Assembly: GCA_017531225.1 (NCBI GenBank)
Contig: JAFXLL010000010.1
Location: forward strand, 186,001 to 250,000
Length of the DNA stretch: 64,000 nt
Direction of reading: 5' to 3'
Source: Bacteroidales bacterium
GTDB taxonomy: Bacteria > Bacteroidota > Bacteroidia > Bacteroidales > F082
Position numbers and translations under genes: made by a program. Below, one piece after another: positions 1 through 64,000 of this stretch. Every line of letters begins with the position of its first letter. The stretch's first letter is position 1. The notes under the pieces were generated by a model. The model did not search any database. It was given only the letters and a program-made list of their open reading frames with translations, and had not been told where the DNA came from.

Positions 1-987
1 CGTAAGGAAACAGGATCGCATATCGAGATTTTTTGCCTTGAGCCTGAACAGGACTACCAGATCGCTTTCAGCAGTCCCTCACCGGTCCGTTGGAAGTGCT
101 TGGTAGGCAACTCCAAACGTTGGCGTGATGGCATGCTGCAGATGAAGCTATCCGCACAAGGTCAGGAAGTGACGCTGTCGGCTGAACGCATAGAACGAAA
201 CGATCAGTATTCCGAGATTGAGTTCTCCTGGATGCCAGCCACACTCCCCTTTGCCACCGTCCTTGAAGCCGCAGGTGAGATACCCTTGCCACCTTATTTA
301 CATAGGGATGCCGAACCTGAGGACCGCGACCGTTACCAAACCGTGTTTGCCCGTTATGACGGTTCAGTGGCTGCACCTACAGCGGGATTGCACTTCACCA
401 AGCCCCTGTTGGAACAGCTAAAGATCAACGGCTTTGAGCTTGATGAAGTCACACTGCACGTCGGAGCCGGCACCTTCCGCCCCGTGGCTACCCCCACCAT
501 CGGTGAACACGCCATGCACTCAGAAACCGTCATCGTTCGCAAATCATTGATTCAAAATCTGATACAGCATCTCAACGGCAGCATCATTCCTGTTGGCACC
601 ACAAGCACCCGTACTTTGGAAAGCCTTTATTGGATCGGCATGATGCTTCATGAGGAAGGCTTGGCACTGCGCGACCTCCATGTCAACCAATGGTACCCCT
701 ATGAAAGCCATCCTGACCTGAGCACCAGAGAGGCGCTGCAACTCATAATTAATTATTTGGACCAGCATCAGCTCACCCGACTCGAGGCCAGCACCGCCCT
801 CATGATCGCCCCAAGCTATAAAATGAAGGTCATCACAGGATTGATCACCAATTTCCACCAACCCAAGAGTACCTTATTACTATTAGTCTCCGCACTCATT
901 GGCGACCGATGGAAAGAAGCTTATCAATTTGCGCTCGACAACGGGTTCCGTTTTCTAAGCTACGGTGATAGCTGTTTGTTTTTATAA
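1..987 (+). CDS. queA: S-adenosylmethionine:tRNA ribosyltransferase-isomerase, 5' end missing
   Basis: QueA transfers and isomerises the ribosyl group of S-adenosylmethionine onto 7-aminomethyl-7-deazaguanine in tRNA (position 34), giving epoxyqueuosine in the cytosol. The frame is open from base 1, so the N-terminus lies outside the window; 328 codons are visible. Family signatures are present: YDGSVAAPTAGLHFT, LHVGAGTFRPV and the TSTRTLESL block. The C-terminal half (NFHQPKSTLLLLVSALIG) is typical. It ends about 100 bases before the next gene, which has its own promoter. The family call is firm; the upstream operon partner cannot be seen. Confidence 0.95.
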   Translation, partial: RKETGSHIEIFCLEPEQDYQIAFSSPSPVRWKCLVGNSKRWRDGMLQMKLSAQGQEVTLSAERIERNDQYSEIEFSWMPATLPFATVLEAAGEIPLPPYLHRDAEPEDRDRYQTVFARYDGSVAAPTAGLHFTKPLLEQLKINGFELDEVTLHVGAGTFRPVATPTIGEHAMHSETVIVRKSLIQNLIQHLNGSIIPVGTTSTRTLESLYWIGMMLHEEGLALRDLHVNQWYPYESHPDLSTREALQLIINYLDQHQLTRLEASTALMIAPSYKMKVITGLITNFHQPKSTLLLLVSALIGDRWKEAYQFALDNGFRFLSYGDSCLFL

Positions 988-1026
988 TTTTTCGGCTTTT
1001 TGCTTGATTTTTTGGTATAGTTATTG

Positions 1027-1035
1027 TATTTTTGC
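1027..1035 (+). promoter_or_regulatory. Bacteroidetes -7 promoter element (TATTTTTGC)
   Basis: This matches the TAnnTTTG(C) -7 element recognised by the Bacteroidetes primary sigma factor and lies 54 bases before the ATG of the small secreted protein. T-rich TTTG-like sequence upstream could serve as -33, but the spacing was not fitted. Confidence 0.55.
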
Positions 1036-1089
1036 TTCGATTGTAATCGAAAATAAATCTGGTTATTAACCAATTAAACACATTTTAAC

Positions 1090-1545
1090 ATGAAAAAAGC
1101 ATTAGTACTCGGAGTCTTGGCATTCTTCGCCATCAACATCGCAAGTGTTCAGAACGCAAACGCTCAGAACAAAAAAGGCGCTGTAACCACAACTGAAACA
1201 ACCGCCGTGCAAGAACCAAAATCTACTAACAAAACCGTTAAACAGAGCAAATCCACTGCCGCTGCAGCTGCTAAAGCTAGCGCAGCCACAAAAACTGAAG
1301 CTGGAAAAGAAAAGGTTGTGAAGCCAGCCACTGCTCCTACAAATCAAAAAGAAGCTAAAGCTTGCTGCAAAGAAGAAGGAAAGGATAATTGCAAAAAGGA
1401 AGCTGCTCCAAAAATTGGAAGCAAAAACAATGACCCAACTCAAAAAAACAAAACTCCTGAAATCGGTGTTCCTCCAACTCCTAACAAGACCAAGAAAAGC
1501 ACCAGTTCAAGCACTGCAACTACCACAACAGGTACAACTAAATAA
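1090..1545 (+). CDS. Small secreted Lys/Thr/Ala-rich low-complexity protein
   Basis: No family is recognised. Residues 1-26 form a clear signal peptide ending ANAQ, so the product is exported. The mature part (about 125 residues) is low complexity: Lys, Thr, Ala and Ser dominate, with an Ala run near residues 57-61 and a Ser/Thr tail. A single Cys cluster (CCKEEGKDNC) lies near the middle and could bind metal or form disulfides. There is no lipobox and no T9SS C-terminal domain. It has its own promoter and is followed directly by a strong hairpin terminator, so it is probably transcribed alone. The composition suggests an extended basic periplasmic or surface-exposed polypeptide; function unknown. 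Confidence 0.75.
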   Translation: MKKALVLGVLAFFAINIASVQNANAQNKKGAVTTTETTAVQEPKSTNKTVKQSKSTAAAAAKASAATKTEAGKEKVVKPATAPTNQKEAKACCKEEGKDNCKKEAAPKIGSKNNDPTQKNKTPEIGVPPTPNKTKKSTSSSTATTTTGTTK

Positions 1546-1560
1546 GAATGCTTTCTTATA

Positions 1561-1589
1561 AAAAAAGCGGGCTAAAACCCGCTTTTTTT
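1561..1589. terminator. Bidirectional intrinsic terminator
   Basis: The stem AAGCGGG / CCCGCTT with a CTAAAA loop is flanked by A and T runs, so it can end transcription in both directions. It separates the convergent secreted-protein and polyprenyl synthase genes and overlaps the stop codon of the latter. Confidence 0.9.
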
Positions 1590-2559
1590 ATTTCTCCCTA
1601 CCCGAAAGCAAGTCGGCGTAACGCCTCAGATGCGTCTTTCGATCCTCAGGAAGCCTCACGGCATCCAGATATGCCGCAGCTTGACGGAAATACTCCGCCA
1701 TCAACTGCTCAACAGCCTCCTTCACATGTAACTTGTCGTAAATCGCAATCACCTCGTCAATCTTCCGTTGCGGATTGATGGCGACTTCGCCCGAGAACAA
1801 AGCCTCCAAACGCTCATGATCAGCTACAGGAGCTAACTCCAACGCCTTCAGATACATCATGGTCTTCTTATTCTCCACGATATCGCCGCCCGTCACCTTG
1901 CCAAACACTGCCACATCGCTGTAACAATCAAGTACGTCATCCTGCAACTGGAACGCCATGCCTAACGCGATACCAAAATCATAAAGGTTCTTTTGATCCT
2001 CCGCATCCGCACCTGCAATCACAGCGCCTATCTGAAGGCTGGTAGCCAACAACACTGCCGTCTTTAATCGAATCATCTCCAAATATTCAGGGATGGTCAC
2101 TACAGGCTGGGTTTCGAAGTTCATGTCGTATTGCTGTCCCTCGCCGATCTCGATCATCACTTTGTTGAACAAGGTGACAGCCTCCACCGGCTTGGTAGTA
2201 CGCATCACGAATTGATTGGCCATCATTAGGGTGACGTCGCCCGACAGGATAGCCGTGTTGGTGTTCCATTTCTTGTAGACCGTCTCCATGCCACGGCGTA
2301 AAGGCGCTTGATCCATAATGTCGTCATGAATCAACGAGAAGTTATGACCTGTTTCCAAACCCAAGGCCGGGTATTTGGCATCGTCGAAGTTGCCGCCAAA
2401 CATGTCATTGGCCAGCAGGCACAGCATCGGGCGAAGACGCTTGCCCTTTTGTAACACGGTGTAAGCTATTGGCTCGTAGAGTCCTTTGGGCTCTTTCACG
2501 AATTCCACCGTCTCAATGAACTCGGTGAATTCACGCTGAAGTTGTTTGATCTTTTCCAT
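1588..2559 (-). CDS. Polyprenyl (isoprenyl diphosphate) synthase
   Basis: Trans-isoprenyl diphosphate synthase: condenses isopentenyl diphosphate onto an allylic diphosphate in the cytosol. Both aspartate-rich motifs are present: DDIMD at residues 79-83 and DDVLD at 207-211, the latter preceded by QLQ. The KGKRLRP block at 38-44 binds diphosphate. Phe74, five residues before the first motif, would restrict chain length, so a C15-C20 product is plausible but not proven. I chose ATG 2559 (323 aa) because a -7 element ends only 3 bases upstream of it; in-frame upstream sequence (FYYLCR) is promoter DNA, not protein. Terminates at the hairpin shared with the facing gene. Confidence 0.92.
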   Translation of the reverse strand: MEKIKQLQREFTEFIETVEFVKEPKGLYEPIAYTVLQKGKRLRPMLCLLANDMFGGNFDDAKYPALGLETGHNFSLIHDDIMDQAPLRRGMETVYKKWNTNTAILSGDVTLMMANQFVMRTTKPVEAVTLFNKVMIEIGEGQQYDMNFETQPVVTIPEYLEMIRLKTAVLLATSLQIGAVIAGADAEDQKNLYDFGIALGMAFQLQDDVLDCYSDVAVFGKVTGGDIVENKKTMMYLKALELAPVADHERLEALFSGEVAINPQRKIDEVIAIYDKLHVKEAVEQLMAEYFRQAAAYLDAVRLPEDRKTHLRRYADLLSGREK

Positions 2560-2562
2560 ACG

Positions 2563-2571
2563 GCAAAGATA
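2563..2571 (-). promoter_or_regulatory. -7 element TATCTTTGC, 3 bases before ATG
   Basis: Read on the minus strand this is TATCTTTGC, with only three bases before the polyprenyl synthase ATG. With a start site 5-7 bases after TTTG, the mRNA would be leaderless or nearly so. Mapped starts would confirm. Confidence 0.7.
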
Positions 2572-2628
2572 GTAAAATTTAGGTACGATATTTGTATAAT
2601 AACACATTTTGTGACAAATCATCCAACT

Positions 2629-3465
2629 ATGAAACGTTTCCATCTTCTGATAGCGCTGTCGGCCTGTATCTTGGCCACCTCTTGCAGTACCAACCAAAGG
2701 CTTTATAAAACCGGCATGGCCTACCATCAGGCCAACCAAGCCGACCACGAACGCATTCAGGCTTTAAAAGCCACGGGCAGCCCCGACATCTGGTTCGAGG
2801 TCTTCGAACGTTACTGCAGTATCAAAGGCCGCAGCGACGAGATGTCACACTTCCCTCCCGAGGTTAAGAGACAAATCAACTACCGTCCGATCAATGTGGA
2901 TGACGAGCTGAACGGTGCCCGCAACAAAGCTGAAGCTTATCTGACTGCCAAGATTAGCATGGCACTCAACAGCGAAGCGCCTGACCTCGACTACGTCGAC
3001 AAACTGATCAAGGACTTGGAGCGTGTCAACTGTAACAATTCCCGCATCACCGATTTCAAATTGAAATCCATGGCCAAACGCTACGGCGGCATCGAACGGC
3101 TCATGCATATAGAAGTATTCCAACAACAGGTGGGACCCAACCGTGATGAGTCAGTGTCATTCAAGGAAAGCAACGGCAATCTTACCGCCACGGTCACCGA
3201 CCATAGACTCAGCAAGAGTGCCACCATCCAAGGCAAGGTAAACTTCATCAACCCAAGAAACAAGCGCATGCTGCTCTCGCTGCCTTATGAGATGACTTCC
3301 AAATTTGAGCATACCTATTCCACTATCGAAGGACCCCAAGAGGCTTGCTCAGAACAAACCTTGGAGAACCTCAAGCAAAGACCAGTGCCTTTCCCCACAG
3401 ATGAAAGCCTGATTCAGGATGCAAAGCAAAAAGTGGTGGAGATGGTTTTTCAAAAGATACAATAA
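2629..3465 (+). CDS. Putative lipoprotein, unknown function
   Basis: ATG 2629 begins a 278-aa lipoprotein precursor: a basic N-terminus, a hydrophobic stretch and a lipobox (CILATSC) with the lipidated Cys near residue 20. I prefer this start because in-frame codons upstream overlap the divergent promoter and would bury the signal peptide. The mature protein is hydrophilic and mostly helical at first; the second half (about residues 160-240) alternates like beta strands. No family is recognised. It is divergent from the polyprenyl synthase and ends in a hairpin terminator. Export and anchoring are inferred from the lipobox; the rest is unknown. Confidence 0.75.
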   Translation: MKRFHLLIALSACILATSCSTNQRLYKTGMAYHQANQADHERIQALKATGSPDIWFEVFERYCSIKGRSDEMSHFPPEVKRQINYRPINVDDELNGARNKAEAYLTAKISMALNSEAPDLDYVDKLIKDLERVNCNNSRITDFKLKSMAKRYGGIERLMHIEVFQQQVGPNRDESVSFKESNGNLTATVTDHRLSKSATIQGKVNFINPRNKRMLLSLPYEMTSKFEHTYSTIEGPQEACSEQTLENLKQRPVPFPTDESLIQDAKQKVVEMVFQKIQ

Positions 3466-3492
3466 AAAAGCGAGGCTGATGCCTCGCTTTTT
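3465..3492. terminator. Bidirectional intrinsic terminator
   Basis: A perfect stem AAAAAGCGAGGC / GCCTCGCTTTTT with a TGAT loop lies between the convergent lipoprotein and phosphofructokinase genes. Confidence 0.92.
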
Positions 3493-3494
3493 CT

Positions 3495-4712
3495 TTACCA
3501 TTTCAGGATCTTCTTGAAGTCGTATTCCTCAGGATTTGGCAAATACTTCTTCGCTGACTCATAATCGGCAGGGGTAAGGTATTGCAGGCCCTCGTCGAAG
3601 ATCAGCTCTGCCTTGGGACCATTGAGGTTGACCAAACGTGGCTTGATCTTGCCATTCTCATCCTCCACGTCTTTCAGATACAGCGGGATAATCTCACCCT
3701 TAGGATTGGTGGTAACCATAGCGCCTGTGACGCCTTGCTTGAAGAGTTTCTTCACGCCGTAGCCCAGCAACGAACAGTAAGTAAGGTCGTAGCCGTTAGG
3801 CTGCACGCAGCGAATGCCGTAGCCGATCTCCACCGGACGGCTCTTCACGCTGAGACCGAGGAGTTTCAGGCGCTGTTGTAACAGCACGTTGAAGATATGA
3901 GCCTTGCTCACGTTACCCAGTTCAGGATGGCCATGTTCGTCGTAAGTGAAGGCCACGCCTGACTTCTCAATCTCGGCATCGGTCATGAAGTGGAACACAC
4001 CTTCACTGATGATGACGACACCGTATTCCACACCCAACAGCTTGCGCTTGACGATGGAGCTGACCATCAGGTTGATGATAGCATCAAGGGTGACTTCTGT
4101 TTTGTTGAACATCTCAGGGATGATCACCATCGGGCAATGGCAAGCCGAGGTCATGCCGAAGGCAAGGTGACCAGCCTCACGTCCCATAGCGGAGAGTACG
4201 AACCAGTTACCAGAAGTACGAGCATCTTCGTAAACAGTCTGCACCAAATGCACAGCGGCATCCTTGGCTGAATAGTAGCCGAAGGTCGGGTTGCCATCAG
4301 GCAATGGCAAGTCGTTGTCGATGGTCTTGGGCACGTGGATGTTCTGAATCGGCACGTTGTTTTCGTTCAGATATTTTGAAATGCGGTTGGCCGTTGAAGC
4401 AGTGTCGTCGCCACCGATGGTGACCAACAACTTAATATTGTTCTCCACAAAGAAATCAGGGTTAAACTCTTCATTTTTTGGTTTATAACGGCTCATGCGC
4501 AATGCCGAGCCACCTTGCTTTTGGATGTCGTCGGCCCACATGAAGTCGATTTCTTCCAATGACTTTTCCTTTTTGAAGAGATTCTTGTAGCCATCATGCA
4601 GACCGAGCACGCGATAACCGTCTTTGAGGAAGGTCTTTGCCACGGTGCTGATAACGGTGTTGATTCCGGGAGCCGGACCGCCGCCGGCGAGGATTACGAT
4701 AGTGTCTTTCAT
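3495..4712 (-). CDS. pfp: Diphosphate-dependent phosphofructokinase
   Basis: Phosphofructokinase family, 405 aa; interconverts fructose-6-phosphate and fructose-1,6-bisphosphate in glycolysis. The phosphoryl donor is indicated by two positions: GGDDT at residues 100-104 (ATP enzymes have GGDGS/T) and PKTIDND at 128-134 with Lys before TID (ATP enzymes have Gly). Both are hallmarks of PPi-dependent enzymes, and the N-terminal GGGPAPGIN is like that of thermophile PPi-PFKs. The substrate loop MGREAGH lies near 176-182. Its start is 24 bases after the GH92 stop, so the two genes are probably cotranscribed. The donor is inferred from sequence, not measured. Confidence 0.9.
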   Translation of the reverse strand: MKDTIVILAGGGPAPGINTVISTVAKTFLKDGYRVLGLHDGYKNLFKKEKSLEEIDFMWADDIQKQGGSALRMSRYKPKNEEFNPDFFVENNIKLLVTIGGDDTASTANRISKYLNENNVPIQNIHVPKTIDNDLPLPDGNPTFGYYSAKDAAVHLVQTVYEDARTSGNWFVLSAMGREAGHLAFGMTSACHCPMVIIPEMFNKTEVTLDAIINLMVSSIVKRKLLGVEYGVVIISEGVFHFMTDAEIEKSGVAFTYDEHGHPELGNVSKAHIFNVLLQQRLKLLGLSVKSRPVEIGYGIRCVQPNGYDLTYCSLLGYGVKKLFKQGVTGAMVTTNPKGEIIPLYLKDVEDENGKIKPRLVNLNGPKAELIFDEGLQYLTPADYESAKKYLPNPEEYDFKKILKW

Positions 4713-4736
4713 ATTTCAAGGATTAAAGATTAACAA

Positions 4737-7622
4737 TTATTCAATAACAAACTCATCGCAGAAGATCCAGGCGGGTTGGCCTGCACCGACATGCCATTCA
4801 GGGCAAGTGCCGATGTTTTTGGCAGCCATCTTCACGTAACGTGCCTCGCAACGGGGACGCACACCGAGCTCTTGAATAAGGGAGCCGTCTTCGTCTTCAG
4901 GAATATAGTTTTTCGCTTTGCCAACACTGCGGAAATGCTTACCATCTTCGCTAACGAAGAATTCCACTTCCGTCGGCATGAAAATCCATGCACCAGCTTC
5001 CTGTAAGAAACTACCTGCCAAGCGGTTCACCTTCATCTTGGAACCAAGGTCAACAGTAGCCACTAAATCCACGCCTTGATAACCTTGCCAAACACCAGTG
5101 CGGAAGTTGTCGCCACCACGTTGATGGTCAATCAAGGCCTTCAAGCCACCAGCTTCGTATTGATTGGAATAGGGATGTTCCAACTTGACGGCACGTTTGG
5201 CATCAATTAAGTAGAACTCTCCATCAACAACGCAACTCCAATGGCCTTCCTGCAATGCAGCAGCACGGATTTGGGAAGTCTTTTTCAGGACGATTGGTTC
5301 AGTATAGACTGGACTGTTTTCGTCGGGATCAGTGCCATCCAATGTAAAGTAAATGGCTGTGCCTTCCAATGGATGGCTCATCGTTACGACGAGGCTATCG
5401 AAGAAGGTGTTGGATTCGGTGTTGATAGCGGGCACCACCAAGATGCTCTCGCCTGGGATACGTTGCACTGGGCAATTCTCCGGCATTGTGGCCCAAGGTG
5501 AATCAGGTGTTGCGGTCATAGCAAACTCTAATGTGCCTCCATTATAGATTTCGTCAAACGTGATGTAGCTGCGTTCCAAGGCTTTACCGTTGAGTTTCAC
5601 TGACTTCACGTAGCAGTTTTGAGGTGTCAGGTTTTTGGCTTTCACCGTGAATTGCTTGCCGTTGTCAAAGTTCATGATCACCTCATCGAAGCGTGGGATG
5701 CCCAGCACATAGCAACCTGAAGCCGGAGTAGCGGGATAGAAGCCCATGGCTGAGAACACACCCCATGCTGACATCTGACCACAATCTTCGTTACCACAGA
5801 GGCCATCGCGTTCGTCAGTGTAGAACTCGTCCATTACCTGTTTCACATATTTTTGCGTCTTGGTTGGTTGACCAATGTAATTGTACATGTAAACGGTGTT
5901 GTGGCTCGGCTCGTTGCCATGTGCATATTGGCCGATCAAGCCTGTAATGTCAACCTGTTCGCGGCCGGTGAGCTTGCTCGGAGCCGTGAAGAGTCCATCG
6001 AGTTTCTTTCCGTATTCTTCCCAGCCGCCCATCATGTCGATGTGGGTGTTAATGTCCTGCGGCACAAAGAAGTTATATTGCCAGGTATTGGCTTCGGTCA
6101 GCGTGAAGTTGACTTGGGTAGGATCGAAAGGTTGCATGAAGCCTCCATTGCGACGGCCCTGGAAGAACTTGTTTGTTGGGTTATAGAGATTCTTATAGGC
6201 TTGTGCCCGTTTGTAGAATTCCTGTGCGATGTCGTCCTTGCCCATAGCCTCGGCCATGCGAGCCACGCACCAATCATCGTAGGCATACTCCAAAGTCTTG
6301 GAAACAGCCTCGCCTTCCATATCCACAGGGATGAAGCCGTATTTCATGTAAGCGTCCATGCCGCGGCGTTCCTGTCGTGATGAACTCACCATGGCCTCAA
6401 GTGCTTTTTCTGCATCGAAACCTTGAATACCGGTAAAATAGGCATCGGCGATCACGGGAATGGCGTGGTTGCCGATCATACAATGCGTCTCGTTGGCCGC
6501 CAACTCCCAAATGGGCAGCATGTGTTCTTCATCGGTTTCATATTGATTAATGAAGGTATTGATGAAGTCGACAGTGCGCTCACGCTGGATGAGGCTAAAC
6601 AAGGGATGCAAGCTGCGGAAAGTGTCCCACAACGAAAAGACCGTATAAACAGAGCGATCGGAGTGATAAATCTTGAGATCATGGGCACGATAGCGACCAT
6701 CGGCATCACTAAATAAATTAGGAGCAATCATAGCGTGGTACATATTGGTGTAGAACACCGTCATGTCGGCAGGATTCTTGCCTTGCACCTTGATGCTACC
6801 CAACTCCTGGTTCCATTTTTCGAAAGCGTTTTGAGCCAAAGCATCCAAGTCGAAGCTATCTTCAGCAAGTTCAGCCTTAAGGTTGTTTTTGGCACCTTCA
6901 GCATCAACAGCTGATATGGCGATACGCATAATAACGGGTTCACCGTCCTCAGCATCAAACAAAAACGAGGCGTTATGCTGTTCGTCAATGGTATAGGTCT
7001 TCATGGGTTTGGAGAACTCTGCATAGCAATATAGGTATTGCTCTTCAGCCCAGTCGCGGGTACGGCGGAAACCCACAATGGCAGTTGGGGATTCCACATC
7101 GAGTGAGGACTCGTACACATATTCGTCGTTGACGCCCTGTACCATATTTAAAAGGAGTTTCGCTTCTCCCGTTTGGGGGAATGTGCAACGCATGATACCT
7201 ACACGGTCGCCAGTGGCCAACTCCACTTTCACTTGAGGTTCGTCAAAAAGTACGGCGTAATAACCAGGCTTAGCCCATTCGTTCTCATGTTTGAATGCAG
7301 CGCACACTTGGTCGCCAACAGCAGGCGTAAAGCGGAAGTCGCCGTAATCGGAGCAACCGGTGCCGCTAAGGTGAGTGGTGCTAAAGCCAAGGATGGTGCT
7401 ATCGGAGGTATGGTAGCCTGAGCAGCCGTCCCAATCGTTCATGCGAGTGTCGGGGCTGAACTGCATCATGCCAAAAGGCACGGTGGCACCTGGGAAAGTG
7501 TGTCCGTGTCCTCCGGTGCCGATAAAAGGATCTACAAGCGTGGCTGGTTCGACGGCAGGCTGCCTCTGACAGGATGCCAAAGCCGCAATAACCAATAAAG
7601 AAAGAAAGAGTTGACGTTTCAT
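4737..7622 (-). CDS. GH92 alpha-mannosidase lipoprotein with C-terminal accessory domains
   Basis: Glycoside hydrolase family 92 enzymes are calcium-dependent exo-alpha-mannosidases that trim N-glycans or yeast mannan. Signatures: DPFIGTGGHGHTFPGA near the N-terminus and GNEDCGQMSAW in the catalytic domain, which contains the family's catalytic Glu. A signal peptide with lipobox (IAALASC) places it in the cell envelope. After the catalytic domain come a chitobiase-like segment (YFTLDGTDP) and an F5/8 type C/CBM32-like domain, both probably carbohydrate-binding. I chose ATG 7622 (961 aa); ATG 7643 is in frame but only lengthens the region before the signal peptide. There is no SusC/SusD pair beside it. 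It leads into the PPi-PFK gene. Confidence 0.93.
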   Translation of the reverse strand: MKRQLFLSLLVIAALASCQRQPAVEPATLVDPFIGTGGHGHTFPGATVPFGMMQFSPDTRMNDWDGCSGYHTSDSTILGFSTTHLSGTGCSDYGDFRFTPAVGDQVCAAFKHENEWAKPGYYAVLFDEPQVKVELATGDRVGIMRCTFPQTGEAKLLLNMVQGVNDEYVYESSLDVESPTAIVGFRRTRDWAEEQYLYCYAEFSKPMKTYTIDEQHNASFLFDAEDGEPVIMRIAISAVDAEGAKNNLKAELAEDSFDLDALAQNAFEKWNQELGSIKVQGKNPADMTVFYTNMYHAMIAPNLFSDADGRYRAHDLKIYHSDRSVYTVFSLWDTFRSLHPLFSLIQRERTVDFINTFINQYETDEEHMLPIWELAANETHCMIGNHAIPVIADAYFTGIQGFDAEKALEAMVSSSRQERRGMDAYMKYGFIPVDMEGEAVSKTLEYAYDDWCVARMAEAMGKDDIAQEFYKRAQAYKNLYNPTNKFFQGRRNGGFMQPFDPTQVNFTLTEANTWQYNFFVPQDINTHIDMMGGWEEYGKKLDGLFTAPSKLTGREQVDITGLIGQYAHGNEPSHNTVYMYNYIGQPTKTQKYVKQVMDEFYTDERDGLCGNEDCGQMSAWGVFSAMGFYPATPASGCYVLGIPRFDEVIMNFDNGKQFTVKAKNLTPQNCYVKSVKLNGKALERSYITFDEIYNGGTLEFAMTATPDSPWATMPENCPVQRIPGESILVVPAINTESNTFFDSLVVTMSHPLEGTAIYFTLDGTDPDENSPVYTEPIVLKKTSQIRAAALQEGHWSCVVDGEFYLIDAKRAVKLEHPYSNQYEAGGLKALIDHQRGGDNFRTGVWQGYQGVDLVATVDLGSKMKVNRLAGSFLQEAGAWIFMPTEVEFFVSEDGKHFRSVGKAKNYIPEDEDGSLIQELGVRPRCEARYVKMAAKNIGTCPEWHVGAGQPAWIFCDEFVIE

Positions 7623-7656
7623 GGCAAGATTTTTGTATGACATTTGAAATTATGGT

Positions 7657-7664
7657 CAAAAGTA
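7657..7664 (-). promoter_or_regulatory. -7 element TACTTTTG for GH92-pfp
   Basis: Minus-strand TACTTTTG fits TAnnTTTG and lies 34 bases before ATG 7622, and 13 bases before the alternative ATG 7643. Confidence 0.55.
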
Positions 7665-7706
7665 GGAAAAAAAATCAGAAAAAAAGCACCAATAGAAAAC
7701 TTTTAT

Positions 7707-7715
7707 TATTTTTGC
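7707..7715 (+). promoter_or_regulatory. -7 element TATTTTTGC for the T9SS cargo gene
   Basis: Fits TAnnTTTGC and implies a leader of roughly 45-50 bases before the ATG at 7768. It is divergent from the GH92 promoter about 45 bases away. Confidence 0.6.
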
Positions 7716-7767
7716 ATCAAATTTTCATAATTTGAACAATTTAACATTAACTTAAAATTACAACAAA

Positions 7768-9768
7768 ATGAAAAAAGTTCTTTTACTTTCATTGAGCCTT
7801 GTTTTAGGTTTCAGTGCATTTGCCCAACAGCGCATCATGAAGAACGACAGCAAGCAAGCTGTTGCTTCAGCAAAGAAGGCTGTGTTTGGCAAAGACGATG
7901 CTCCTGCTCAAGCAGCTACATTCGCTCCTCAATCAGTTTCTGTTGTCAACAGATACGAAGAGGGTGACGAAACACAGACTGTTTTTACTTATTACGACCT
8001 CCAGTCGAACCAGTATGTTGCTAACCGTATGTACCAGTTGCCTAACGGTTCAGTAGCAATTACCGCCACCATGTCACACGAAGATAACCAAACCGCTTCA
8101 GACCGTGGTACTGGTTACAACTTCTACAATGGCAGCGAATGGACTAACGATGAAATAGAAGACATGACCCGTGTTGAGCCTTTCAAGACCGGTTGGCCTT
8201 CCATCGCACAGTTTGGTGCCAATGGTGAAATCCTTCTCGCCCATGGTAACGGTCACATGCAGTGCTTCATTAGAACAACTGCCGGCCAGGGCGACTGGAC
8301 ATACGTTGGTGCTCTTCCGGATTATCCTGATGGCTATGCTTACACCACTGAGTATCCCGCATGGCCAAGAATCGTCACTTGCGGTGACAACCATGATATC
8401 GCAGTTGCTGTCGCTGTTCTTCAGCACTCCATCAGTTCAGACGAAACCGACCTCCAGACAGTGATGTGGCGTTCGGAAAACCCATCCGACATCAACAGCT
8501 GGACAATCAGCTATGGTCCTCTCCACGAAGTTGGCTGGGATCACAACCAATTCTCCGCTGATGACTACTGCATGGCTGCCAACGGTCACACAGTGGCTCT
8601 CATGTACTCAGGTTGCTTGACCAACAGCGTTTGGATGTTCAAATCAACAGACTGCGGTTTGAACTGGGAAACAACAAAAGTTTGGGAAAACCCATACGAA
8701 GGAAGAGAATTTGACGAAGAACCTGCTTGGGGAATGGAAGACACCCTGTTCATGCCCATGAACGGCTCTATCGTTGTCGACAACAACGGTGTTGTCCACG
8801 TGGCCCTCAACACCTTTGAAATGGCACACACCTTGGAAAACGAACCTGGCTACTACACCTACTGGTCTGGTCGTTCCGTTGACGGTATCCTTTACTGGAA
8901 CGACACCCAAGTGGCTCCCATCCAATCAGTGGACGGCAACCCGCACCACGCCGCTCGTTTGTGGTGGCCTACTGATGACCAATATGTCCACATGGAAAAC
9001 GACTCAACCAAATGGATCGGTTTCATCCCAATGTGGGAAGGTTATGACTGGGATAATGACAAGTTTTATCATGAAAGTGAATACGTCAGCAAGTTCTATG
9101 GCGCTTCAGGTCATCCAGCTATTTCATGCGACCCAGCAGGCAACCTCGCCGTGGCTTTCTCCTCACCTGACATCACCCGCGATTACATTGGTACATCAGG
9201 TACTTATTACTATAGAAGCATTTATATGAGCGTCAAACTCGCTGATGAAAATTACTGGCATCAGATTGAAGATTGCCTTACCGATGATGAAGTAAACGTT
9301 ATGCACATGCAAACTGAAGGTACTTTCACCGTTGCCGTGCCTAACACCAATAGAGTTGGCGAATTCTGGTTCGGTTACCAAGACGATAATATGGTCGGTT
9401 TCTATTGGGGCTCAAACGCTTCACAAACCGAAGCTTCTGAAAACTACATCACCGTCGTGAAAGTTAATCCTGAAATCATCCCTGTCGGTGTCCAGGAAAC
9501 TGAAGCCGTCAACCCGATGACTACCACCCGCGTTTATCCTACTCCTACCACTGGCATCCTGAACATCGAAGTGAACGCTTCACAGAATTCAGATGTGAAC
9601 ATCAGCGTGTTCAACATCATGGGCCAGAAAGTTAGCGAGCAGAACACCACCGTCAACGCTGGTATCAACACCACCACCATCAACACCGAAAGCCTCAGCA
9701 GCGGCATCTACTTCGTCACTGTCAAGGCCAACGGCTTTGAAAACACCATGAAGTTCGTTGTTGAATAA
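7768..9768 (+). CDS. T9SS-secreted Asp-box protein with type A sorting domain
   Basis: A 666-aa secreted protein. Residues 1-19 are a Sec signal peptide ending FAQ. The last 80 or so residues form a type A T9SS C-terminal sorting domain: VYPTPTTGILNIEV, then SVFNIMGQKV, then LSSGIYFVTVKANG and a final KFVVE. The middle is rich in aromatic residues and Asp and contains an Asp-box motif (STDCGLNWE), as in sialidase-type beta-propellers, so a propeller fold is likely, though I see no set of sialidase catalytic residues. Expected route: Sec to periplasm, then through the SprA translocon to the surface. Monocistronic, with its own promoter and terminator. Ligand or substrate unknown. Confidence 0.88.
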   Translation: MKKVLLLSLSLVLGFSAFAQQRIMKNDSKQAVASAKKAVFGKDDAPAQAATFAPQSVSVVNRYEEGDETQTVFTYYDLQSNQYVANRMYQLPNGSVAITATMSHEDNQTASDRGTGYNFYNGSEWTNDEIEDMTRVEPFKTGWPSIAQFGANGEILLAHGNGHMQCFIRTTAGQGDWTYVGALPDYPDGYAYTTEYPAWPRIVTCGDNHDIAVAVAVLQHSISSDETDLQTVMWRSENPSDINSWTISYGPLHEVGWDHNQFSADDYCMAANGHTVALMYSGCLTNSVWMFKSTDCGLNWETTKVWENPYEGREFDEEPAWGMEDTLFMPMNGSIVVDNNGVVHVALNTFEMAHTLENEPGYYTYWSGRSVDGILYWNDTQVAPIQSVDGNPHHAARLWWPTDDQYVHMENDSTKWIGFIPMWEGYDWDNDKFYHESEYVSKFYGASGHPAISCDPAGNLAVAFSSPDITRDYIGTSGTYYYRSIYMSVKLADENYWHQIEDCLTDDEVNVMHMQTEGTFTVAVPNTNRVGEFWFGYQDDNMVGFYWGSNASQTEASENYITVVKVNPEIIPVGVQETEAVNPMTTTRVYPTPTTGILNIEVNASQNSDVNISVFNIMGQKVSEQNTTVNAGINTTTINTESLSSGIYFVTVKANGFENTMKFVVE

Positions 9769-9788
9769 TACAACGCTTCAAACAAACT

Positions 9789-9817
9789 AAAAAAGGAGGC
9801 CGAAGCCTCCTTTTTTT
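9789..9817. terminator. Bidirectional intrinsic terminator
   Basis: The stem AAGGAGGC / GCCTCCTT with A and T runs on either side lies between the convergent T9SS cargo gene and priA. Confidence 0.9.
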
Positions 9818-9824
9818 ATTGCCC

Positions 9825-12305
9825 TTACATCGGGTCAACGTCAATTTGAACAATGACGGACTTATAGTCGGGATGCTGTTGGAAAAGGTGTACCTGCTTC
9901 ATGATAAGTTCCTTAACCTGCTGGGCATTGTGCTCGCGATTGAACTTGACCATCATTTGTTTGATATAAAGGTTCTTAATCCTTGAAACTATGGGGTATT
10001 CCGGCCCAAGCAGATCTTGTTTGAAGATGGGACGTAACATGCTTGCCAACTCCGTGGCGGCAGGGTTCAACTTTTGGAAATCCTTGTGTTTCAATCGGAT
10101 CATGACAATCCTATAAAAAGGCGGATAGCCAAACCGACGACGTGTGACCATCTGCTTCGCATAGAGGCCTTTGAAATCATTATGCAACACATCCTGCAGC
10201 ACAGGATGGGAGGGTTCGTAAGTTTGAATGATCACCCTACCCTGCTTGCCTTTGCGGCCGGCACGACCCGCCACCTGAGCCATCAGCTGGAAACTACGCT
10301 CATGGGCACGGAAATCAGGAAACGAAAGCATGTTGTCGGCATTGAGGATGCCTACTACCTTCACTGAATCGAAGTCCAAGCCTTTGGTGACCATCTGGGT
10401 GCCCACTAAAATGTCAGTCTCCTTATCCTGAAAGTTTTCCAAAATGCTTTGATAATCGTTGCGTGAACGGGTAGTATCAAGATCAAGACGGGCGACTTTA
10501 GCCTCTGGCAGTATAGTTTTCAGGTCCTCCTCCACCTTCTCGGTTCCGAAGCCGTGCATCTTGATATTGGTGCTGTGGCAGTTAGGACATTCCGTAGGAA
10601 CACTTGCGGTGTAACCACAATAGTGGCAGCGCATCACATTTTGGTTCTTATGGTAGATGAGACTCACGTCACAATTAATGCATTGGGGCACGTGATGACA
10701 ATCGTCGCACTCGATACGAAGTGAGAAGCCGCGCCGGTTCTGGAAGAGTATGGATTGGTTATGTTCCTCAAGGGTTTCCTTGACAGCATCAAGCAACACG
10801 CTACCGAAGTCGGCCTGCACGGTCTTGCGCCGTTTCTCCACTCGCATGTCGCTAAGGATGATCTCCGGCATCTGTACGCCACCATAGCGCTCGGTAAGCT
10901 CTACAAGATGGTAACGGCCGTTCAAGGCATTGTAATAACTCTCGTAGGAAGGCGTGGCCGAACCGAGCAGCACCTTGGCATGATGCATGGCACCAAGCAC
11001 AACGGCGGCATCACGGGCATTGTAACGCGGGGCAGGATCCACCTGCTTGAAACTGCTGTCGTGCTCCTCATCGACGATGATGAGTCCGATATCGGAATAT
11101 GGCAGGAAGATTGCCGAGCGAGACCCTATAATAATCTGCCGTTGCGTGCCTTTATTATGGGCAAAATCGCGCACCTGCTGCCAGACCTCCACCCGTTCAT
11201 TGACGCCGTAACGGGAGTGATACACGCCCAAACAATCGCCAAAGTACTGTTTCAGGCGATTGATGATCTGAGCAGTAAGCGCAATCTCAGGTAGGAGATA
11301 CAGCACCTGCTTGCCTTCGTTGATGGCTTCCTGGATCAGTTTGATATAGATTTCGGTTTTGCCGCTCGAAGTGACGCCATGTAACAACACAGGCTTTTGT
11401 TCCTCAAAACCCGTTTTAACCTGATTATAGGCGTTCTGCTGGGCTGGCGTGAGTTCTATGAAATCCACATCCACCTGAGCCTTAAACTCCTTGAGACGGC
11501 TCACCTGGCGCTCGTAGACCTCAAAGACACCCTTATCCGCCATCGTTTTAAGGATAGCACTGGTAGCGTTGGCTTTTTTCAGCAGGTCAGTGGCTTTCAT
11601 ATCATTGTCGCAGTCGCCGCCAAGAGTAAGATAGGCCAGCAACACCTCAAGCTGTTTGTAAGCTCGTTTAGTGAGAGTATCCATCAGCTCCTGAAGGTTA
11701 GCCTCGTTACGATATTCGGCGGTCAGGCGTACAAAGCGCTCGTATTTGGCTTTATATTTCTCGTTCAGTTCCTCCTCCATCACAAGGATACCTTTCTCCA
11801 TCATAGTATGGATCAAAGGCATTACCTTTTTGAACCCGATAATCTTGCTCACCTCGCTGACGGCAATTTTGGGCTGTATCTGCAAGGCTTCCACGATCAT
11901 ATATTCGTAGTCGTTAAGGGCGGTGCTGTCAAGTACAAAGTCAGGCGAAAGAGTCACCGTTGATTCGCTGCTCAGTTTCAAAGCGGAAGGCAACGCCGAC
12001 TGCATGACCTCACCCAGATGGCACAAATAGTAGGATTTAATCCAATCCCAAAACTTCAGTTGGGTAGTATTGACCAAAGGCTGGTCATCGAGAATATCGG
12101 TAAGGAACTTTACTTCGGTCTGAGGCACTTGGTCCGTCAGAGCGATTACCAAGCCAGACATAATCTTGGTTTTGCCGAACTGCACAACAACCCTTTGTCC
12201 GACACGGATGGCATCGTTCAAGGTGTAAGGTACGCGATAGGTAAAGGTCCCCGGAACCGGTATCGGCAAAAGGACCTCGGCAAACAAGGTCAGTCGCTCA
12301 GTCAT
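9825..12305 (-). CDS. priA: Primosomal protein N' (replication restart helicase PriA)
   Basis: PriA is the DEAH-box helicase that recognises stalled forks and reloads the replisome. The 826-aa protein has the N-terminal DNA-binding domain (VLLPIPVPGTFTY), Walker A (GVTSSGKTE), the DEEH box, and a zinc-binding cysteine cluster inserted between helicase lobes (CDDC, CINC, CHYC, CPNC). I use ATG 12305; a TTG two codons upstream is in frame but has no support. The start is 2 bases after the plug gene's stop, so translation may be coupled. Last gene of the greA-HIT-plug-priA run; ends at a terminator. Confidence 0.97.
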   Translation of the reverse strand: MTERLTLFAEVLLPIPVPGTFTYRVPYTLNDAIRVGQRVVVQFGKTKIMSGLVIALTDQVPQTEVKFLTDILDDQPLVNTTQLKFWDWIKSYYLCHLGEVMQSALPSALKLSSESTVTLSPDFVLDSTALNDYEYMIVEALQIQPKIAVSEVSKIIGFKKVMPLIHTMMEKGILVMEEELNEKYKAKYERFVRLTAEYRNEANLQELMDTLTKRAYKQLEVLLAYLTLGGDCDNDMKATDLLKKANATSAILKTMADKGVFEVYERQVSRLKEFKAQVDVDFIELTPAQQNAYNQVKTGFEEQKPVLLHGVTSSGKTEIYIKLIQEAINEGKQVLYLLPEIALTAQIINRLKQYFGDCLGVYHSRYGVNERVEVWQQVRDFAHNKGTQRQIIIGSRSAIFLPYSDIGLIIVDEEHDSSFKQVDPAPRYNARDAAVVLGAMHHAKVLLGSATPSYESYYNALNGRYHLVELTERYGGVQMPEIILSDMRVEKRRKTVQADFGSVLLDAVKETLEEHNQSILFQNRRGFSLRIECDDCHHVPQCINCDVSLIYHKNQNVMRCHYCGYTASVPTECPNCHSTNIKMHGFGTEKVEEDLKTILPEAKVARLDLDTTRSRNDYQSILENFQDKETDILVGTQMVTKGLDFDSVKVVGILNADNMLSFPDFRAHERSFQLMAQVAGRAGRKGKQGRVIIQTYEPSHPVLQDVLHNDFKGLYAKQMVTRRRFGYPPFYRIVMIRLKHKDFQKLNPAATELASMLRPIFKQDLLGPEYPIVSRIKNLYIKQMMVKFNREHNAQQVKELIMKQVHLFQQHPDYKSVIVQIDVDPM

Positions 12306-12307
12306 GG

Positions 12308-13585
12308 TCAATGGGATTTTACGGTGGTGTAACCTATCAGTTCGTCATAGCCTTTGATGGCATTAAAATAATAGAAATAGAGACGGTAGATGTTGTTGGT
12401 ATCCCAGTAGTTGCCTTCAGTCAGATCAGTGGCGACCAGCCCAGTGCTACGGTTGGCGGTCACAAACATAAAGTTATAATAACCTTGTTTGAGAAACAAC
12501 TGACATAGATAGCCGCGCAGGTTATAGTCGTAATGCATCAGGTTGCGCTCGTCGAAACGCCAGTCGTTGACGGCACCCATTACATACACGTCCTCATCGC
12601 TAAAAGGCGTCGGGCAACGCAGAAAGATGTTAATCCAAGCGTAATCGGCCTCAGTAGCGGTTTCAAGGCCATCGTTGGCAACATAGATGTATTTTTCACC
12701 ATGGATATCGTCGTAAGTGACGTAAGGCTTTCTAACCCTTGGTTCACAGGTTGCGTAATCCACCACATAATAATCGTCGGTTTGATAGATATGGACGATA
12801 TTTTCCGACAGAAAATAGAAATTGCTGAAGTTGATGCGGCGATATTGGTTGGCGGCTTCGAACACCGTCATAGGGTTATGCTCGAATGAGATTTGGTCAG
12901 GATAGATGAACGACGGCTTGACGCCGATGGCTGCATTGTCCCACCGGCCATTTTGACGAATCGTCATGTTGGCGTAATCTTGCACATTGCCCGTCATGAT
13001 GCTCGACATGGAGACGCTTATATTAAGCTGTTGGTGTGTGTCACTAAGTGAAAGCTCGTCGCAATAACGTGGCACCGATACATTGATGGCTGCTTTCTCA
13101 TCGATAACCATAAAACGTCGTGTGAAATAGATCCCGTTTTCTGTAAGGTCGTCTTCATACACGATAAGCAGGTAGTTACCTGAGATTATGGGAAACATCT
13201 CTTCGTCAGGGAAGTGCAACTGGTAGTGAACATAGTCCACAAGGGTGTTTCTTGAGAACTCGTAGTCATCAATACGTCCATAATCAAATCCAACGGCATA
13301 GACACTCCTCATGATTTCGGAGGGGAGCCAGTTGTTGGAACAATGGATAAAGGTATAGTTCAGCGTCTTCCCTTCAGAGCCAAGCAGATCGAACCACAAG
13401 GTGAGGCGGTTCGTGGGATTGGCGAGTGGAATAATGGGCTCCTTGTTCTGGTTGCCATCAGCGAAAAGCGACACTGATGCCACAGACGACTTATAGTCGA
13501 GATCGGCGCAAGGCAATTCAAAGTCCTGACCGAAAGCGGACAAGGCGGCTATGATGGCGACAACGAAAAGGAGGTGCTTTTTCAT
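12308..13585 (-). CDS. Type IX secretion system plug protein (DUF5103 family)
   Basis: A 425-aa protein with a signal peptide (cleavage near SAFGQ). Features such as NPTNRLTLWFDLL and YTFIHCSNNWLPSEI match the DUF5103 family, whose Flavobacterium member is the Plug that closes the periplasmic side of the SprA translocon when PorV is not bound. Strand-rich throughout, without membrane helices, consistent with a periplasmic beta-domain protein. It sits 12 bases after the HIT gene and 2 bases before priA, in an operon otherwise unrelated to secretion. sprA lies in the same window at 40.2 kb. Family call confident from memory of the family; function by analogy. Confidence 0.85.
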   Translation of the reverse strand: MKKHLLFVVAIIAALSAFGQDFELPCADLDYKSSVASVSLFADGNQNKEPIIPLANPTNRLTLWFDLLGSEGKTLNYTFIHCSNNWLPSEIMRSVYAVGFDYGRIDDYEFSRNTLVDYVHYQLHFPDEEMFPIISGNYLLIVYEDDLTENGIYFTRRFMVIDEKAAINVSVPRYCDELSLSDTHQQLNISVSMSSIMTGNVQDYANMTIRQNGRWDNAAIGVKPSFIYPDQISFEHNPMTVFEAANQYRRINFSNFYFLSENIVHIYQTDDYYVVDYATCEPRVRKPYVTYDDIHGEKYIYVANDGLETATEADYAWINIFLRCPTPFSDEDVYVMGAVNDWRFDERNLMHYDYNLRGYLCQLFLKQGYYNFMFVTANRSTGLVATDLTEGNYWDTNNIYRLYFYYFNAIKGYDELIGYTTVKSH

Positions 13586-13597
13586 ACGCCGGTTATA

Positions 13598-13987
13598 TTA
13601 AGCCTGCGTAATGCGTTTTTGAATGTCGAGAAATTCCTCTTGAGAGAGTTTCAGGTGTTCTTTCTTGAAGTCGAGGTCACCTTCTTTGGTGATAGGAACG
13701 AGGTGAATGTGAGCGTGAGGCACTTCAAGACCGATGACGGCCACGGCGATACGTTTGCAGGGGATGGCTTTCTCAATCTTCTTGGCGACTTGTTTTGCAA
13801 AGACCATCATCTGGCCAAGTTCGTCGTCCTCGATGTTGAAGATGTAGTCCGTTTCGTGCTTGGGAACAACGAGTGTATGGCCTTCCATAAGAGGATTGAT
13901 GTCGAGGAAAGCGAAAAAGCGATCGTTCTCAGCAATTTTGTAGCAAGGAATCTCGCCGTTGATAATTCTGGAAAATATAGTAGCCAT
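13598..13987 (-). CDS. HIT-family (histidine triad) nucleotide-binding protein
   Basis: A 129-aa HINT-type protein that hydrolyses or binds nucleoside phosphoramidates and related nucleotides. The triad motif HAHIHLVPI is near residue 91, and the GHTLVVPKH segment precedes it. Length is normal for the family. It follows greA by 8 bases and precedes the plug gene by 12, so is surely in the same operon. The physiological substrate cannot be told from sequence. Confidence 0.95.
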   Translation of the reverse strand: MATIFSRIINGEIPCYKIAENDRFFAFLDINPLMEGHTLVVPKHETDYIFNIEDDELGQMMVFAKQVAKKIEKAIPCKRIAVAVIGLEVPHAHIHLVPITKEGDLDFKKEHLKLSQEEFLDIQKRITQA

Positions 13988-13995
13988 GGCTTTAA

Positions 13996-14469
13996 TTATC
14001 TAGAGATTTCAAGGATTTCGAATTGCATTTTCCCAGCGGGCACTGTAATTTCAGCGAGTTCACCAACTTTTTTACCGAGCAGTCCTTGACCGATGGGAGA
14101 GTTGATGGAGATCTTGCCTGATTTGAAATCAGCTTCCTTTTCAGGAACGATGGAATAAGTCATAGAAGCTTTGGTCTTGACATTTTTGATCTTCACCGTG
14201 GAATAGAGCAGCACCTTGGAGGTGTCGATCTTAGACTCATCCAGCACACGGGCATTGAAAATCAGGTCCTGGAGGTCGGCGATTTTAGCTTCGAGAAGAC
14301 CTTGGGCTTCTTTAGCGGCATCGTATTCGGCATTTTCGGACAGGTCGCCTTTATCGCGAGCTTCGGCGATGGCTTGGATGATACGAGGACGTTCGCGGAG
14401 AATCAGGTCGTCAAGTTCGTCCTTCAGTTTTTGTAATCCTTCAGAGGTGAAATATTTGATTTCTGACAT
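13996..14469 (-). CDS. greA: Transcription elongation factor GreA
   Basis: GreA rescues backtracked RNA polymerase by stimulating transcript cleavage. The 157-aa protein has the N-terminal coiled coil with the acidic tip (GDLSENAEYDAAKEAQ, about residues 41-56) and the C-terminal FKBP-like domain ending in the usual SPIGQGLLGKKVGE. First gene of the greA-HIT-plug-priA operon. The only promoter-like element upstream lies beyond a terminator hairpin, so expression may be attenuated in the leader. Confidence 0.97.
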   Translation of the reverse strand: MSEIKYFTSEGLQKLKDELDDLILRERPRIIQAIAEARDKGDLSENAEYDAAKEAQGLLEAKIADLQDLIFNARVLDESKIDTSKVLLYSTVKIKNVKTKASMTYSIVPEKEADFKSGKISINSPIGQGLLGKKVGELAEITVPAGKMQFEILEISR

Positions 14470-14494
14470 GATATTGGGTTTTTTAAAAAACGTG

Positions 14495-14537
14495 AAAAAA
14501 GGAGACCCTTACCGGAATAAGGGTCTTCCTTTTTTTC
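14495..14537. terminator. Terminator hairpin between PorV-like gene and greA, inside the likely greA leader
   Basis: The stem GGA-GACCCTTA / TAAGGGTC-T-TCC (one bulged T) with loop CCGGAA is flanked by A6 and T7. On the minus strand it can end the TonB-receptor/PorV operon. It also lies downstream of the -7 element at 14543-14551 and upstream of the greA ATG, which makes it a candidate attenuator. Confidence 0.85.
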
Positions 14538-14542
14538 AATGT

Positions 14543-14551
14543 GCAAAGATA
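14543..14551 (-). promoter_or_regulatory. -7 element TATCTTTGC for greA operon
   Basis: Minus-strand TATCTTTGC. Initiation 5-7 bases downstream would place the start site at the foot of the hairpin at 14495-14537. I see no other TAnnTTTG between the hairpin and greA. Confidence 0.6.
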
Positions 14552-14582
14552 CTAAAAATTATCTTAAATGTTGCAAAACATT

Positions 14583-15653
14583 TTAGAAAAGAAGTCTAGC
14601 ACCGATGCTGTGTGAGCCTTTGTAGCTGTAGGTTTGGCGGAATGCATAGTCGATGGCAATGACAGGAGCATTGTCTTTCTTGGACAACGGGACCTGGACA
14701 GAGGCGCCAGCGTGGAGACCTCTGTTGAGGTTCATGCATTGATCGTCAAGGATACCCTTGAAGATTCCACTTTCAAAGACATAACCGCAGCGCACCAGCA
14801 GCCATTCTCTCCAGCCATACTCAAGACCAGCAACGAATTGGTCTCTGGTGAAAGAGTTGGAGATGAAGTTACCAGCGACAGTCAGACGATGGGTCTCAGC
14901 GAAATGGAAGTCGTAAGCAGCGGCGATACTCAGTTGAGTAGGAAGCTCGAACTGGTCAGCACGTTGGATCACTGTCCATTGGAGAGAGCTGTTTGTGTTG
15001 AAGTAAGCTTTGAAAGCCAAACCGTCACCTGAGAAGGTCATCGTAGGTCCGATGTTCTTCAGGGTGATACCGAAGTGGATGTTGTCGAAAGGACCAGTGA
15101 CATACTGGATACCTGCGTCGAGAGCCACACCAGTAGCGCCCATGTTAGCGATGGACTCGCTGATGATCTTCAGGTTGAAGCCGCCGCTGATGCTGTTGGA
15201 GAACATCTTAGCAAAAGCGACATCAATATGCATAAGTGAAGGCTTAAAGGTACCGATACCACCGTCAGGGCTGTCGGTTGTGGTTTCCATGATCGTACCG
15301 GGGTTCAGTGTGAAGAATGAAATACCGAGAACGCCTGACTCACTCACGCGAATGGCGAGGCCAAACGATGAGATTCTCACGTTGGAGCCCTTCAGCCAAT
15401 CAGTATGTGAGAAATTGACGTCAAGTTGGCGGATGGTAGAGATACCAGCCACATTGCCAAACATAGCTTCAACACCTTTAACGAAAGACATACCGGCGTT
15501 GCCCCAGCCAGCCGAAGCTGCGAAGGGGTTGATCAACAACTCAGGAGCACCAGCCTGACCTGAACGGTCCTCATTACCTGCAAATGCCTTGGGAGCGCTG
15601 ACTCCAAGAAGGAGAACAAGGCTCATTACTATATATCTAAATGATTTCTTCAT
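14583..15653 (-). CDS. PorV/PorQ-family outer-membrane beta-barrel protein
   Basis: A 356-aa protein with a signal peptide (cleavage near KAFAG). Residues about 35-60 (PELLINPFAASAGWGNAGMS and VEAMFGNVAGI) carry the start typical of PorV/PorQ-family proteins, which are FadL-like barrels working with T9SS cargo. Amphipathic strands continue to a C-terminal GARLLF, a barrel end. PorV carries cargo from SprA to the sortase complex; this one is probably a dedicated paralog, because it is the last gene of an operon with a giant surface protein and a TonB-dependent receptor. The true PorV of the organism may lie elsewhere. Followed by a terminator. Confidence 0.83.
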   Translation of the reverse strand: MKKSFRYIVMSLVLLLGVSAPKAFAGNEDRSGQAGAPELLINPFAASAGWGNAGMSFVKGVEAMFGNVAGISTIRQLDVNFSHTDWLKGSNVRISSFGLAIRVSESGVLGISFFTLNPGTIMETTTDSPDGGIGTFKPSLMHIDVAFAKMFSNSISGGFNLKIISESIANMGATGVALDAGIQYVTGPFDNIHFGITLKNIGPTMTFSGDGLAFKAYFNTNSSLQWTVIQRADQFELPTQLSIAAAYDFHFAETHRLTVAGNFISNSFTRDQFVAGLEYGWREWLLVRCGYVFESGIFKGILDDQCMNLNRGLHAGASVQVPLSKKDNAPVIAIDYAFRQTYSYKGSHSIGARLLF

Positions 15654-15691
15654 GATTCTGAAATTTTTAAAGTTAGCATTTTTACGATAAA

Positions 15692-18600
15692 TTAGAACGT
15701 ATTCAAGTCAATCAGACGCATTGCACCGAAGAATTTAATCGTACGTTCGCTGCCGCTGGTGTTGTCCTTTACATGGATCAGGTAGAAACCTGAAGCCACC
15801 GGGGTGTTAGCGAAGTTGGTGAGATCCCAATCGATGGAAGCATCTTCATTATCCTTCTTAAACTGGCGGATCTTAGTACCACTCAGGTTGTAAATGGTAA
15901 CCGTACAGTTGTTTGGAAGGTTCGTGATCTTAACTCTGTTGTTCAGAGCATTCTTTTCGTATGAAGAGTATGCGTAGTAAGGATTAGGAACAACGGTGAT
16001 GAGGTCAAGGTCGCTTTGGGTCTTCTCTGGATCATTGTGTATCGGATTCAGACCTTCGATAGCGAAGCTGTACATCGGATACAGGTTGTTGGTATTCAAC
16101 TCAGGATAGATTGAGTCGAGTCCTACGTAGGAGTAACCTTGCTCGTAAGGATGCGACACGCGGATGCGGATCTTAGCATCATTGCGCTTACCAGTACCGT
16201 CGTCACCCAACCAAGGCATACCTTCAACGCCCATAGGCATACCGATATACTGGACTTGACGCCAGAGATACTGGCTCAAGACACTTTCAACTGAAGGCTT
16301 GTTCTGGAATCTGAAGAGGAGGTTGAAGACGTACTTACCACCATCGTAAGCAGGGCAAGCCAGCTCACCAGGAGCGAACTGAGAAGCAGGAGCATCAGTT
16401 GGGTTATCCATGCCAAAGATATAGACATAGTGACGAGCACCGAACACTTCTTCACCATCGACTGGACGATAGATGGCTGGATCAAGAGTTTGAAAAGCAC
16501 TGCCGTAATCGACAGTAGTCTTTTGCAGCATCGGAGGATTGAACATCATATCACGGCCATTGAGGTCAGAGAGATAGGAATCCTCACCATAGACGATATT
16601 CAGACGAGCGCCTGTTTCAACATCGATGACATAGCCCGGGAACCAACCCATACCCTGTGGGGAGATGAAGTTAGGATCTTCTGGATTGTCACTGATGTAC
16701 ATGGCTGCAGTGTCATTAGCCCAATCGTTGAATGGTTTGCCATCAACCATGTATGGATTACCGTTTTTGTCGATTGAAGCAGCTTTTCTGATGAAGTAAG
16801 GCTTAACACCGTTTTCAGACAGTTTGGGGTCTCTACACATTTCAACAACAGGGCAACGGGTCCACTTAGACTTATCAGAAGTCATCACGATATCAACACT
16901 GCTGAGTCTCTTGAAGTAATCAGTGTGACCGAGAGCGAAGCTGTTCGGAACAGGATAAACTGAATTTGTCTTGGTTGCGCATAGGAAGAATGGAGCCCAT
17001 GTGCCGTTAGCGATCTTTTCGAATGCTTCGTTCGGATCATAAGGCGTCATGTTGTTGTTCATGTTAAAGTCGTTGTAGGCAGTATTGACATTGTCATAAT
17101 ACTTACCGGAACGAATCCAGTTCAATGAAGAGGTAGGCGGGTTATCGTTATCGCGGATACCGTCAAGCCATTTCATGGTACTGTCTTGGAATGACAATGA
17201 AGAAGTGATCAAACCGCTGTTGTTAACAAGGACTTCCTTAGCAACATAGAAGTGCGGGTTGCTCTGGTCGTTGTCATACATATAACCGACATCAACTGGA
17301 CCAACATCATAAGGTTGAGTGATGGTGATTGAAAGACCTCTTTCGATGAACATCTTTTCATCTCCGTAAGCCGTAGTAGTATCGCTCATCATGACTTCGC
17401 CAGACTGCATGTCTTTCAGCATCCAGTGTGAAACCATACGTGAAGCTTCACTACCGGGTTGGCTATTTGCGAGAGAGATTGGTTGAGTCTCATCAATAGG
17501 AAGTTTCACTTGATTATTAGAGGATACATTCTTTGTCTTCACTTCAAACAGAGTGTCGAACCAAAGTGTGTAGTTGGTGGTCTGTACGTTCAGCGGGTCA
17601 ATAACCTTCACATCTAAAGGACCGTAGCCGATCTTATAATTAGGATGATAGATGATCGGGTAATCGGGGTGACCGAAAACGACTTTGTTGCCATTGGCAT
17701 CAATGGAGTTGGCGAGCTTCTTTGAGAAGAGGGTTTCAATATCTTCTTCAGAAAGTTCAAGTTCGTTGCCACCATTACCGACACCAACGATACGCTGGAT
17801 AGCAGGCTTCTGGCCATATTCGCATTGCATCACAGTACCGTTGACGATCTTATGAGGAACGGCGGAGTAGCAAGTGATGTTCTTACGACCTTCGAGGTAA
17901 GGCTTCTGCTGACCATAGAGGCCGAATGCATCGCTGGGCTCTTGTGAATAGGTCATGTAGTTGTTGTAGGCATAAGCCACTGCCATATAATAATAGGTCT
18001 TGTGGTTGATCAGCGCAGCGCTTTCGGAAGTAGAGAACAAGTCCTCGGTAACCACAAAGCTATGAGTAATGCCAGCATCGCCACCTTCAACCTTAAGTGA
18101 AGGAACGATGGCACCAATATGATCATCCCATTCATAGTTGACGAGCTTAGCCACACCGTTCTTAATATCGCATTGGAAGAGCAGACGAGCCTTGGAGTTA
18201 TCGGAGAGTTCATCAGCACCAACTTCATTATTGAGCAGCTGGTAGACTTTATAACCTTCGAAACGATAGTAACGGTCGCACTTCAATGTTGAGTCATCAG
18301 GACGATACTCTGGGATTTCAGGATCTACTTCAGTATAACCTTCTTTATAGTTGTTCGAGATAGCGCTATTAGAGAGATAGACAATGAGTTTCTGGTCGAG
18401 CTCACGGATGGTGAGGTCTGGAGCGCTCGGACCGTCGATAACCTTAAAGCAGTTGTCGAACAGAGCCTGGCACTTATCGTCAGTGACGCGGAGGAGTTCA
18501 ACAGAAGCGAGCGGGCCGCCTGAATTGGCGCGAGCCCACGGCACACCGAAGGTAATGTAGTTAACAGCACCTGGTTCCAGGGTGAAAGGACCAGCGGACT

Positions 18601-20254
18601 GCATGAAACGACGGTCGGCAGGTTCGTTACCAGCTTCGGAGTCGGTCCAATACTTACCATTCTGGTTGTAACCACTCTCTGGAGGAACGCCACCAGTACC
18701 CCAGTTGCACGGGTCAGTGTCGCCAGGGAACATGAAGTCGCAGGCTGGGCCAACGGTACCGGTAACGCCAGGATAAGCGTTGCCACCGTACATCATCTTG
18801 TTACCGTCTTTCCAAATACCTTGAAGCATCAGGTAGTAGTCGGCAGCATATTTCGGGTCACCAGTGTTAGAGTTGTCGTTGTTGTGATAGAGGAAACGGC
18901 GCATACCGAAACGTTCGTCGTCGATGATGCCGTTACCAAAGTTCACACCGTTGATTGATGCGTCGCAGATCTGAGTTGAGTCAATAGCGAAGAACAAGGA
19001 GTCACCGTTAGGAGCAAAACCAATGAATTGGTTATAATCATAGGTGTAGGTGTATTTGGGGTTATCTTGATTATCGGGATCCATGTAAGGACCTTGGAAG
19101 AAGTCGATACCCACCGCCGGAGGTTGGTCGCCGTAGGCTTCGGGTTGACCGCTACCGTCGATAGCTCTACCGTTGTAGCCATAACCAAGACCACGGGCAA
19201 CGTCGCAACCCACATAGTCATCTTGTGCATAACCGAGGTCCACGTCAGTCCAAGGGCAGAAATAGGTACCCTTGAGTTTGTATGTAGAACGGTTGATGAT
19301 TTCGTAGGAGCAGAATGACATGTTGTTGATTTCGTCATTGGTAGCGAATCCGAAAGCTTGTGCACGGATTTCAAGACCGATAGCGGAACCATGTGATTCG
19401 GTGTGTGAGTTACCTTTATCGTTGAACACCCACCACAGAGTTTGGTCACCTTTCAACACCTGGTCGGCGAGGATGGAACCGTGGACTGAACCACCAAGTT
19501 CTTCATCCATTGTAGCGGTCTTGGTGTGGCAGAGTTCATTTTCGATATCGTAATATGGGTAGTCACCCATCATAGGATTATATTCACCGTTCTTGTCGTT
19601 GTCATAGAAAGGAGCCATGTAGTGACTTACGCCTTCGGTGTTACCGCCGACGACTTCCGGGTGAGCCGGCCAATCGGTGATGATCTTAGGAATAGAATAA
19701 TTCGGATCCTCAACAAATTTACCATATCTTGCACCTGGAGCTGGTAAATCGCCTGTGCAGTGGTTGAGGAACTCATCGACTTCAGCGCGGGTGATTTTGA
19801 ACACTTGGTCCCACTGAGCGCAGGTGAACTCGTCGATAGCGGCACCTACAAGGGTCAGAGGGCCAGTCCAGAAGTCGTTACCACCTTTGAGGTCAGGGCC
19901 TTGGCGGAAACGCACTGCAGCGCATTTCAACTGGTTGTTGATGTCGAGACCGGCAATCCAAAGAGCACCGGCGAACAGGGAGGTTGCAGAACCGTTGGCA
20001 GGGATAAAGTACTGGGCTCCGATACCACCGGGGAGGTCCCACCACATATCACCACCAGCATTAATACGTGTTCTGACGTTGTTGATGTTCAACCATTCAA
20101 AAGCAGATGATGGAGAACATCCGGCTGTAGTCTGTTTCAGTTCGTTGGAACCTCTGTCGTTTCCACCGTCACCAACATAGACGTGAGCCTTTCCGGAAAT
20201 TGTAGCACCCATCATAAGGAGTGCGACAAACATTAGACGTGCTATATTCTTCAT
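15692..20254 (-). CDS. Giant secreted surface protein, probable T9SS client
   Basis: A 1520-aa exported protein with a signal peptide at residues 1-23. Residues about 97-133 (ALWIAGLDINNQLKCAAVRF and GNDFWTGPL) match a block I know from long Bacteroidetes T9SS-exported proteins. An Asp/Asn-rich segment at 217-226 (YDNDKNGEYN) resembles a calcium loop. KTYYYMAVAYAYNN near residue 765 suggests a fibronectin III-like domain. The C-terminus (VTIYNLSGTKIRQF, then SGFYLIHVKDNTSG) resembles a sorting domain but continues about 18 residues further, so is not a standard type A end. Middle gene of an operon with a TonB-dependent receptor upstream and a PorV/PorQ barrel downstream, 38-39 bases apart. 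Function unknown; surface display inferred. Confidence 0.8.
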   Translation of the reverse strand: MKNIARLMFVALLMMGATISGKAHVYVGDGGNDRGSNELKQTTAGCSPSSAFEWLNINNVRTRINAGGDMWWDLPGGIGAQYFIPANGSATSLFAGALWIAGLDINNQLKCAAVRFRQGPDLKGGNDFWTGPLTLVGAAIDEFTCAQWDQVFKITRAEVDEFLNHCTGDLPAPGARYGKFVEDPNYSIPKIITDWPAHPEVVGGNTEGVSHYMAPFYDNDKNGEYNPMMGDYPYYDIENELCHTKTATMDEELGGSVHGSILADQVLKGDQTLWWVFNDKGNSHTESHGSAIGLEIRAQAFGFATNDEINNMSFCSYEIINRSTYKLKGTYFCPWTDVDLGYAQDDYVGCDVARGLGYGYNGRAIDGSGQPEAYGDQPPAVGIDFFQGPYMDPDNQDNPKYTYTYDYNQFIGFAPNGDSLFFAIDSTQICDASINGVNFGNGIIDDERFGMRRFLYHNNDNSNTGDPKYAADYYLMLQGIWKDGNKMMYGGNAYPGVTGTVGPACDFMFPGDTDPCNWGTGGVPPESGYNQNGKYWTDSEAGNEPADRRFMQSAGPFTLEPGAVNYITFGVPWARANSGGPLASVELLRVTDDKCQALFDNCFKVIDGPSAPDLTIRELDQKLIVYLSNSAISNNYKEGYTEVDPEIPEYRPDDSTLKCDRYYRFEGYKVYQLLNNEVGADELSDNSKARLLFQCDIKNGVAKLVNYEWDDHIGAIVPSLKVEGGDAGITHSFVVTEDLFSTSESAALINHKTYYYMAVAYAYNNYMTYSQEPSDAFGLYGQQKPYLEGRKNITCYSAVPHKIVNGTVMQCEYGQKPAIQRIVGVGNGGNELELSEEDIETLFSKKLANSIDANGNKVVFGHPDYPIIYHPNYKIGYGPLDVKVIDPLNVQTTNYTLWFDTLFEVKTKNVSSNNQVKLPIDETQPISLANSQPGSEASRMVSHWMLKDMQSGEVMMSDTTTAYGDEKMFIERGLSITITQPYDVGPVDVGYMYDNDQSNPHFYVAKEVLVNNSGLITSSLSFQDSTMKWLDGIRDNDNPPTSSLNWIRSGKYYDNVNTAYNDFNMNNNMTPYDPNEAFEKIANGTWAPFFLCATKTNSVYPVPNSFALGHTDYFKRLSSVDIVMTSDKSKWTRCPVVEMCRDPKLSENGVKPYFIRKAASIDKNGNPYMVDGKPFNDWANDTAAMYISDNPEDPNFISPQGMGWFPGYVIDVETGARLNIVYGEDSYLSDLNGRDMMFNPPMLQKTTVDYGSAFQTLDPAIYRPVDGEEVFGARHYVYIFGMDNPTDAPASQFAPGELACPAYDGGKYVFNLLFRFQNKPSVESVLSQYLWRQVQYIGMPMGVEGMPWLGDDGTGKRNDAKIRIRVSHPYEQGYSYVGLDSIYPELNTNNLYPMYSFAIEGLNPIHNDPEKTQSDLDLITVVPNPYYAYSSYEKNALNNRVKITNLPNNCTVTIYNLSGTKIRQFKKDNEDASIDWDLTNFANTPVASGFYLIHVKDNTSGSERTIKFFGAMRLIDLNTF

Positions 20255-20292
20255 ATTAACTGTGATTTTCGTTATTGTTCTACCATCATTTA

Positions 20293-23200
20293 TTAGAAGT
20301 TAAAGCTGGCGCCAATCTTAATCTGACGAGGTGTCGAGTAGTTGCCACCATTGTTCACATAGATGCGGTACATGTCGATAAATGCTTGAGGATCCAACTG
20401 GTTGTTGATTTCCTGTGCATACTTTGAAGAGGTGAGATAACCATCGTCATCAGGATTACCAGTAGCGTTGTAAACATTCAGGATGTTCTTGGAGTTGAGG
20501 AGGTTCGTTATGTTAACATAGACATTGACGAAAGCCTCGCGACCAGTCTTTCCTTCCTTATTGCCACCCAAGTTGAAGTAGAAGTCCTTGTCAACACGGA
20601 GGTCGATCTTGAATGAAGCAGGCATTCTTGAACCGAAGTAGGTACCTTCGAGCAAGCTAGCACCACCAGAGATCGGGGAAATGACGGTACGTGAAGCAGT
20701 GTAAGGAGCACCTGAACCACCAGTAACTGTCATAGCGACACCTGCGTTAGCCAAAATTTGCAGCGGGCTCTTGCCTGACTTTTCGCGGTTGATGACAGGA
20801 CCATCATACTTCTTATCAGAACCGAAGCGGTAGTCAACGGTGAGGCTGAGTGCGTGACGGCGGTCAAAGCCGGTCGGGAAGGTTGATCTCAAGTTCGGCA
20901 CACCAGCGTTGATCAAAGCGGCAGCGGTCGAAGTAGAAGCACCAGTCATGTTAGCATACTGCAAGGTATAGTTGGCACGAATACGGATGTTCTTGGTACG
21001 ACGGAGGTCATATTCAGCGGTAAGACCCTTGGTGGTACCGAAGTCGAGGTTGCTGTAGGAGGTGTAGTCCTTAGGATAAGCACCAGTCAGACGGTACATC
21101 TGGATCATGTTACGGATCTCACGATAGTAAGCGGTAATGGTGAAGGATGAAGTGTTGTTGATCTTCTGGGTGAAACCGAGTTCATAGTCAACAGTCTGCA
21201 TCGGCTTCAAGTTCGGGTTAGCGATAGCGCCGGAGATATCATTAAAATAATAATAGGTGAGCGGGGTGATGAAATATGAACTTGAAGGACGCTGTGTCAA
21301 CACATCGTAGTGTGCGAAGAACAAAGCTTCATCAGAAATCGGGAATGAGAAGGAGATACGAGGCATGAAAGTCCAGCTGGGCTTGTAGTCTTCGAATGAC
21401 TCCTTGTCGACTCTCTGCTGGTCGGCCTTGACCAACCATGGGGAGATACCTGAACCCTTATCCAACACAGTGGGTGAAGAAATCAGGGCACCGTCGGCAT
21501 TGTACCAGTTGGTACCAGAACGGTAACCGACGATTTCTTGAATATCAGAAACTTTATTCACATAAACTGCGTAGTCGTCACCGATGTTGCTCGGAGGAGT
21601 GACATCCAGTCCTGAGTTGTCAATATGGATGACACCGTCGGCATTCTTCAGATCGCCCACAGTCTTATAGTCATATAGGATAAACTGATCTTTCAGCACG
21701 AACTGGTTAGCATCGAAACGGTCAGCACGGATACCGATTTGGAAGATAAGGTCTTTGAAAGCGAACTTATCTTGGATATAACCGGCAGTGTAGATCGGCT
21801 GACTTGATGCAACTGGACGTGCAAGGAAGGTGTTGCCGTTAGCATCAGTCATCTCCTTGGTGAAAAAGTCGTCGAGAGTAGGACGCTCGCTCCAGCCTTG
21901 CTTTTTACCATCGTAGGTGTAGCCATAGTATGACACATACAAGTTACCGTCACGGGTGAGTTCATCAGGTGAGAACATGCTGATGTTGAGACCACCGTTA
22001 ACGTGACCGTCGGTGTGCAACACGCCGTTTGCATCATAGTAGGAGATGGAGTTGTCATCGAAGTTATAGGAGTCGATGAGGATGTATTCTGTTCCGTTAA
22101 TCGGGAGACCCATAGCTTTACGGAGGTTCTTGTCGAACACATACTGAGCGTCAGCATCGTAGTATCTGTTGTAACGGATAGTATCGACAGTGCCATAATG
22201 TTCAATTGCATACGGGTTATCCACATCCAACTCTGAGATATGGGCGTTGACCAAACCGCGCATGAGAGTCCAGTAATCACTGCTGTAGCTCATGCCGCTG
22301 GTGTTACGCTGTTCGTATTGGAAACCGAGTTTCACTTCGTGTGAGCTCTCACCAGTACCAATGGTCATGGAGGCGTTGACGTTAAGTGAAATCTGGTCGC
22401 TGACGTACTTGCTATAGTTGTCCATCAAGGTACCAGGAGCGGCATACAAACCATAGATGGATGGAGCGCTTCTACCGTTCAACAGACCACCGTTGAGTTG
22501 GAGGTCGGTAAAGTTGTCATAATAACCTTGAGCGCCATAGATACCATAGAGGTCATAAACGTTCTGGGTATACTTAGCCAACAGCGGGTTGAATTGTGAA
22601 GCCTCGAAGGTAACCAAAGTATCATAGTCCCAGGAGTTCAGCACCATCACATTGGTAAAGTTCTGGTAAGAACCATCAGCCATAAGAACTGAGTCAACAT
22701 TGCCCAGTTGATAGGTAGGAGTCTTGTAGGTGGTGAAGCGACCGAGGTTGCCGTATGCGAAGACGTTGTTCCAAAGATCAGGATCGCCTGCCTCGTTGTT
22801 GTAACGGGTGTAGTCGGCTTGGATGCTATAGTAGAAGTTACGAATCAGAGAAGTGCTTTCAGGAGCCGTGGGGAAGCGCTGGGTGAAGCGGACATAACCA
22901 CGGATGGTGTTATCCTTTTCAATCGAGTTCTTAGCGGTATTGAAGTAGGAGTACGAACGAGCGAAGTTGTGATACATGCTACGATAGTACGAACCGCCGA
23001 TGGTGAGGTTGATGGTCTCGGTTGTACGGACGTTGATATTACCTGAGAGGTTGATTGACCAGTTGCTCGTATTGGTGGAGTACTTTGAGTAAACCAAATC
23101 TTCTTTCTTCACGAAGGAAGCCTTCTGGTAGGTACCTGAACCGATGCCTGAAGGAATGAGCGGGTTCTCAGAAATAGCTTTGTACAAAGAGTCGTTAACG

Positions 23201-24063
23201 GTGTAGAAACCAGTTGCTGAGAGGGCACCAACTCTATTGTAGGCGAGGTCACCTGCGAGGAAGAAGCCCAGCAAAGCTGTTTCATCGTTCTTACCCTTGA
23301 TGAGCGGTCCCTGGAGGTTGAAGCCCAAACGATTGCGGCCATAACCTTCAACTGAAGTTTCCAACTCGATACCGGCACCGAAGGTACGGCTCGGGCCCTT
23401 GGTGGTCACGTTGATGATACCACCCATAGCATCACCGTACATAGCGGGTGTACCACCCAAGATGACGTCCACCTGGTCGATAGCGCCCTGAGGCACGCTG
23501 GAGTTACCGATGACCTTAACACCGTCGATGTAGGTCACAGCGCCTTCACGTGAACCACGGATACTACCGACTTCACCGTCAGCCGAATACACACCACCAA
23601 CGGTGGAGGCAACGCCTGATGCGGAACGGTTAGGCAGTTTTGCGATTTCCTCTGCAGTGATGGATGCACCGGAAGTAGTGTTATCCTTCGAAATCAGAGG
23701 CACTTCGTAATCGATGACCGTGACTTCCGTCAAGCTGATGGCGCCACTTTGCATCTTAATGTTCCAATCGGTGATCTTGTTAGCAGGAATAACGATGCCG
23801 TTCAAGACATAGTTGTTGTAACCAACGAAGCTCGCCTTCAAATCATACGTTCCCGGAGGAATAGGGTTGATGTCGTAGTTACCATCGAAATCCGAAGTTG
23901 CACCGCCGACCATCGTACCGCCTTTTTCAAGGACGATGTTTGCGAATGACACGGGCTCTCCCGTTTCATCGGTAACCTTTCCTTTGAGTCGTCCTTGCTG
24001 AGCGAAAGCTAACGTGCACGTTGCCATCACAATTGCAAGGGTCATTAGTAAATTTCTAAACAT
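20293..24063 (-). CDS. TonB-dependent outer-membrane receptor
   Basis: A 1256-aa receptor: signal peptide ending TLAFAQ (about residue 21), a carboxypeptidase-regulatory-like domain (GRLKGKVTDETGEPVSFANI onward, about 24-110), a plug domain (ITAEEIAKLPNRS through GGIINVTTKG, about 135-220) and a long 22-strand-type barrel ending in the terminal aromatic (GASFNF). EVTVIDYEVPLI before the plug is the likely TonB-box region. It imports a substrate across the outer membrane using TonB/ExbBD energy. There is no SusD partner; instead it leads an operon with the 1520-aa secreted protein and a PorV/PorQ barrel. Substrate unknown. Confidence 0.92.
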   Translation of the reverse strand: MFRNLLMTLAIVMATCTLAFAQQGRLKGKVTDETGEPVSFANIVLEKGGTMVGGATSDFDGNYDINPIPPGTYDLKASFVGYNNYVLNGIVIPANKITDWNIKMQSGAISLTEVTVIDYEVPLISKDNTTSGASITAEEIAKLPNRSASGVASTVGGVYSADGEVGSIRGSREGAVTYIDGVKVIGNSSVPQGAIDQVDVILGGTPAMYGDAMGGIINVTTKGPSRTFGAGIELETSVEGYGRNRLGFNLQGPLIKGKNDETALLGFFLAGDLAYNRVGALSATGFYTVNDSLYKAISENPLIPSGIGSGTYQKASFVKKEDLVYSKYSTNTSNWSINLSGNINVRTTETINLTIGGSYYRSMYHNFARSYSYFNTAKNSIEKDNTIRGYVRFTQRFPTAPESTSLIRNFYYSIQADYTRYNNEAGDPDLWNNVFAYGNLGRFTTYKTPTYQLGNVDSVLMADGSYQNFTNVMVLNSWDYDTLVTFEASQFNPLLAKYTQNVYDLYGIYGAQGYYDNFTDLQLNGGLLNGRSAPSIYGLYAAPGTLMDNYSKYVSDQISLNVNASMTIGTGESSHEVKLGFQYEQRNTSGMSYSSDYWTLMRGLVNAHISELDVDNPYAIEHYGTVDTIRYNRYYDADAQYVFDKNLRKAMGLPINGTEYILIDSYNFDDNSISYYDANGVLHTDGHVNGGLNISMFSPDELTRDGNLYVSYYGYTYDGKKQGWSERPTLDDFFTKEMTDANGNTFLARPVASSQPIYTAGYIQDKFAFKDLIFQIGIRADRFDANQFVLKDQFILYDYKTVGDLKNADGVIHIDNSGLDVTPPSNIGDDYAVYVNKVSDIQEIVGYRSGTNWYNADGALISSPTVLDKGSGISPWLVKADQQRVDKESFEDYKPSWTFMPRISFSFPISDEALFFAHYDVLTQRPSSSYFITPLTYYYFNDISGAIANPNLKPMQTVDYELGFTQKINNTSSFTITAYYREIRNMIQMYRLTGAYPKDYTSYSNLDFGTTKGLTAEYDLRRTKNIRIRANYTLQYANMTGASTSTAAALINAGVPNLRSTFPTGFDRRHALSLTVDYRFGSDKKYDGPVINREKSGKSPLQILANAGVAMTVTGGSGAPYTASRTVISPISGGASLLEGTYFGSRMPASFKIDLRVDKDFYFNLGGNKEGKTGREAFVNVYVNITNLLNSKNILNVYNATGNPDDDGYLTSSKYAQEINNQLDPQAFIDMYRIYVNNGGNYSTPRQIKIGASFNF

Positions 24064-24130
24064 ACCTTTTGATTTTATGTTATACTTCCATTTTGATTGC
24101 AGTTTGTTACAGTATGCACTAAAAAGGCTT

Positions 24131-24138
24131 CAAAATTA
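24131..24138 (-). promoter_or_regulatory. Possible -7 element TAATTTTG for the TonB-receptor operon
   Basis: Minus-strand TAATTTTG fits TAnnTTTG and would give a leader of about 65 bases. The surrounding 259 bases between the divergent genes are very A+T-rich, so chance matches are likely. I see no gene in this gap. Confidence 0.35.
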
Positions 24139-24310
24139 TAAACTTTTTGGAACGCACACAAGAAATTTTGATTTTTAGTGCCATTTTTACTCTCATAAAA
24201 ATTTTAACACTTATTGAAAGCAATGAAAATTAGTGCTTTATATAAGAATCAGAAATAGACGAAAAACAAAAAAGATTTGAGGTTATGATACCTATTTTAA
24301 TTAATACAGC

Positions 24311-24319
24311 TATCTTTGC
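24311..24319 (+). promoter_or_regulatory. -7 element TATCTTTGC, 3 bases before ATG
   Basis: TATCTTTGC-AGC-ATG: the -7 element ends three bases before the lipoprotein start codon, predicting a leaderless transcript. Confidence 0.7.
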
Positions 24320-24322
24320 AGC

Positions 24323-24781
24323 ATGAAAAGGATAATCATCATCGTAGTTTTACTTATGGTTTCGGCAGGATTGCCGAGTTGCCACAGCGAATGGGAGAAT
24401 CCTAATCGCCTGACGGCCATTGTGGATTTCACCATCTACCCCAACTCCATTAGGGAATATGAACTCAATAACCCAGGCGGATTCAAATACTATTCATCCG
24501 ATCCCGAGAGCAACAGCCGAGGCATCCTCGTATATCGCGTTGACATGACCGAGTTCAGGGTTTGGGACCGACTGCCCCCAAACAGCCCTAACACTTGTTG
24601 CAACGACGAGGGAGAGTGCTCCCGTTTGGTAGCTGATGGCCTATTTGTCTTGGATAACTGTAACAATATCACTTACAACATCTTGGACGGAACCGTGTTT
24701 GAAGGAGAAGGAAGGTATCGCCTCTACCCCTACACTTACATGTTTGACGGAACGGCTTTGAGAATCACCTCCTACTATTGA
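24323..24781 (+). CDS. Small lipoprotein, possibly a Rieske-like fold without cluster ligands
   Basis: 152 aa with a signal peptide and lipobox-like LPSC (Cys near residue 20). The order of short strand blocks (VDFTIYPNSIREYELN, GGFKYY, GILVYR, FRVWDRLPPNSP, a Cys pair, LFVLDNCNN, ILDGTVFEGEGRYRLYPY) resembles a family of small Bacteroidetes lipoproteins with a Rieske-like fold. The CxH pairs that bind a 2Fe-2S cluster are absent; the Cys residues (CCNDEGEC) are arranged differently. So an electron-transfer role is unlikely without other evidence. Its stop overlaps the stop of the facing DAHP synthase gene. Probably leaderless. Confidence 0.75.
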   Translation: MKRIIIIVVLLMVSAGLPSCHSEWENPNRLTAIVDFTIYPNSIREYELNNPGGFKYYSSDPESNSRGILVYRVDMTEFRVWDRLPPNSPNTCCNDEGECSRLVADGLFVLDNCNNITYNILDGTVFEGEGRYRLYPYTYMFDGTALRITSYY

Positions 24782-25818
24782 TTCGTGCCATCTTCAAGAA
24801 TCTCCGACTGACGACGAATGGAAGCCTGATGAATGGCTTCAAACACCGCATTGACCAGTTCCCGATCCAGTCCGAGACTATCGCCGACTGCGATATGGTC
24901 TGCAAGGATTTGTTTCCATCGATCCATCTGAACCACAGTCACATTGTTGAGTTTCTTGTAATCGCCAATGCGCTCGCTGACCTCCATGCGCCGAGCCAAC
25001 AACTGCAGCAGTTCGGCATCGATGTCGTCGATCTCACCACGGAGTCCGGCAAGGTCACTTTCAACGCTGCCAGTCACCTTGGAACGGAAGGTCAGATGGG
25101 ATAACAACTCTCCCAAAGCTTCAGGGGTAATTTGTTGCTGAGCGTCGGTCAAAGCCGCATCAGGATTGTTGTGACACTCTATCATCAGACCATCGGTAGC
25201 AAGATCGAGCGCCTTTTGTGCCGTAGCCTGGAGCATCTCGCGATTGCCGCAGATATGGCTCACGTCCGTGATGATCGGTACATTTAGGCGTTGTGTGAGT
25301 TCGATGGGGATCTCCCACATGGGGAAATTCCGATAGGGGGAATCCTTATAATATGAAAAGCCCCGATGAACAGCCACCAATTGCGTCAAACCAACCTTCT
25401 GAAAGCGTTCGAAAGCGCCAATCCACAGCTTCAAGTCAGGTGAAACAGGGTTTTTGATGAACACAGGAATATCGACACCTTTCAAGGCCTCGGCTAGCTG
25501 CTGTACTGAGAAGGGATTGACCACAGTACGGGCACCGATCCATAACGCATCAACCTCATATTTCAAAGCCAACTCGACGTGCTCTGGAGTAGCCACTTCG
25601 GTAGCGGTGGGCAGACCTGTAGCCTGCTTCGCTTCGCGGAGCCAAACCAAGCCTTCTTCTCCCCTGCCTTCGAAAGCTTCAGGACGGGTACGCGGCTTCC
25701 AGATGCCACCGCGTAGCATCTTCACTTCAGGAATCCGAGCCAGGGCTTGTGCCGTGGCAAGAATTTGTGCTTCACTTTCGACGCTGCATGGGCCAGCGAT
25801 GATCATTGGGAATTTCAT
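24775..25818 (-). CDS. Bifunctional DAHP synthase / chorismate mutase
   Basis: A 347-aa fusion for aromatic amino acid synthesis. Residues about 1-250 are a type I-beta (KDO8P-synthase-like) DAHP synthase that joins phosphoenolpyruvate and erythrose-4-phosphate: AGPCSVES at 8-15, KPRTRP near 42, FIKNP near 124 and the metal His in DVSHICGNR. Residues about 255-345 are an AroQ-type chorismate mutase (LRGEIDDIDAELLQLLARR, then IGDYKK). In homologs the mutase domain also feeds back on synthase activity. A -7 element ends 4 bases before the ATG. Tail-to-tail overlap with the lipoprotein gene. Confidence 0.95.
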   Translation of the reverse strand: MKFPMIIAGPCSVESEAQILATAQALARIPEVKMLRGGIWKPRTRPEAFEGRGEEGLVWLREAKQATGLPTATEVATPEHVELALKYEVDALWIGARTVVNPFSVQQLAEALKGVDIPVFIKNPVSPDLKLWIGAFERFQKVGLTQLVAVHRGFSYYKDSPYRNFPMWEIPIELTQRLNVPIITDVSHICGNREMLQATAQKALDLATDGLMIECHNNPDAALTDAQQQITPEALGELLSHLTFRSKVTGSVESDLAGLRGEIDDIDAELLQLLARRMEVSERIGDYKKLNNVTVVQMDRWKQILADHIAVGDSLGLDRELVNAVFEAIHQASIRRQSEILEDGTNQ

Positions 25819-25822
25819 AATT

Positions 25823-25831
25823 GCAAAAGTA
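25823..25831 (-). promoter_or_regulatory. -7 element TACTTTTGC, 4 bases before ATG
   Basis: On the minus strand TACTTTTGC-AATT-ATG: a -7 element directly abutting the DAHP synthase start codon, predicting a leaderless mRNA. Confidence 0.65.
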
Positions 25832-25912
25832 CAACATTTTCAAACCGCCATTGCGTTTTTTTTCGTTTCTTTGCACATTATTTATTTAAGTAACGAATAA
25901 AATCATCATAAA

Positions 25913-27352
25913 GTGAAAAGAGTAGAAATCAAGCAAGCCCTGCAAATGCAGGCTTCGGAAGAAGAGATTACCGTGATGGGCTGGGTGCGCAACAAGCGCG
26001 GCAGCAAGAATGTGGCATTTATCGCCTTGAACGACGGTTCCACCATCAACAACTTGCAGCTGGTCGTTGACCTGAACGTCATCCCAGAAGAAAAGTTGGC
26101 TTTGATGCACGCTGGCGCTTCGTTGTGGGCCAAGGGTGTTTTGGTTGCCTCCATGGGTAGCGGCCAAGCCGTGGAACTCTCCGTGAAGGAGATTGGACTG
26201 TTCGGTCCCGCCAACCCTGACGAGTACCCGCTGCAACCCAAGAAGCACTCCCTGGAATTCCTGCGCGACATCGCCCATTTGCGTTTCCGCACCAACACCT
26301 TCGGTGCCGTGATGCGCCTGCGCCACGCCATGGTGTTCGCCATCCATAAGTTCTTCACCGAGCGTGGTTTCTACAACATCCATACGCCTTTGATCACCGC
26401 TTCCGACGCTGAAGGTGCTGGCGAGATGTTCCAGGTGACCACCTTAGACCTCAACAACATTCCTCGCGACGAGCAAGGCAACATCGACTATAAGCAAGAC
26501 TTCTTCGGTAAGTCGACCAACCTCACCGTGTCGGGTCAGCTCGAAGGCGAGTTGGCAGCCACAGCTTTGGGTAAGATCTACACCTTCGGTCCCACCTTCC
26601 GTGCTGAGAACTCCAACACCACTCGTCACCTGGCCGAGTTCTGGATGATCGAGCCTGAGATGGCCTTCTACGACATCAACGACAACATGGACCTCGCCGA
26701 GGAGATGCTGAAATATTTGATCCAATACGCTTTGGACAACAACATGGACGACCTTCAATTCCTCAGCAAGCGTTTGCAGGAAGAAGAGAAGGGCAAGAAG
26801 GAAGAAGAGAAGTCAATGGAGCTCATCAGCAAGCTGCACTTCGTGCTCGAGCATGAGTTCGTGCGCCTGACCTACACCGAGGCTATCGACATCCTGCGTA
26901 ACTCCAACTACAATAAGAAGGGCAAGTTCCAATATCCAGTGGATGGTTGGGGCGTCGACCTGCAGTCGGAGCACGAGCGCTACCTTGTTGAAAAGCACTT
27001 CAAGAAGCCTGTCATCCTGACCGACTACCCGAAGGAGATCAAGGCTTTCTATATGAAGCAGAACGAAGACGGCAAGACCGTCCGTGCCATGGATGTACTC
27101 TTCCCCGGCATCGGCGAAATCATCGGCGGTTCCGAGCGTGAGACCGATATCAACAAGATCCTCGACCGCATGCACGAAGTCGGCATCCCAGAGGAATCCA
27201 TGAACTGGTACCTCGACAGCCGTCGTTTCGGCTCAGTGCCTCATTCAGGCTACGGCCTTGGCTTCGAGCGCCTGCTGCTCTTCATCACGGGCATGACCAA
27301 CATCCGTGACGTCATCCCATTCCCAAGAACTCCGAAAAACTGCTTGTATTAA
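25913..27352 (+). CDS. asnS: Asparaginyl-tRNA synthetase
   Basis: Class IIb synthetase (479 aa) that charges tRNA-Asn. An N-terminal OB-fold anticodon-binding domain ([20 protein letters not shown], near residues 22-41) is followed by the class II catalytic core with motif 2 ([20 protein letters not shown]) and motif 3 ([15 protein letters not shown]). The start is GTG 25913; upstream in frame there is only a stop codon, and ATG at 25946 would cut into the OB domain. A Lys/Glu-rich insert ([16 protein letters not shown]) lies near residue 285. It is followed after 24 bases by rpoN, the spacer being a 7-base repeat array. Confidence 0.97.
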
Positions 27353-27372
27353 GATAAAAGATAAGAGATAAG
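27352..27372 (+). repeat. Three 7-base tandem repeats (AGATAAR) between asnS and rpoN
   Basis: AGATAAA-AGATAAG-AGATAAG, followed by the partial unit AGTTATG that contains the rpoN start codon. This is purine-rich on the coding strand, with the same 7-base period as the arrays near 50.97 kb and 58.43 kb. Confidence 0.8.
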
Positions 27373-27376
27373 AGTT

Positions 27377-28912
27377 ATGTCGGATCAGAGATTGACTCAG
27401 GTTCAGCGACAAGAGCTGAAGCTCTCGCCACAGCAGATTCAACTGATGAAACTGCTGCAGCTGCCTTTGATTGAACTTGAACAAAGGATCAAGGAAGAGA
27501 TTGAATCCAATCCCGCCCTTGAAGACAGCATCAATAGTGACGAGAACGAGTCAACCGCTGAAGAAAGAGACAACAACGACAACGAGCTTGACAGCTTCGA
27601 CAACAACGACGATGACTTCGGCGAAAATGACGACTACAACGACGAAGAGTTCGACCTCCGCAAGGAAGAAGGCTTCGACCTAAACGACTACCTGCCTGAA
27701 GAGGACGAATACGACTACGCCTACAAATCGCACACCAACAACCACAGTGCCGACGATGAGGACTACCAGGCTCCTATTGTCCACGAGGAGTCATTCCAGG
27801 ATTATCTAATCCATCAGCTGGGCTTCCATGACCTCACCGAAGAAGAAGAAACCATCGGAGAAGTCATCATCGGCAACCTCGACGACAACGGTTATCTGAG
27901 CCGCCCCGTGGCCAACATTGTCGACGACCTGCTGTTCACCATGAACATCGAGACTACCGAAGAGGAAGTCAACAAGGTACTCAACGTGGTACAACAGTTG
28001 GATCCCCCCGGCATCGGTGCAAGAGATCTCCAAGAATGCCTGCTGATACAGCTGCAACGTCTTCAGGAAGAGAATCCCTATAGCGACTATAAGTTGTGCG
28101 TCACCATCATCAAGGACTGCTTTGAGGAGTTCATCAAGAAGCATTACGACAAGATCGCCAAGAAGACCGGTGCCAGCAACAGACAACTCAAGGCCGCCTT
28201 GGACGAAATCCTCAAGCTCAACCCCAAACCTGGCGACTCATCCACTTCGGGTGCCCGCAACAGCCATTACATCACACCCGACTTCTTCATCTACATCAAG
28301 GATGGCAACTTGGAACTGTCATTGGATGGCAGGAATAACCCTGACTTGAAGGTCAACAAGCAGTATATGAAGATGCTTGAGGACTTCTCGAAGAGCAAGG
28401 AGTCACGCAGCATGCAGGAGGCGGCCACTTTCGTGCGCCAAAAGATCGATAGCGCCAAGTGGTTCATCGACGCCATCAAGCAGCGGCAACACACCCTATA
28501 CATCACCATGAAGGCCATCATGGACATGCAGCAGGAGTATTTCCTCACTGGCGATGACACCAAGCTGAAGCCCATGATTTTGAAGGACATCGCCGAGAAG
28601 GTTGGGTTGGACATTTCCACCGTCTCTCGTGTGGCCAACAGTAAATATGTGCAGACGCCTTACGGCACCTTCCTTTTGAAGACTTTCTTCAGCGAGGGCA
28701 TCACCAACGAAGAGGGTGAGGAAGTCTCCACCCGTGAAATCAAGAAAATTTTGCAGGACTGTGTGGCAGACGAGAACAAGGCCAAGCCGCTCACTGACGA
28801 GGAGTTGATGAATGTGTTAAAGGAGAAAGGTTACCCGATTGCCCGCCGCACTGTGGCAAAGTACAGGGAACAGCTGGGCATTCCGGTGGCACGTCTAAGA
28901 AAAGAGCTCTAA
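27377..28912 (+). CDS. rpoN: RNA polymerase sigma-54 factor
   Basis: 511 aa. Region I ([19 protein letters not shown], about residues 12-30) contacts activators; region II is an unusually long Asp/Glu/Asn-rich stretch (about 48-135); then the core-binding domain, a helix-turn-helix ([22 protein letters not shown]) and the RpoN box ([14 protein letters not shown]) that reads -24. It directs transcription from -24/-12 promoters with ATP-driven activators. No such activator is encoded in this window. Follows asnS closely; its 3' end overlaps ruvB on the other strand by 18 bases. Confidence 0.97.
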
Positions 28913-29926
28913 ATCCCCTGCCTTAGAGATTCTTGTTTTTCCTAAATGTTTATAGGCTAAATCTGTGCATTCACGGCCTCGAGGGGTACGCATAAGGTAA
29001 CCTTCCTGAATGAGGAAAGGCTCATAGACCTCCTCGATGGTCCCAGCGTCCTCCCCTACTGCCGTGGCGATGGTGTTGACGCCGACGGGACCGCCTTTGA
29101 ACTTCTCAATGATGGTATTGAGAATCTTGTTGTCCATATCGTCGAGGCCATGCTCATCCACATTCAAGGCAGAGAGACCCACGCGTGCAATAGCCACGTT
29201 GATGCGGCCGTCGCCCTGAATTTGGGCGAAGTCGCGCACGCGGCGGAGCAACAAATTGGCGATACGCGGCGTGCCGCGACTACGACGAGCGATCTCGTAG
29301 GCGGCCGCATCATCGATGGGCACCTGCAAGATGCCGGCTGAGCGTTTCACAATGCCCGAGAGCGTCTTGGCATCGTAATATTCCAGACGGAGGTTGATGC
29401 CGAAACGTGAACGCAATGGAGCCGTCAGCAAACCTGACCGTGTAGTGGCGCCAATCAGCGTGAAAGGATTCAATGCAATCTGGATGCTGCGGGCATTAGG
29501 TCCCGACTCGATCATGATGTCGATGCGATAATCCTCCATGGCAGAATAGAGATACTCCTCCACCACTGGACTAAGCCGATGGATCTCATCGATAAAAAGC
29601 ACGTCGTTCGGCTCCAGACTGGTGAGCAGACCAGCAAGGTTGCCCGGCTTGTCAAGCACCGGCCCTGAAGTCATCTTCATGTTCACACCAAGCTCATGGG
29701 CGATAATGTGTGACAATGTGGTCTTACCCAGTCCCGGAGGGCCATGAAGCAAGGTATGGTCAAGCGCCTCGCCACGCTGGGCAGCGGCTTTCACAAAGAT
29801 ACGCAGGTTGTCAACGACCTTCTCCTGTCCGGCAAAACTGCTGAACGCATCGGGACGAAGCACATTCTCAAGATCTTTTTCAGCCTTGGAGAGATGAGAG
29901 CCGTTGGCATCGAGGTTACTGTTCAT
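28895..29926 (-). CDS. ruvB: Holliday junction branch migration helicase RuvB
   Basis: AAA+ motor (343 aa) that drives branch migration with RuvA. Walker A is in [16 protein letters not shown], Walker B in [10 protein letters not shown], sensor 1 in GATTRSGLL, and the C-terminal winged helix ends in [15 protein letters not shown] use ATG 29926; the codon before it is GTG, which makes a one-residue longer form possible. ruvA is not adjacent but lies at 39.6 kb. A -7 element is found at 29945-29952. Confidence 0.97.
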
Positions 29927-29944
29927 CACATTCGTATCAGGCTA

Positions 29945-29952
29945 CAAAGATA
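29945..29952 (-). promoter_or_regulatory. -7 element TATCTTTG for ruvB
   Basis: Minus-strand TATCTTTG, about 18 bases before the ruvB ATG. It is divergent from the SPOR protein gene. Confidence 0.6.
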
Positions 29953-29998
29953 ATAAAAAATTGTGTAATTTAGCAGCGTCAAACCAGACTTGAAAAAA

Positions 29999-30466
29999 AT
30001 GAAAAAATATTTGTTGCTCTTCATACTCTCCGCCCTCGCCTTTGGTGGATTCGCACAACACAAAGGATCGCTCCGTGTCAAGCAAGACAGCCGAGTGGAA
30101 AGACTTATGGTCCGTCAGCGCGACATCTATGCCGTGAGCAACACCATGAGTGGTTTCAGGGTTCAGATCTTTATGGAGATCGGCAACGAGGCTGTGGATC
30201 ACGCCAATCTGGTCAAGAAGGAATTTGAGGAGTTGTATCCCGACCTGCCCATCTATCTCTCCTACGAACAACCTTATTATAGACTACGTGTCGGTGATTT
30301 CCGCAACCGCGTTGAGGCCGAGAAATACTTAAGAATCCTAAAACCCCAATACAGCTTAGCGTTTGTCACAGCCGACATCATCAACCCTCCAGTAAGAATC
30401 AAGCCCACCAAAACCGAAGCGGTTCAGGATCTCGGAGAAGAAAGCGGCGAAAATTACCAGGAATAA
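29999..30466 (+). CDS. Secreted SPOR-domain protein
   Basis: 155 aa. Signal peptide at residues 1-20 (ending GGFAQ). The segment from SGFRVQIFMEIGNEAVDHAN to AFVTADI (about residues 45-120) is a SPOR domain, which binds septal peptidoglycan lacking stem peptides; YRLRVGDFRNRVEAEKYL is its typical end. I start at ATG 29999 rather than the in-frame TTG three codons earlier. Likely periplasmic, with a role in cell division or wall binding. Its stop is 2 bases from the facing deoC stop. Confidence 0.88.
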   Translation: MKKYLLLFILSALAFGGFAQHKGSLRVKQDSRVERLMVRQRDIYAVSNTMSGFRVQIFMEIGNEAVDHANLVKKEFEELYPDLPIYLSYEQPYYRLRVGDFRNRVEAEKYLRILKPQYSLAFVTADIINPPVRIKPTKTEAVQDLGEESGENYQE

Positions 30467-30468
30467 CC

Positions 30469-31308
30469 TTATTTGATCAAATCCAAAATCTGCCCTGCGA
30501 GGCGGCTGGTACCCACACGGAACAAGTTCGGGTTGAGCCACTGATCGCCAAGGATGTGCTTCACCAAATAATAATAGGTAAGTGCGTCTTCAGGTGTCTT
30601 CATGCCACCAGCAGGCTTGAAACCGACCTTCTTACCCGTAGCTTCGTAGTATTCCTTAATGGTGTCTATCATGATGATGGCAGCCAGTGGCGTGGCAGCC
30701 ACAGGCACCTTACCAGTGGAAGTCTTGATGAAGTCAGCACCAGCGAGGATAGCTATTTCGGATGCTTTGCGAATGTTCTCCACGGTCTTTAGTTCACCGG
30801 TCTCAAGAATTACTTTCAGGTGAGCCTTGTCGCCACAAGTCGCTTTGATGGTCTTGATTTCATCAAATACCTCATCGTAACAGCCAGCAAGGAACGTCCC
30901 TCTTGAAATCACCATATCCACCTCATCGGCGCCTTCGTTCACGCAGTATTCCACTTCTTTCAATTTGAGATCAAAAGGCATCTGTCCCGACGGGAAGCAG
31001 CAGGCCACAGTAGCAACCCGTATGCCACTACCTTTAAGCAATTCCTTAGCTTGACGAACGAAGGGGCTATAGATGCAGATCGCCGGCACTGAGAGATGTG
31101 GTGCTTGTTTCGGAAAAGCTAATGCCTTAGCACAGAAGTCGTTGATCTTCTCTTCATTATCAAAAGCCTCCAAGGTTGTAAAGTCGATGCTTTGGAAAAT
31201 GGTCTTCAGGGCCTCCTTCTCGCTACCTTGTTTCTTCTCGATGTTGATGATCTGCGCGATGCGCTCTTCAAGGGCGGCTTCGCTATGGGTGTAAGGTTTA
31301 AATTTCAT
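30469..31308 (-). CDS. deoC: Deoxyribose-phosphate aldolase
   Basis: 279 aa; cleaves 2-deoxyribose-5-phosphate to glyceraldehyde-3-phosphate and acetaldehyde in deoxynucleoside catabolism. The Schiff-base lysine is in ADFIKTSTGKV, and the second catalytic Lys is in KVGFKPAGGMKT. Class I aldolase barrel of normal length for the longer DeoC type. Transcribed alone from its own -7 element. Confidence 0.96.
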   Translation of the reverse strand: MKFKPYTHSEAALEERIAQIINIEKKQGSEKEALKTIFQSIDFTTLEAFDNEEKINDFCAKALAFPKQAPHLSVPAICIYSPFVRQAKELLKGSGIRVATVACCFPSGQMPFDLKLKEVEYCVNEGADEVDMVISRGTFLAGCYDEVFDEIKTIKATCGDKAHLKVILETGELKTVENIRKASEIAILAGADFIKTSTGKVPVAATPLAAIIMIDTIKEYYEATGKKVGFKPAGGMKTPEDALTYYYLVKHILGDQWLNPNLFRVGTSRLAGQILDLIK

Positions 31309-31328
31309 GATAGTTCGGAATTAGACTT

Positions 31329-31336
31329 CAAAAGTA
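31329..31336 (-). promoter_or_regulatory. -7 element TACTTTTG for deoC
   Basis: Minus-strand TACTTTTG, about 20 bases before the deoC ATG. Confidence 0.55.
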
Positions 31337-31378
31337 TGATTTTTTCACGAAACCGACAATAAAAAGATGTATTTCTCG

Positions 31379-31387
31379 TATATTTGC
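31379..31387 (+). promoter_or_regulatory. -7 element TATATTTGC for the GIN lipoprotein operon
   Basis: Fits TAnnTTTGC. It implies a leader of about 50 bases before ATG 31445 and argues against the longer in-frame start at 31367, which lies upstream of the element. Confidence 0.6.
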
Positions 31388-31444
31388 CGTCAAAACAAAC
31401 TAACCCCGAAGAGCCAACGGGTAATAACTGGCACAAATTCAATC

Positions 31445-32233
31445 ATGAGAAGATTTCTTATTGTTCTTTCCGCAGTTGTATTGGTTGCATTCAGTAGCTG
31501 CAAAAAGGTAACTGAAGGCAACATCATTACTAAGGATTTTAACAACCCAAGCAGTTACACAGCCCTCGAAATTTCAAACGCATTTGATGCTTATGTCAGC
31601 GAAAATACAAATACGATTACGGTCACGGCAGGTGAAAACGTCATGCCATACGTCGTAGTTGAAACCGTTAACAACACCTTGAAGATCTACCTCAAGCCAA
31701 TGGCTATTGTCAATATTACGGAATTAAAGGTCGTTCTCCCCTACAATGCCAATCTGTTATCTGTCAATTTGTCGGGCGCTACCGAATTCCATTCAGAGTA
31801 TGGTCTTACTGGTGAGGATTTGAAAGTTGAATTGTCGGGCGCTTCGAAGTTTTATTGCGATTTAGGAGCCACTGATATCCTTGAAATGGATCTATCTGGT
31901 GCTTCCAAGATCGAAAGCGCTATCCTCGCCAATGAACTTGAGCTCGAAATCGGCGGTGCTTCACAGGCCACATTAATGGGTGCAGTCGGCAGATTGAAAC
32001 TCGAAATGAGCGGAGCCAGCAAGATCATTAAGAAGATCGTAGATTCACAATACGCCTTATCATGCGAGGTGTGTGAAGGAACCATTTCAGGCGCAAGCGA
32101 AGCATACATTCATTGCTACGAAAACATTACGGTTAACCTTTCTGGTGCCAGTGTTCTGCACTTTACTGGAGATGCTTTCACCGCTGACAGTGAAGTCTCT
32201 GGCGGTTCCCAGATTATCCATGATGTGCTCTAA
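31445..32233 (+). CDS. GIN-domain (DUF2807) lipoprotein with SGAS repeats
   Basis: 262 aa. Signal peptide and lipobox (VAFSSC) predict a lipoprotein. From residue 30 on it matches the head GIN domain / DUF2807 family of putative adhesin-like beta-solenoids. Eight imperfect repeats carry (L/I/M/V)(S/G)G(A/G)(S/T) spaced about 18-24 residues apart, e.g. NLSGATEF, ELSGASKF, DLSGASKI, EMSGASKI, NLSGASVL, which should be turns of a right-handed beta-helix. Function is not known for the family. It is followed after 15 bases by an acyltransferase gene, probably cotranscribed. Confidence 0.9.
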   Translation: MRRFLIVLSAVVLVAFSSCKKVTEGNIITKDFNNPSSYTALEISNAFDAYVSENTNTITVTAGENVMPYVVVETVNNTLKIYLKPMAIVNITELKVVLPYNANLLSVNLSGATEFHSEYGLTGEDLKVELSGASKFYCDLGATDILEMDLSGASKIESAILANELELEIGGASQATLMGAVGRLKLEMSGASKIIKKIVDSQYALSCEVCEGTISGASEAYIHCYENITVNLSGASVLHFTGDAFTADSEVSGGSQIIHDVL

Positions 32234-32248
32234 CTAAAGCATCGTCCC

Positions 32249-32911
32249 ATGACCTTCAGCGAGAAATTGCATATCCTTTGTTCTATTCCGAAGACTTTGC
32301 GCTTCAACCTCCATTATTTCCCTTTCAAGACCGCCGTCAGATGTCCAGTGATGGTATCCAGAAGGGTTTACTTGAGGGAAATGCATGGCAAGGTGACCCT
32401 TCCTGAGAACGCCGATACCGCAGACATCAAGATTGGCTTCGGCGATGTGGGGCACTACGACCGCAAACGCTCACGGACGATTTGGCAAGTGAGTGGCGAA
32501 GTCGAATTCAAGGGAAAGGCTTCCATCGGACATGGATCGAAGATCTCGGTGAGAGGCAAACTTGAACTGGGCGACCATTTCAACATCACAGCAGAAAGCA
32601 CCGTGGTGTGCGCCAAGGAAATCCGCTTCGGCGACGACTGCTTGGTCAGTTGGGATGTATTGGTGATGGACACCGATGAGCATCCAGTCTATAACAAAGA
32701 AGGTGAGCGCATCAACGAAGACCGTCCTATTGTGGTGGGTAACCACGTATGGATCGGCTGCAAGTGCATGCTGCTGAAGGGAGCTGAGTTATCAGATAAT
32801 ACAATCCTCGCCGCAGGAACGGCCTTACGGTCGGCGTTCCGCGGCGAGGAACAAATCATCGGAGGGAATCCAGCGTCGATTCTCAAAAGAGATGTTCGCT
32901 GGGAACATTAA
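32249..32911 (+). CDS. Left-handed beta-helix acyltransferase
   Basis: 220 aa in the LbetaH (hexapeptide-repeat) acyltransferase superfamily, maltose/galactoside acetyltransferase or WbbJ type. Hexapeptide-like repeats run from about residue 85 (KASIGHGSKISVRGKLELG), and the active-site loop and CoA-binding region are seen in MDTDEHPVYN followed by PIVVGNHVWIGCKCMLLKG. The first 80 residues are less conserved. The acceptor is probably a surface sugar but cannot be read from sequence. Downstream of the GIN lipoprotein; stop overlaps the facing adk stop. Confidence 0.87.
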   Translation: MTFSEKLHILCSIPKTLRFNLHYFPFKTAVRCPVMVSRRVYLREMHGKVTLPENADTADIKIGFGDVGHYDRKRSRTIWQVSGEVEFKGKASIGHGSKISVRGKLELGDHFNITAESTVVCAKEIRFGDDCLVSWDVLVMDTDEHPVYNKEGERINEDRPIVVGNHVWIGCKCMLLKGAELSDNTILAAGTALRSAFRGEEQIIGGNPASILKRDVRWEH

Positions 32912-33477
32912 AGTTTATCAATTACCTCACTAAGTTTCTTGAAAATTTCGGGAATCTCACCTACGCCATTGACGGGGTGAAGATTGCTTTTGGCTTCGTA
33001 GTAAGCCAACACCGGTTTGGTCTTAGCCTCGTATTCCACAAAACGATGCTTGATGGAATCGATGTTATCGTCGGCACGACCACTGACCTTGCCACGCTCG
33101 AGCATACGTTCAATAAGCAGGTTTTCAGGCACTTCAAGACTCAGCACGCCTGACAGCGAGATGTTGTATTTTTTCATCATCTCGTCGAGGATCTCTGCCT
33201 GCTTCACGGTACGCGGATAGCCATCAAAAAGAAAACCTGGAGAACTGATATTCTCAGAGAGTTTCTTCTCGATGATGGCAGCAACGATCTCATCGGAAAC
33301 CAGGCCACCTTGGCTAATGATTCCCTTCACCTGAAGACCGAGCTCGGTTTCGGCGGCGATCTCCTCACGGAGGATCTCACCAGTGGAAATATAGGTCAAT
33401 TGGTATTCTTCGCGAAGGAACTGCGACTGGGTCCCTTTGCCTGCCCCGGGAGGGCCAAAAAGGATGATATTAAGCAT
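32908..33477 (-). CDS. adk: Adenylate kinase
   Basis: 189 aa; converts AMP + ATP to 2 ADP. P-loop GPPGAGKGT at residues 8-16, AMP-binding FDGYPRTVKQAE, and a short LID (GKVSGRADDN) without zinc cysteines, hence the compact form. It follows hpt by 10 bases, forming a two-gene purine operon. Confidence 0.97.
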   Translation of the reverse strand: MLNIILFGPPGAGKGTQSQFLREEYQLTYISTGEILREEIAAETELGLQVKGIISQGGLVSDEIVAAIIEKKLSENISSPGFLFDGYPRTVKQAEILDEMMKKYNISLSGVLSLEVPENLLIERMLERGKVSGRADDNIDSIKHRFVEYEAKTKPVLAYYEAKSNLHPVNGVGEIPEIFKKLSEVIDKL

Positions 33478-33487
33478 AACTTAAGAT

Positions 33488-34021
33488 TTAGATTACCTTA
33501 TAAATATCGGGAAGGTTACGGCCTTGTTGGTTGTAGTCGAGGCCATAGCCCACAATAAATTCGTTTGAGATATCCATCGCCTTGTAGTTGATGGGATAAT
33601 CGTATTGGAAGGATTCCGGCTTGAAAAACAACGTGGCAATACGCACATCGGCGGCTTCAAGGTCATGCAGCTTCTCAATGGTGTACTTCATGGTATGCCC
33701 CGTGTCGACAATATCCTCCACGATAACTACATTGCGGCCTTCAAGAGAATGGTCAAGGCCGATAAGCTCACGCACCACGCTTGTGGTCTTGGTACCTGCA
33801 TACGATGAGAGTTTCACGAAGGAAATCTCGCATGGGATGGTCAGGCGTTTGAAAAGCTCAGAAGCGAACATAAAGGCGCCGTTGAGTACCACCAAAAAAA
33901 GTGGATTCTTGTCGGCCATATCCTTGTTCAGTTGATCCGCCACGGTTTGGATGGAGTTCTCGATTTTCTCCTGAGGAATGTAAATGGAAAACTCCTTGTC
34001 TAAGACTTTTACTGTTTTCAT
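33488..34021 (-). CDS. hpt: Hypoxanthine phosphoribosyltransferase
   Basis: 177 aa; salvages hypoxanthine/guanine with PRPP. The PRPP-binding motif is VVIVEDIVDTGHTM, with the flexible loop LSSYAGTKTTS and the base-pocket region near FIVGYGLDYNQ. First gene of the hpt-adk operon, divergent from purE, so de novo and salvage purine genes face each other across 86 bases. Confidence 0.96.
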   Translation of the reverse strand: MKTVKVLDKEFSIYIPQEKIENSIQTVADQLNKDMADKNPLFLVVLNGAFMFASELFKRLTIPCEISFVKLSSYAGTKTTSVVRELIGLDHSLEGRNVVIVEDIVDTGHTMKYTIEKLHDLEAADVRIATLFFKPESFQYDYPINYKAMDISNEFIVGYGLDYNQQGRNLPDIYKVI

Positions 34022-34040
34022 GTTATTAGAATTGGAAACA

Positions 34041-34048
34041 CAAAAATA
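34041..34048 (-). promoter_or_regulatory. -7 element TATTTTTG for hpt-adk
   Basis: Minus-strand TATTTTTG, about 20 bases before the hpt ATG. Confidence 0.55.
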
Positions 34049-34082
34049 CGAAATTCATTGGTTGACAATACCGAAAATGTTC

Positions 34083-34091
34083 TATTTTTGC
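34083..34091 (+). promoter_or_regulatory. -7 element TATTTTTGC for purE
   Basis: Fits TAnnTTTGC, 16 bases before the purE ATG. Confidence 0.6.
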
Positions 34092-34107
34092 AAAAAACAC
34101 ATTCAAC

Positions 34108-34614
34108 ATGAATCCAATCGTAAGCATCATCATGGGAAGCACCTCTGACCTTCCCGTTTTAGAGAAAGCCGCACAGTTTTTTGACGAGATGGAGATCCCG
34201 TTTGAGATGAACGCCTTGAGCGCACATCGCACGCCTCAGGAAGTGGAACAGTTTGCCCGTGAAGCCGAAGGTCGTGGCATCAAAGTCATCATCGCTGCTG
34301 CCGGCATGGCCGCCGCTTTGCCAGGTGTCATCGCCGCCAACACTACCCTACCCGTGATCGGCGTACCGGTGAAAGGCATGCTTGACGGTCTCGACGCCAT
34401 GCTGTCGATCATCCAGATGCCTCCTGGGATTCCCGTAGCCACCGTTGGCGTGAACGGCGCACTCAACGCCGCCATCCTCGCCGCCGAGATGCTGGCGCTT
34501 GGCGATGCCAACATGGCACAGAAAGTCAAAGCCTATAAGGAAGGACTGAAAAACAAGATCACCAAGGCCAACGCCGAGTTGAAAGAGGTGAAGTATAGAT
34601 TTAAGACGAATTAA
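34108..34614 (+). CDS. purE: N5-carboxyaminoimidazole ribonucleotide mutase
   Basis: 168 aa; class I PurE converts N5-CAIR to CAIR in purine synthesis. The substrate loop IMGSTSDLPVLEKA at the start, SAHRTPQ near residue 39 (active-site His) and AAGMAAALPGVIAA are all present. No purK lies next to it. Its stop overlaps the stop of the facing methyltransferase by four bases. Confidence 0.97.
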   Translation: MNPIVSIIMGSTSDLPVLEKAAQFFDEMEIPFEMNALSAHRTPQEVEQFAREAEGRGIKVIIAAAGMAAALPGVIAANTTLPVIGVPVKGMLDGLDAMLSIIQMPPGIPVATVGVNGALNAAILAAEMLALGDANMAQKVKAYKEGLKNKITKANAELKEVKYRFKTN

Positions 34615-35249
34615 AGCTTTCTTATCATCATCAAGCCATCACGAAGTGGAAGCAACACGTTCTCCACTCGGGGATCGTTTTGAACCTTGTCGTTAAAGGC
34701 TTGAATCGCCTTTGTGTCACGTTCCTTGGTGCCAACATTCAACACCTTGCCCTCCCAAAGTACGTTATCTGCCAAGATAACTCCACCTGGGTTGAGCTTT
34801 TCGATCACCAAATCATAATACGAGGGATAGCTGATCTTATCGGCATCGATGAAAACCATATCGAACCCACCCTCCAACGTGGGGATGACTTCCTTGGCGT
34901 CACCGATGATCAGCCGCACACGATCAGCGACAGCTGCTTTAGCCAAGTATTTCCTGATGACACCTTCATATTCTTCGTTGGCCTCGATGGTGGTCAACAA
35001 GCCATCAGACCCCATGCCTCGTGCCATGCAAATAGTGGCAAAACCAGTGAATGTGCCTATTTCCAGCACCTTTTTAGGTTGTATCAGCTGACAGAGGAGC
35101 TGAAGAAAACGGCCTTGCACCGGACCCGATGCCATACGAGGATTCATGGCGTGGAGATGCGTCTCACGATATAACTCATGGAGCACTTCATCCATTGGTG
35201 TGGCGTGCTGTTCCAGGTATTCTTCGATGGCGTAAGTGAGATCGATCAT
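34611..35249 (-). CDS. SAM-dependent O-methyltransferase (caffeoyl-CoA/catechol type)
   Basis: 212 aa, Rossmann-fold class I methyltransferase of the COG4122 family. SAM-binding motif I is VLEIGTFTGFATICMARG; the metal-binding acidic positions are in MVFIDADKISYPSYYD and GGVILADNVLWEGKV. Substrate unknown. Its start overlaps the M16 peptidase stop by four bases (ATGA), so they are translationally linked. Confidence 0.93.
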   Translation of the reverse strand: MIDLTYAIEEYLEQHATPMDEVLHELYRETHLHAMNPRMASGPVQGRFLQLLCQLIQPKKVLEIGTFTGFATICMARGMGSDGLLTTIEANEEYEGVIRKYLAKAAVADRVRLIIGDAKEVIPTLEGGFDMVFIDADKISYPSYYDLVIEKLNPGGVILADNVLWEGKVLNVGTKERDTKAIQAFNDKVQNDPRVENVLLPLRDGLMMIRKL

Positions 35250-36487
35250 GACTTGGAAGCACGGAAAATCAAGGTGGAGAGGCGCTCGGGAGCGAACACC
35301 TCATTAGCTTCAGCCATCAGATCCTCAGCCGTGATGACGTCGATGGTATGGATGATATCTGGTACGGTCTCCACCGGCTCGTTCATCAACATGGAACGGG
35401 TGATGGCCAACAACTCGCTCATCCCCGACTCACGTCCAAGGGCCAACTGACCGATGAGCTGCTGCTTGGCATGATGCAGCTGCATGGTACCCATCTTTTG
35501 GTTACGTAGTTTATTCAACTCTTTGTAAACCAAATTAATAGCCTTGTCCAAAGATTCCGGATCCACACCCATGTAAACATTGAACAAACCCACATCGGAA
35601 TAGGCATTGTATTGCGATTCGATGGTATACGCGAAGCCGTATTTCTCACGAATATTCAAGCTAAGGCGAGAGTTCATGGCGGGACCACCAAGAATATTGT
35701 TCAGCAGCACCATGGTACGCTTCTTGGGATGGACAAACTCAGGTGCCAGTCCGCCGATCATGCAGTGGCTGAGGTGGTTGTTGCGCTCCATCTCAACCTT
35801 AGTGGGGGCATAAGAAAGGAAGGGCTTGCGGCGGTTCGGCATCCTATGATCGGGACGGTTGCCGAAGAAAGCCATTGCCATCTTCTCGAACTCCTTAAAG
35901 CTGATATCGCCGATGGTAGCCAGCACCATGGAGTCGGTACTGTAGTTTTCATTCATGAAATTCAGGATGTCGTCACGACGGAAGCCTTTCACCAAGGCAT
36001 TGGTACCTAAGATATTCCTACCCAACGGATGGTTCTTGAACATGATCTCCTCAAACACGTCGTAGATCTCCTCCGAAGGCATGTCAAGGTATGAGTTGAT
36101 CTCGTCGAGCACTACATCTTTCTCCTTCTCCAGCTCATTCTCAGGGAAAGTCGCCTGGAATGCAATGTCTGACAGCAAGTCCATGGCACGTTTGTAGTAA
36201 ACGTTCAAGAACGAGGCTTGCAGGCAGGTCTCTTCTTTGGTGGTGAAGGCGTTCAGGTCACCACCCACGTTGTCGAGGCAGCTCAGGATATGGTAAGGCT
36301 TGCGGTTTTGGGTACCTTTGAAGATGGTGTGTTCAATAAAATGGGCCATGCCGTTCTCGAAATCCCGCTCATCGCGCGAGCCTGTGCCCACCACCAACAC
36401 CAGATGCGCAATCTCACCTTTTTTCTGACGATGTAGCAGACGGATGCCGTTGGGCAGCGTGGTTATGTTGTATTGTTCCTTTTCCAT
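35246..36487 (-). CDS. M16-family zinc metallopeptidase
   Basis: 413 aa, single-unit M16 (processing-peptidase-like) enzyme. The inverted zinc motif HFIEH is near residue 47 with the downstream Glu in TTKEETCLQASFLN; the C-terminal half-domain is complete. There is no signal peptide, so it is cytosolic. It probably degrades peptides. Leads a two-gene operon with the methyltransferase; a TACCTTTGC -7 element lies at 36506-36514 (minus strand). Confidence 0.94.
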   Translation of the reverse strand: MEKEQYNITTLPNGIRLLHRQKKGEIAHLVLVVGTGSRDERDFENGMAHFIEHTIFKGTQNRKPYHILSCLDNVGGDLNAFTTKEETCLQASFLNVYYKRAMDLLSDIAFQATFPENELEKEKDVVLDEINSYLDMPSEEIYDVFEEIMFKNHPLGRNILGTNALVKGFRRDDILNFMNENYSTDSMVLATIGDISFKEFEKMAMAFFGNRPDHRMPNRRKPFLSYAPTKVEMERNNHLSHCMIGGLAPEFVHPKKRTMVLLNNILGGPAMNSRLSLNIREKYGFAYTIESQYNAYSDVGLFNVYMGVDPESLDKAINLVYKELNKLRNQKMGTMQLHHAKQQLIGQLALGRESGMSELLAITRSMLMNEPVETVPDIIHTIDVITAEDLMAEANEVFAPERLSTLIFRASKS

Positions 36488-36505
36488 ATTAAAATAAAAA
36501 ACGCC

Positions 36506-36514
36506 GCAAAGGTA
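36506..36514 (-). promoter_or_regulatory. -7 element TACCTTTGC for the M16 operon
   Basis: Fits TAnnTTTGC on the minus strand, 18 bases before the M16 ATG. Confidence 0.6.
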
Positions 36515-36535
36515 ATAAGATATTGCGAAAAACGT

Positions 36536-36544
36536 TAAGTTTGC
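36536..36544 (+). promoter_or_regulatory. -7 element TAAGTTTGC for the outer-membrane protein/waaA operon
   Basis: Fits TAnnTTTGC, 35 bases before ATG 36580, divergent from the M16 promoter. Confidence 0.55.
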
Positions 36545-36579
36545 ATGCTGAAACCATTCAGGATTGACAAATAAGCATC

Positions 36580-37392
36580 ATGAAAAAATACACCTTTACC
36601 CTACTCTTTACGCTAATTGCCGTGCTTTCGGGCATCGCCCAAACGCCCAGACATATTGAAAAGGAGTCCATTCCCACCGCTATGTTTCAGGTGACTTACG
36701 CAGCTCAGTTCCCCGGACTTGACACCAAAATCGACTATGGATTCACTAACACCATTGGCGGCAGTTTCATCTACAAGACCAAGAGCAACTGGCTGTTCAC
36801 GGCCAACGGCAACTTCGTCTTTGGCAATAAGCTGAAAGACGACCGCATCGGCATCCTTGGTGAGGGCATCACCACTTATGAGGGTGAGGTCATTGGCGGC
36901 GGCGGTTTGGCTGCATCCTTGGCCATGTTCCAAAGAGGATTCCATTTTCAAGCCGAGATCGGTAAGTTGTTTGCCTTTAAGCCCAACCCGAACAGTGGAT
37001 TCTTTGTGCAGGCGGGCATCGGCTATTTACGCAACCGCATCCGTATCGACTATCAGATTGAGGCTCAGAACCCTCCCTACCCCTTGATGGACGATTACCA
37101 ATACGGCTATGATCGCATGCGTGGCGGCATCGCCTTCCATGGCGAGGCTGGCTATTTGATCATGAGTAACAACCGAATCTATAATTTCTCCCTTTCATTT
37201 GAGGTCACATACGCTCGCACCAAATCCCTCAGGGACTACGACTTCAGGGTGTACTACGCTGAAGACGGAACTCCTATAATCAAAGGTTATACCGATAAAA
37301 ACAAGCGTTTCAACGACTTGTATTATGGCATCAGGGTTAGTTGGATGATCCCCACCTACCAGCGCCAACCTGAGGAATACTACTATCATTAA
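36580..37392 (+). CDS. Probable outer-membrane beta-barrel protein
   Basis: 270 aa with a signal peptide (ending SGIAQ, about residue 20). The rest is alternating amphipathic strands with Gly and aromatic residues (SFIYKTKSNWLFTANGNFVF, GFFVQAGIGYLRNRIRI, FSLSFEVTYARTKSL), typical of a small outer-membrane barrel; the Tyr-rich tail EEYYYH is unusual. I recognise no named family. Only 8 bases separate it from waaA, so it may have an envelope role tied to lipopolysaccharide. Confidence 0.75.
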   Translation: MKKYTFTLLFTLIAVLSGIAQTPRHIEKESIPTAMFQVTYAAQFPGLDTKIDYGFTNTIGGSFIYKTKSNWLFTANGNFVFGNKLKDDRIGILGEGITTYEGEVIGGGGLAASLAMFQRGFHFQAEIGKLFAFKPNPNSGFFVQAGIGYLRNRIRIDYQIEAQNPPYPLMDDYQYGYDRMRGGIAFHGEAGYLIMSNNRIYNFSLSFEVTYARTKSLRDYDFRVYYAEDGTPIIKGYTDKNKRFNDLYYGIRVSWMIPTYQRQPEEYYYH

Positions 37393-37400
37393 TCTGACTC

Positions 37401-38597
37401 ATGCGAGGACTCTACACCTTAGCGATTCGGGCTTACACCGTTGCGGTGAAAGATGCCGCCTTGTTTGGCAATCCCAAGGCCAAACAATGGGTGGAAGGCC
37501 GACGCCAACGTCCCGAGCCTGGCAATGATCAAAGTCCTTGGGTGTGGTTCCATGCGGCTTCATTGGGTGAGTTCGAGCAAGGCCGTCCCGTGATTGAGGC
37601 GCTGAAAAAAGAGCATCCTGACATCAAGGTCTCGCTTACCTTCTTCTCCCCTTCGGGATATGAGATCAGAAAGAACTATCCCTTGGCCGACGAGGTGCTT
37701 TACCTTCCCGTAGACACCCTGAAAAACGCAAGACAATGGGTTGAGCGCCATCATTTTGTGGCCGCTTTCTTCATCAAGTACGAGTTTTGGTTCAACTACA
37801 TGACCGCACTCGACGAAAAGCACATCCCACTCTATTACATTTCGCTGATTTTAAAACCAGATCAGTACTTCTTTAAGTGGTATGGCGGCTGGTTCCGCAA
37901 GCAGTTAAAGCACGTAAGCCATTTCTTTGTGCAAGACGACACCACGATGGAACTTTTGAAAGGCATCGGCTTTGATAACGTCACCCGTTGTGGCGACACC
38001 CGTTTCGACCGTGTGGCCGCCATCGCCAAGCAGGCCAAGACTTTCCCAGAGATTGAGGCTTTCATTCATGGCAGGCAGTGCATCATTGCCGGTAGTTCAT
38101 GGCCGCCTGACGAGAAGTTACTCATCCCTTATATCGAGAGACTTCCCGAGAATTATTGCATGATCATCGCGCCACACGACATCTCTGAAAAGCACATCCG
38201 TCAGATTCGTGAAAGTCTTACCTCGATAAATCCTGACAAAGTGTATTTGATTGACACTGTCGGCATCCTGTCGCAGCTATACCAATACGCCCGATTCGTC
38301 TATATCGGCGGCGGTTTTGGTGTCAACATCCACAATATTCAGGAACCGGTTACCTTTGGCTGTCCCGTGGTGTTCGGACCGAAATACAAGAGTTTTAAGG
38401 AAGCTGTCGATTTAGTCAGTTTAGGAGGAGCCTTCTCCATCAACGGACAAGAAGAGCTCAATAAGACCTTCGATCGTCTTATCAACGATGAAGCCCATTA
38501 CCAACAGGCATCGGAAATCTGTAAGAAATACTTGAAATCTCAGTTAGGAGCTACTGACGCCATCCTGAAAGAGATTACATCCACTTTCTCCTTTTGA
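37401..38597 (+). CDS. waaA: 3-deoxy-D-manno-octulosonic acid (Kdo) transferase
   Basis: 398 aa; transfers Kdo from CMP-Kdo to lipid A precursor at the inner membrane. Catalytic Glu is in HAASLGEFEQG (about residues 52-62), and the C-terminal nucleotide-sugar site has YIGGGFGVNIHNIQEP. The N-terminal membrane-anchor stretch is weak. Cotranscribed with the upstream barrel gene. The last 23 bases overlap corA on the other strand. Confidence 0.95.
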   Translation: MRGLYTLAIRAYTVAVKDAALFGNPKAKQWVEGRRQRPEPGNDQSPWVWFHAASLGEFEQGRPVIEALKKEHPDIKVSLTFFSPSGYEIRKNYPLADEVLYLPVDTLKNARQWVERHHFVAAFFIKYEFWFNYMTALDEKHIPLYYISLILKPDQYFFKWYGGWFRKQLKHVSHFFVQDDTTMELLKGIGFDNVTRCGDTRFDRVAAIAKQAKTFPEIEAFIHGRQCIIAGSSWPPDEKLLIPYIERLPENYCMIIAPHDISEKHIRQIRESLTSINPDKVYLIDTVGILSQLYQYARFVYIGGGFGVNIHNIQEPVTFGCPVVFGPKYKSFKEAVDLVSLGGAFSINGQEELNKTFDRLINDEAHYQQASEICKKYLKSQLGATDAILKEITSTFSF

Positions 38598-39492
38598 AGA
38601 CAAACATGAATATGCCGGCCACGGCAACCATCACGCCGATTAGGCCGTAGAACGCCCACGAATCCTCTTGGAAAGGAAGTCGAACGTTCATGCCATACAG
38701 GCCAGTGATAAAGGTTAAAGGCAGGATGATTGACGAAATGATAGTGAGGATCTTCATCGTCTCGTTGGTCTTGTTGGTCTGCATGGAGTCGAATGTCTGC
38801 GACAGGCCTTCGATCAACTCTTCGTAGTCCTCGGTCATATCCCACACCTTCTGGTAGTAGTCCAAGATGTTACCCCAGTAGTCTTCCATGTACTCCACAT
38901 CTTCGGTGAAGCCTCGGATTTTACCGTTTTCGAACATCTGGAACAGACGCAATTGAGGTTTAAATATGGTGTTGATCAGGATCAGATTCTTACGGGTGAT
39001 AGAGATTCGTTCGATGATCTTGACCTGTTTTTCCTGCAGCAGCTCGCGGTTGATCAACTCTACATCCAGTCCCACTTTTCGCAGCAAGTACACTGACTCG
39101 GTGATCAGCTTTTCGAGGATGCGATAGAGCAATTTATCGGAACTTTCGATGCTGACATCTTCTTCGTTTTGCAGCCTTTCTTCGTATTCATCGAAAAGTT
39201 GCGACACACCCCAAGGATTTTTCTCAATGGAAATAATATAATCCTTACCCCAGAAGAGTTTTACTTCCTTAATCTTCACAAACTTATTCTGGCGGTCGAA
39301 ATTAGGAAAATGAAGGATCAGGAAGTAGTAGTCATCATAGATATCGATTTTCGGACGTTGGTTAACCGACTTACAGTCCTCGATATCAAGGGGGTGAAAA
39401 TGGAAGCGGTCTTTGAGAAACTCAAAGTCCTCCTCACTCGGGTTGTTCAGATGGCGCCATGTGATATTGCCTATTTTGAGACTATTGATCAT
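38575..39492 (-). CDS. corA: CorA-family magnesium/divalent cation transporter
   Basis: 305 aa. Large cytosolic N-domain, then two C-terminal membrane helices with the signature GMN in GLYGMNVRLPF between them and a basic tail (FKRRKWM). I use ATG 39492; the reading frame extends to a TTG, but the ATG is preceded at 7 bases by GGGGAGG, a strong Shine-Dalgarno that is rare in this phylum. Tail-to-tail overlap with waaA. Confidence 0.94.
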   Translation of the reverse strand: MINSLKIGNITWRHLNNPSEEDFEFLKDRFHFHPLDIEDCKSVNQRPKIDIYDDYYFLILHFPNFDRQNKFVKIKEVKLFWGKDYIISIEKNPWGVSQLFDEYEERLQNEEDVSIESSDKLLYRILEKLITESVYLLRKVGLDVELINRELLQEKQVKIIERISITRKNLILINTIFKPQLRLFQMFENGKIRGFTEDVEYMEDYWGNILDYYQKVWDMTEDYEELIEGLSQTFDSMQTNKTNETMKILTIISSIILPLTFITGLYGMNVRLPFQEDSWAFYGLIGVMVAVAGIFMFVFKRRKWM

Positions 39493-39499
39493 ACTCTGT

Positions 39500-39506
39500 C
39501 CTCCCC
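39500..39506 (-). promoter_or_regulatory. Strong Shine-Dalgarno (GGGGAGG) before corA
   Basis: Seven bases upstream of ATG 39492 on the minus strand. It decides the start site and is one of only two such sites seen in the window. Confidence 0.7.
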
Positions 39507-39521
39507 AAAAATTTTTTCGCT

Positions 39522-39530
39522 GCAAAACTA
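39522..39530 (-). promoter_or_regulatory. -7 element TAGTTTTGC for corA
   Basis: Fits TAnnTTTGC on the minus strand, about 29 bases before the ATG. Confidence 0.55.
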
Positions 39531-39553
39531 AACAAAAATTATTATAAAATTAC

Positions 39554-39562
39554 TATCTTTGC
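39554..39562 (+). promoter_or_regulatory. -7 element TATCTTTGC for ruvA-sprA
   Basis: Fits TAnnTTTGC, 23 bases before ATG 39586. It rules out the in-frame TTG at 39559, which lies within the element. Confidence 0.65.
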
Positions 39563-39585
39563 CGATTATTTTCAATCAGAGCAAA

Positions 39586-40167
39586 ATGTACGCCTTCATC
39601 GCTGGAAAAATTGCTGAGATCACGCCTGCTTACGCCATTGTCGACAATCACGGCGTGGGATATTTCATCAACATCACACTTAACACTTTCGCCGCCATTG
39701 GCGAGCAGACCGAGGTGAAGCTGTACACGCATCTTCAAGTGCTTGAGGACGCACACAACCTATTTGGTTTCTACACCGCTAAGGAGCGTGACATGTTTGA
39801 GCTGCTGATCAGCGTCAGCGGCGTGGGATGCAACACTGCGCGACTCATCCTCTCGTCGCTTACCGTCAATGAGCTCAGCACCGCCATCGCCAATGAGGAC
39901 ATCAAGACCATCCAGGCTGTGAAGGGCATCGGCAGCAAGACAGCGCAACGCATCGTCGTTGACCTCAAGGATAAAGTGAGGAAAACCGACTATGCCGAGG
40001 AAATTGTCGAAGCTGTTGACAATACCGTCAAGAACGAAGCGTTATCTGCTTTGGTGATTCTTGGTTTCAGCAAGAACGCCGCCAGCAAGGCGCTCGACAA
40101 ATTGATGAAACAAACGCCTGACGCCCCTGTGGAAGTGTTGATCCGCGAAGCACTAAAACTACTATGA
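39586..40167 (+). CDS. ruvA: Holliday junction DNA helicase subunit RuvA
   Basis: 193 aa; binds four-way junctions and loads RuvB. The N-terminal OB domain begins MYAFIAGKIAEITPAYAIVD; the tandem helix-hairpin-helix motifs follow (FELLISVSGVGCNTARLILS and IQAVKGIGSKTAQRIVVDLK); the C-terminal domain III (SALVILGFSKNAASKALDKL) contacts RuvB. Its stop codon overlaps the sprA ATG (ATGA), so the two are cotranslated. Confidence 0.97.
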   Translation: MYAFIAGKIAEITPAYAIVDNHGVGYFINITLNTFAAIGEQTEVKLYTHLQVLEDAHNLFGFYTAKERDMFELLISVSGVGCNTARLILSSLTVNELSTAIANEDIKTIQAVKGIGSKTAQRIVVDLKDKVRKTDYAEEIVEAVDNTVKNEALSALVILGFSKNAASKALDKLMKQTPDAPVEVLIREALKLL

Positions 40168-43100
40168 GCATAATGAAACGACATATCATCCTTACCCTCT
40201 TGCTGGCCATCCTGATTCCAGGCTTTGCCCAGCAGCCTGACTCCACCCATTTGGTCTATCCCATACCCGAAAACCAGGGTGACCCCATGCAACAGCTCTA
40301 TAACCAATCGCCGTTGTATCTGCGCGATCCCGACAATATCACCCACGAGGTCATCTACGACCCCGTAACCAACCAATATACCTTCAAGCATAAGATTGGT
40401 GATTTCGAGTATGCTACACCGACCACCATGTCGCAACAGGAATACATGGATTACAAGAACCGTGAGGGCGTGATGAGTTTCTGGAAAGACCGTCGCAAAC
40501 AAAACGCACGTTCCACCACTGACGGCAACTCCATCATCCCTCCGATTTATGTGGGTGGCGAGGCTTTCGACCTTATCTTCGGCAGCAACACCATTGACAT
40601 CCGTCCGCAAGGCTCCGTTGACCTGACTTTCGGTATCAAGCACAACTACCGTGGCGACCCTTCCATGAGCGAACGCCAGAAACATAACACCAACTTCGAC
40701 TTCGACCAGGACATCCAGTTGAACGTCATCGCCAAAATTGGTGATAAGATCAATTTCAACATCAACAAGAACACCAAGGCTACCTTCAACTTCGAGGACC
40801 TGATGAAATTGAAATACGAGGGCAAGGAAGACGAGATCATCCAGTTGCTTGAAGCCGGTGACGTGAGCTTCCCCTTGAACAGCACCCTGATCACCGGAAC
40901 TCAGCGCCTGTTCGGCTTGAAGTCCAAACTGAAATTTGGAAAGACAACGGTTACCTCGGTGGTCTCCTATCAGGAAAGTGAATCGAAAAACATCGCAGTG
41001 CAGGGAGGTGCCCAGACCAACGAGTTCAACATCAGCTGCTTGGACTATGAAGAAAACCGCCACTTCTTCTTGAGCCAGTTCTTCAGGGAGCAATACGAAT
41101 CAGCATTGGCAACCCTGCCCACCGTCACCTCCAGCATCAACATCACCAAGATCGAGGTGTGGGTGACCAATACCAACTCAAGCACACAAGACACTCGTAA
41201 TATTTTAGCGCTCACCGATTTGGCCGAGGGTAAGGAAGAGTGGATCTACAACAAGGAAATCTCGCCCGCCAATACGGCAACCATCTATCCCCGCAACGCA
41301 GCCAATGACATGTTGGCTCGCATCGACACCACACAAATCCGCAACATCAGTACGGTGACCAATTACATGTCGGGCGACCCCTTACGCATCGGCAGGATGG
41401 GATATATGGCCTCTGGTCGTGATTTTGAGAAAATTGAGAACGCACGCCGTTTGAGCACCACTGAATACTCACTGAACTCCAAGTTGGGCTTCATCTCACT
41501 GAACGTCACACTGAACTCCAACCAAACGCTGGCTGTGGCATACCAATACACCATTGTTGGCAGTGATGAAGTCTATCAGGTAGGTGAATTCTCCGATCAA
41601 GGCATCGGCACTCCTAATGTTTTGGTTGCCAAACTGCTGAGAGGTACCACAGTGAACCCCTCCATGCCGATCTGGGACCTGATGATGAAGAACGTCTATA
41701 ACATCAAGGCGTATCAGATCAACTCCAGCGACTTCATGCTCAACATCTTCTACACTGGCAATTCCAACAACACGCCGATGGGCTACTTCACCGAAGGTCC
41801 AGATAACGTGAAAGGCGTATCGCTGCTCCATTTACTCGGTCTCGATAACTTAACCCAGCAGAACAACCCGATCCCTGGAGGTGATGGTGTATTCGACTTC
41901 ATCAATGGAGCACAAACCTCGGGCGGTACCATCAACTCTGCCAATGGCCGCATCTATTTCCCTGTGTTGGAACCTTTCGGCAGTCAACTGCACAAGATAT
42001 TTGGCGATAATATTGAGCTAGGCAACAAATACGCTTTCGATTCCCTCTATTCGATGACCAAAACCGCAGCGGAGCAATTCTCTGAGAAGAACAAATTCTC
42101 TTTGCGCGGCTATTACTCATCCCAGTCGGGCAGCGAGATCAGTTTGAATGTCATGAATGTGGCACAAGGCTCCGTAACGGTGACCGCAGGAGGCCGCACC
42201 TTGGTGGAAAATGTCGATTACACCGTCGACTACACCTTAGGCCGTGTGTCCATTATCAACGAAGGCATCTTGAACTCAGGCACCCCCATCAACATCTCGT
42301 TGGAGAGCAACTCCAGCTTCAGTGCCATGAGAAAGACCTTCCTCGGAGCACGCATTGAGCATGAGTTCAACCAAGACTTCCGTTTAGGTGGTACCGTCTT
42401 ATATTTGGGAGAGAAATCCTACACTCAAAAAATCAATTATGGCGAGGAAGCCATTGCCAATACCATCTATGGGTTTGACCTCAACTACTCCACCGAGGCT
42501 CGTTGGCTCACCAACTTCATCGACTGGCTGCCCGGCATCAGCACCAAAGCGCCTTCAAGAATTCGCTTCGACGGCGAGTTTGCCCGTTTCATCCCCGGCC
42601 TATCAAAATCAGTTGCTGAAAAAGGCACTTCTTACCTCGATGACTTCGAAGGAGCCAAGTCGACCATTGACCTAAGGCTTTACAGCCAATGGCATCTGGC
42701 CAGTACCCCACAGCACCAAGCCGACCTCTTCCCTGAAGCCGTAGCCAACACCGGTCGCGCTTATGGCATGAACAGAGCTAAGATGTCATGGTACACCATC
42801 GACCACACTGTTTTCTATGATCGCGGTGCCTCCATCCGTCCGAAAAACATCACCAACGACGAACTTTCAAGGCATAGTGTGCGTCAGGTGTTGGAAACCG
42901 AAATTTTCACCAAGGACATCCCGTCAGGCACCCCGACCAACATCTCTGTGTTCAACCTTGCCTACTTCCCGAAGGATCGTGGTCCATACAACTACGATGT
43001 AGCCGGAACCCCATACTCCTCTGGTGTCGACGAGAATGGCTCGCTGAACGATCCACAGTCGCGTTGGGCAGGTATCATGCGAAGAATGGAGACCACCGAC

Positions 43101-46100
43101 TTTGAGGCCACCAACATCGAATACATCGAATTCTGGATGATGGACCCCTTTGCTGATCCAGAGTATCAGAATAACCCAGGTAAGCTTTACATCAACTTGG
43201 GCGACATCTCTGAGGACGTACTCCGCGACGGTCGCAAATACTACGAGAACGGTATGCCTGAGACAGAAAGCGTCGTCAACGTGGATACCACCATTTGGGG
43301 ACGCGTTCCCGTCATGCAAGACCTGGTGGGTGCCTTCAGCACCAACTCCGATTCTCGTCAATACCAAGATGTCGGTTTCGATGGCTTGCGTGACACTGAT
43401 GAGCGCTCCTTCTTCCAAGAATCCTACCTTAACGAGGTGAAGCAGCAGTTCGGTGAAAGCTCACTTGCCTACCAAAATGCATTCAACGACCCATCAAGCG
43501 ATAACTACCATTACTTCAGATCATCTGATTGGGACGATGACGAGATTCACAGCAGCATTGTTGAAAGATATAAGTACTACAGCGGTACGGAAGGCAACTC
43601 TCCCTCCGACACTCAACGTACCGAATCATACACGACCAACAACACCACGTTGCCTGATGGTGAAGACATCAACTCCGACAATACCTTGAGCGAATCGGAA
43701 CGCTATTATCAATACGAGATTGAACTTGACCCCACCAAGATGGAGGTGGGCAAGAACCACATCGCCGACATTTACGAAGCCACCAATATTGCTTTGGCTA
43801 ACGGTCAAATCGGCACTGTGAAGTGGTATCAGTTTAGAGTTCCTGTGAAGCAACCCGATAGAGTTATCGGTAATATTGAAGGCTACTCATCCATCCGCTT
43901 CATGAGAATGTTCGTCCGCGAGTTTGCAAAACCTGTCGTACTGCGTTTCGCCACCCTCGACTTGGTAAAAGGCGAATGGCGCACCTATGCTCAGAACATC
44001 CAAGCCCCAGGCGAATACATACCTAACGATATCGCCAACGGAACTACCCTTGATGTCTCAGCTGTCAACATCGAAGAAAACGGCCGTCGTTCACCCGTGC
44101 CTTACGTCATCCCGCCAGGCATCGCTCAGGAACAGATTGTTGGTACTACTGCCGTCACGAAACTCAATGAACAGTCGCTTCAGTTGACCATCCACAACCT
44201 TGTTGACGGTGACGGCCGAGCTATTTACAAGACTACTGATTTCGACCTAAGGCAGTATAAGTACCTTAAGATGTTCGTCCACGCTGAAAAAGCGAACGAG
44301 GAAGATATCCTTGAAGACCAGGATCTCACCGTGTTCCTGCGATTAGGTTCCGACTTCACGGAGAACTATTATGAATATGAAATCCCTCTTAAGATGACTC
44401 CGTGGTACACCGCTGCCACCAACAAGGAAGCCATCTGGCCTGAGATCAACAATTTCGACATCCTGTTGGAAGACCTGGTCTCCGTGAAAGAGAACCGTAA
44501 CGCCGCCTTGAGCCAACCCGGCAGCAATGTGAAGTTAAACTTCATCTATGCCGAACGTTTCAAGAAAGGCTCTGTCGATGGCAAGGACTATTACCATACC
44601 ATCAAGGTGATCGGTAATCCTTCCATCAGTGATGTGGAAGCCATGATGGTCGGTGTTCGCAACCCCAAGCGTCAATCGCTGGGAAGCACTACTGACGACG
44701 GCGAGACCAAGAGTGTGGTGGTGTGGATCAACGAATTGCGCCTCACCGACTTGAGCAGCAAGGGAGGTTTCGCCGGTACGGGTCACTTTGAAGCCACACT
44801 GGCCGACTTGGGACGTTTTGTGATGACCGGCACCTACAGCTCTGGCGGATTTGGTGCACTTGACAGTGACATTACCGACAACACCTTCGAAGCCAACTCC
44901 CAGTTCAGTGTCTCCACTGACCTCGAGCTCGGTAAATTCATCGAAAACACAGGCGTCAAGCTTCCATTGCACATCGACTATGGTAAGAACGTGACCACCC
45001 CGATGTACAACCCATACGACCCCGACATCAAGTTTAACGACGCCCTTGCAGCACTGCGCACAGACAAGGAGCGGGATTCGTTGACCTCCATCGTTCACAG
45101 CATGACGCAGTACAAGAACATCAACTTGATGAACGTCAGAAAAGAACGTACCGCTGGACGTCCTAAGAAAGGTGATGACAAAGGTGATAAGCAGGAAGAG
45201 AAGACCAACCCAAGAGACCCGAACAATAGGAACAAAAGCGTAGGACGTAGCGCTCCAAAGGTCCATATCTACGATATAGAGAACTTCAACCTCTCCTTCT
45301 CCTATAGTGAGACCAACCAGGAGAATCCCGACATCAACTACTTCAACACCAAGACCTACCGAGGAAGCCTCGGATATAACTTTGTAAACAATCCGAAGAA
45401 CGTTGCGCCTTTCTCCAAGGCCAAGTGGGCATCAAAACCCTATCTCGCCATCATCAAGGACATCAACTTCTACTACCTCCCGAAGAGCATCTCCTTCAGC
45501 ACCGACATGAACCGCTTCTATTCGGAGAAACTGATGCGTAATAAGAGTGGCGGAGAAATCATCATCAAGCCAACGGTCTCCAAGCAATGGGACTGGAATC
45601 GCAACTACCAGTTCCGTTTCGACCTCACCAAGGGATTGACGTTTGAATATTCAGCACAGGCTCAAGCATACGTGTACGAACCTGCGGGCAACCCCGACAA
45701 AGGCACCGAAGAATGGAAACTCAACCAAGACACCATCAAGAATGAGTTGAAGCATCTTGGCTCCATGTCGCAATTCCATCAGACAGTCAACGTCAACTAC
45801 ACCATCCCGATCAATAAGCTTCCGCTTTTGAACTGGGTCACTGCAACCGCCAGCTACCAGGGACAGTATTTCTGGACTGCCTCGGCACAATCCATCCAGG
45901 ATCGCTTAGGCAACACCATCGAGAACTCCCATGCCATCCAAGGCAGTGCAAATCTTGACTTCACTAAGATTTACAACTCCATCCCTTATCTGAAGAATCT
46001 CAACCAACCAGCAAGGAACAAGAGCAACAAGAGCGGCAAAAACGAAAAAGACCAGAAGCCCAAGAAAGGTGACAAGGACGAAACCGCCGACAGCACCAAT

Positions 46101-47534
46101 ATGAAACCCAAAGTCAATTATGGCAAGATTATTCTTGACGGTTCGTTGAAGGTACTCACCATGGTTAAGAAGGTTTCGGCAACCTATTCCCGCAACGGCG
46201 GTCAGACCCTGCCCGGTTTCATAGAAGAACCTGCCTTTTTTGGCATGAACAGGAATTTCAAAGCTCCGAATTTTGGATTTGTGATCGGCTTGCCAGGCGA
46301 TATCTACACTAGCGCTACCAACAACGGATGGGTGACTACGGATTCCATCCTCAGCGATCCATACATCAAGAGAAGTACGGAGACCTTTAATTATCGTGTC
46401 ACCTGCGAGCCTTTCGTCGGATTCAAGATCGACATTCAAGGTAACATGAATTCCGCCCAGAATTTCCAGCAGTATTTCAGATACAGCAACCTTACTGATC
46501 AGTTTGAGGTCTACACACCAACCGAAGGTGGCAACTATACATCCTCCACCCTGATGATCAAAACCGCCTTTGCCAATTCAGGAAACTACAGCGGCACCGA
46601 CTCCCCCATCTTTAACCAAATGATGGAGAACCGTCATATCATCGCTGACCGTATCGCCAAGAACAATCCTCAATGGATCGAACATGTCAACCAATACATT
46701 TTCGACACTGTTGCTGGTAGTTACTTCCCAAGAGGCTATAACGCATTGTCGGCCGATGTACTTTTGTATTCGTTCTTGGCCGCTTACACAGGTAAAGATG
46801 CCAACACCATCAGCCTGACCCCGTTCACGAAGTTCCCGCTCCCAAACTGGACCGTCTCTTATAACGGTTTGACCAACATCCCTGCTATAGGCGCTATCTT
46901 CAAGACCATCAACCTTACCCACGCCTACAAGTCGACCTACACCATCAGCAACTGGGTCAGCAATGTCAATTACAATCCTAACAACACCATCCAGACGTAT
47001 GAGAACTCTGACATCATCATTCCGAAATACGACCTGGGGCAAGTGGTGCTTACTGAACAGTTCATGCCTTTGATCGGTGTCGACTTAGGTTTCCAGAACA
47101 GTCTTACCTGCAACGTGCAATACAAGCAATCGCGCACGCTGACCATGAGTTTCTCCAACAACCAACTCACCGAAGTGGAAGGCAATGAAATCGTTGTCGG
47201 AGCAGGCTACAGAATCAAGAACCTGACCTTCAATATCGTTTCATTATCTGGCAACAAGAACAAGAAAACTGTCAAGAATGATTTAGTGCTGAAGTTGGAC
47301 ATTGGCTTCAAGAGAGACAAGACCACGCTACGCCGTGTTGACGAAAACAGCAGTCAGGTGTCGTCCGGACAAAGTAAAATGAACATCTACCTTACTGGCG
47401 ACTACCAGTTCAGCAACCGCTTGAGTACACAAGTCTTCTTCAAATACGACACCAATACCCCGTTTGTATCGACTTCGTTCCCGTCTTCAACGACCTTTGG
47501 TGGTCTGACGATCAGGTTCAACCTCGCACAATAA
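40164..47534 (+). CDS. sprA: T9SS outer-membrane translocon SprA (Sov)
   Basis: 2456 aa, the 36-strand outer-membrane pore of the type IX secretion system. Signal peptide at the start (ending IPGFAQ, about residue 23; ATG 40173 is an alternative start). Typical SprA features: an N-terminal barrel half (GSVDLTFGIKHNYRGDPSMS), long inserted periplasmic/extracellular segments with charged low-complexity linkers (near residues 1665-1690 and 1950-1975, rich in Lys, Asp and Asn), and a C-terminal barrel ending FGGLTIRFNLAQ. Length fits the family. The ruvA-sprA-gcvH order is as in Flavobacterium. It exports cargo such as the 666-aa protein at 7.8 kb; the plug protein at 12.3 kb is its predicted partner. 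Confidence 0.95.
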   Translation: MSIMKRHIILTLLLAILIPGFAQQPDSTHLVYPIPENQGDPMQQLYNQSPLYLRDPDNITHEVIYDPVTNQYTFKHKIGDFEYATPTTMSQQEYMDYKNREGVMSFWKDRRKQNARSTTDGNSIIPPIYVGGEAFDLIFGSNTIDIRPQGSVDLTFGIKHNYRGDPSMSERQKHNTNFDFDQDIQLNVIAKIGDKINFNINKNTKATFNFEDLMKLKYEGKEDEIIQLLEAGDVSFPLNSTLITGTQRLFGLKSKLKFGKTTVTSVVSYQESESKNIAVQGGAQTNEFNISCLDYEENRHFFLSQFFREQYESALATLPTVTSSINITKIEVWVTNTNSSTQDTRNILALTDLAEGKEEWIYNKEISPANTATIYPRNAANDMLARIDTTQIRNISTVTNYMSGDPLRIGRMGYMASGRDFEKIENARRLSTTEYSLNSKLGFISLNVTLNSNQTLAVAYQYTIVGSDEVYQVGEFSDQGIGTPNVLVAKLLRGTTVNPSMPIWDLMMKNVYNIKAYQINSSDFMLNIFYTGNSNNTPMGYFTEGPDNVKGVSLLHLLGLDNLTQQNNPIPGGDGVFDFINGAQTSGGTINSANGRIYFPVLEPFGSQLHKIFGDNIELGNKYAFDSLYSMTKTAAEQFSEKNKFSLRGYYSSQSGSEISLNVMNVAQGSVTVTAGGRTLVENVDYTVDYTLGRVSIINEGILNSGTPINISLESNSSFSAMRKTFLGARIEHEFNQDFRLGGTVLYLGEKSYTQKINYGEEAIANTIYGFDLNYSTEARWLTNFIDWLPGISTKAPSRIRFDGEFARFIPGLSKSVAEKGTSYLDDFEGAKSTIDLRLYSQWHLASTPQHQADLFPEAVANTGRAYGMNRAKMSWYTIDHTVFYDRGASIRPKNITNDELSRHSVRQVLETEIFTKDIPSGTPTNISVFNLAYFPKDRGPYNYDVAGTPYSSGVDENGSLNDPQSRWAGIMRRMETTDFEATNIEYIEFWMMDPFADPEYQNNPGKLYINLGDISEDVLRDGRKYYENGMPETESVVNVDTTIWGRVPVMQDLVGAFSTNSDSRQYQDVGFDGLRDTDERSFFQESYLNEVKQQFGESSLAYQNAFNDPSSDNYHYFRSSDWDDDEIHSSIVERYKYYSGTEGNSPSDTQRTESYTTNNTTLPDGEDINSDNTLSESERYYQYEIELDPTKMEVGKNHIADIYEATNIALANGQIGTVKWYQFRVPVKQPDRVIGNIEGYSSIRFMRMFVREFAKPVVLRFATLDLVKGEWRTYAQNIQAPGEYIPNDIANGTTLDVSAVNIEENGRRSPVPYVIPPGIAQEQIVGTTAVTKLNEQSLQLTIHNLVDGDGRAIYKTTDFDLRQYKYLKMFVHAEKANEEDILEDQDLTVFLRLGSDFTENYYEYEIPLKMTPWYTAATNKEAIWPEINNFDILLEDLVSVKENRNAALSQPGSNVKLNFIYAERFKKGSVDGKDYYHTIKVIGNPSISDVEAMMVGVRNPKRQSLGSTTDDGETKSVVVWINELRLTDLSSKGGFAGTGHFEATLADLGRFVMTGTYSSGGFGALDSDITDNTFEANSQFSVSTDLELGKFIENTGVKLPLHIDYGKNVTTPMYNPYDPDIKFNDALAALRTDKERDSLTSIVHSMTQYKNINLMNVRKERTAGRPKKGDDKGDKQEEKTNPRDPNNRNKSVGRSAPKVHIYDIENFNLSFSYSETNQENPDINYFNTKTYRGSLGYNFVNNPKNVAPFSKAKWASKPYLAIIKDINFYYLPKSISFSTDMNRFYSEKLMRNKSGGEIIIKPTVSKQWDWNRNYQFRFDLTKGLTFEYSAQAQAYVYEPAGNPDKGTEEWKLNQDTIKNELKHLGSMSQFHQTVNVNYTIPINKLPLLNWVTATASYQGQYFWTASAQSIQDRLGNTIENSHAIQGSANLDFTKIYNSIPYLKNLNQPARNKSNKSGKNEKDQKPKKGDKDETADSTNMKPKVNYGKIILDGSLKVLTMVKKVSATYSRNGGQTLPGFIEEPAFFGMNRNFKAPNFGFVIGLPGDIYTSATNNGWVTTDSILSDPYIKRSTETFNYRVTCEPFVGFKIDIQGNMNSAQNFQQYFRYSNLTDQFEVYTPTEGGNYTSSTLMIKTAFANSGNYSGTDSPIFNQMMENRHIIADRIAKNNPQWIEHVNQYIFDTVAGSYFPRGYNALSADVLLYSFLAAYTGKDANTISLTPFTKFPLPNWTVSYNGLTNIPAIGAIFKTINLTHAYKSTYTISNWVSNVNYNPNNTIQTYENSDIIIPKYDLGQVVLTEQFMPLIGVDLGFQNSLTCNVQYKQSRTLTMSFSNNQLTEVEGNEIVVGAGYRIKNLTFNIVSLSGNKNKKTVKNDLVLKLDIGFKRDKTTLRRVDENSSQVSSGQSKMNIYLTGDYQFSNRLSTQVFFKYDTNTPFVSTSFPSSTTFGGLTIRFNLAQ

Positions 47535-47617
47535 TTTTTTTGGTAAAAGTGTGAAGCACATGTTTAATTTATGTAATTTTGGCCACGAAAAACATTAACA
47601 TTTTAACTCATAATAAA

Positions 47618-48007
47618 ATGAATATTCCATCAAATCTGAAGTACACCCAAGACGATGAGTGGATCCGTCTGGAAGGCGAATTCGGCTACATCGGCATCAC
47701 TGATTATGCACAACACGAATTAGGTGACATCACCTTCGTTGACATCGATCCCGACCTCGTGGGCGAGACCCTCGACGCTGAGGAAGAATTCGGTGCCGTC
47801 GAGGCTGTGAAGACCACTGCCGAACTGACGATGCCCGTCGCCGGTGAAGTTGTTGAAGTCAACGAAACCTTGGCTGACGAAGAAAACGCCAAGTTGGTCA
47901 ACACCGATCCTTACGGTGAGGGCTGGATGCTGAAAATCAAAGTGAGCAATGTCGCTGATGTGAACAACCTCCTCGACGCTGCCGCTTACGAAGCAAAGAT
48001 CAAGTAA
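47618..48007 (+). CDS. gcvH: Glycine cleavage system H protein
   Basis: 129 aa lipoyl carrier of the glycine cleavage system. The lipoylated Lys is in GAVEAVKTTAEL (about residue 64), flanked by the usual GYIGITDYAQHELGDITFVD and PYGEGWMLKIK. I use ATG 47618, not the in-frame TTG at 47579. A TAATTTTG element at 47574-47581 could give a separate promoter after sprA. The other gcv genes are not in the window. Confidence 0.96.
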   Translation: MNIPSNLKYTQDDEWIRLEGEFGYIGITDYAQHELGDITFVDIDPDLVGETLDAEEEFGAVEAVKTTAELTMPVAGEVVEVNETLADEENAKLVNTDPYGEGWMLKIKVSNVADVNNLLDAAAYEAKIK

Positions 48008-48015
48008 TCATCCCT

Positions 48016-48429
48016 TTGGACCGATTCACTAGAAATAGTTACCCGGGAGTCTTCTGCGCAGTAGTGATCCTGCTGCTGACAGGGCTTCCGGGTTCTTATT
48101 TTCCAAGGGTGAAGCCTGTGATCGGATTGGACAAAGTCGTCCATCTGATCATGTATATGGGCTTCGCATACGTCACGCTATGGGGTTACCGCAAACCCTA
48201 TCAAGAAAACGGAAAAGCCTACCGCAAAAAGGCACTCTGGCTCGTGCTCGCCATCAGCATAGCCTTCGGAGCACTCACTGAAATCATGCAGGAAACCTTA
48301 GTTCCATCACGTACAGGCAGCGTTTACGACTGGATCGCCGACACCTTGGGAAGCATACTGGGAGTGGCAATTTACTATTTTTTGCACCGAAGCAGAAATA
48401 ATTTGCAAAATCAATCGTTTTGTAAATAA
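48016..48429 (+). CDS. VanZ-like membrane protein
   Basis: 137 aa with four likely membrane helices: about residues 10-27, 37-60, 73-90 and 113-130. The AFGALTEIMQETLVPSRTGSVYDWIADTLGS segment, shown here in parts as LTEIMQE and YDWIADTLG, is the VanZ-family signature. Start is TTG 48016, eight bases after the gcvH stop; no ATG fits. Cellular role is unknown; VanZ itself gives low-level teicoplanin resistance, which should not be assumed here. Confidence 0.85.
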   Translation: MDRFTRNSYPGVFCAVVILLLTGLPGSYFPRVKPVIGLDKVVHLIMYMGFAYVTLWGYRKPYQENGKAYRKKALWLVLAISIAFGALTEIMQETLVPSRTGSVYDWIADTLGSILGVAIYYFLHRSRNNLQNQSFCK

Positions 48430-48484
48430 ATAATTAGTAATTTCGCATCGGAAAAACTTTGCGAATATTATAAACACTATAACC

Positions 48485-49159
48485 ATGGAAGAGAAAAAAT
48501 CACCTAAAGCGAATCTCGAGAACAAAAAGTTGATGTTCATTCAGATAGGCTTGATCATTAGCTTGATTTTGGCTTGGGTCGTATTTGAAATCAAGAGCTA
48601 CGACAAGCGCGAACTCGCCGACATCGGCAGAACCGTCGAAGTCGTAGAAGAAGAAATGGTGGAAATCACCAAGCAGGAACAGAAGCCACAGCCCGTGGAA
48701 GTTCCAAAGCAGACCACCCAAATCCAAGTCGTGGAAGATGACGTAGAGGTTGACGACGTGGAAATCAACGCTGAAGTTGACCAGAACGAAGTCATCGAAG
48801 AGTATGTCGCTCCTGAAGTTGAAGAAGAAGAAGTCGTTGAGGCTGAGATCTTCACCATCGTGGAAGAGATGCCAGAGTTCCCAGGCGGCATGCAGAAACT
48901 TGCTGACTACCTGGCCAAGAACATCAAGTATCCTCAGATGGCTCGTGAAACAGGTATCCAAGGCCGTGTGTTCGTCAACTTCGTTATCGAGACCGACGGC
49001 TCCGTGTCAAAAGTCAATGTGATGCGTTCACTCGGTGGCGGCTGCGACGAAGAAGCTATGCGCGTTGTGAAAGCCATGCCGAAGTGGAAACCTGGCAAGC
49101 AGCGTGGCAAACCGGTGCGTGTGAGCTACATCCTGCCCGTCAACTTCAAGCTGCAATAA
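48485..49159 (+). CDS. TonB energy transducer
   Basis: 224 aa. One N-terminal membrane helix (about residues 17-34), then a periplasmic linker that is acidic rather than the usual Pro-Lys type (long runs of Glu, Val and Asp, about 50-125), and a C-terminal TonB domain (FPGGMQKLADYLAKNIKYP to WKPGKQRGKPVRVSYILPV). It transmits proton-motive force from ExbB/ExbD to outer-membrane receptors. End of the ruvA-sprA-gcvH-vanZ run, perhaps with its own promoter in the 55-base gap. Confidence 0.92.
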   Translation: MEEKKSPKANLENKKLMFIQIGLIISLILAWVVFEIKSYDKRELADIGRTVEVVEEEMVEITKQEQKPQPVEVPKQTTQIQVVEDDVEVDDVEINAEVDQNEVIEEYVAPEVEEEEVVEAEIFTIVEEMPEFPGGMQKLADYLAKNIKYPQMARETGIQGRVFVNFVIETDGSVSKVNVMRSLGGGCDEEAMRVVKAMPKWKPGKQRGKPVRVSYILPVNFKLQ

Positions 49160-49173
49160 ACTTAAGGTAAAAC

Positions 49174-50967
49174 TTAACGGAAATGGTCGAAGACTAACTT
49201 CGCCTTTGCCGGACCAATCAAGGAAGTCAAGCTCTCGAGCGAGGCTTCCTTGATTGCTTTTACGGACTTCAGTTCCAGCAAAAGCTTCTCGGCCGTTGAT
49301 TTGCCAATGCCCTTGATTTCGGCCAACTCAGAGTGCATGAATCCCTTCTCGAACTTCTTGCGGTGATGTGTGATGGCAAAGCGGTGCACCTCGTCCTGCA
49401 TAAACGTCATTAGCCTGAAGATCTCCGAGTCAGGCTTAATGCCGACTACCTTTGGCGGGAAGCCATAAAGCAACTCACGGGTGCGATGCCTATCATCTTT
49501 AACCAAGCCTGCGATGGCAATATCCACATGGAGTTCATCCTCAACCACCTGACGCACCACTTCCATCTGCCCTTTGCCACCATCAGTGACGATCAGGTTA
49601 GGCAACGGCTTCTCCTCCTCCAACAGCCTTGAGTAACGGCGACGCACTACCTCTTTCATCGAGGCATAGTCGTCGGCACCTACCACTGTCTTGATATTGA
49701 AATGCCGATAAGCGCTCTTGTTGGGCTTGCCATTGACAAACTGCACCATGGCTGCCACAGGATAGTCACCTTGGAAGTTGGAATTATCGAAACACTCAAT
49801 GATTTCAGGTACCACAGGAAGATGTAACATGTCCTTAAGCTGGTTCAGTACCCGCTTCTGATGCCGTTCAGGATCGACCAAGGTGCGCTGTTTCTCCACA
49901 TCCATACGGTACTGTAAGGCGTTGCGACGCGAGAGTTCCAGCAGCTTCAGCTTGTCGCCACGCTGCGGTACTGTCACGGTCACCTCGCCCAAGTCAAAGT
50001 CAAGTTTTAAAGGCAGCACCACCTCTTGCGAGCGGCTCTCAAACTGTTGACGCAAGTCGGTGACCGCCAACGAGAGGAGCTCCTCAGCCGTCTCGTCAAG
50101 CTTGCGCTTGATTTCAACCGTATGCGACTGCACCACGGCACCCTCTACCACTTTCATGTAATTCACATAGAACAGGCTTTCGGCATCCACATACGAGAAC
50201 ACATCCACGTTGTGAATGGTAGAGCTAACCACGGTAGAGCGGCTGCGGTAATTCTCCAAGAGCTCATATTTCTCTTTGATCAGTTGAGCCTCTTCGAACT
50301 CTAATCGAGAGGCGTGATCCATCATCTGTGTTTTCAGGTCTTTTAATACGCTTTGCAGGTTGCCCCTGATGATTTCCTTCACCTCGCGGATCATTTGTTG
50401 GTAGTCCTCACGGGAGACGTTGCCCACGCACGGGCCTGCGCACTTATGGATATGATAGTCGAGGCACACACGGTACTTGCCTTTCTCGATATTGGCCTCC
50501 GTCAAGGTGGTCTTGCAGGAACGGATCTGATAGATCTGCGTCAGAAGGTCGAGCAGCACATGGGCAGTGCGTACCGACGGATAAGGACCGAAATAGTCCG
50601 ATCCGTCGTTCACCTTCTTTCGGGTAAGAAATACACGGGGAAACGGCTCATTTTTGACGCAGATCCAAGGATAGGTCTTGTCGTCCTTGAGCATGATGTT
50701 ATACCGCGGCTTGTACTGCTTGATGAGATTGTTCTCCAGCAGCAAGGCCTCCGACTCCGACTCCACCACGATGAACTTGATGTCGGCAATTCGGCTCACC
50801 AGCACACGAGTCTTGCCCGTCTGTTCCTTGTTGAAATAGCTTGAAACACGGCGTTTGAGGTTCTTCGCCTTACCCACATAGATCAGCGTACCGTCTTTGT
50901 CGAAATAACGGTAAACCCCAGGCTTATTTGGGATTGTGGACAATATGGGTTTCAGGTCATCTCTCAC
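49174..50967 (-). CDS. uvrC: Excinuclease ABC subunit C
   Basis: 597 aa nuclease that makes both incisions in nucleotide excision repair. GIY-YIG domain at the N-terminus (NKPGVYRYFDKDGTLIYVGK), UvrB-binding UVR motif (LEFEEAQLIKEKYELLENY), an RNase H-like domain with IECFDNSNFQGDYPVAAMV and LIVTDGGKGQ, and C-terminal helix-hairpin-helix repeats (ELAEIKGIGKSTAEKLLLEL). The start is GTG 50967, which lies inside a 7-base repeat array; the frame is closed just upstream. Follows thiL by 10 bases. Confidence 0.96.
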   Translation of the reverse strand: MRDDLKPILSTIPNKPGVYRYFDKDGTLIYVGKAKNLKRRVSSYFNKEQTGKTRVLVSRIADIKFIVVESESEALLLENNLIKQYKPRYNIMLKDDKTYPWICVKNEPFPRVFLTRKKVNDGSDYFGPYPSVRTAHVLLDLLTQIYQIRSCKTTLTEANIEKGKYRVCLDYHIHKCAGPCVGNVSREDYQQMIREVKEIIRGNLQSVLKDLKTQMMDHASRLEFEEAQLIKEKYELLENYRSRSTVVSSTIHNVDVFSYVDAESLFYVNYMKVVEGAVVQSHTVEIKRKLDETAEELLSLAVTDLRQQFESRSQEVVLPLKLDFDLGEVTVTVPQRGDKLKLLELSRRNALQYRMDVEKQRTLVDPERHQKRVLNQLKDMLHLPVVPEIIECFDNSNFQGDYPVAAMVQFVNGKPNKSAYRHFNIKTVVGADDYASMKEVVRRRYSRLLEEEKPLPNLIVTDGGKGQMEVVRQVVEDELHVDIAIAGLVKDDRHRTRELLYGFPPKVVGIKPDSEIFRLMTFMQDEVHRFAITHHRKKFEKGFMHSELAEIKGIGKSTAEKLLLELKSVKAIKEASLESLTSLIGPAKAKLVFDHFR

Positions 50968-50990
50968 CTCTCAACTTTTACCTCTCACCT
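50956..50990 (-). repeat. Five 7-base tandem repeats (consensus AGGTGAG) spanning the thiL stop and uvrC start
   Basis: On the minus strand: AGGTGAG, AGGTAAA, AGTTGAG, AGGTGAG, AGATGAC. The first two units encode the end of ThiL and its TAA; the fourth supplies the uvrC GTG start. Confidence 0.85.
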
Positions 50991-52033
50991 TTAAAATGGT
51001 CCCATCCTTGGGCTTTCAGCGGGATAACGTGATTATCAGGTGTGACAAGTTCAGCGATGCCTTTATCGGCGGTCATGTAGCCGATCACGGTGACGTCTTG
51101 GCTCATCTGTTGAATCTTCTCATAGTCCTTTTGGTCGACAGTAAAGAGCAACTCATAGTCCTCTCCCCCATTCAAGGCCGCCACGCTGGGCACAATCTGA
51201 AAGTCCTTGGCGAGTTTCGAGGTAGTCGGATCGAGCGGTATCTTGTTTTCGTAGAGTTGGCAACCCACGCCCGACTCCTTGCAGAGATGCAGGATCTCGG
51301 ATGCCAATCCATCGGAGATGTCAATCATCGAAGTCGGCTTGATGCCGAGTTCTTTCAAGCGAGCCACCACATCCTTACGGGCTTCAGGCTTCAGCTGACG
51401 TTCCAGCACGTAATCGAAGCCTTGCAACTGAGGCTGCATATTGGGGTTGGCCAAGTATTCGGCCTTCTCTCTTTCAAGAATCAGCAGGCCCATGTAGGCG
51501 CCGCCGAGGTCGCCACTCACACAAAGCAAGTCGTTGGGTTTGGCGCCACTGCGATATACCACATCCTCTTCCTTGGCTTGGCCGATGACGGTGATGGAAA
51601 TCACCAATCCCGAGCGGCTTGAGGTGGTGTCGCCACCTACGAGGTCCACATTATAGGCCTCGCAGGCCAAGCGGATGCCGGCATAAAGCTCGTCCAAAGC
51701 CTCCACTGAATAACGATTGGAGATGCCCAAGCCCACCACGATCTGAGTCGGGGTGCCGTTCATGGCGTAGATATCGGAGAAGTTGACCACAGCCGCCTTG
51801 TAACCCAGGTGTTTCAGTGGCGTATAGGTCATGTCGAAATGAACGCCTTCCACCAGCAGGTCAACGGAGACCAAGGTGCGGTAGCCCTCATGGTTGATGA
51901 CGGCGGCATCGTCGCCAATGCCTTTCAAGCTGGAGACGTTCCGCAGCGGGAAATCCTGCGTCATCTGGTCAATCAATCCGAATTCGCCGAGCTCATCTAG
52001 CTCAGTGCGGGTGTTTTCATTGTTTTCTTCCAT
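50978..52033 (-). CDS. thiL: Thiamine-monophosphate kinase
   Basis: 351 aa; phosphorylates thiamine monophosphate to the active diphosphate. PurM-like fold: GIGDDAAVI near residue 41, SVDLLVEGVHF, NFSDIYAMNGTP (the family has SDIAAMGG), and DLVGGDTTSS with the nucleotide-binding Asp residues. No other thiamine genes and no TPP riboswitch are seen. Starts 17 bases before the end of the CPBP gene. Confidence 0.95.
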   Translation of the reverse strand: MEENNENTRTELDELGEFGLIDQMTQDFPLRNVSSLKGIGDDAAVINHEGYRTLVSVDLLVEGVHFDMTYTPLKHLGYKAAVVNFSDIYAMNGTPTQIVVGLGISNRYSVEALDELYAGIRLACEAYNVDLVGGDTTSSRSGLVISITVIGQAKEEDVVYRSGAKPNDLLCVSGDLGGAYMGLLILEREKAEYLANPNMQPQLQGFDYVLERQLKPEARKDVVARLKELGIKPTSMIDISDGLASEILHLCKESGVGCQLYENKIPLDPTTSKLAKDFQIVPSVAALNGGEDYELLFTVDQKDYEKIQQMSQDVTVIGYMTADKGIAELVTPDNHVIPLKAQGWDHFKGER

Positions 52034-52889
52034 ATTTTATATTGATTTTATTGCTTAATACGATCAAACCCACTGTAAAGACGAGGCTGAGCAGCAACAG
52101 CCAGATGTTAGAGGTCTCTCCAAAATGCTCATAATCCACGTTGGTTAGACCTTTGTGCTCCAAATAGCCTACCACCACTGCCGCTCCGTTGTTGACGAAA
52201 TGCATCAAGATGCTGGTCCACAGGGAGCCTGAATAATAAAACATGTAGCCCAAGATCATGCCCAGGAACATGCGAGGCAGGAAGCCGTAGAACTGGAGGT
52301 GGATGAACGAGAAAATGAAAGCAGAGATCAGCACTGCTACATGGACGTTATTGATCCTCTTGGTCAAAGATTGCTGCAACATACCTCTGAAGGTCAGCTC
52401 CTCGCCAATAGCGGGAATCAGGGCAATCACCAGCAGATTAACCAACAAACCGCCGATGGTGTCCACTTGAAGCATACGCTCCGTAAAGTCAGCAGCGGTT
52501 TCTTCCATTTGCTTCAGCATGGCTTCGAGCGCTTCGAACATGGTACCAAAATCCATCTTTTCGTTCCATGATGTCAGCAGGTTGGTCAAAGGCAGGGAAA
52601 CGAACATCAATGCCACACCAATGAGTAGCATCCAAGCTGAGTTGTATTTGCGGAAGCCTATCTCACGTATGGGTTGACTTCGGGTGAAGGCGTATAAGAT
52701 CAACGGCGGAGCAATGAAAATCAAGGCTGAGCTGATGGCCTGACCTAGTTTCAGTTTGTCAATATTGTTGCCCTCAGCCAAGAAGAAGGAGATCGCCCCA
52801 CCAATGAGGGAACAGACCAACAGCGCTATCAGGTAGATAAACACCCGAAACCCTGTGGATTCCTTCATATTTTTCTTAAACTCGTCCAT
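52017..52889 (-). CDS. CPBP-family intramembrane metalloprotease
   Basis: 290 aa with about eight membrane helices. The catalytic set is present: EELTFRG (EExxxR), FSFIHLQFYGFLPR (FxxxH) and SILMHFVNNGAA (HxxxN/B), as in Rce1/type II CAAX-like proteases. Bacterial members process prenylated or unprenylated membrane peptides or serve in immunity; the substrate here is unknown. First gene of the CPBP-thiL-uvrC operon, divergent from dus. Confidence 0.92.
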   Translation of the reverse strand: MDEFKKNMKESTGFRVFIYLIALLVCSLIGGAISFFLAEGNNIDKLKLGQAISSALIFIAPPLILYAFTRSQPIREIGFRKYNSAWMLLIGVALMFVSLPLTNLLTSWNEKMDFGTMFEALEAMLKQMEETAADFTERMLQVDTIGGLLVNLLVIALIPAIGEELTFRGMLQQSLTKRINNVHVAVLISAFIFSFIHLQFYGFLPRMFLGMILGYMFYYSGSLWTSILMHFVNNGAAVVVGYLEHKGLTNVDYEHFGETSNIWLLLLSLVFTVGLIVLSNKINIKYGRKQ

Positions 52890-52908
52890 AATATACGTCT
52901 TTTAACAT

Positions 52909-52917
52909 GCAAAAGTA
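52909..52917 (-). promoter_or_regulatory. -7 element TACTTTTGC for CPBP-thiL-uvrC
   Basis: Lies back to back with the dus -7 element one base away, so the two promoters overlap. Confidence 0.6.
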
Positions 52918-52918
52918 C

Positions 52919-52927
52919 TATTTTTGC
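52919..52927 (+). promoter_or_regulatory. -7 element TATTTTTGC for dus, 7 bases before ATG
   Basis: Fits TAnnTTTGC. With the opposite element it forms the inverted repeat TGCAAAAGTA-C-TATTTTTGCA. The leader would be at most a few bases. Confidence 0.6.
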
Positions 52928-52934
52928 AGTAAAT

Positions 52935-53915
52935 ATGCCCATGTATAAAATCGCCAACATAGAATTTGACCACTATCCTTTGCTGTTAGCGCCGATGGAG
53001 GACGTCTCCGACCCGCCGTTTCGCCATGTGTGCAAACTATTTGGCGCCGATTTGGTATATTCGGAGTTTATCTCGTCTGATGGCTTGATTCGCGACAGCG
53101 TGAAGAGCATCAAAAAGTTGGATTTCGATGAATTCGAGCGGCCTTTTGGCGTTCAGATCTTTGGCAACGCCGTGGAGCCCATGGTGGAGGCTGCCAAATA
53201 TGCTGAGACTGCCCATCCTGACTTGATCGACATCAACTTTGGATGCCCGGTGAAAAAGGTGGCTTCAAAGGGTGCTGGTTCAGGCATCATGAACGACATT
53301 CCGAAGATGGTGGCCATCACTGAGGCGGTGGTGAAAGCCGTCAACATACCCGTGACGGTAAAAACCCGTCTTGGTTACGACGACGAGCACCGTGAGATCG
53401 TTGACATTGCCGAGCGTTTGCAGGACGTGGGCATTGCCGCTTTGACCATCCACGGCCGGCTTCGCACCACCAAATACAGTGAGCCTGCTGACTGGACCTT
53501 GATCGGCGAGGTGAAGAACAACCCGAGGATGCACATCCCGATCATTGGTAACGGTGATGTGGTCGATGGCCCTTCGGCAAAGCATTTCAAAGACACTTAC
53601 GGTGTCGACGGCTTGATGATTGGTCGTGCCACTTATGGCAATCCTTGGATCTTCAGGGAGATTAGGCATTATCTTGACACTGGAGAGGAGCTACCCAAGC
53701 CCGACCTTCACGAGCGGATAAAGATTGCGAAGATACAGCTGGAACGTTCTGTGGAATGGAAAGGCGAGCATGTCGCCGTGATGGAGATCCGCAAGCATTG
53801 GGGCTGTTATTTCAAGGGGCTTCCGAATTTCAAACCGTTCAAGATCAAGTTGATGGAGGCAAAAACCGCCAGTGAGGTGAAAGAAATCTTGGAAGATATT
53901 GAAACAAAGTACTAG
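52935..53915 (+). CDS. dusB: tRNA-dihydrouridine synthase
   Basis: 326 aa FMN enzyme that reduces uridines in the tRNA D-loop. LLLAPMEDVSDPPFR at the start, DINFGCPVKKVASKGAGSGI with the catalytic Cys, TVKTRLGYDDEH, LTIHGRLRTTKYSEPADW and PIIGNGDV are all family motifs. The DusB assignment is by overall similarity and is less sure than Dus. ATG 52935 is used; ATG 52941 is two codons later. A CAU tRNA, a possible substrate type, is the next feature downstream. Confidence 0.93.
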   Translation: MPMYKIANIEFDHYPLLLAPMEDVSDPPFRHVCKLFGADLVYSEFISSDGLIRDSVKSIKKLDFDEFERPFGVQIFGNAVEPMVEAAKYAETAHPDLIDINFGCPVKKVASKGAGSGIMNDIPKMVAITEAVVKAVNIPVTVKTRLGYDDEHREIVDIAERLQDVGIAALTIHGRLRTTKYSEPADWTLIGEVKNNPRMHIPIIGNGDVVDGPSAKHFKDTYGVDGLMIGRATYGNPWIFREIRHYLDTGEELPKPDLHERIKIAKIQLERSVEWKGEHVAVMEIRKHWGCYFKGLPNFKPFKIKLMEAKTASEVKEILEDIETKY

Positions 53916-53940
53916 TCGTTCCAAAAAAAAGTGTACTTTT

Positions 53941-53966
53941 GCAACGCAATCCCGCAAGGGCGTTGC
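53941..53966 (+). other. Hairpin with GNRA-type loop directly before the tRNA
   Basis: GCAACG pairs with CGTTGC around an inner stem CCC / GGG closed by a GCAA tetraloop, with CAAT unpaired on one side. It ends on the base before the tRNA 5' end. It could terminate dus transcripts poorly (no T run) or guide tRNA 5' processing. A TACTTTGC sequence just upstream is one base shorter than the -7 consensus. Confidence 0.6.
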
Positions 53967-54040
53967 GGTCCCATAGCGCAGTTGGTTAGAGCAACTGACT
54001 CATAATCAGTAGGTCCTAGGTTCAAGCCCTAGTGGGACCA
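53967..54040 (+). tRNA. tRNA with CAU anticodon (Met elongator or Ile2)
   Basis: Complete cloverleaf of 74 bases: acceptor GGTCCCA / TGGGACC, D-arm AGCGCAGTTGGTTAGAGC, anticodon stem ACTGA / TCAGT with loop CTCATAA, T-arm CTAGG TTCAAGC CCTAG, discriminator A, CCA not encoded. The first pair is G-C, so this is not initiator tRNA. Elongator Met and lysidine-modified Ile2 share the CAU anticodon and cannot be separated safely by eye. Confidence 0.93.
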
Positions 54041-54049
54041 CGGAAAACA

Positions 54050-54079
54050 AAAAAAGGATGCCTTTCGGCATCCTTTTTT
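54050..54079. terminator. Bidirectional intrinsic terminator
   Basis: The stem AAAAAAGGATGCC / GGCATCCTTTTTT with a TTTC loop separates the tRNA from the convergent exbD gene. Confidence 0.93.
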
Positions 54080-54096
54080 GTTGAGCTTAGCTCAAT

Positions 54097-54564
54097 TTAG
54101 TTCTCGAGCGCGCTGCCTTTGAGCGTGGTGTAGTTGATACGGAATGCACCAACTTTACGGAGCTCTTGCTTCACGTCGGTGACGACACCCATACGGGTCT
54201 CTTTGTGCACCTTGAGAGCGGTGGTCAGCAGCGGACGGTCGGCCTCGTTGCGGGCTTCACGTTCTTGGAGCACCCAGTCCGGAATATCTTCTGGACGGGC
54301 GAACTGGTCGTTCAGCTGGATACGTGACTCGGTACCGAGTTTTGGATCACGCGGAGGGCCGATGTAGATGGAGCTTACCAAAGCTTTCTTCTCAAGCTTG
54401 GCGATTTCCGTTGCCTTTGGAAGGGCGGTCTTCACCTTGAGTTCGACGTCACGCATGGAGGTGGTGATCATAAAGAAGAAGATCAACATGTAAACGATAT
54501 CCGGCAGTGACGAGGTGCTCACTTGTGGCACTTCCTTTTTACCTGATTTTTTAAATTTACCCAT
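54097..54564 (-). CDS. exbD: ExbD/TolR-family biopolymer transporter (second copy)
   Basis: 155 aa. One N-terminal membrane helix carries the proton-relay Asp in SSLPDIVYMLIFFFMITTSM, followed by a periplasmic domain. Acts with ExbB as the proton-driven stator that energises TonB. Last gene of the exbB-membrane protein-exbD-exbD operon. It has a strong Shine-Dalgarno (AAAGGAGG, 8 bases before ATG) unlike its operon partners, suggesting separate control of its dose. Confidence 0.93.
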   Translation of the reverse strand: MGKFKKSGKKEVPQVSTSSLPDIVYMLIFFFMITTSMRDVELKVKTALPKATEIAKLEKKALVSSIYIGPPRDPKLGTESRIQLNDQFARPEDIPDWVLQEREARNEADRPLLTTALKVHKETRMGVVTDVKQELRKVGAFRINYTTLKGSALEN

Positions 54565-54572
54565 AGTTTATT

Positions 54573-54580
54573 CCTCCTTT
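54573..54580 (-). promoter_or_regulatory. Strong Shine-Dalgarno (AAAGGAGG) before the second exbD
   Basis: On the minus strand AAAGGAGG-AATAAACT-ATG, fully complementary to the canonical 16S 3' tail. Such sites are rare in Bacteroidetes, where the tail is masked. Confidence 0.75.
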
Positions 54581-54581
54581 A

Positions 54582-55148
54582 TTATTTAACCACTTCGACG
54601 GGTTCAGCCTCACTGACACGAACAGGAACTGCTTCGCCGATTGCTTTGGTTTGATCTTCGTTAAGCTGGTCGAGATGTTTGTGGAAGTGTTTCCAAGCCA
54701 TCTCTTCCTTCAGTTCGTTGAAGGCGCGTGCCAGCTCATTCTGCACACTGATATACATAGCATACGATGTACCACGGTCGTTCTGCAGTGAGATAACGCC
54801 TTTTGACATCATGATTTCGCCGAGGAGCTCAATTTGTTTGGGTTCCACTTCAGGAGCGGTTTCATCGCCTGGGCGTGGGGTCATGAAGTTCTTAGCGTCA
54901 TCCTTCAGCAGGGAGATGTCCGAAGGACGGCCGTTGACCATCAGCTTGTTATTCTTGTTAATCAAAACATTCATCACGTTTCTTTCCTTAACCTTGACGT
55001 CATCGTCATTTTGCTCCACTGGAGGGGGCAGACGACGGGTGATACCGTAGTCCACGTCCATGGAGGTGGTCATCAGGAAGAAACACAATAGCAAGAATGC
55101 TATGTCAGCCTGCGAACTAGAATTGATTTCTGGGGTTTTCTTGGCCAT
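54582..55148 (-). CDS. exbD: ExbD/TolR-family biopolymer transporter (first copy)
   Basis: 188 aa. N-terminal membrane helix with the proton-relay Asp in SSQADIAFLLLCFFLMTTSM, then a Bacteroidetes-type periplasmic domain with an insert (about residues 75-105) and an acidic tail. Together with the second ExbD it may form a mixed dimer inside the ExbB pentamer. Sits 12 bases after the small membrane protein gene and 17 before the second exbD. Confidence 0.93.
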   Translation of the reverse strand: MAKKTPEINSSSQADIAFLLLCFFLMTTSMDVDYGITRRLPPPVEQNDDDVKVKERNVMNVLINKNNKLMVNGRPSDISLLKDDAKNFMTPRPGDETAPEVEPKQIELLGEIMMSKGVISLQNDRGTSYAMYISVQNELARAFNELKEEMAWKHFHKHLDQLNEDQTKAIGEAVPVRVSEAEPVEVVK

Positions 55149-55160
55149 GATGAAGTGTTT

Positions 55161-55586
55161 TTATTTACCTGATCTGATAACTGAATAGAGAATAGTGATA
55201 ATGCTAACTCCAAGTGTTACATAGAAGAAATTAAGGCCCCATTCGACCAATCCGTGGGTTTTGCCTGAATAGACATGTTCACCCGTAGCGTATTCGACGC
55301 CGAAGCTGCCTTTTGCCATTAGGAATGCTACAACTGCAATAACAACGATGGCACATACCGCAACAAGGATCTTTTTAATGTTCACGCCCTTCACCACAGC
55401 GGCGACAATGGCTGAAAACAGTGCGGCAACAATGCCAAGAACAATCAAGATGTAGCCCCAATTCAGGATCAAATTGGTGCGGCCGTCATTGCCGAGATCC
55501 AGGTAGAAGAACACTGCCAGGACGACGGTGATGAGAACCAGCGCGCCAAAGACCCACTTTCCGATGTTTGAAAGCTTACCGTTCAT
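55161..55586 (-). CDS. Small four-helix membrane protein of the Exb operon
   Basis: 141 aa, no named family recognised. Hydrophobic stretches at about residues 11-28, 43-64, 72-90 and 118-136 suggest four membrane helices with a short loop (GVEYATGEHVYSGKTHG) between the third and fourth. It lies between exbB and exbD, 12 bases from each, so it is probably part of the energising complex or its assembly. The position is, to my knowledge, common in Bacteroidetes Exb operons. Confidence 0.75.
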   Translation of the reverse strand: MNGKLSNIGKWVFGALVLITVVLAVFFYLDLGNDGRTNLILNWGYILIVLGIVAALFSAIVAAVVKGVNIKKILVAVCAIVVIAVVAFLMAKGSFGVEYATGEHVYSGKTHGLVEWGLNFFYVTLGVSIITILYSVIRSGK

Positions 55587-55598
55587 GATTATTGTTGA

Positions 55599-56417
55599 TT
55601 ATTTTTTGTTGTATTTAACGAGGATATCCATGAAGCTGATGGAAGCATTTTCCATGTCGCTTGTGATCTTTTCGATTTTAGATGCGATGAAGTTGAAGAA
55701 AATCTGAAGGATGATAGCTGCGATCAGACCGAACACGGTGGTCAACAGAGCGACCTTCATACCTGATGCAACGACGGTTGGGCTCATGTCACCAGCAGCG
55801 GCGATAGCGTCGAAAGCGCTGATCATACCGATAACGGTACCCATGAATCCGAACATAGGAGCCAAGCTGATGCAGAGGCCTACCCAGCTCAAACCGCTTT
55901 CAAGCTTACCAGCGGCAACAGCACCGTAAGAAACGAGTGACTTTTCAACCTCTTCGAGGGTCTGACCATCCTGATAACGGATGAGGCCTTGGGTGAAGAT
56001 GCTGGCCACAGGACCGCGGGTGTCCTTGCAGAGTTGCTTTGCACCTTCCACGTCACCGGCTTTCATCTTCTCTTCGATGCCAGCAAGGAGCTTGGTGGAG
56101 TTGGCGTCAGCCATGGTCAGATAGATGATTCTCTCGATGGAGATAGCCATACCGAGAAGCAGGATGACCAACACGATGCCCATGAAGCCAGGGCCGCCAT
56201 CGATGAATTGTTTCTTGATCACCTCACGGAAAGTGGTAGGAGCTTCAGCGGGGGTGAGATCTGTGGTAGCAGCCTCTTCAACTGCAGGAGCTACGGTTTC
56301 AGCAACCTGTTCGGTAGCTGCTTCTTCTGGTTGAGCTTGCTCTTCTTGAGCAAAGAGATTGCTGATTCCAAATGTCATAAAACCAACAATCGTGAGTAAA
56401 GCAATTAATTTTTTCAT
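55599..56417 (-). CDS. exbB: ExbB/TolQ/MotA-family proton channel protein
   Basis: 272 aa. A cleavable-looking N-terminal hydrophobic segment (residues 4-23) and an Ala/Glu-rich linker (about 25-60) precede the MotA/TolQ/ExbB core: a helix at about 75-95, and two C-terminal helices with GLCISLAPMFGFMGTVIGMI and VALLTTVFGLIAAIIL. It forms the stator pore with ExbD and passes energy to TonB. First protein gene of the operon; tRNA-Ser lies 45 bases upstream on the same strand. Confidence 0.93.
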   Translation of the reverse strand: MKKLIALLTIVGFMTFGISNLFAQEEQAQPEEAATEQVAETVAPAVEEAATTDLTPAEAPTTFREVIKKQFIDGGPGFMGIVLVILLLGMAISIERIIYLTMADANSTKLLAGIEEKMKAGDVEGAKQLCKDTRGPVASIFTQGLIRYQDGQTLEEVEKSLVSYGAVAAGKLESGLSWVGLCISLAPMFGFMGTVIGMISAFDAIAAAGDMSPTVVASGMKVALLTTVFGLIAAIILQIFFNFIASKIEKITSDMENASISFMDILVKYNKK

Positions 56418-56462
56418 GATTTAGTTTAATGTTGTGTTTGCAATAATTTTCTGTTCAGTCTG

Positions 56463-56550
56463 CGGAGAGAGCGGGATTCGAACCCGCGGTACCCTTTTGG
56501 AGTACACACACTTTCCAGGCGTGCTCCTTAAACCACTCGGACATCTCTCC
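56463..56550 (-). tRNA. tRNA-Ser (GGA)
   Basis: An 88-base class II tRNA on the minus strand: acceptor GGAGAGA / TCTCTCC, discriminator G (a serine identity base), anticodon loop CTGGAAA (GGA), a long variable arm (GTACTCC...GGGTACC type) and T-arm GCGGG TTCGAAT CCCGC. CCA is not encoded. Same strand as exbB, 45 bases upstream of it, so possibly on one transcript. Confidence 0.95.
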
Positions 56551-56623
56551 AAATAATTCGTTGCGAAATTACACAAAAATTCGTTTGAAACACCAATACG
56601 GAGGTATTTTTTTTGCAAACAAA

Positions 56624-57658
56624 CTATTTTGTCATCTCGCCTCGAATGGAAACACCCAGTAATTCAATCACTTTCTCTTTCGACAGTCCCTCACCCATCA
56701 GGTACATCAATTTGGCGACGGCAGCCTCTGCGGTAAGGTCGTAGCCGCTCACCACACCGATACGTGCCATGTCGAGACTGGTCTCGTAACGGCCCATTTC
56801 CACAGAGCCGCCTTTGCACTGGGTGATGTTGAGGATGATTAACCCTCGGTCGATGGCTTCCTTCAAGGCATCAAGGAACCAAGGAGCGGTAGTGGCGTTA
56901 CCTGAGCCAAAGGTCTCCAGCACAATGGCTTTCAAGCCCGGAGTACGCAAGGCATGACGGACAAATTCCTCGGAGATACCTGGGAAAAGCTTTAAGATGC
57001 CCACATTACGGTCCATCTCGGTATGCACCTTTAACTTCTTGAAGTTGGGTTTCAGGATGCGGTCGGTGTTGTATTTGATATGCACGCCCACTTCAGCCAG
57101 ACCGGGATAGTTGGTAGAAGCGAAAGCGTTGAAGTTCTCTGCATTGAACTTGGTGGTACGGTTGCCACGCAATAGCTGATCCTGGAAAAAGATACACACC
57201 TCTGGCACCATGGCAGTGTCGTCCTCCTTGGCTGCGGCAATCTCAATAGCAGCAAGGAAGTTTTCGCGTCCGTCGGTACGCACCACACCCATCGGCAGCT
57301 GTGATCCCGTCAGCACCACCGGCTTGTTGAGGTTCTCCAGCATAAAGCTCAGCGCCGAAGCCGTATAAGCCATGGTATCGGAGCCATGAAGCACCACAAA
57401 ACCGTCGTACTGCTCGTAGTTCTCGGCAATCTTCGTAGCTAACCTTGCCCAAAAGTCGGGTGACATGTTTGACGAGTCAATCAATGGATCAAAGCTATAG
57501 AAATCAATCTGATAGCCGAAGTTCTGCAGCACAGGCAGGTGCTTGTAGATGTTGTCGAAATCAAAAGGCACCAAGGCTCCCGTCTTGGGGTCCTGCATCA
57601 TGCCGATGGTTCCTCCCGTGTAAAGCACGAGGATGGAAGTTTCTTCTTTCTGGGTCAT
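56624..57658 (-). CDS. ansA: Type I (cytosolic) L-asparaginase
   Basis: 344 aa; hydrolyses asparagine to aspartate and ammonia. First catalytic Thr in LVLYTGGTIGM (about residues 11-21), second in VVLHGSDTMAYTASALSF. No signal peptide, so cytosolic type I. Its ATG overlaps the TatD gene's stop by four bases, at the end of the trpS-hflX-TatD-ansA run. Confidence 0.95.
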   Translation of the reverse strand: MTQKEETSILVLYTGGTIGMMQDPKTGALVPFDFDNIYKHLPVLQNFGYQIDFYSFDPLIDSSNMSPDFWARLATKIAENYEQYDGFVVLHGSDTMAYTASALSFMLENLNKPVVLTGSQLPMGVVRTDGRENFLAAIEIAAAKEDDTAMVPEVCIFFQDQLLRGNRTTKFNAENFNAFASTNYPGLAEVGVHIKYNTDRILKPNFKKLKVHTEMDRNVGILKLFPGISEEFVRHALRTPGLKAIVLETFGSGNATTAPWFLDALKEAIDRGLIILNITQCKGGSVEMGRYETSLDMARIGVVSGYDLTAEAAVAKLMYLMGEGLSKEKVIELLGVSIRGEMTK

Positions 57659-58422
57659 ATCTTAAATAGTGATTTTACGTTGTTTGTGGTTGTTTCAGCC
57701 AATTCTTCCAATGGTATCTGATAGATTTCAGCGATTCTTTTAGCCGTATCCGCCATAAAAGCCGGTTCGTTGCGCTTGCCACGATGCGGCACTGGCGACA
57801 GATACGGTGCATCGGTCTCTAAAACGATGCGATCAAGCGGAATATTGCACAAAAAGTTCTTTACCTCACAATTCTTATAAGTAGTCACGCCGCCCAAGCC
57901 GAGATGGAAGCCTAAATCGAGATAAACTTGAGCCTCTTCCTCGCTTCCCGTAAAGCAGTGCATCACGCCATGCAAGCCGCCATCCTGGTGTTTCTCCAGG
58001 ATCCTCGCCATAAAGCTGAAGGCATTGCGGCAGTGGATGGAGAGCGGCAGATGGAGCTGTTTGGCCCAACCCAATTGGGTTTCAAAGGCGTCGAGCTGCT
58101 CGTGTTCGAAGGTCGCATCCCAGTAAAAATCGAGGCCAATTTCGCCCACACCTATATATATATTGCGATCCAACTCCCTCTCCATCAAGGCCAATACTGA
58201 CTTGTAATCTTCCTTCACCTCCTCGGGCTGTAGGCCCATCATCACGCGGGTGCAGTCGGGAAACAGTTCATGCGTCTCCAGCATCGGTTGGATGGTTGAG
58301 GCATCCACGTTAGGCATCAGCATCATGCCCACACCAGCCTCCAAGGCACGCTGCACCGCCGCCTCACGGTCAAGGTCGAAGGCAGGGTCGTAGATGTGGG
58401 TATGGGTGTCGATGAGAGTCAT
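57655..58422 (-). CDS. TatD-family metal-dependent hydrolase
   Basis: 255 aa TIM-barrel nuclease/hydrolase. Metal ligands appear in IDTHTHIYD at the start, GVGEIGLDFYWD, LSIHCRNA, HCFTGSEEEA and ETDAPYLSPVPHRGKRNEP. TatD homologs are 3'-5' DNA/RNA exonucleases; the substrate here is unknown. It is separated from hflX by a 21-base spacer made of 7-base repeats and overlaps ansA. Confidence 0.94.
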   Translation of the reverse strand: MTLIDTHTHIYDPAFDLDREAAVQRALEAGVGMMLMPNVDASTIQPMLETHELFPDCTRVMMGLQPEEVKEDYKSVLALMERELDRNIYIGVGEIGLDFYWDATFEHEQLDAFETQLGWAKQLHLPLSIHCRNAFSFMARILEKHQDGGLHGVMHCFTGSEEEAQVYLDLGFHLGLGGVTTYKNCEVKNFLCNIPLDRIVLETDAPYLSPVPHRGKRNEPAFMADTAKRIAEIYQIPLEELAETTTNNVKSLFKI

Positions 58423-58425
58423 GGG

Positions 58426-58446
58426 AGTTGAAAGGTGAGAGGTTTA
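58426..58446 (+). repeat. 7-base repeats (AGTTGAA-AGGTGAG-AGGTTTA) between TatD gene and hflX
   Basis: Three units of the same heptad type as the thiL/uvrC array, but purine-rich on the plus strand while both flanking genes are on minus. It overlaps the hflX stop codon. Confidence 0.7.
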
Positions 58447-59637
58447 ATAAAGGAAGTTGTCGTAGGGGTAACGGATGGCGTGCATGTCTTTGATTTCCTT
58501 ATAAAGCAAATCACGGAATTCCTGATAGTTATCACGGTTTTTGGCAGAGATGAAGATGCAATTATCATTCATCTTGGCCATCCAGGTCTGCTTGAGCTCA
58601 TCGTAGGAAACATTCCGTTTGGTGGCTGGCGTAAGGTCATCAGGGTCTTTTTCCTCCCAAGTATAGGCATCTGTCTTGTTGAAGACGACAATGGTCTTCT
58701 TGTCGGCGCAGCCCAATTCAGAGAGCGTTTGGTTGACCACTTCCATCTGTGACTCGAAGTCAGGATGGGAGATATCTACCACATGCAGCAGGATATCGGA
58801 TTCGCGCACCTCATCCAAAGTCGACTTGAACGATTCCACCAGATGATGCGGCAGCTTACGGATGAAGCCGACGGTATCGGAAAGCAGGAAAGGCAGGTTC
58901 TCCACCACCACCTTACGTACCGTAGTATCGAGGGTAGCAAAGAGTTTGTTCTCGGTATAGACCTCCGATTTGCTCAGCAGGTTCATGATGGTCGACTTGC
59001 CCACGTTGGTATAGCCTACCAGCGCCACACGCACCAGTTTGCCACGGTTCTTGCGCTGCACAGTCTTCTGCATGTCGATCTCCTTGAGCTTTTCCTTCAA
59101 GGCAGAGATGCGGTCCAAGATCAAACGGCGGTCGGTCTCGATTTGGGTTTCACCGGGACCACGCATGCCGATACCACCACGTTGGCGCTCCAAGTGTGTC
59201 CACATGCGGGTCAGGCGAGGCAGCAAGTATTGGTATTGCGCCAGTTCCACTTGAGCTTTGGCGTGTGCTGTATGGGCATTGGAGGCAAAGATATCCAAGA
59301 TGAGGCTGGTGCGGTCGAGCACACGGCATTCCAAGGCTTGCTCCATGTTACGGGCTTGGGTGGCGCTCAGCTCGTCGTCGATGACAGCGATCTCAATGTT
59401 CTCCGCCTTGATGTATTGATGGATCTCTTCCAGCTTACCCGAACCAAGATAGCTCACGCTCGACGGATGGTCCATGGCTTGCACAAAACGCGCCACTGGC
59501 ACACCACCGGCTGTTTCCAACAGGAAAGCCAGCTCGTCGAGATACTCTTCTGTACGCTCACGGCTTTGCTTCTTGGAAGCCACGGCAATCAGCACCGCCC
59601 TCTCGGGGATCTTCTCGTATGTGATGAAATCGCCCAT
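58444..59637 (-). CDS. hflX: GTPase HflX
   Basis: 397 aa ribosome-binding GTPase that splits stalled 70S ribosomes. N-terminal HflX domain, then a coiled linker and RGGIGMRGPGETQIETDRR, then the G domain with G1 GYTNVGKST, G3 DTVGFI, G4 NKTD. Starts on the last base of the trpS stop region (one-base overlap), so the two are tightly coupled. Confidence 0.96.
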   Translation of the reverse strand: MGDFITYEKIPERAVLIAVASKKQSRERTEEYLDELAFLLETAGGVPVARFVQAMDHPSSVSYLGSGKLEEIHQYIKAENIEIAVIDDELSATQARNMEQALECRVLDRTSLILDIFASNAHTAHAKAQVELAQYQYLLPRLTRMWTHLERQRGGIGMRGPGETQIETDRRLILDRISALKEKLKEIDMQKTVQRKNRGKLVRVALVGYTNVGKSTIMNLLSKSEVYTENKLFATLDTTVRKVVVENLPFLLSDTVGFIRKLPHHLVESFKSTLDEVRESDILLHVVDISHPDFESQMEVVNQTLSELGCADKKTIVVFNKTDAYTWEEKDPDDLTPATKRNVSYDELKQTWMAKMNDNCIFISAKNRDNYQEFRDLLYKEIKDMHAIRYPYDNFLY

Positions 59638-60632
59638 CAGTATTTTCTAAAACCAATGATTTGACGGACTTCGTTCAGCGTCTTGGCAGCGTTCTCGCGA
59701 GCCTTTTCGGCGCCGAGGCGGGCGATACGGTCGAGACGTTCTTGATCGGATGAGAACTCCTGGATGCGCTCACGGATGGGGTTCAAGGTCTTCACCATGT
59801 CCTCGGCGAGCTGTTTCTTCATATCGCCATAGCGCAAAGTGCAGTCGTTCCACTTTTCGTCAAAGTATTGCACCGTTTCAGGTTCGCTAACGATCTTCAT
59901 CATGGTGAAAAGGTTCTGGATGACTTCCGGTTTGGGGCTATTGGGCTCCTGAGGGCCGTTATCTGTGACGGCGCGCATCACTTTTTTACGCACGGTCTTT
60001 TCATCTTCGAACAGATAGATACAATTGCCATCGCTCTTACCCATCTTGCCTGATCCGTCCAAGCCCGGCACCTTGATGGCGTCGCCGCCGAAGTAGTAGT
60101 TCTGCGGTTCTGGGAAGAACTCCACGCCATAGATATTGTTGAAGCGGCGGGCGCATTTGCGGGCCATCTCCATGTTCTGTTCCTGGTCCTTGCCCACAGG
60201 TACCCACTTGGCACGATGCTGCAGGATGTCGGCAGCCATCAACGTTGGATAGGTGAACAGTCCGGCATTAACATTGTCGGGTTGCTGGCGTGCCTTCTCT
60301 TTGAAGGTGGTGACACGGCCCAACTCGCCGATATAGGCGTTCATGTTGAAGTACAAATAGAGCTCGATGGTCTCGGGTACATCGCTCTGGATGTAGATCG
60401 TAGCCTTTTCGGGATCGATGCCGCAGGCCAGGTATTCAGCCAGGATGGTGCGAGCTGATCGCTGTATGTTTTCGGGTTTAGGATGCGTGGTAAGCGAGTG
60501 CCAGTCGGCGATGAAGAAGTAGCAGTTGTATTCCTCCTGCATCTTCACGAAGCTGCGGACGGCGCCGTAATAGTTACCTAAATGGAGATTACCCGTAGGT
60601 CTTATACCGCTTAAAACGATGTCTTTATTCAT
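59637..60632 (-). CDS. trpS: Tryptophanyl-tRNA synthetase
   Basis: 331 aa class I synthetase. HIGH-type motif in PTGNLHLGNYYGAV (about residues 11-24) and KMSKS-type motif in GSGKMGKSDGNC. I use ATG 60632; in-frame sequence further upstream spans the terminator and promoter and is not coding. First gene of trpS-hflX-TatD-ansA. Confidence 0.96.
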   Translation of the reverse strand: MNKDIVLSGIRPTGNLHLGNYYGAVRSFVKMQEEYNCYFFIADWHSLTTHPKPENIQRSARTILAEYLACGIDPEKATIYIQSDVPETIELYLYFNMNAYIGELGRVTTFKEKARQQPDNVNAGLFTYPTLMAADILQHRAKWVPVGKDQEQNMEMARKCARRFNNIYGVEFFPEPQNYYFGGDAIKVPGLDGSGKMGKSDGNCIYLFEDEKTVRKKVMRAVTDNGPQEPNSPKPEVIQNLFTMMKIVSEPETVQYFDEKWNDCTLRYGDMKKQLAEDMVKTLNPIRERIQEFSSDQERLDRIARLGAEKARENAAKTLNEVRQIIGFRKY

Positions 60633-60649
60633 AGGTCTGATAATTTGGC

Positions 60650-60658
60650 GCAAAGATA
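60650..60658 (-). promoter_or_regulatory. -7 element TATCTTTGC for trpS operon
   Basis: Minus-strand TATCTTTGC, 17 bases before the trpS ATG and directly after the T run of the RNase G terminator. Confidence 0.65.
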
Positions 60659-60688
60659 AAAAAAAGCCCGCTATTTCGAGCGGGCTTT
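60659..60688 (-). terminator. Intrinsic terminator after RNase G gene
   Basis: On the minus strand AAAGCCCGCT / AGCGGGCTTT with loop CGAAAT, followed by a T run that merges into the trpS -7 element. Confidence 0.9.
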
Positions 60689-60711
60689 CGAGTTTTTTAC
60701 CAATCAGGCGA

Positions 60712-62298
60712 TCAGATCTTGATGTTCTCGCCTTTGGCGTTAAGGAAGTTGTACTGAAGCATGTGGAAGTCGTCAACGGTCTCGACCCTGAAGGACTTAC
60801 CGTATTTCTTCATCCACTTGCGTCTGATCGAAAACCAGCCTTTGGTGAGGTAGGCGCCGATGAAGGGGTGCACCTGCAGTGTGATGTGGTTCTCATTTTG
60901 ATCCTGCATCAGGTACTTGAGGTTGTTTTCGATTTCGTCAATGTAAAGGATGGCAGGGCGGATCTTGCCTTCGCCGTCGCACACGGGGCATTTTTCCTGC
61001 ACTTGTACTTCCGTGGCGGGACGGACGCGCTGGCGGGTGATCTGGATGAGGCCGAACTTGGTGGCGGGGAGGATGGTGTGCTTGGCACGGTCGAGTGCCA
61101 TTTCCTGGCAGAGCACGTCGAAGAGCTCCTTGCGGTGTGCTGCTTCCCGCATGTCGATGAAGTCGACGATGATGATGCCTCCCATATCACGCAAACGCAA
61201 CTGACGGGCAATTTCCTTAGCCGCTTCTATGTTGACCAGAAGGGCGTTTTCTTCCTGAGTGTTTTCCTTATTGACGCGGTGGCCGCTGTTGACGTCGATG
61301 ACGTGCATGGCCTCGGTGTGTTCAATGATGAGGTAAACACCGTTTCTGATGGTGACCACCTTGCCGAAGAGTCCCTTGATTTGGCGGGACACGCCGAAAT
61401 TGTCGAAAATGGAGTCTTTGCCCTTGTAGAGCTTGACGATTTCGGTCTTCTGGGGTGCGATGGTTTGGATGTAACTCCGAATTTCTTCATAAAGCGATTC
61501 GTCGTTCACATGAATGTTGTTGAACGACTCGTTCAATAAATCGCGCAGCATGACCATGGTCTGATCTTGTTCGCTGACCATGCGGCCGGCGGCGGTCATC
61601 TTGGTCATCTCGCTGATGCAGCGTTCCCACTTCTCGACGAGGGTCTTGAGATCCGCGTCGAGGTCGGCCACTTTCTTGTTTTCGGCCACGGTACGGATGA
61701 TGACGCCGTAGTTGGCGGGTTTGATGCTCTGGATCAGGCGTTTCAGACGGCTTCGCTCTTCGCCGCTGCGGATTTTTTGGGATACCGAAATGCGGTTTGA
61801 GAACGGCACAAGAACGAGGTAGCGTCCGGCAAAGGAGATCTCAGCGGAGATACGCGGGCCTTTTGTGGAGATGGGCTCCTTGGCGATTTGCACGGGAATG
61901 AGGTCGCCAGCGGTCAGCATGTTGCCGATCTTGCCGGTCTTTTCGATGTCGGGCTCCAGCTTGAGCTTCTCCATCGTCACCTCGCCCTCTGGGGCCGTGG
62001 CGAGCATGTTCTTGAACTTAAGTAGGGAACGGAACTGCGGACCGAGATCCAGATAATGCAAGAAGGCCTCTTTCTCGTAGCCCACGTCGACGAAAGCGGC
62101 GTTCAGGCCAGGCAGGATCTTCTTCACCCGTCCCAAATAAACGTCTCCAACCGCAAACTGGTTGTTGATTTTCTCTTTGTGAAGTTCGACAAGTATCTTG
62201 TCCTCCAACAGAGCGATGTCAACCTCCGAAGCGTGAGCGTTGACGACCAGCTCACGTTCCACCGTCTTGACTTTGATTTCTTGCTGTTCTTCAGCCAT
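60712..62298 (-). CDS. rng: Ribonuclease E/G family endoribonuclease
   Basis: 528 aa; processes rRNA and degrades mRNA, preferring 5'-monophosphate ends. An S1 domain near residues 38-125 (VGDVYLGRVKKILPGLNAAF), a catalytic DNase I-like domain with the metal-binding IIIVDFIDM and a zinc-link-like CPVCDGEGK near residue 430. It lacks the long RNase E scaffold tail, hence RNase G type. The leader holds a 17-bp hairpin (62344-62387), a possible autoregulatory site. Confidence 0.95.
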   Translation of the reverse strand: MAEEQQEIKVKTVERELVVNAHASEVDIALLEDKILVELHKEKINNQFAVGDVYLGRVKKILPGLNAAFVDVGYEKEAFLHYLDLGPQFRSLLKFKNMLATAPEGEVTMEKLKLEPDIEKTGKIGNMLTAGDLIPVQIAKEPISTKGPRISAEISFAGRYLVLVPFSNRISVSQKIRSGEERSRLKRLIQSIKPANYGVIIRTVAENKKVADLDADLKTLVEKWERCISEMTKMTAAGRMVSEQDQTMVMLRDLLNESFNNIHVNDESLYEEIRSYIQTIAPQKTEIVKLYKGKDSIFDNFGVSRQIKGLFGKVVTIRNGVYLIIEHTEAMHVIDVNSGHRVNKENTQEENALLVNIEAAKEIARQLRLRDMGGIIIVDFIDMREAAHRKELFDVLCQEMALDRAKHTILPATKFGLIQITRQRVRPATEVQVQEKCPVCDGEGKIRPAILYIDEIENNLKYLMQDQNENHITLQVHPFIGAYLTKGWFSIRRKWMKKYGKSFRVETVDDFHMLQYNFLNAKGENIKI

Positions 62299-62343
62299 TT
62301 TCAGTGTTTCTTAGAGGTTAACTTAGGTACTTTACTAAAAACA

Positions 62344-62387
62344 ATAACACAACATTGTATTGATTTCAAGATGCAATGCTGTGTTAT
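62344..62387 (-). other. 17-bp hairpin in the leader of the RNase G gene
   Basis: Arms 62344-62360 and 62371-62387 pair at 15 of 17 positions, plus one position that wobbles and one mismatch, around a 10-base loop. On the minus strand it is followed by TGTTTTTAG. It lies between the 29-aa protein gene and rng, so it is either a weak terminator of the HU-side transcript or a leader structure of rng. Confidence 0.75.
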
Positions 62388-62418
62388 CAGAATTCTACGA
62401 CTTCTTCAAGAAGAAAGA

Positions 62419-62508
62419 TTATTTCTTCTTGTGTCTGTCCTTTCTCAAGCGTTTTTTGCGCTTGTGCGTTGACATCTTATGTCTCTTGTGTTTCTTTCCG
62501 TTTGGCAT
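62419..62508 (-). CDS. 29-aa very basic protein, AURKAIP1/COX24 (DUF1713) type, probably ribosomal
   Basis: ATG 62508 opens a 29-codon frame starting MPNGKKHKRHKM and ending RLRKDRHKKK. More than half the residues are Lys, Arg or His. It matches the short DUF1713 / AURKAIP1-COX24 type proteins of Bacteroidetes; the mycobacterial relative is ribosomal protein bS22 on the small subunit. A ribosome role is therefore inferred. It lies 29 bases after HU with no visible promoter between, so is probably read from the HU promoter. Confidence 0.85.
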   Translation of the reverse strand: MPNGKKHKRHKMSTHKRKKRLRKDRHKKK

Positions 62509-62537
62509 AATATAAGTATTTTAAGTATAATGATTGA

Positions 62538-62810
62538 TTACTTAACTGCGTTCATGAAAGTCTTAGCTGGCTTGAAAGCCGGGATGTTATGAGCGGGGAT
62601 GGTAATGGCAACGTTTTTGGAGATATTTCTACCTGTTTTTTCTGCACGGGTCTTGATAATGAAACTTCCGAAACCTCTGAGGTAAACATTCTCGCCCTTG
62701 GCCATTGAAGCCTTCACTGCTTCCATAAAGCTTTCCACAACGGTTTGCACAGCGCCCTTCTCAATGCCGGTTTTACCAGCAATTTCAGCTACGATTTCTG
62801 CTTTGGTCAT
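62538..62810 (-). CDS. HU-family DNA-binding protein
   Basis: 90 aa histone-like nucleoid protein. The helical dimer core (MTKAEIVAEIAGKTGIEK) is followed by the beta-arm region: VYLRGFGSFIIKTRAEKTGRN, with the usual Pro of the arm tip in ITIPAHNIPAFKPAK. It bends and compacts DNA. Strong -7 element at 62861-62869. Confidence 0.95.
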   Translation of the reverse strand: MTKAEIVAEIAGKTGIEKGAVQTVVESFMEAVKASMAKGENVYLRGFGSFIIKTRAEKTGRNISKNVAITIPAHNIPAFKPAKTFMNAVK

Positions 62811-62860
62811 TTCTTTTCTAATTTTTAAATGGTTATTGTTACGATTGTATTAAATTTGCG

Positions 62861-62869
62861 GCAAAGGTA
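62861..62869 (-). promoter_or_regulatory. -7 element TACCTTTGC for HU
   Basis: Minus-strand TACCTTTGC, giving a leader of about 45 bases. It probably also serves the 29-aa protein gene. Confidence 0.65.
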
Positions 62870-62949
62870 CGAACAATTTTTATAACCACATAAAAGAATT
62901 TTATTTTTTTTCTTCTAAACGGCTATAAATAAACATCTTCAAGGAAGTA

Positions 62950-64000
62950 ATGACCGAGATACAAGCGACATTGGCACATTGGTATGAAGTCCATAAAAGG
63001 GAACTCCCCTGGCGTAGCAATCCTACTCCTTATTATGTATGGTTATCAGAGATTCTATTACAGCAAACACGTGTAAATCAAGGATTTGACTATTTCGTTC
63101 GCTTCATTGAACGATGGCCCACATTGGCTGATCTCGCCCAAGCCTCCGAAGAAGAAGTGCTAAAAATGTGGCAAGGGTTGGGCTACTACTCCAGGGCGAG
63201 AAACCTGCACAAATGTGCCCGACAGGTGGTGGAGCTCTATGGAGGTGAGTTCCCTGCCGACTTCGAAAAGCTGAAGAAGCTGCAAGGCATCGGCAACTAC
63301 ACCGCCGCAGCCATTGCATCCATAGCCTTCGGTCTCCCCTACGCCGTGGTCGACGGCAACGTGTACCGCGTACTATCCAGGCTTTACGACATTGACACAC
63401 CTATTAATACAGACCAAGGCACCAAGCTTTTTGCCGACTTAGCCTTATCACTCCTCGACCGCGAAAGCCCAGGCCGTCACAACCAGGCCATGATGGAGTT
63501 CGGTGCCCTCCAATGCGTCCCGAAGAACCCCGACTGCCTCCAATGTCCAATACAAAGCCATTGCCTCGCCTTTGCCAACGGCACCGTCGACGAACGACCT
63601 CAAAAAGAGAAAAAACTCAAGGTCAAAACGAGGTATTTCCATTACTTGGTTATTAGAAATCCCGACAATAGTGTCTACCTCCATAAACGCTCAGCAAAAG
63701 ACATCTGGCAAAACCTTTACGATTTCCCCTGCGTTGAGAGCGAAAGGCCTCTGACCCTTGACGAAATCACAGCCTCCGACTACTTCAAAAGCCTGAATCT
63801 CAATGAAAAATATCTCATTAGTCACATCTCGCCTCAATATGTGCATAAACTGACACATCAGACCATTTTTGCCATTTTCGTTGAAATAAAAATTTCATTT
63901 TTTTTAGCCAAAATCCAAAAATATGATATACTTTTGGCGCTCGAAAATGAATTAGGAACGTACCCGGTTCCGAAGCTCATAGACAACTATTTACACAACA
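62950..64000 (+). CDS. mutY: Adenine DNA glycosylase MutY, 3' end missing
   Basis: Removes adenine mispaired with 8-oxoguanine. ATG 62950 opens a frame that runs to the window end without a stop (350 codons). The catalytic Glu is in SEILLQQTRV, the helix-hairpin-helix in KLQGIGNYTAAAIASIAFG, the catalytic Asp in VVDGNVYRVLSR, and the 4Fe-4S cluster cysteines are spaced C-X6-C-X2-C-X5-C near residues 193-209. The C-terminal NUDIX-like 8-oxoG recognition domain has begun (about residue 228 on). Only a few codons are probably missing. Confidence 0.96.
   Translation, partial: MTEIQATLAHWYEVHKRELPWRSNPTPYYVWLSEILLQQTRVNQGFDYFVRFIERWPTLADLAQASEEEVLKMWQGLGYYSRARNLHKCARQVVELYGGEFPADFEKLKKLQGIGNYTAAAIASIAFGLPYAVVDGNVYRVLSRLYDIDTPINTDQGTKLFADLALSLLDRESPGRHNQAMMEFGALQCVPKNPDCLQCPIQSHCLAFANGTVDERPQKEKKLKVKTRYFHYLVIRNPDNSVYLHKRSAKDIWQNLYDFPCVESERPLTLDEITASDYFKSLNLNEKYLISHISPQYVHKLTHQTIFAIFVEIKISFFLAKIQKYDILLALENELGTYPVPKLIDNYLHN

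Follow-up and report, generated by a model that had tools for sequence, protein, structure and literature searches.

In the type IX secretion system (T9SS), the subcomplexes PorQ:PorZ and PorV:PorU, consistent with a 1:1 composition, are described as keeping tail-bearing proteins on the cell surface (PMC5562754). The C-terminal domains (CTDs) of PorZ and PorU type are reported with lengths near 96-108 (PMC11285876). For type B proteins, cognate PorP/SprF barrels are described as helping to set the destination (PMC12618676, PMC9143113). In SusCD systems, a TonB-dependent receptor with a CarboxypepD_reg-like domain and a plug is partnered by a surface lipoprotein, SusD.

The locus described here lies in the window, the whole analysed stretch of 64,000 nucleotides from a Bacteroidales genome (contig JAFXLL010000010.1). 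An earlier note, made from the letters of the DNA, had read three minus-strand genes, 38-39 bases apart and ended by a terminator, as encoding a TonB-dependent receptor, a 1520-aa exported protein (hereafter the giant) and a PorV/PorQ-family barrel. Open reading frames and domain profiles upheld these identities (Table 1), both intergenic gaps (receptor-giant and giant-barrel) measured 38 bases, and a hairpin with a U-tract was indeed found behind the barrel gene. This hairpin (-23 kcal/mol, z -5.3) was equalled by 0 of 200 shuffles, while terminator-like sites over the whole region were not above chance (9 found versus 11.7 expected). Because the terminator stands between the barrel gene and greA, the latter is probably a separate transcription unit and was rejected as an operon member. 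The TAnnTTTG element upstream of the receptor gene resembles the -7 box of Bacteroidota promoters. All three proteins start with a signal peptide of the ordinary type, as read by eye. The neighbours of the trio are greA and a gene for a HIT protein, not sugar genes, and no carbohydrate-active enzyme adjoining it was recognised by eye among the open reading frames of the window. Riboswitches were dropped as a possible hint at the cargo, since only two tRNAs reached gathering scores in the window and the regions L042, L045 and L048. Divergent to the receptor gene, positions 24323-24781 (+) encode a 152-aa lipoprotein-like protein to which neither Pfam nor NCBIfam assigned a family; 7 of 20 regions have a relative of this gene next to the trio (L041, L042, L045, L051, L057, L059 and L060).

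Table 1. Features of the receptor-giant-barrel locus, in positions of the window.
Feature	Position	Strand	Basis or remark
TonB-dependent receptor, 1256 aa, first gene	20293..24063	-	ORF list, Pfam domains, family alignment
Giant exported protein, 1520 aa, middle gene	15692..20254	-	ORF list, Pfam/NCBIfam, family alignment
PorV/PorQ-family outer-membrane barrel, 356 aa, last gene, dedicated	14583..15653	-	NCBIfam, alignment, tree
N-terminal part of the giant (residues ~46-605), predicted beta-sandwich	18440..20119	-	Predicted fold
C-terminal T9SS domain of PorZ type in the giant (residues ~1409-1513)	15716..16030	-	Sequence and predicted fold
Intrinsic terminator, between barrel gene and greA	14503..14526	-	Hairpin and U-tract
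TAnnTTTG element, upstream of receptor gene	24131..24138	-	TTG ~20 bases further upstream; putative promoter

The receptor contained CarboxypepD_reg, CarbopepD_reg_2, Plug and TonB_dep_Rec domains, all above their Pfam cut-offs, and thus has both the CarboxypepD_reg-like domain and the plug of SusCD receptors. Neither PF07980 nor PF14322 gave a SusD match in the own genome (0 for each), whereas the control genome of Bacteroides ihuae was positive; the absence of SusD noted earlier is therefore borne out for this genome by the two Pfam models tried. The giant had no SusD-family Pfam match, and its being a SusD in disguise was rejected, as neither model matched in the genome. None of 79 giants contained a lipobox pattern, which sets them apart from the surface-lipoprotein partner of SusCD receptors.

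The C-terminus of the giant reached 26.3 bits against TIGR04183 (cut-off 23) and 19.4 bits against Pfam Por_Secre_tail (below the cut-off of 27); outside the C-terminus, no family model of Pfam or NCBIfam matched. With this tail and its signal peptide, the giant has the features of a type A T9SS substrate. Against the PorZ model NF052228, the tail alone matched, with 29.5 bits versus a cut-off of 260, which excludes a true PorZ. The same model matched 51 of 51 trio tails versus 3 of 28 ordinary T9SS tails, the latter leaning to the ordinary kind because they had been picked as the best TIGR04183 scorers. The PorU model also matched 19 of the 28 control tails, and the general tail model also matched 48 of the 51 trio tails. 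The type B model TIGR04131 matched 1 of the 51 trio tails at E ≤ 0.1 and not that of the giant; a pair of type B CTD and PorP was rejected on this tail class. The trio set consisted of 137 tails thinned at 60% identity to 50, plus the window's own, and the controls came from 30 loci in four genomes, of which L237 and L252 were dropped for a wrong reading frame; 11 loci with only one partner detected were left out of both sets. A first control set (12 tails, 9 non-redundant), found by the giant's own tail profile, was left unused as small and chosen by likeness. The predicted fold of the giant's tail was closest to PorZ, and by sequence, by predicted fold nearest to PorZ/PorU tails and by length the domain is of the PorZ/PorU kind. 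This supports the T9SS-type middle protein proposed earlier and is compatible with its anchoring by the barrel. In a published test, cleavage was not decided by the additional hairpin in PorZ and PorU (PMC11285876, section 2.4), so that a PorZ-like tail is no proof of retention.

For the N-terminal half of the giant, a beta-sandwich was predicted that resembles the N-terminal domains of glucodextranase and of GH94/GH65/GH116-type enzymes; the Foldseek scores were weak (best E 3.3e-4, TM 0.23), and a shared fold shows no function. PorZ beta-propellers were absent among the matches listed for this half, which excludes nothing. The middle third (residues ~800-1400) had a pLDDT mostly >90 in the predicted structure. 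A PDB search at E up to 1 found no solved relative of the giant by sequence. Four short paralogues of 482-525 aa (L036, L037, L039 and L040) hold only the giant's N-terminal part. Each adjoins a 421-476-aa protein; the two of these neighbours that were tested have a T9SS tail, and a GLUG motif occurs in one of them; no receptor or barrel was found beside the four paralogues.

The barrel scored 131.7 bits against NF033709 of the PorV/PorQ family (cut-off 90), and 10 of 10 further trio barrels were also above this cut-off. Against the equivalog models it stayed far below the cut-offs (PorV 63.7/250, PorQ 60.8/220; NF033710, NF033711). In a tree of 101 PorV-family proteins (101 of 155 barrels, with 18 genome-contig loci sampled), the 71 barrels of canonical trios were united on a single branch (100/98), separate from PorV and PorQ. 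L264 and L268, two barrels from outside trios with long branches, grouped next to it, and 17 barrels taken from divergent trios or from barrel-only pairs formed another, weakly supported group (58/90); the deeper branching order is unsure because the PorQ rows have long branches. The barrel was therefore rejected as a true PorV or PorQ, and the shared branch supports the proposal of a dedicated PorV-type barrel. SprA/Sov (TIGR04189) is encoded in the window at 40164-47534 (+), with 2488.7 bits against a cut-off of 200, and the own genome encodes SprA, PorU, PorV and PorQ, all over their cut-offs. It gave no PorZ match over the cut-off, although PorQ is present. This genome has 100 places with a T9SS tail, and a T9SS plug protein is encoded in the window at 12308-13585 (-).

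The three-gene order is conserved beyond chance. Rarity of the trio elsewhere, which the earlier note had named as speaking against its reading, was not what we found: 116 of the 125 distinct full-length copies with sufficiently long flanks had the order receptor-giant-barrel, counted after removal of three identical copies shared by the first two samples, and these counts are silent on giant-free receptors or barrels because the loci were found through the giant. By sample, the order occurred in 19/19 regions of relatives, 70/74 named genome loci and 30/35 loci of the phylum-wide sample (own class 5/5, other classes of the phylum 25/30). Median gaps were 30 and 32 bases over 124 trios. Within 1.5-kb flanks, both partners were detected at 29 of 30 same-genus loci, including that of the window, and the one miss begins at a contig end. 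Nine copies lacked this order: four of the named loci (L127, L128, L132 and a second copy in L144) and five from other classes (L197 with two, L209, and L211 with two). The former four still carry a giant-type tail (105-170 bits); L127 and L132 share their record prefixes with the trio-bearing L123 and L126, and in L144 the second copy comes just after a trio. In L061, 565 bases follow the gene, and a missing barrel is not proven there.

The giant was matched in 75 of 101 genomes including the window's (59 of 60 others of the genus, 15 of 40 from other families of the order), a few of the matches being fragments or a short paralogue (e.g. G014, G019 and G028). In the own genome it is present in a single copy. 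Across the phylum, 168 of 296 genomes had a match at E ≤ 0.001, many in the tail only, and 128 had none; in the own class, besides the window's genome, seven matched at E <1e-200, and the others among the matches listed ranged from 2e-4 to 7e-10. The gene greA was found behind the trio in 18 of 20 Bacteroidales trio regions, which points to vertical inheritance. Two genes, the barrel at L074:12576-13659 and the receptor at L227:1724-4541, are each split over two frames, perhaps by assembly errors or decay.

Four distant genomes were surveyed by profile searches for giant, barrel and receptor, followed by reading of the regions. They contained the layout of receptor, T9SS-tail protein and barrel 20 times (G130 10, G288 4, G394 4, G118 2), and this recurrence of 2 to 10 times per genome supports the description of the locus as a SusCD-like arrangement. 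In two trios of G130 (L214 and L220), a small ORF separates the receptor gene from the middle gene, and one of G118 (L231) has an extra 595-aa ORF. Five of the 20 layouts were canonical; the middle proteins of the other 15 were divergent, 8 matching the giant profile weakly along much of their length and 7 at the tail only. When receptors were ranked by their best segment score, read by eye, against a profile built from trio receptors, the best scorers were exactly the barrel-linked ones (11 in G130, 4 in G288, 5 in G394 and 2 in G118). A receptor-barrel pair without the middle gene occurred once each in G130 (L222) and G394 (L229), with an NHL-repeat protein behind both. From the layouts and the receptor ranking, we conclude that receptor and barrel are kept together, whereas the middle protein varies. 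In L222 and L229, which belong to two genera, the full order is a 512-539-aa lipoprotein-like gene, receptor, PorV-family barrel and NHL-repeat protein. The trio of L226 has a GH43 gene before the receptor and a GH88 gene behind the barrel, the only such case among 20 neighbour genes scanned, which were picked by eye, not at random, and several of which gave no family. Other trio neighbours encode GntR/FCD, RpiR or IclR regulators, a solute-binding protein, an amidase and PPIases. A PPIC-type PPIase-domain gene directly precedes the trio receptor in L215 and L224, from different genera.

We propose, with a probability of roughly 55%, that the trio captures and imports in the manner of SusCD, with SusD replaced by a T9SS protein that its own barrel anchors in the fashion of PorQ and PorZ. 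The giant would be exported first through Sec and then through the T9SS (SprA), and its PorZ-type CTD would be kept rather than removed by the sortase PorU. The co-encoded barrel would bind this domain and serve as both shuttle and permanent anchor; by analogy with PorQ:PorZ, PorV:PorU and PorP/SprF, it would receive the giant from SprA and keep it next to the receptor. The anchored giant may then lie over the receptor and capture its ligand, most probably a glycan, for an import driven by TonB, as SusD does in SusCD. Export of the giant by the T9SS and its retention by its own barrel appear very likely, and it is probable that the pair works together with the receptor. A function of the trio in glycan uptake is a tentative suggestion, and the greA/HIT neighbourhood and the single-copy giant may suggest a housekeeping role, against uptake. 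The nine full-length copies without the trio and the incomplete spread of the family over the phylum also count against the proposal.

Alternatively, the trio could be a second complex for surface processing or attachment, resembling PorU-PorV-PorQ-PorZ, in which the giant handles the cell's own LPS or other surface glycans and the TonB receptor provides energy or transports a ligand of the cell envelope instead of a nutrient. The PorZ-type tail, the single copy of the giant beside a greA that is kept in 18/20 Bacteroidales trio regions, and the reported delivery of anionic LPS by PorZ (PMC8545088) would agree with this explanation. We nevertheless regard it as unlikely, as up to 10 trios with varied middle proteins occur in one genome, one trio lies between GH43 and GH88 genes, and the ORF list contains neither a sortase nor an LPS gene within the operon; the multiplication of trios and the GH43/GH88 neighbours fit uptake better.

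That the giant together with the barrel is an anchored adhesin or S-layer-like protein of the surface, with a receptor that is merely co-expressed and makes no contact, seems improbable: the receptor comes first in 116/125 copies, and in four genomes the highest scores belong to the receptors linked to a barrel. This explanation draws on the type B adhesins, which are described as pairing with PorP/SprF barrels, a TonB receptor being unmentioned in the accessible parts of these sources (PMC12618676, PMC9143113); the term TonB has 0 occurrences in PMC12618676. Type A CTDs are all described as recognised by PorV (PMC12618676), and the own genome encodes PorV and PorU, so that the giant could also be ordinary T9SS cargo that uses the housekeeping PorV and loses its domain to PorU, the gene order being merely historical. 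The PorZ-type tail in 51/51 trio tails, the trio barrels on their own branch and the occurrence of trios with different middle proteins make this highly improbable.

No published description of the trio was recognised in a literature search whose reach excluded preprints and most subscription papers. It is conceivable, at somewhat less than even odds, that the SusCD-like import unit proposed here represents another major class of surface receptor complexes coupled to TonB in the phylum, in addition to receptors of SusCD type and those capped by lipoproteins. Its capture subunit would be delivered by the T9SS, keep its signal domain uncut and be held by a dedicated PorV/PorQ-family barrel; it would be old enough to span several taxonomic classes of the phylum and may replace SusCD in lineages where SusD is absent. 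If true, the T9SS would build import machines, beyond releasing cargo or anchoring it to sugar, with several dedicated PorV-type anchors, in contradiction to the working rule of a single shuttle PorV for all type A signals. It would help to ask what decides between a cut and a kept signal domain, a question left open by the authors of PMC11285876. It would also provide a nutrient-uptake route for phylum members without SusD, such as the window's genome, and a role for a large conserved protein without a Pfam domain except its tail.

The trio resembles SusCD in that a receptor with a CarboxypepD_reg domain is encoded beside one large secreted partner, in that the arrangement is repeated within genomes (four distant ones), and in that one case adjoins glycoside hydrolases. 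It differs in having no SusD match in operon or genome, a partner with a T9SS tail that shows no lipobox, and a PorV/PorQ barrel as the third gene product. Since SusD and lipobox are missing, we would not count the trio as a member of SusCD, though it may work like one. With PorQ-PorZ and PorV-PorU it shares a PorV-family barrel and a T9SS protein with a PorZ/PorU-type CTD, but by model and tree its barrel is neither PorV nor PorQ, the giant beyond its tail has no PorZ model match, and the unit includes a TonB receptor. In the type B pairs SprB-SprF and PG1035-PorP, as described, the substrate is likewise encoded with its own barrel, which is shuttle and anchor (PMC12618676, PMC9143113), whereas barrel family and CTD class differ in the trio, and the TonB receptor present here is unmentioned in the accessible parts of those sources. 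BamG-BamH offers a FadL-type barrel bound to a large surface protein, but BamH is a lipoprotein and part of BAM, and no T9SS tail is described for it in the accessible parts of the reports (PMC12611786, PMC12578637). The trio is a joining of two known kinds of parts.
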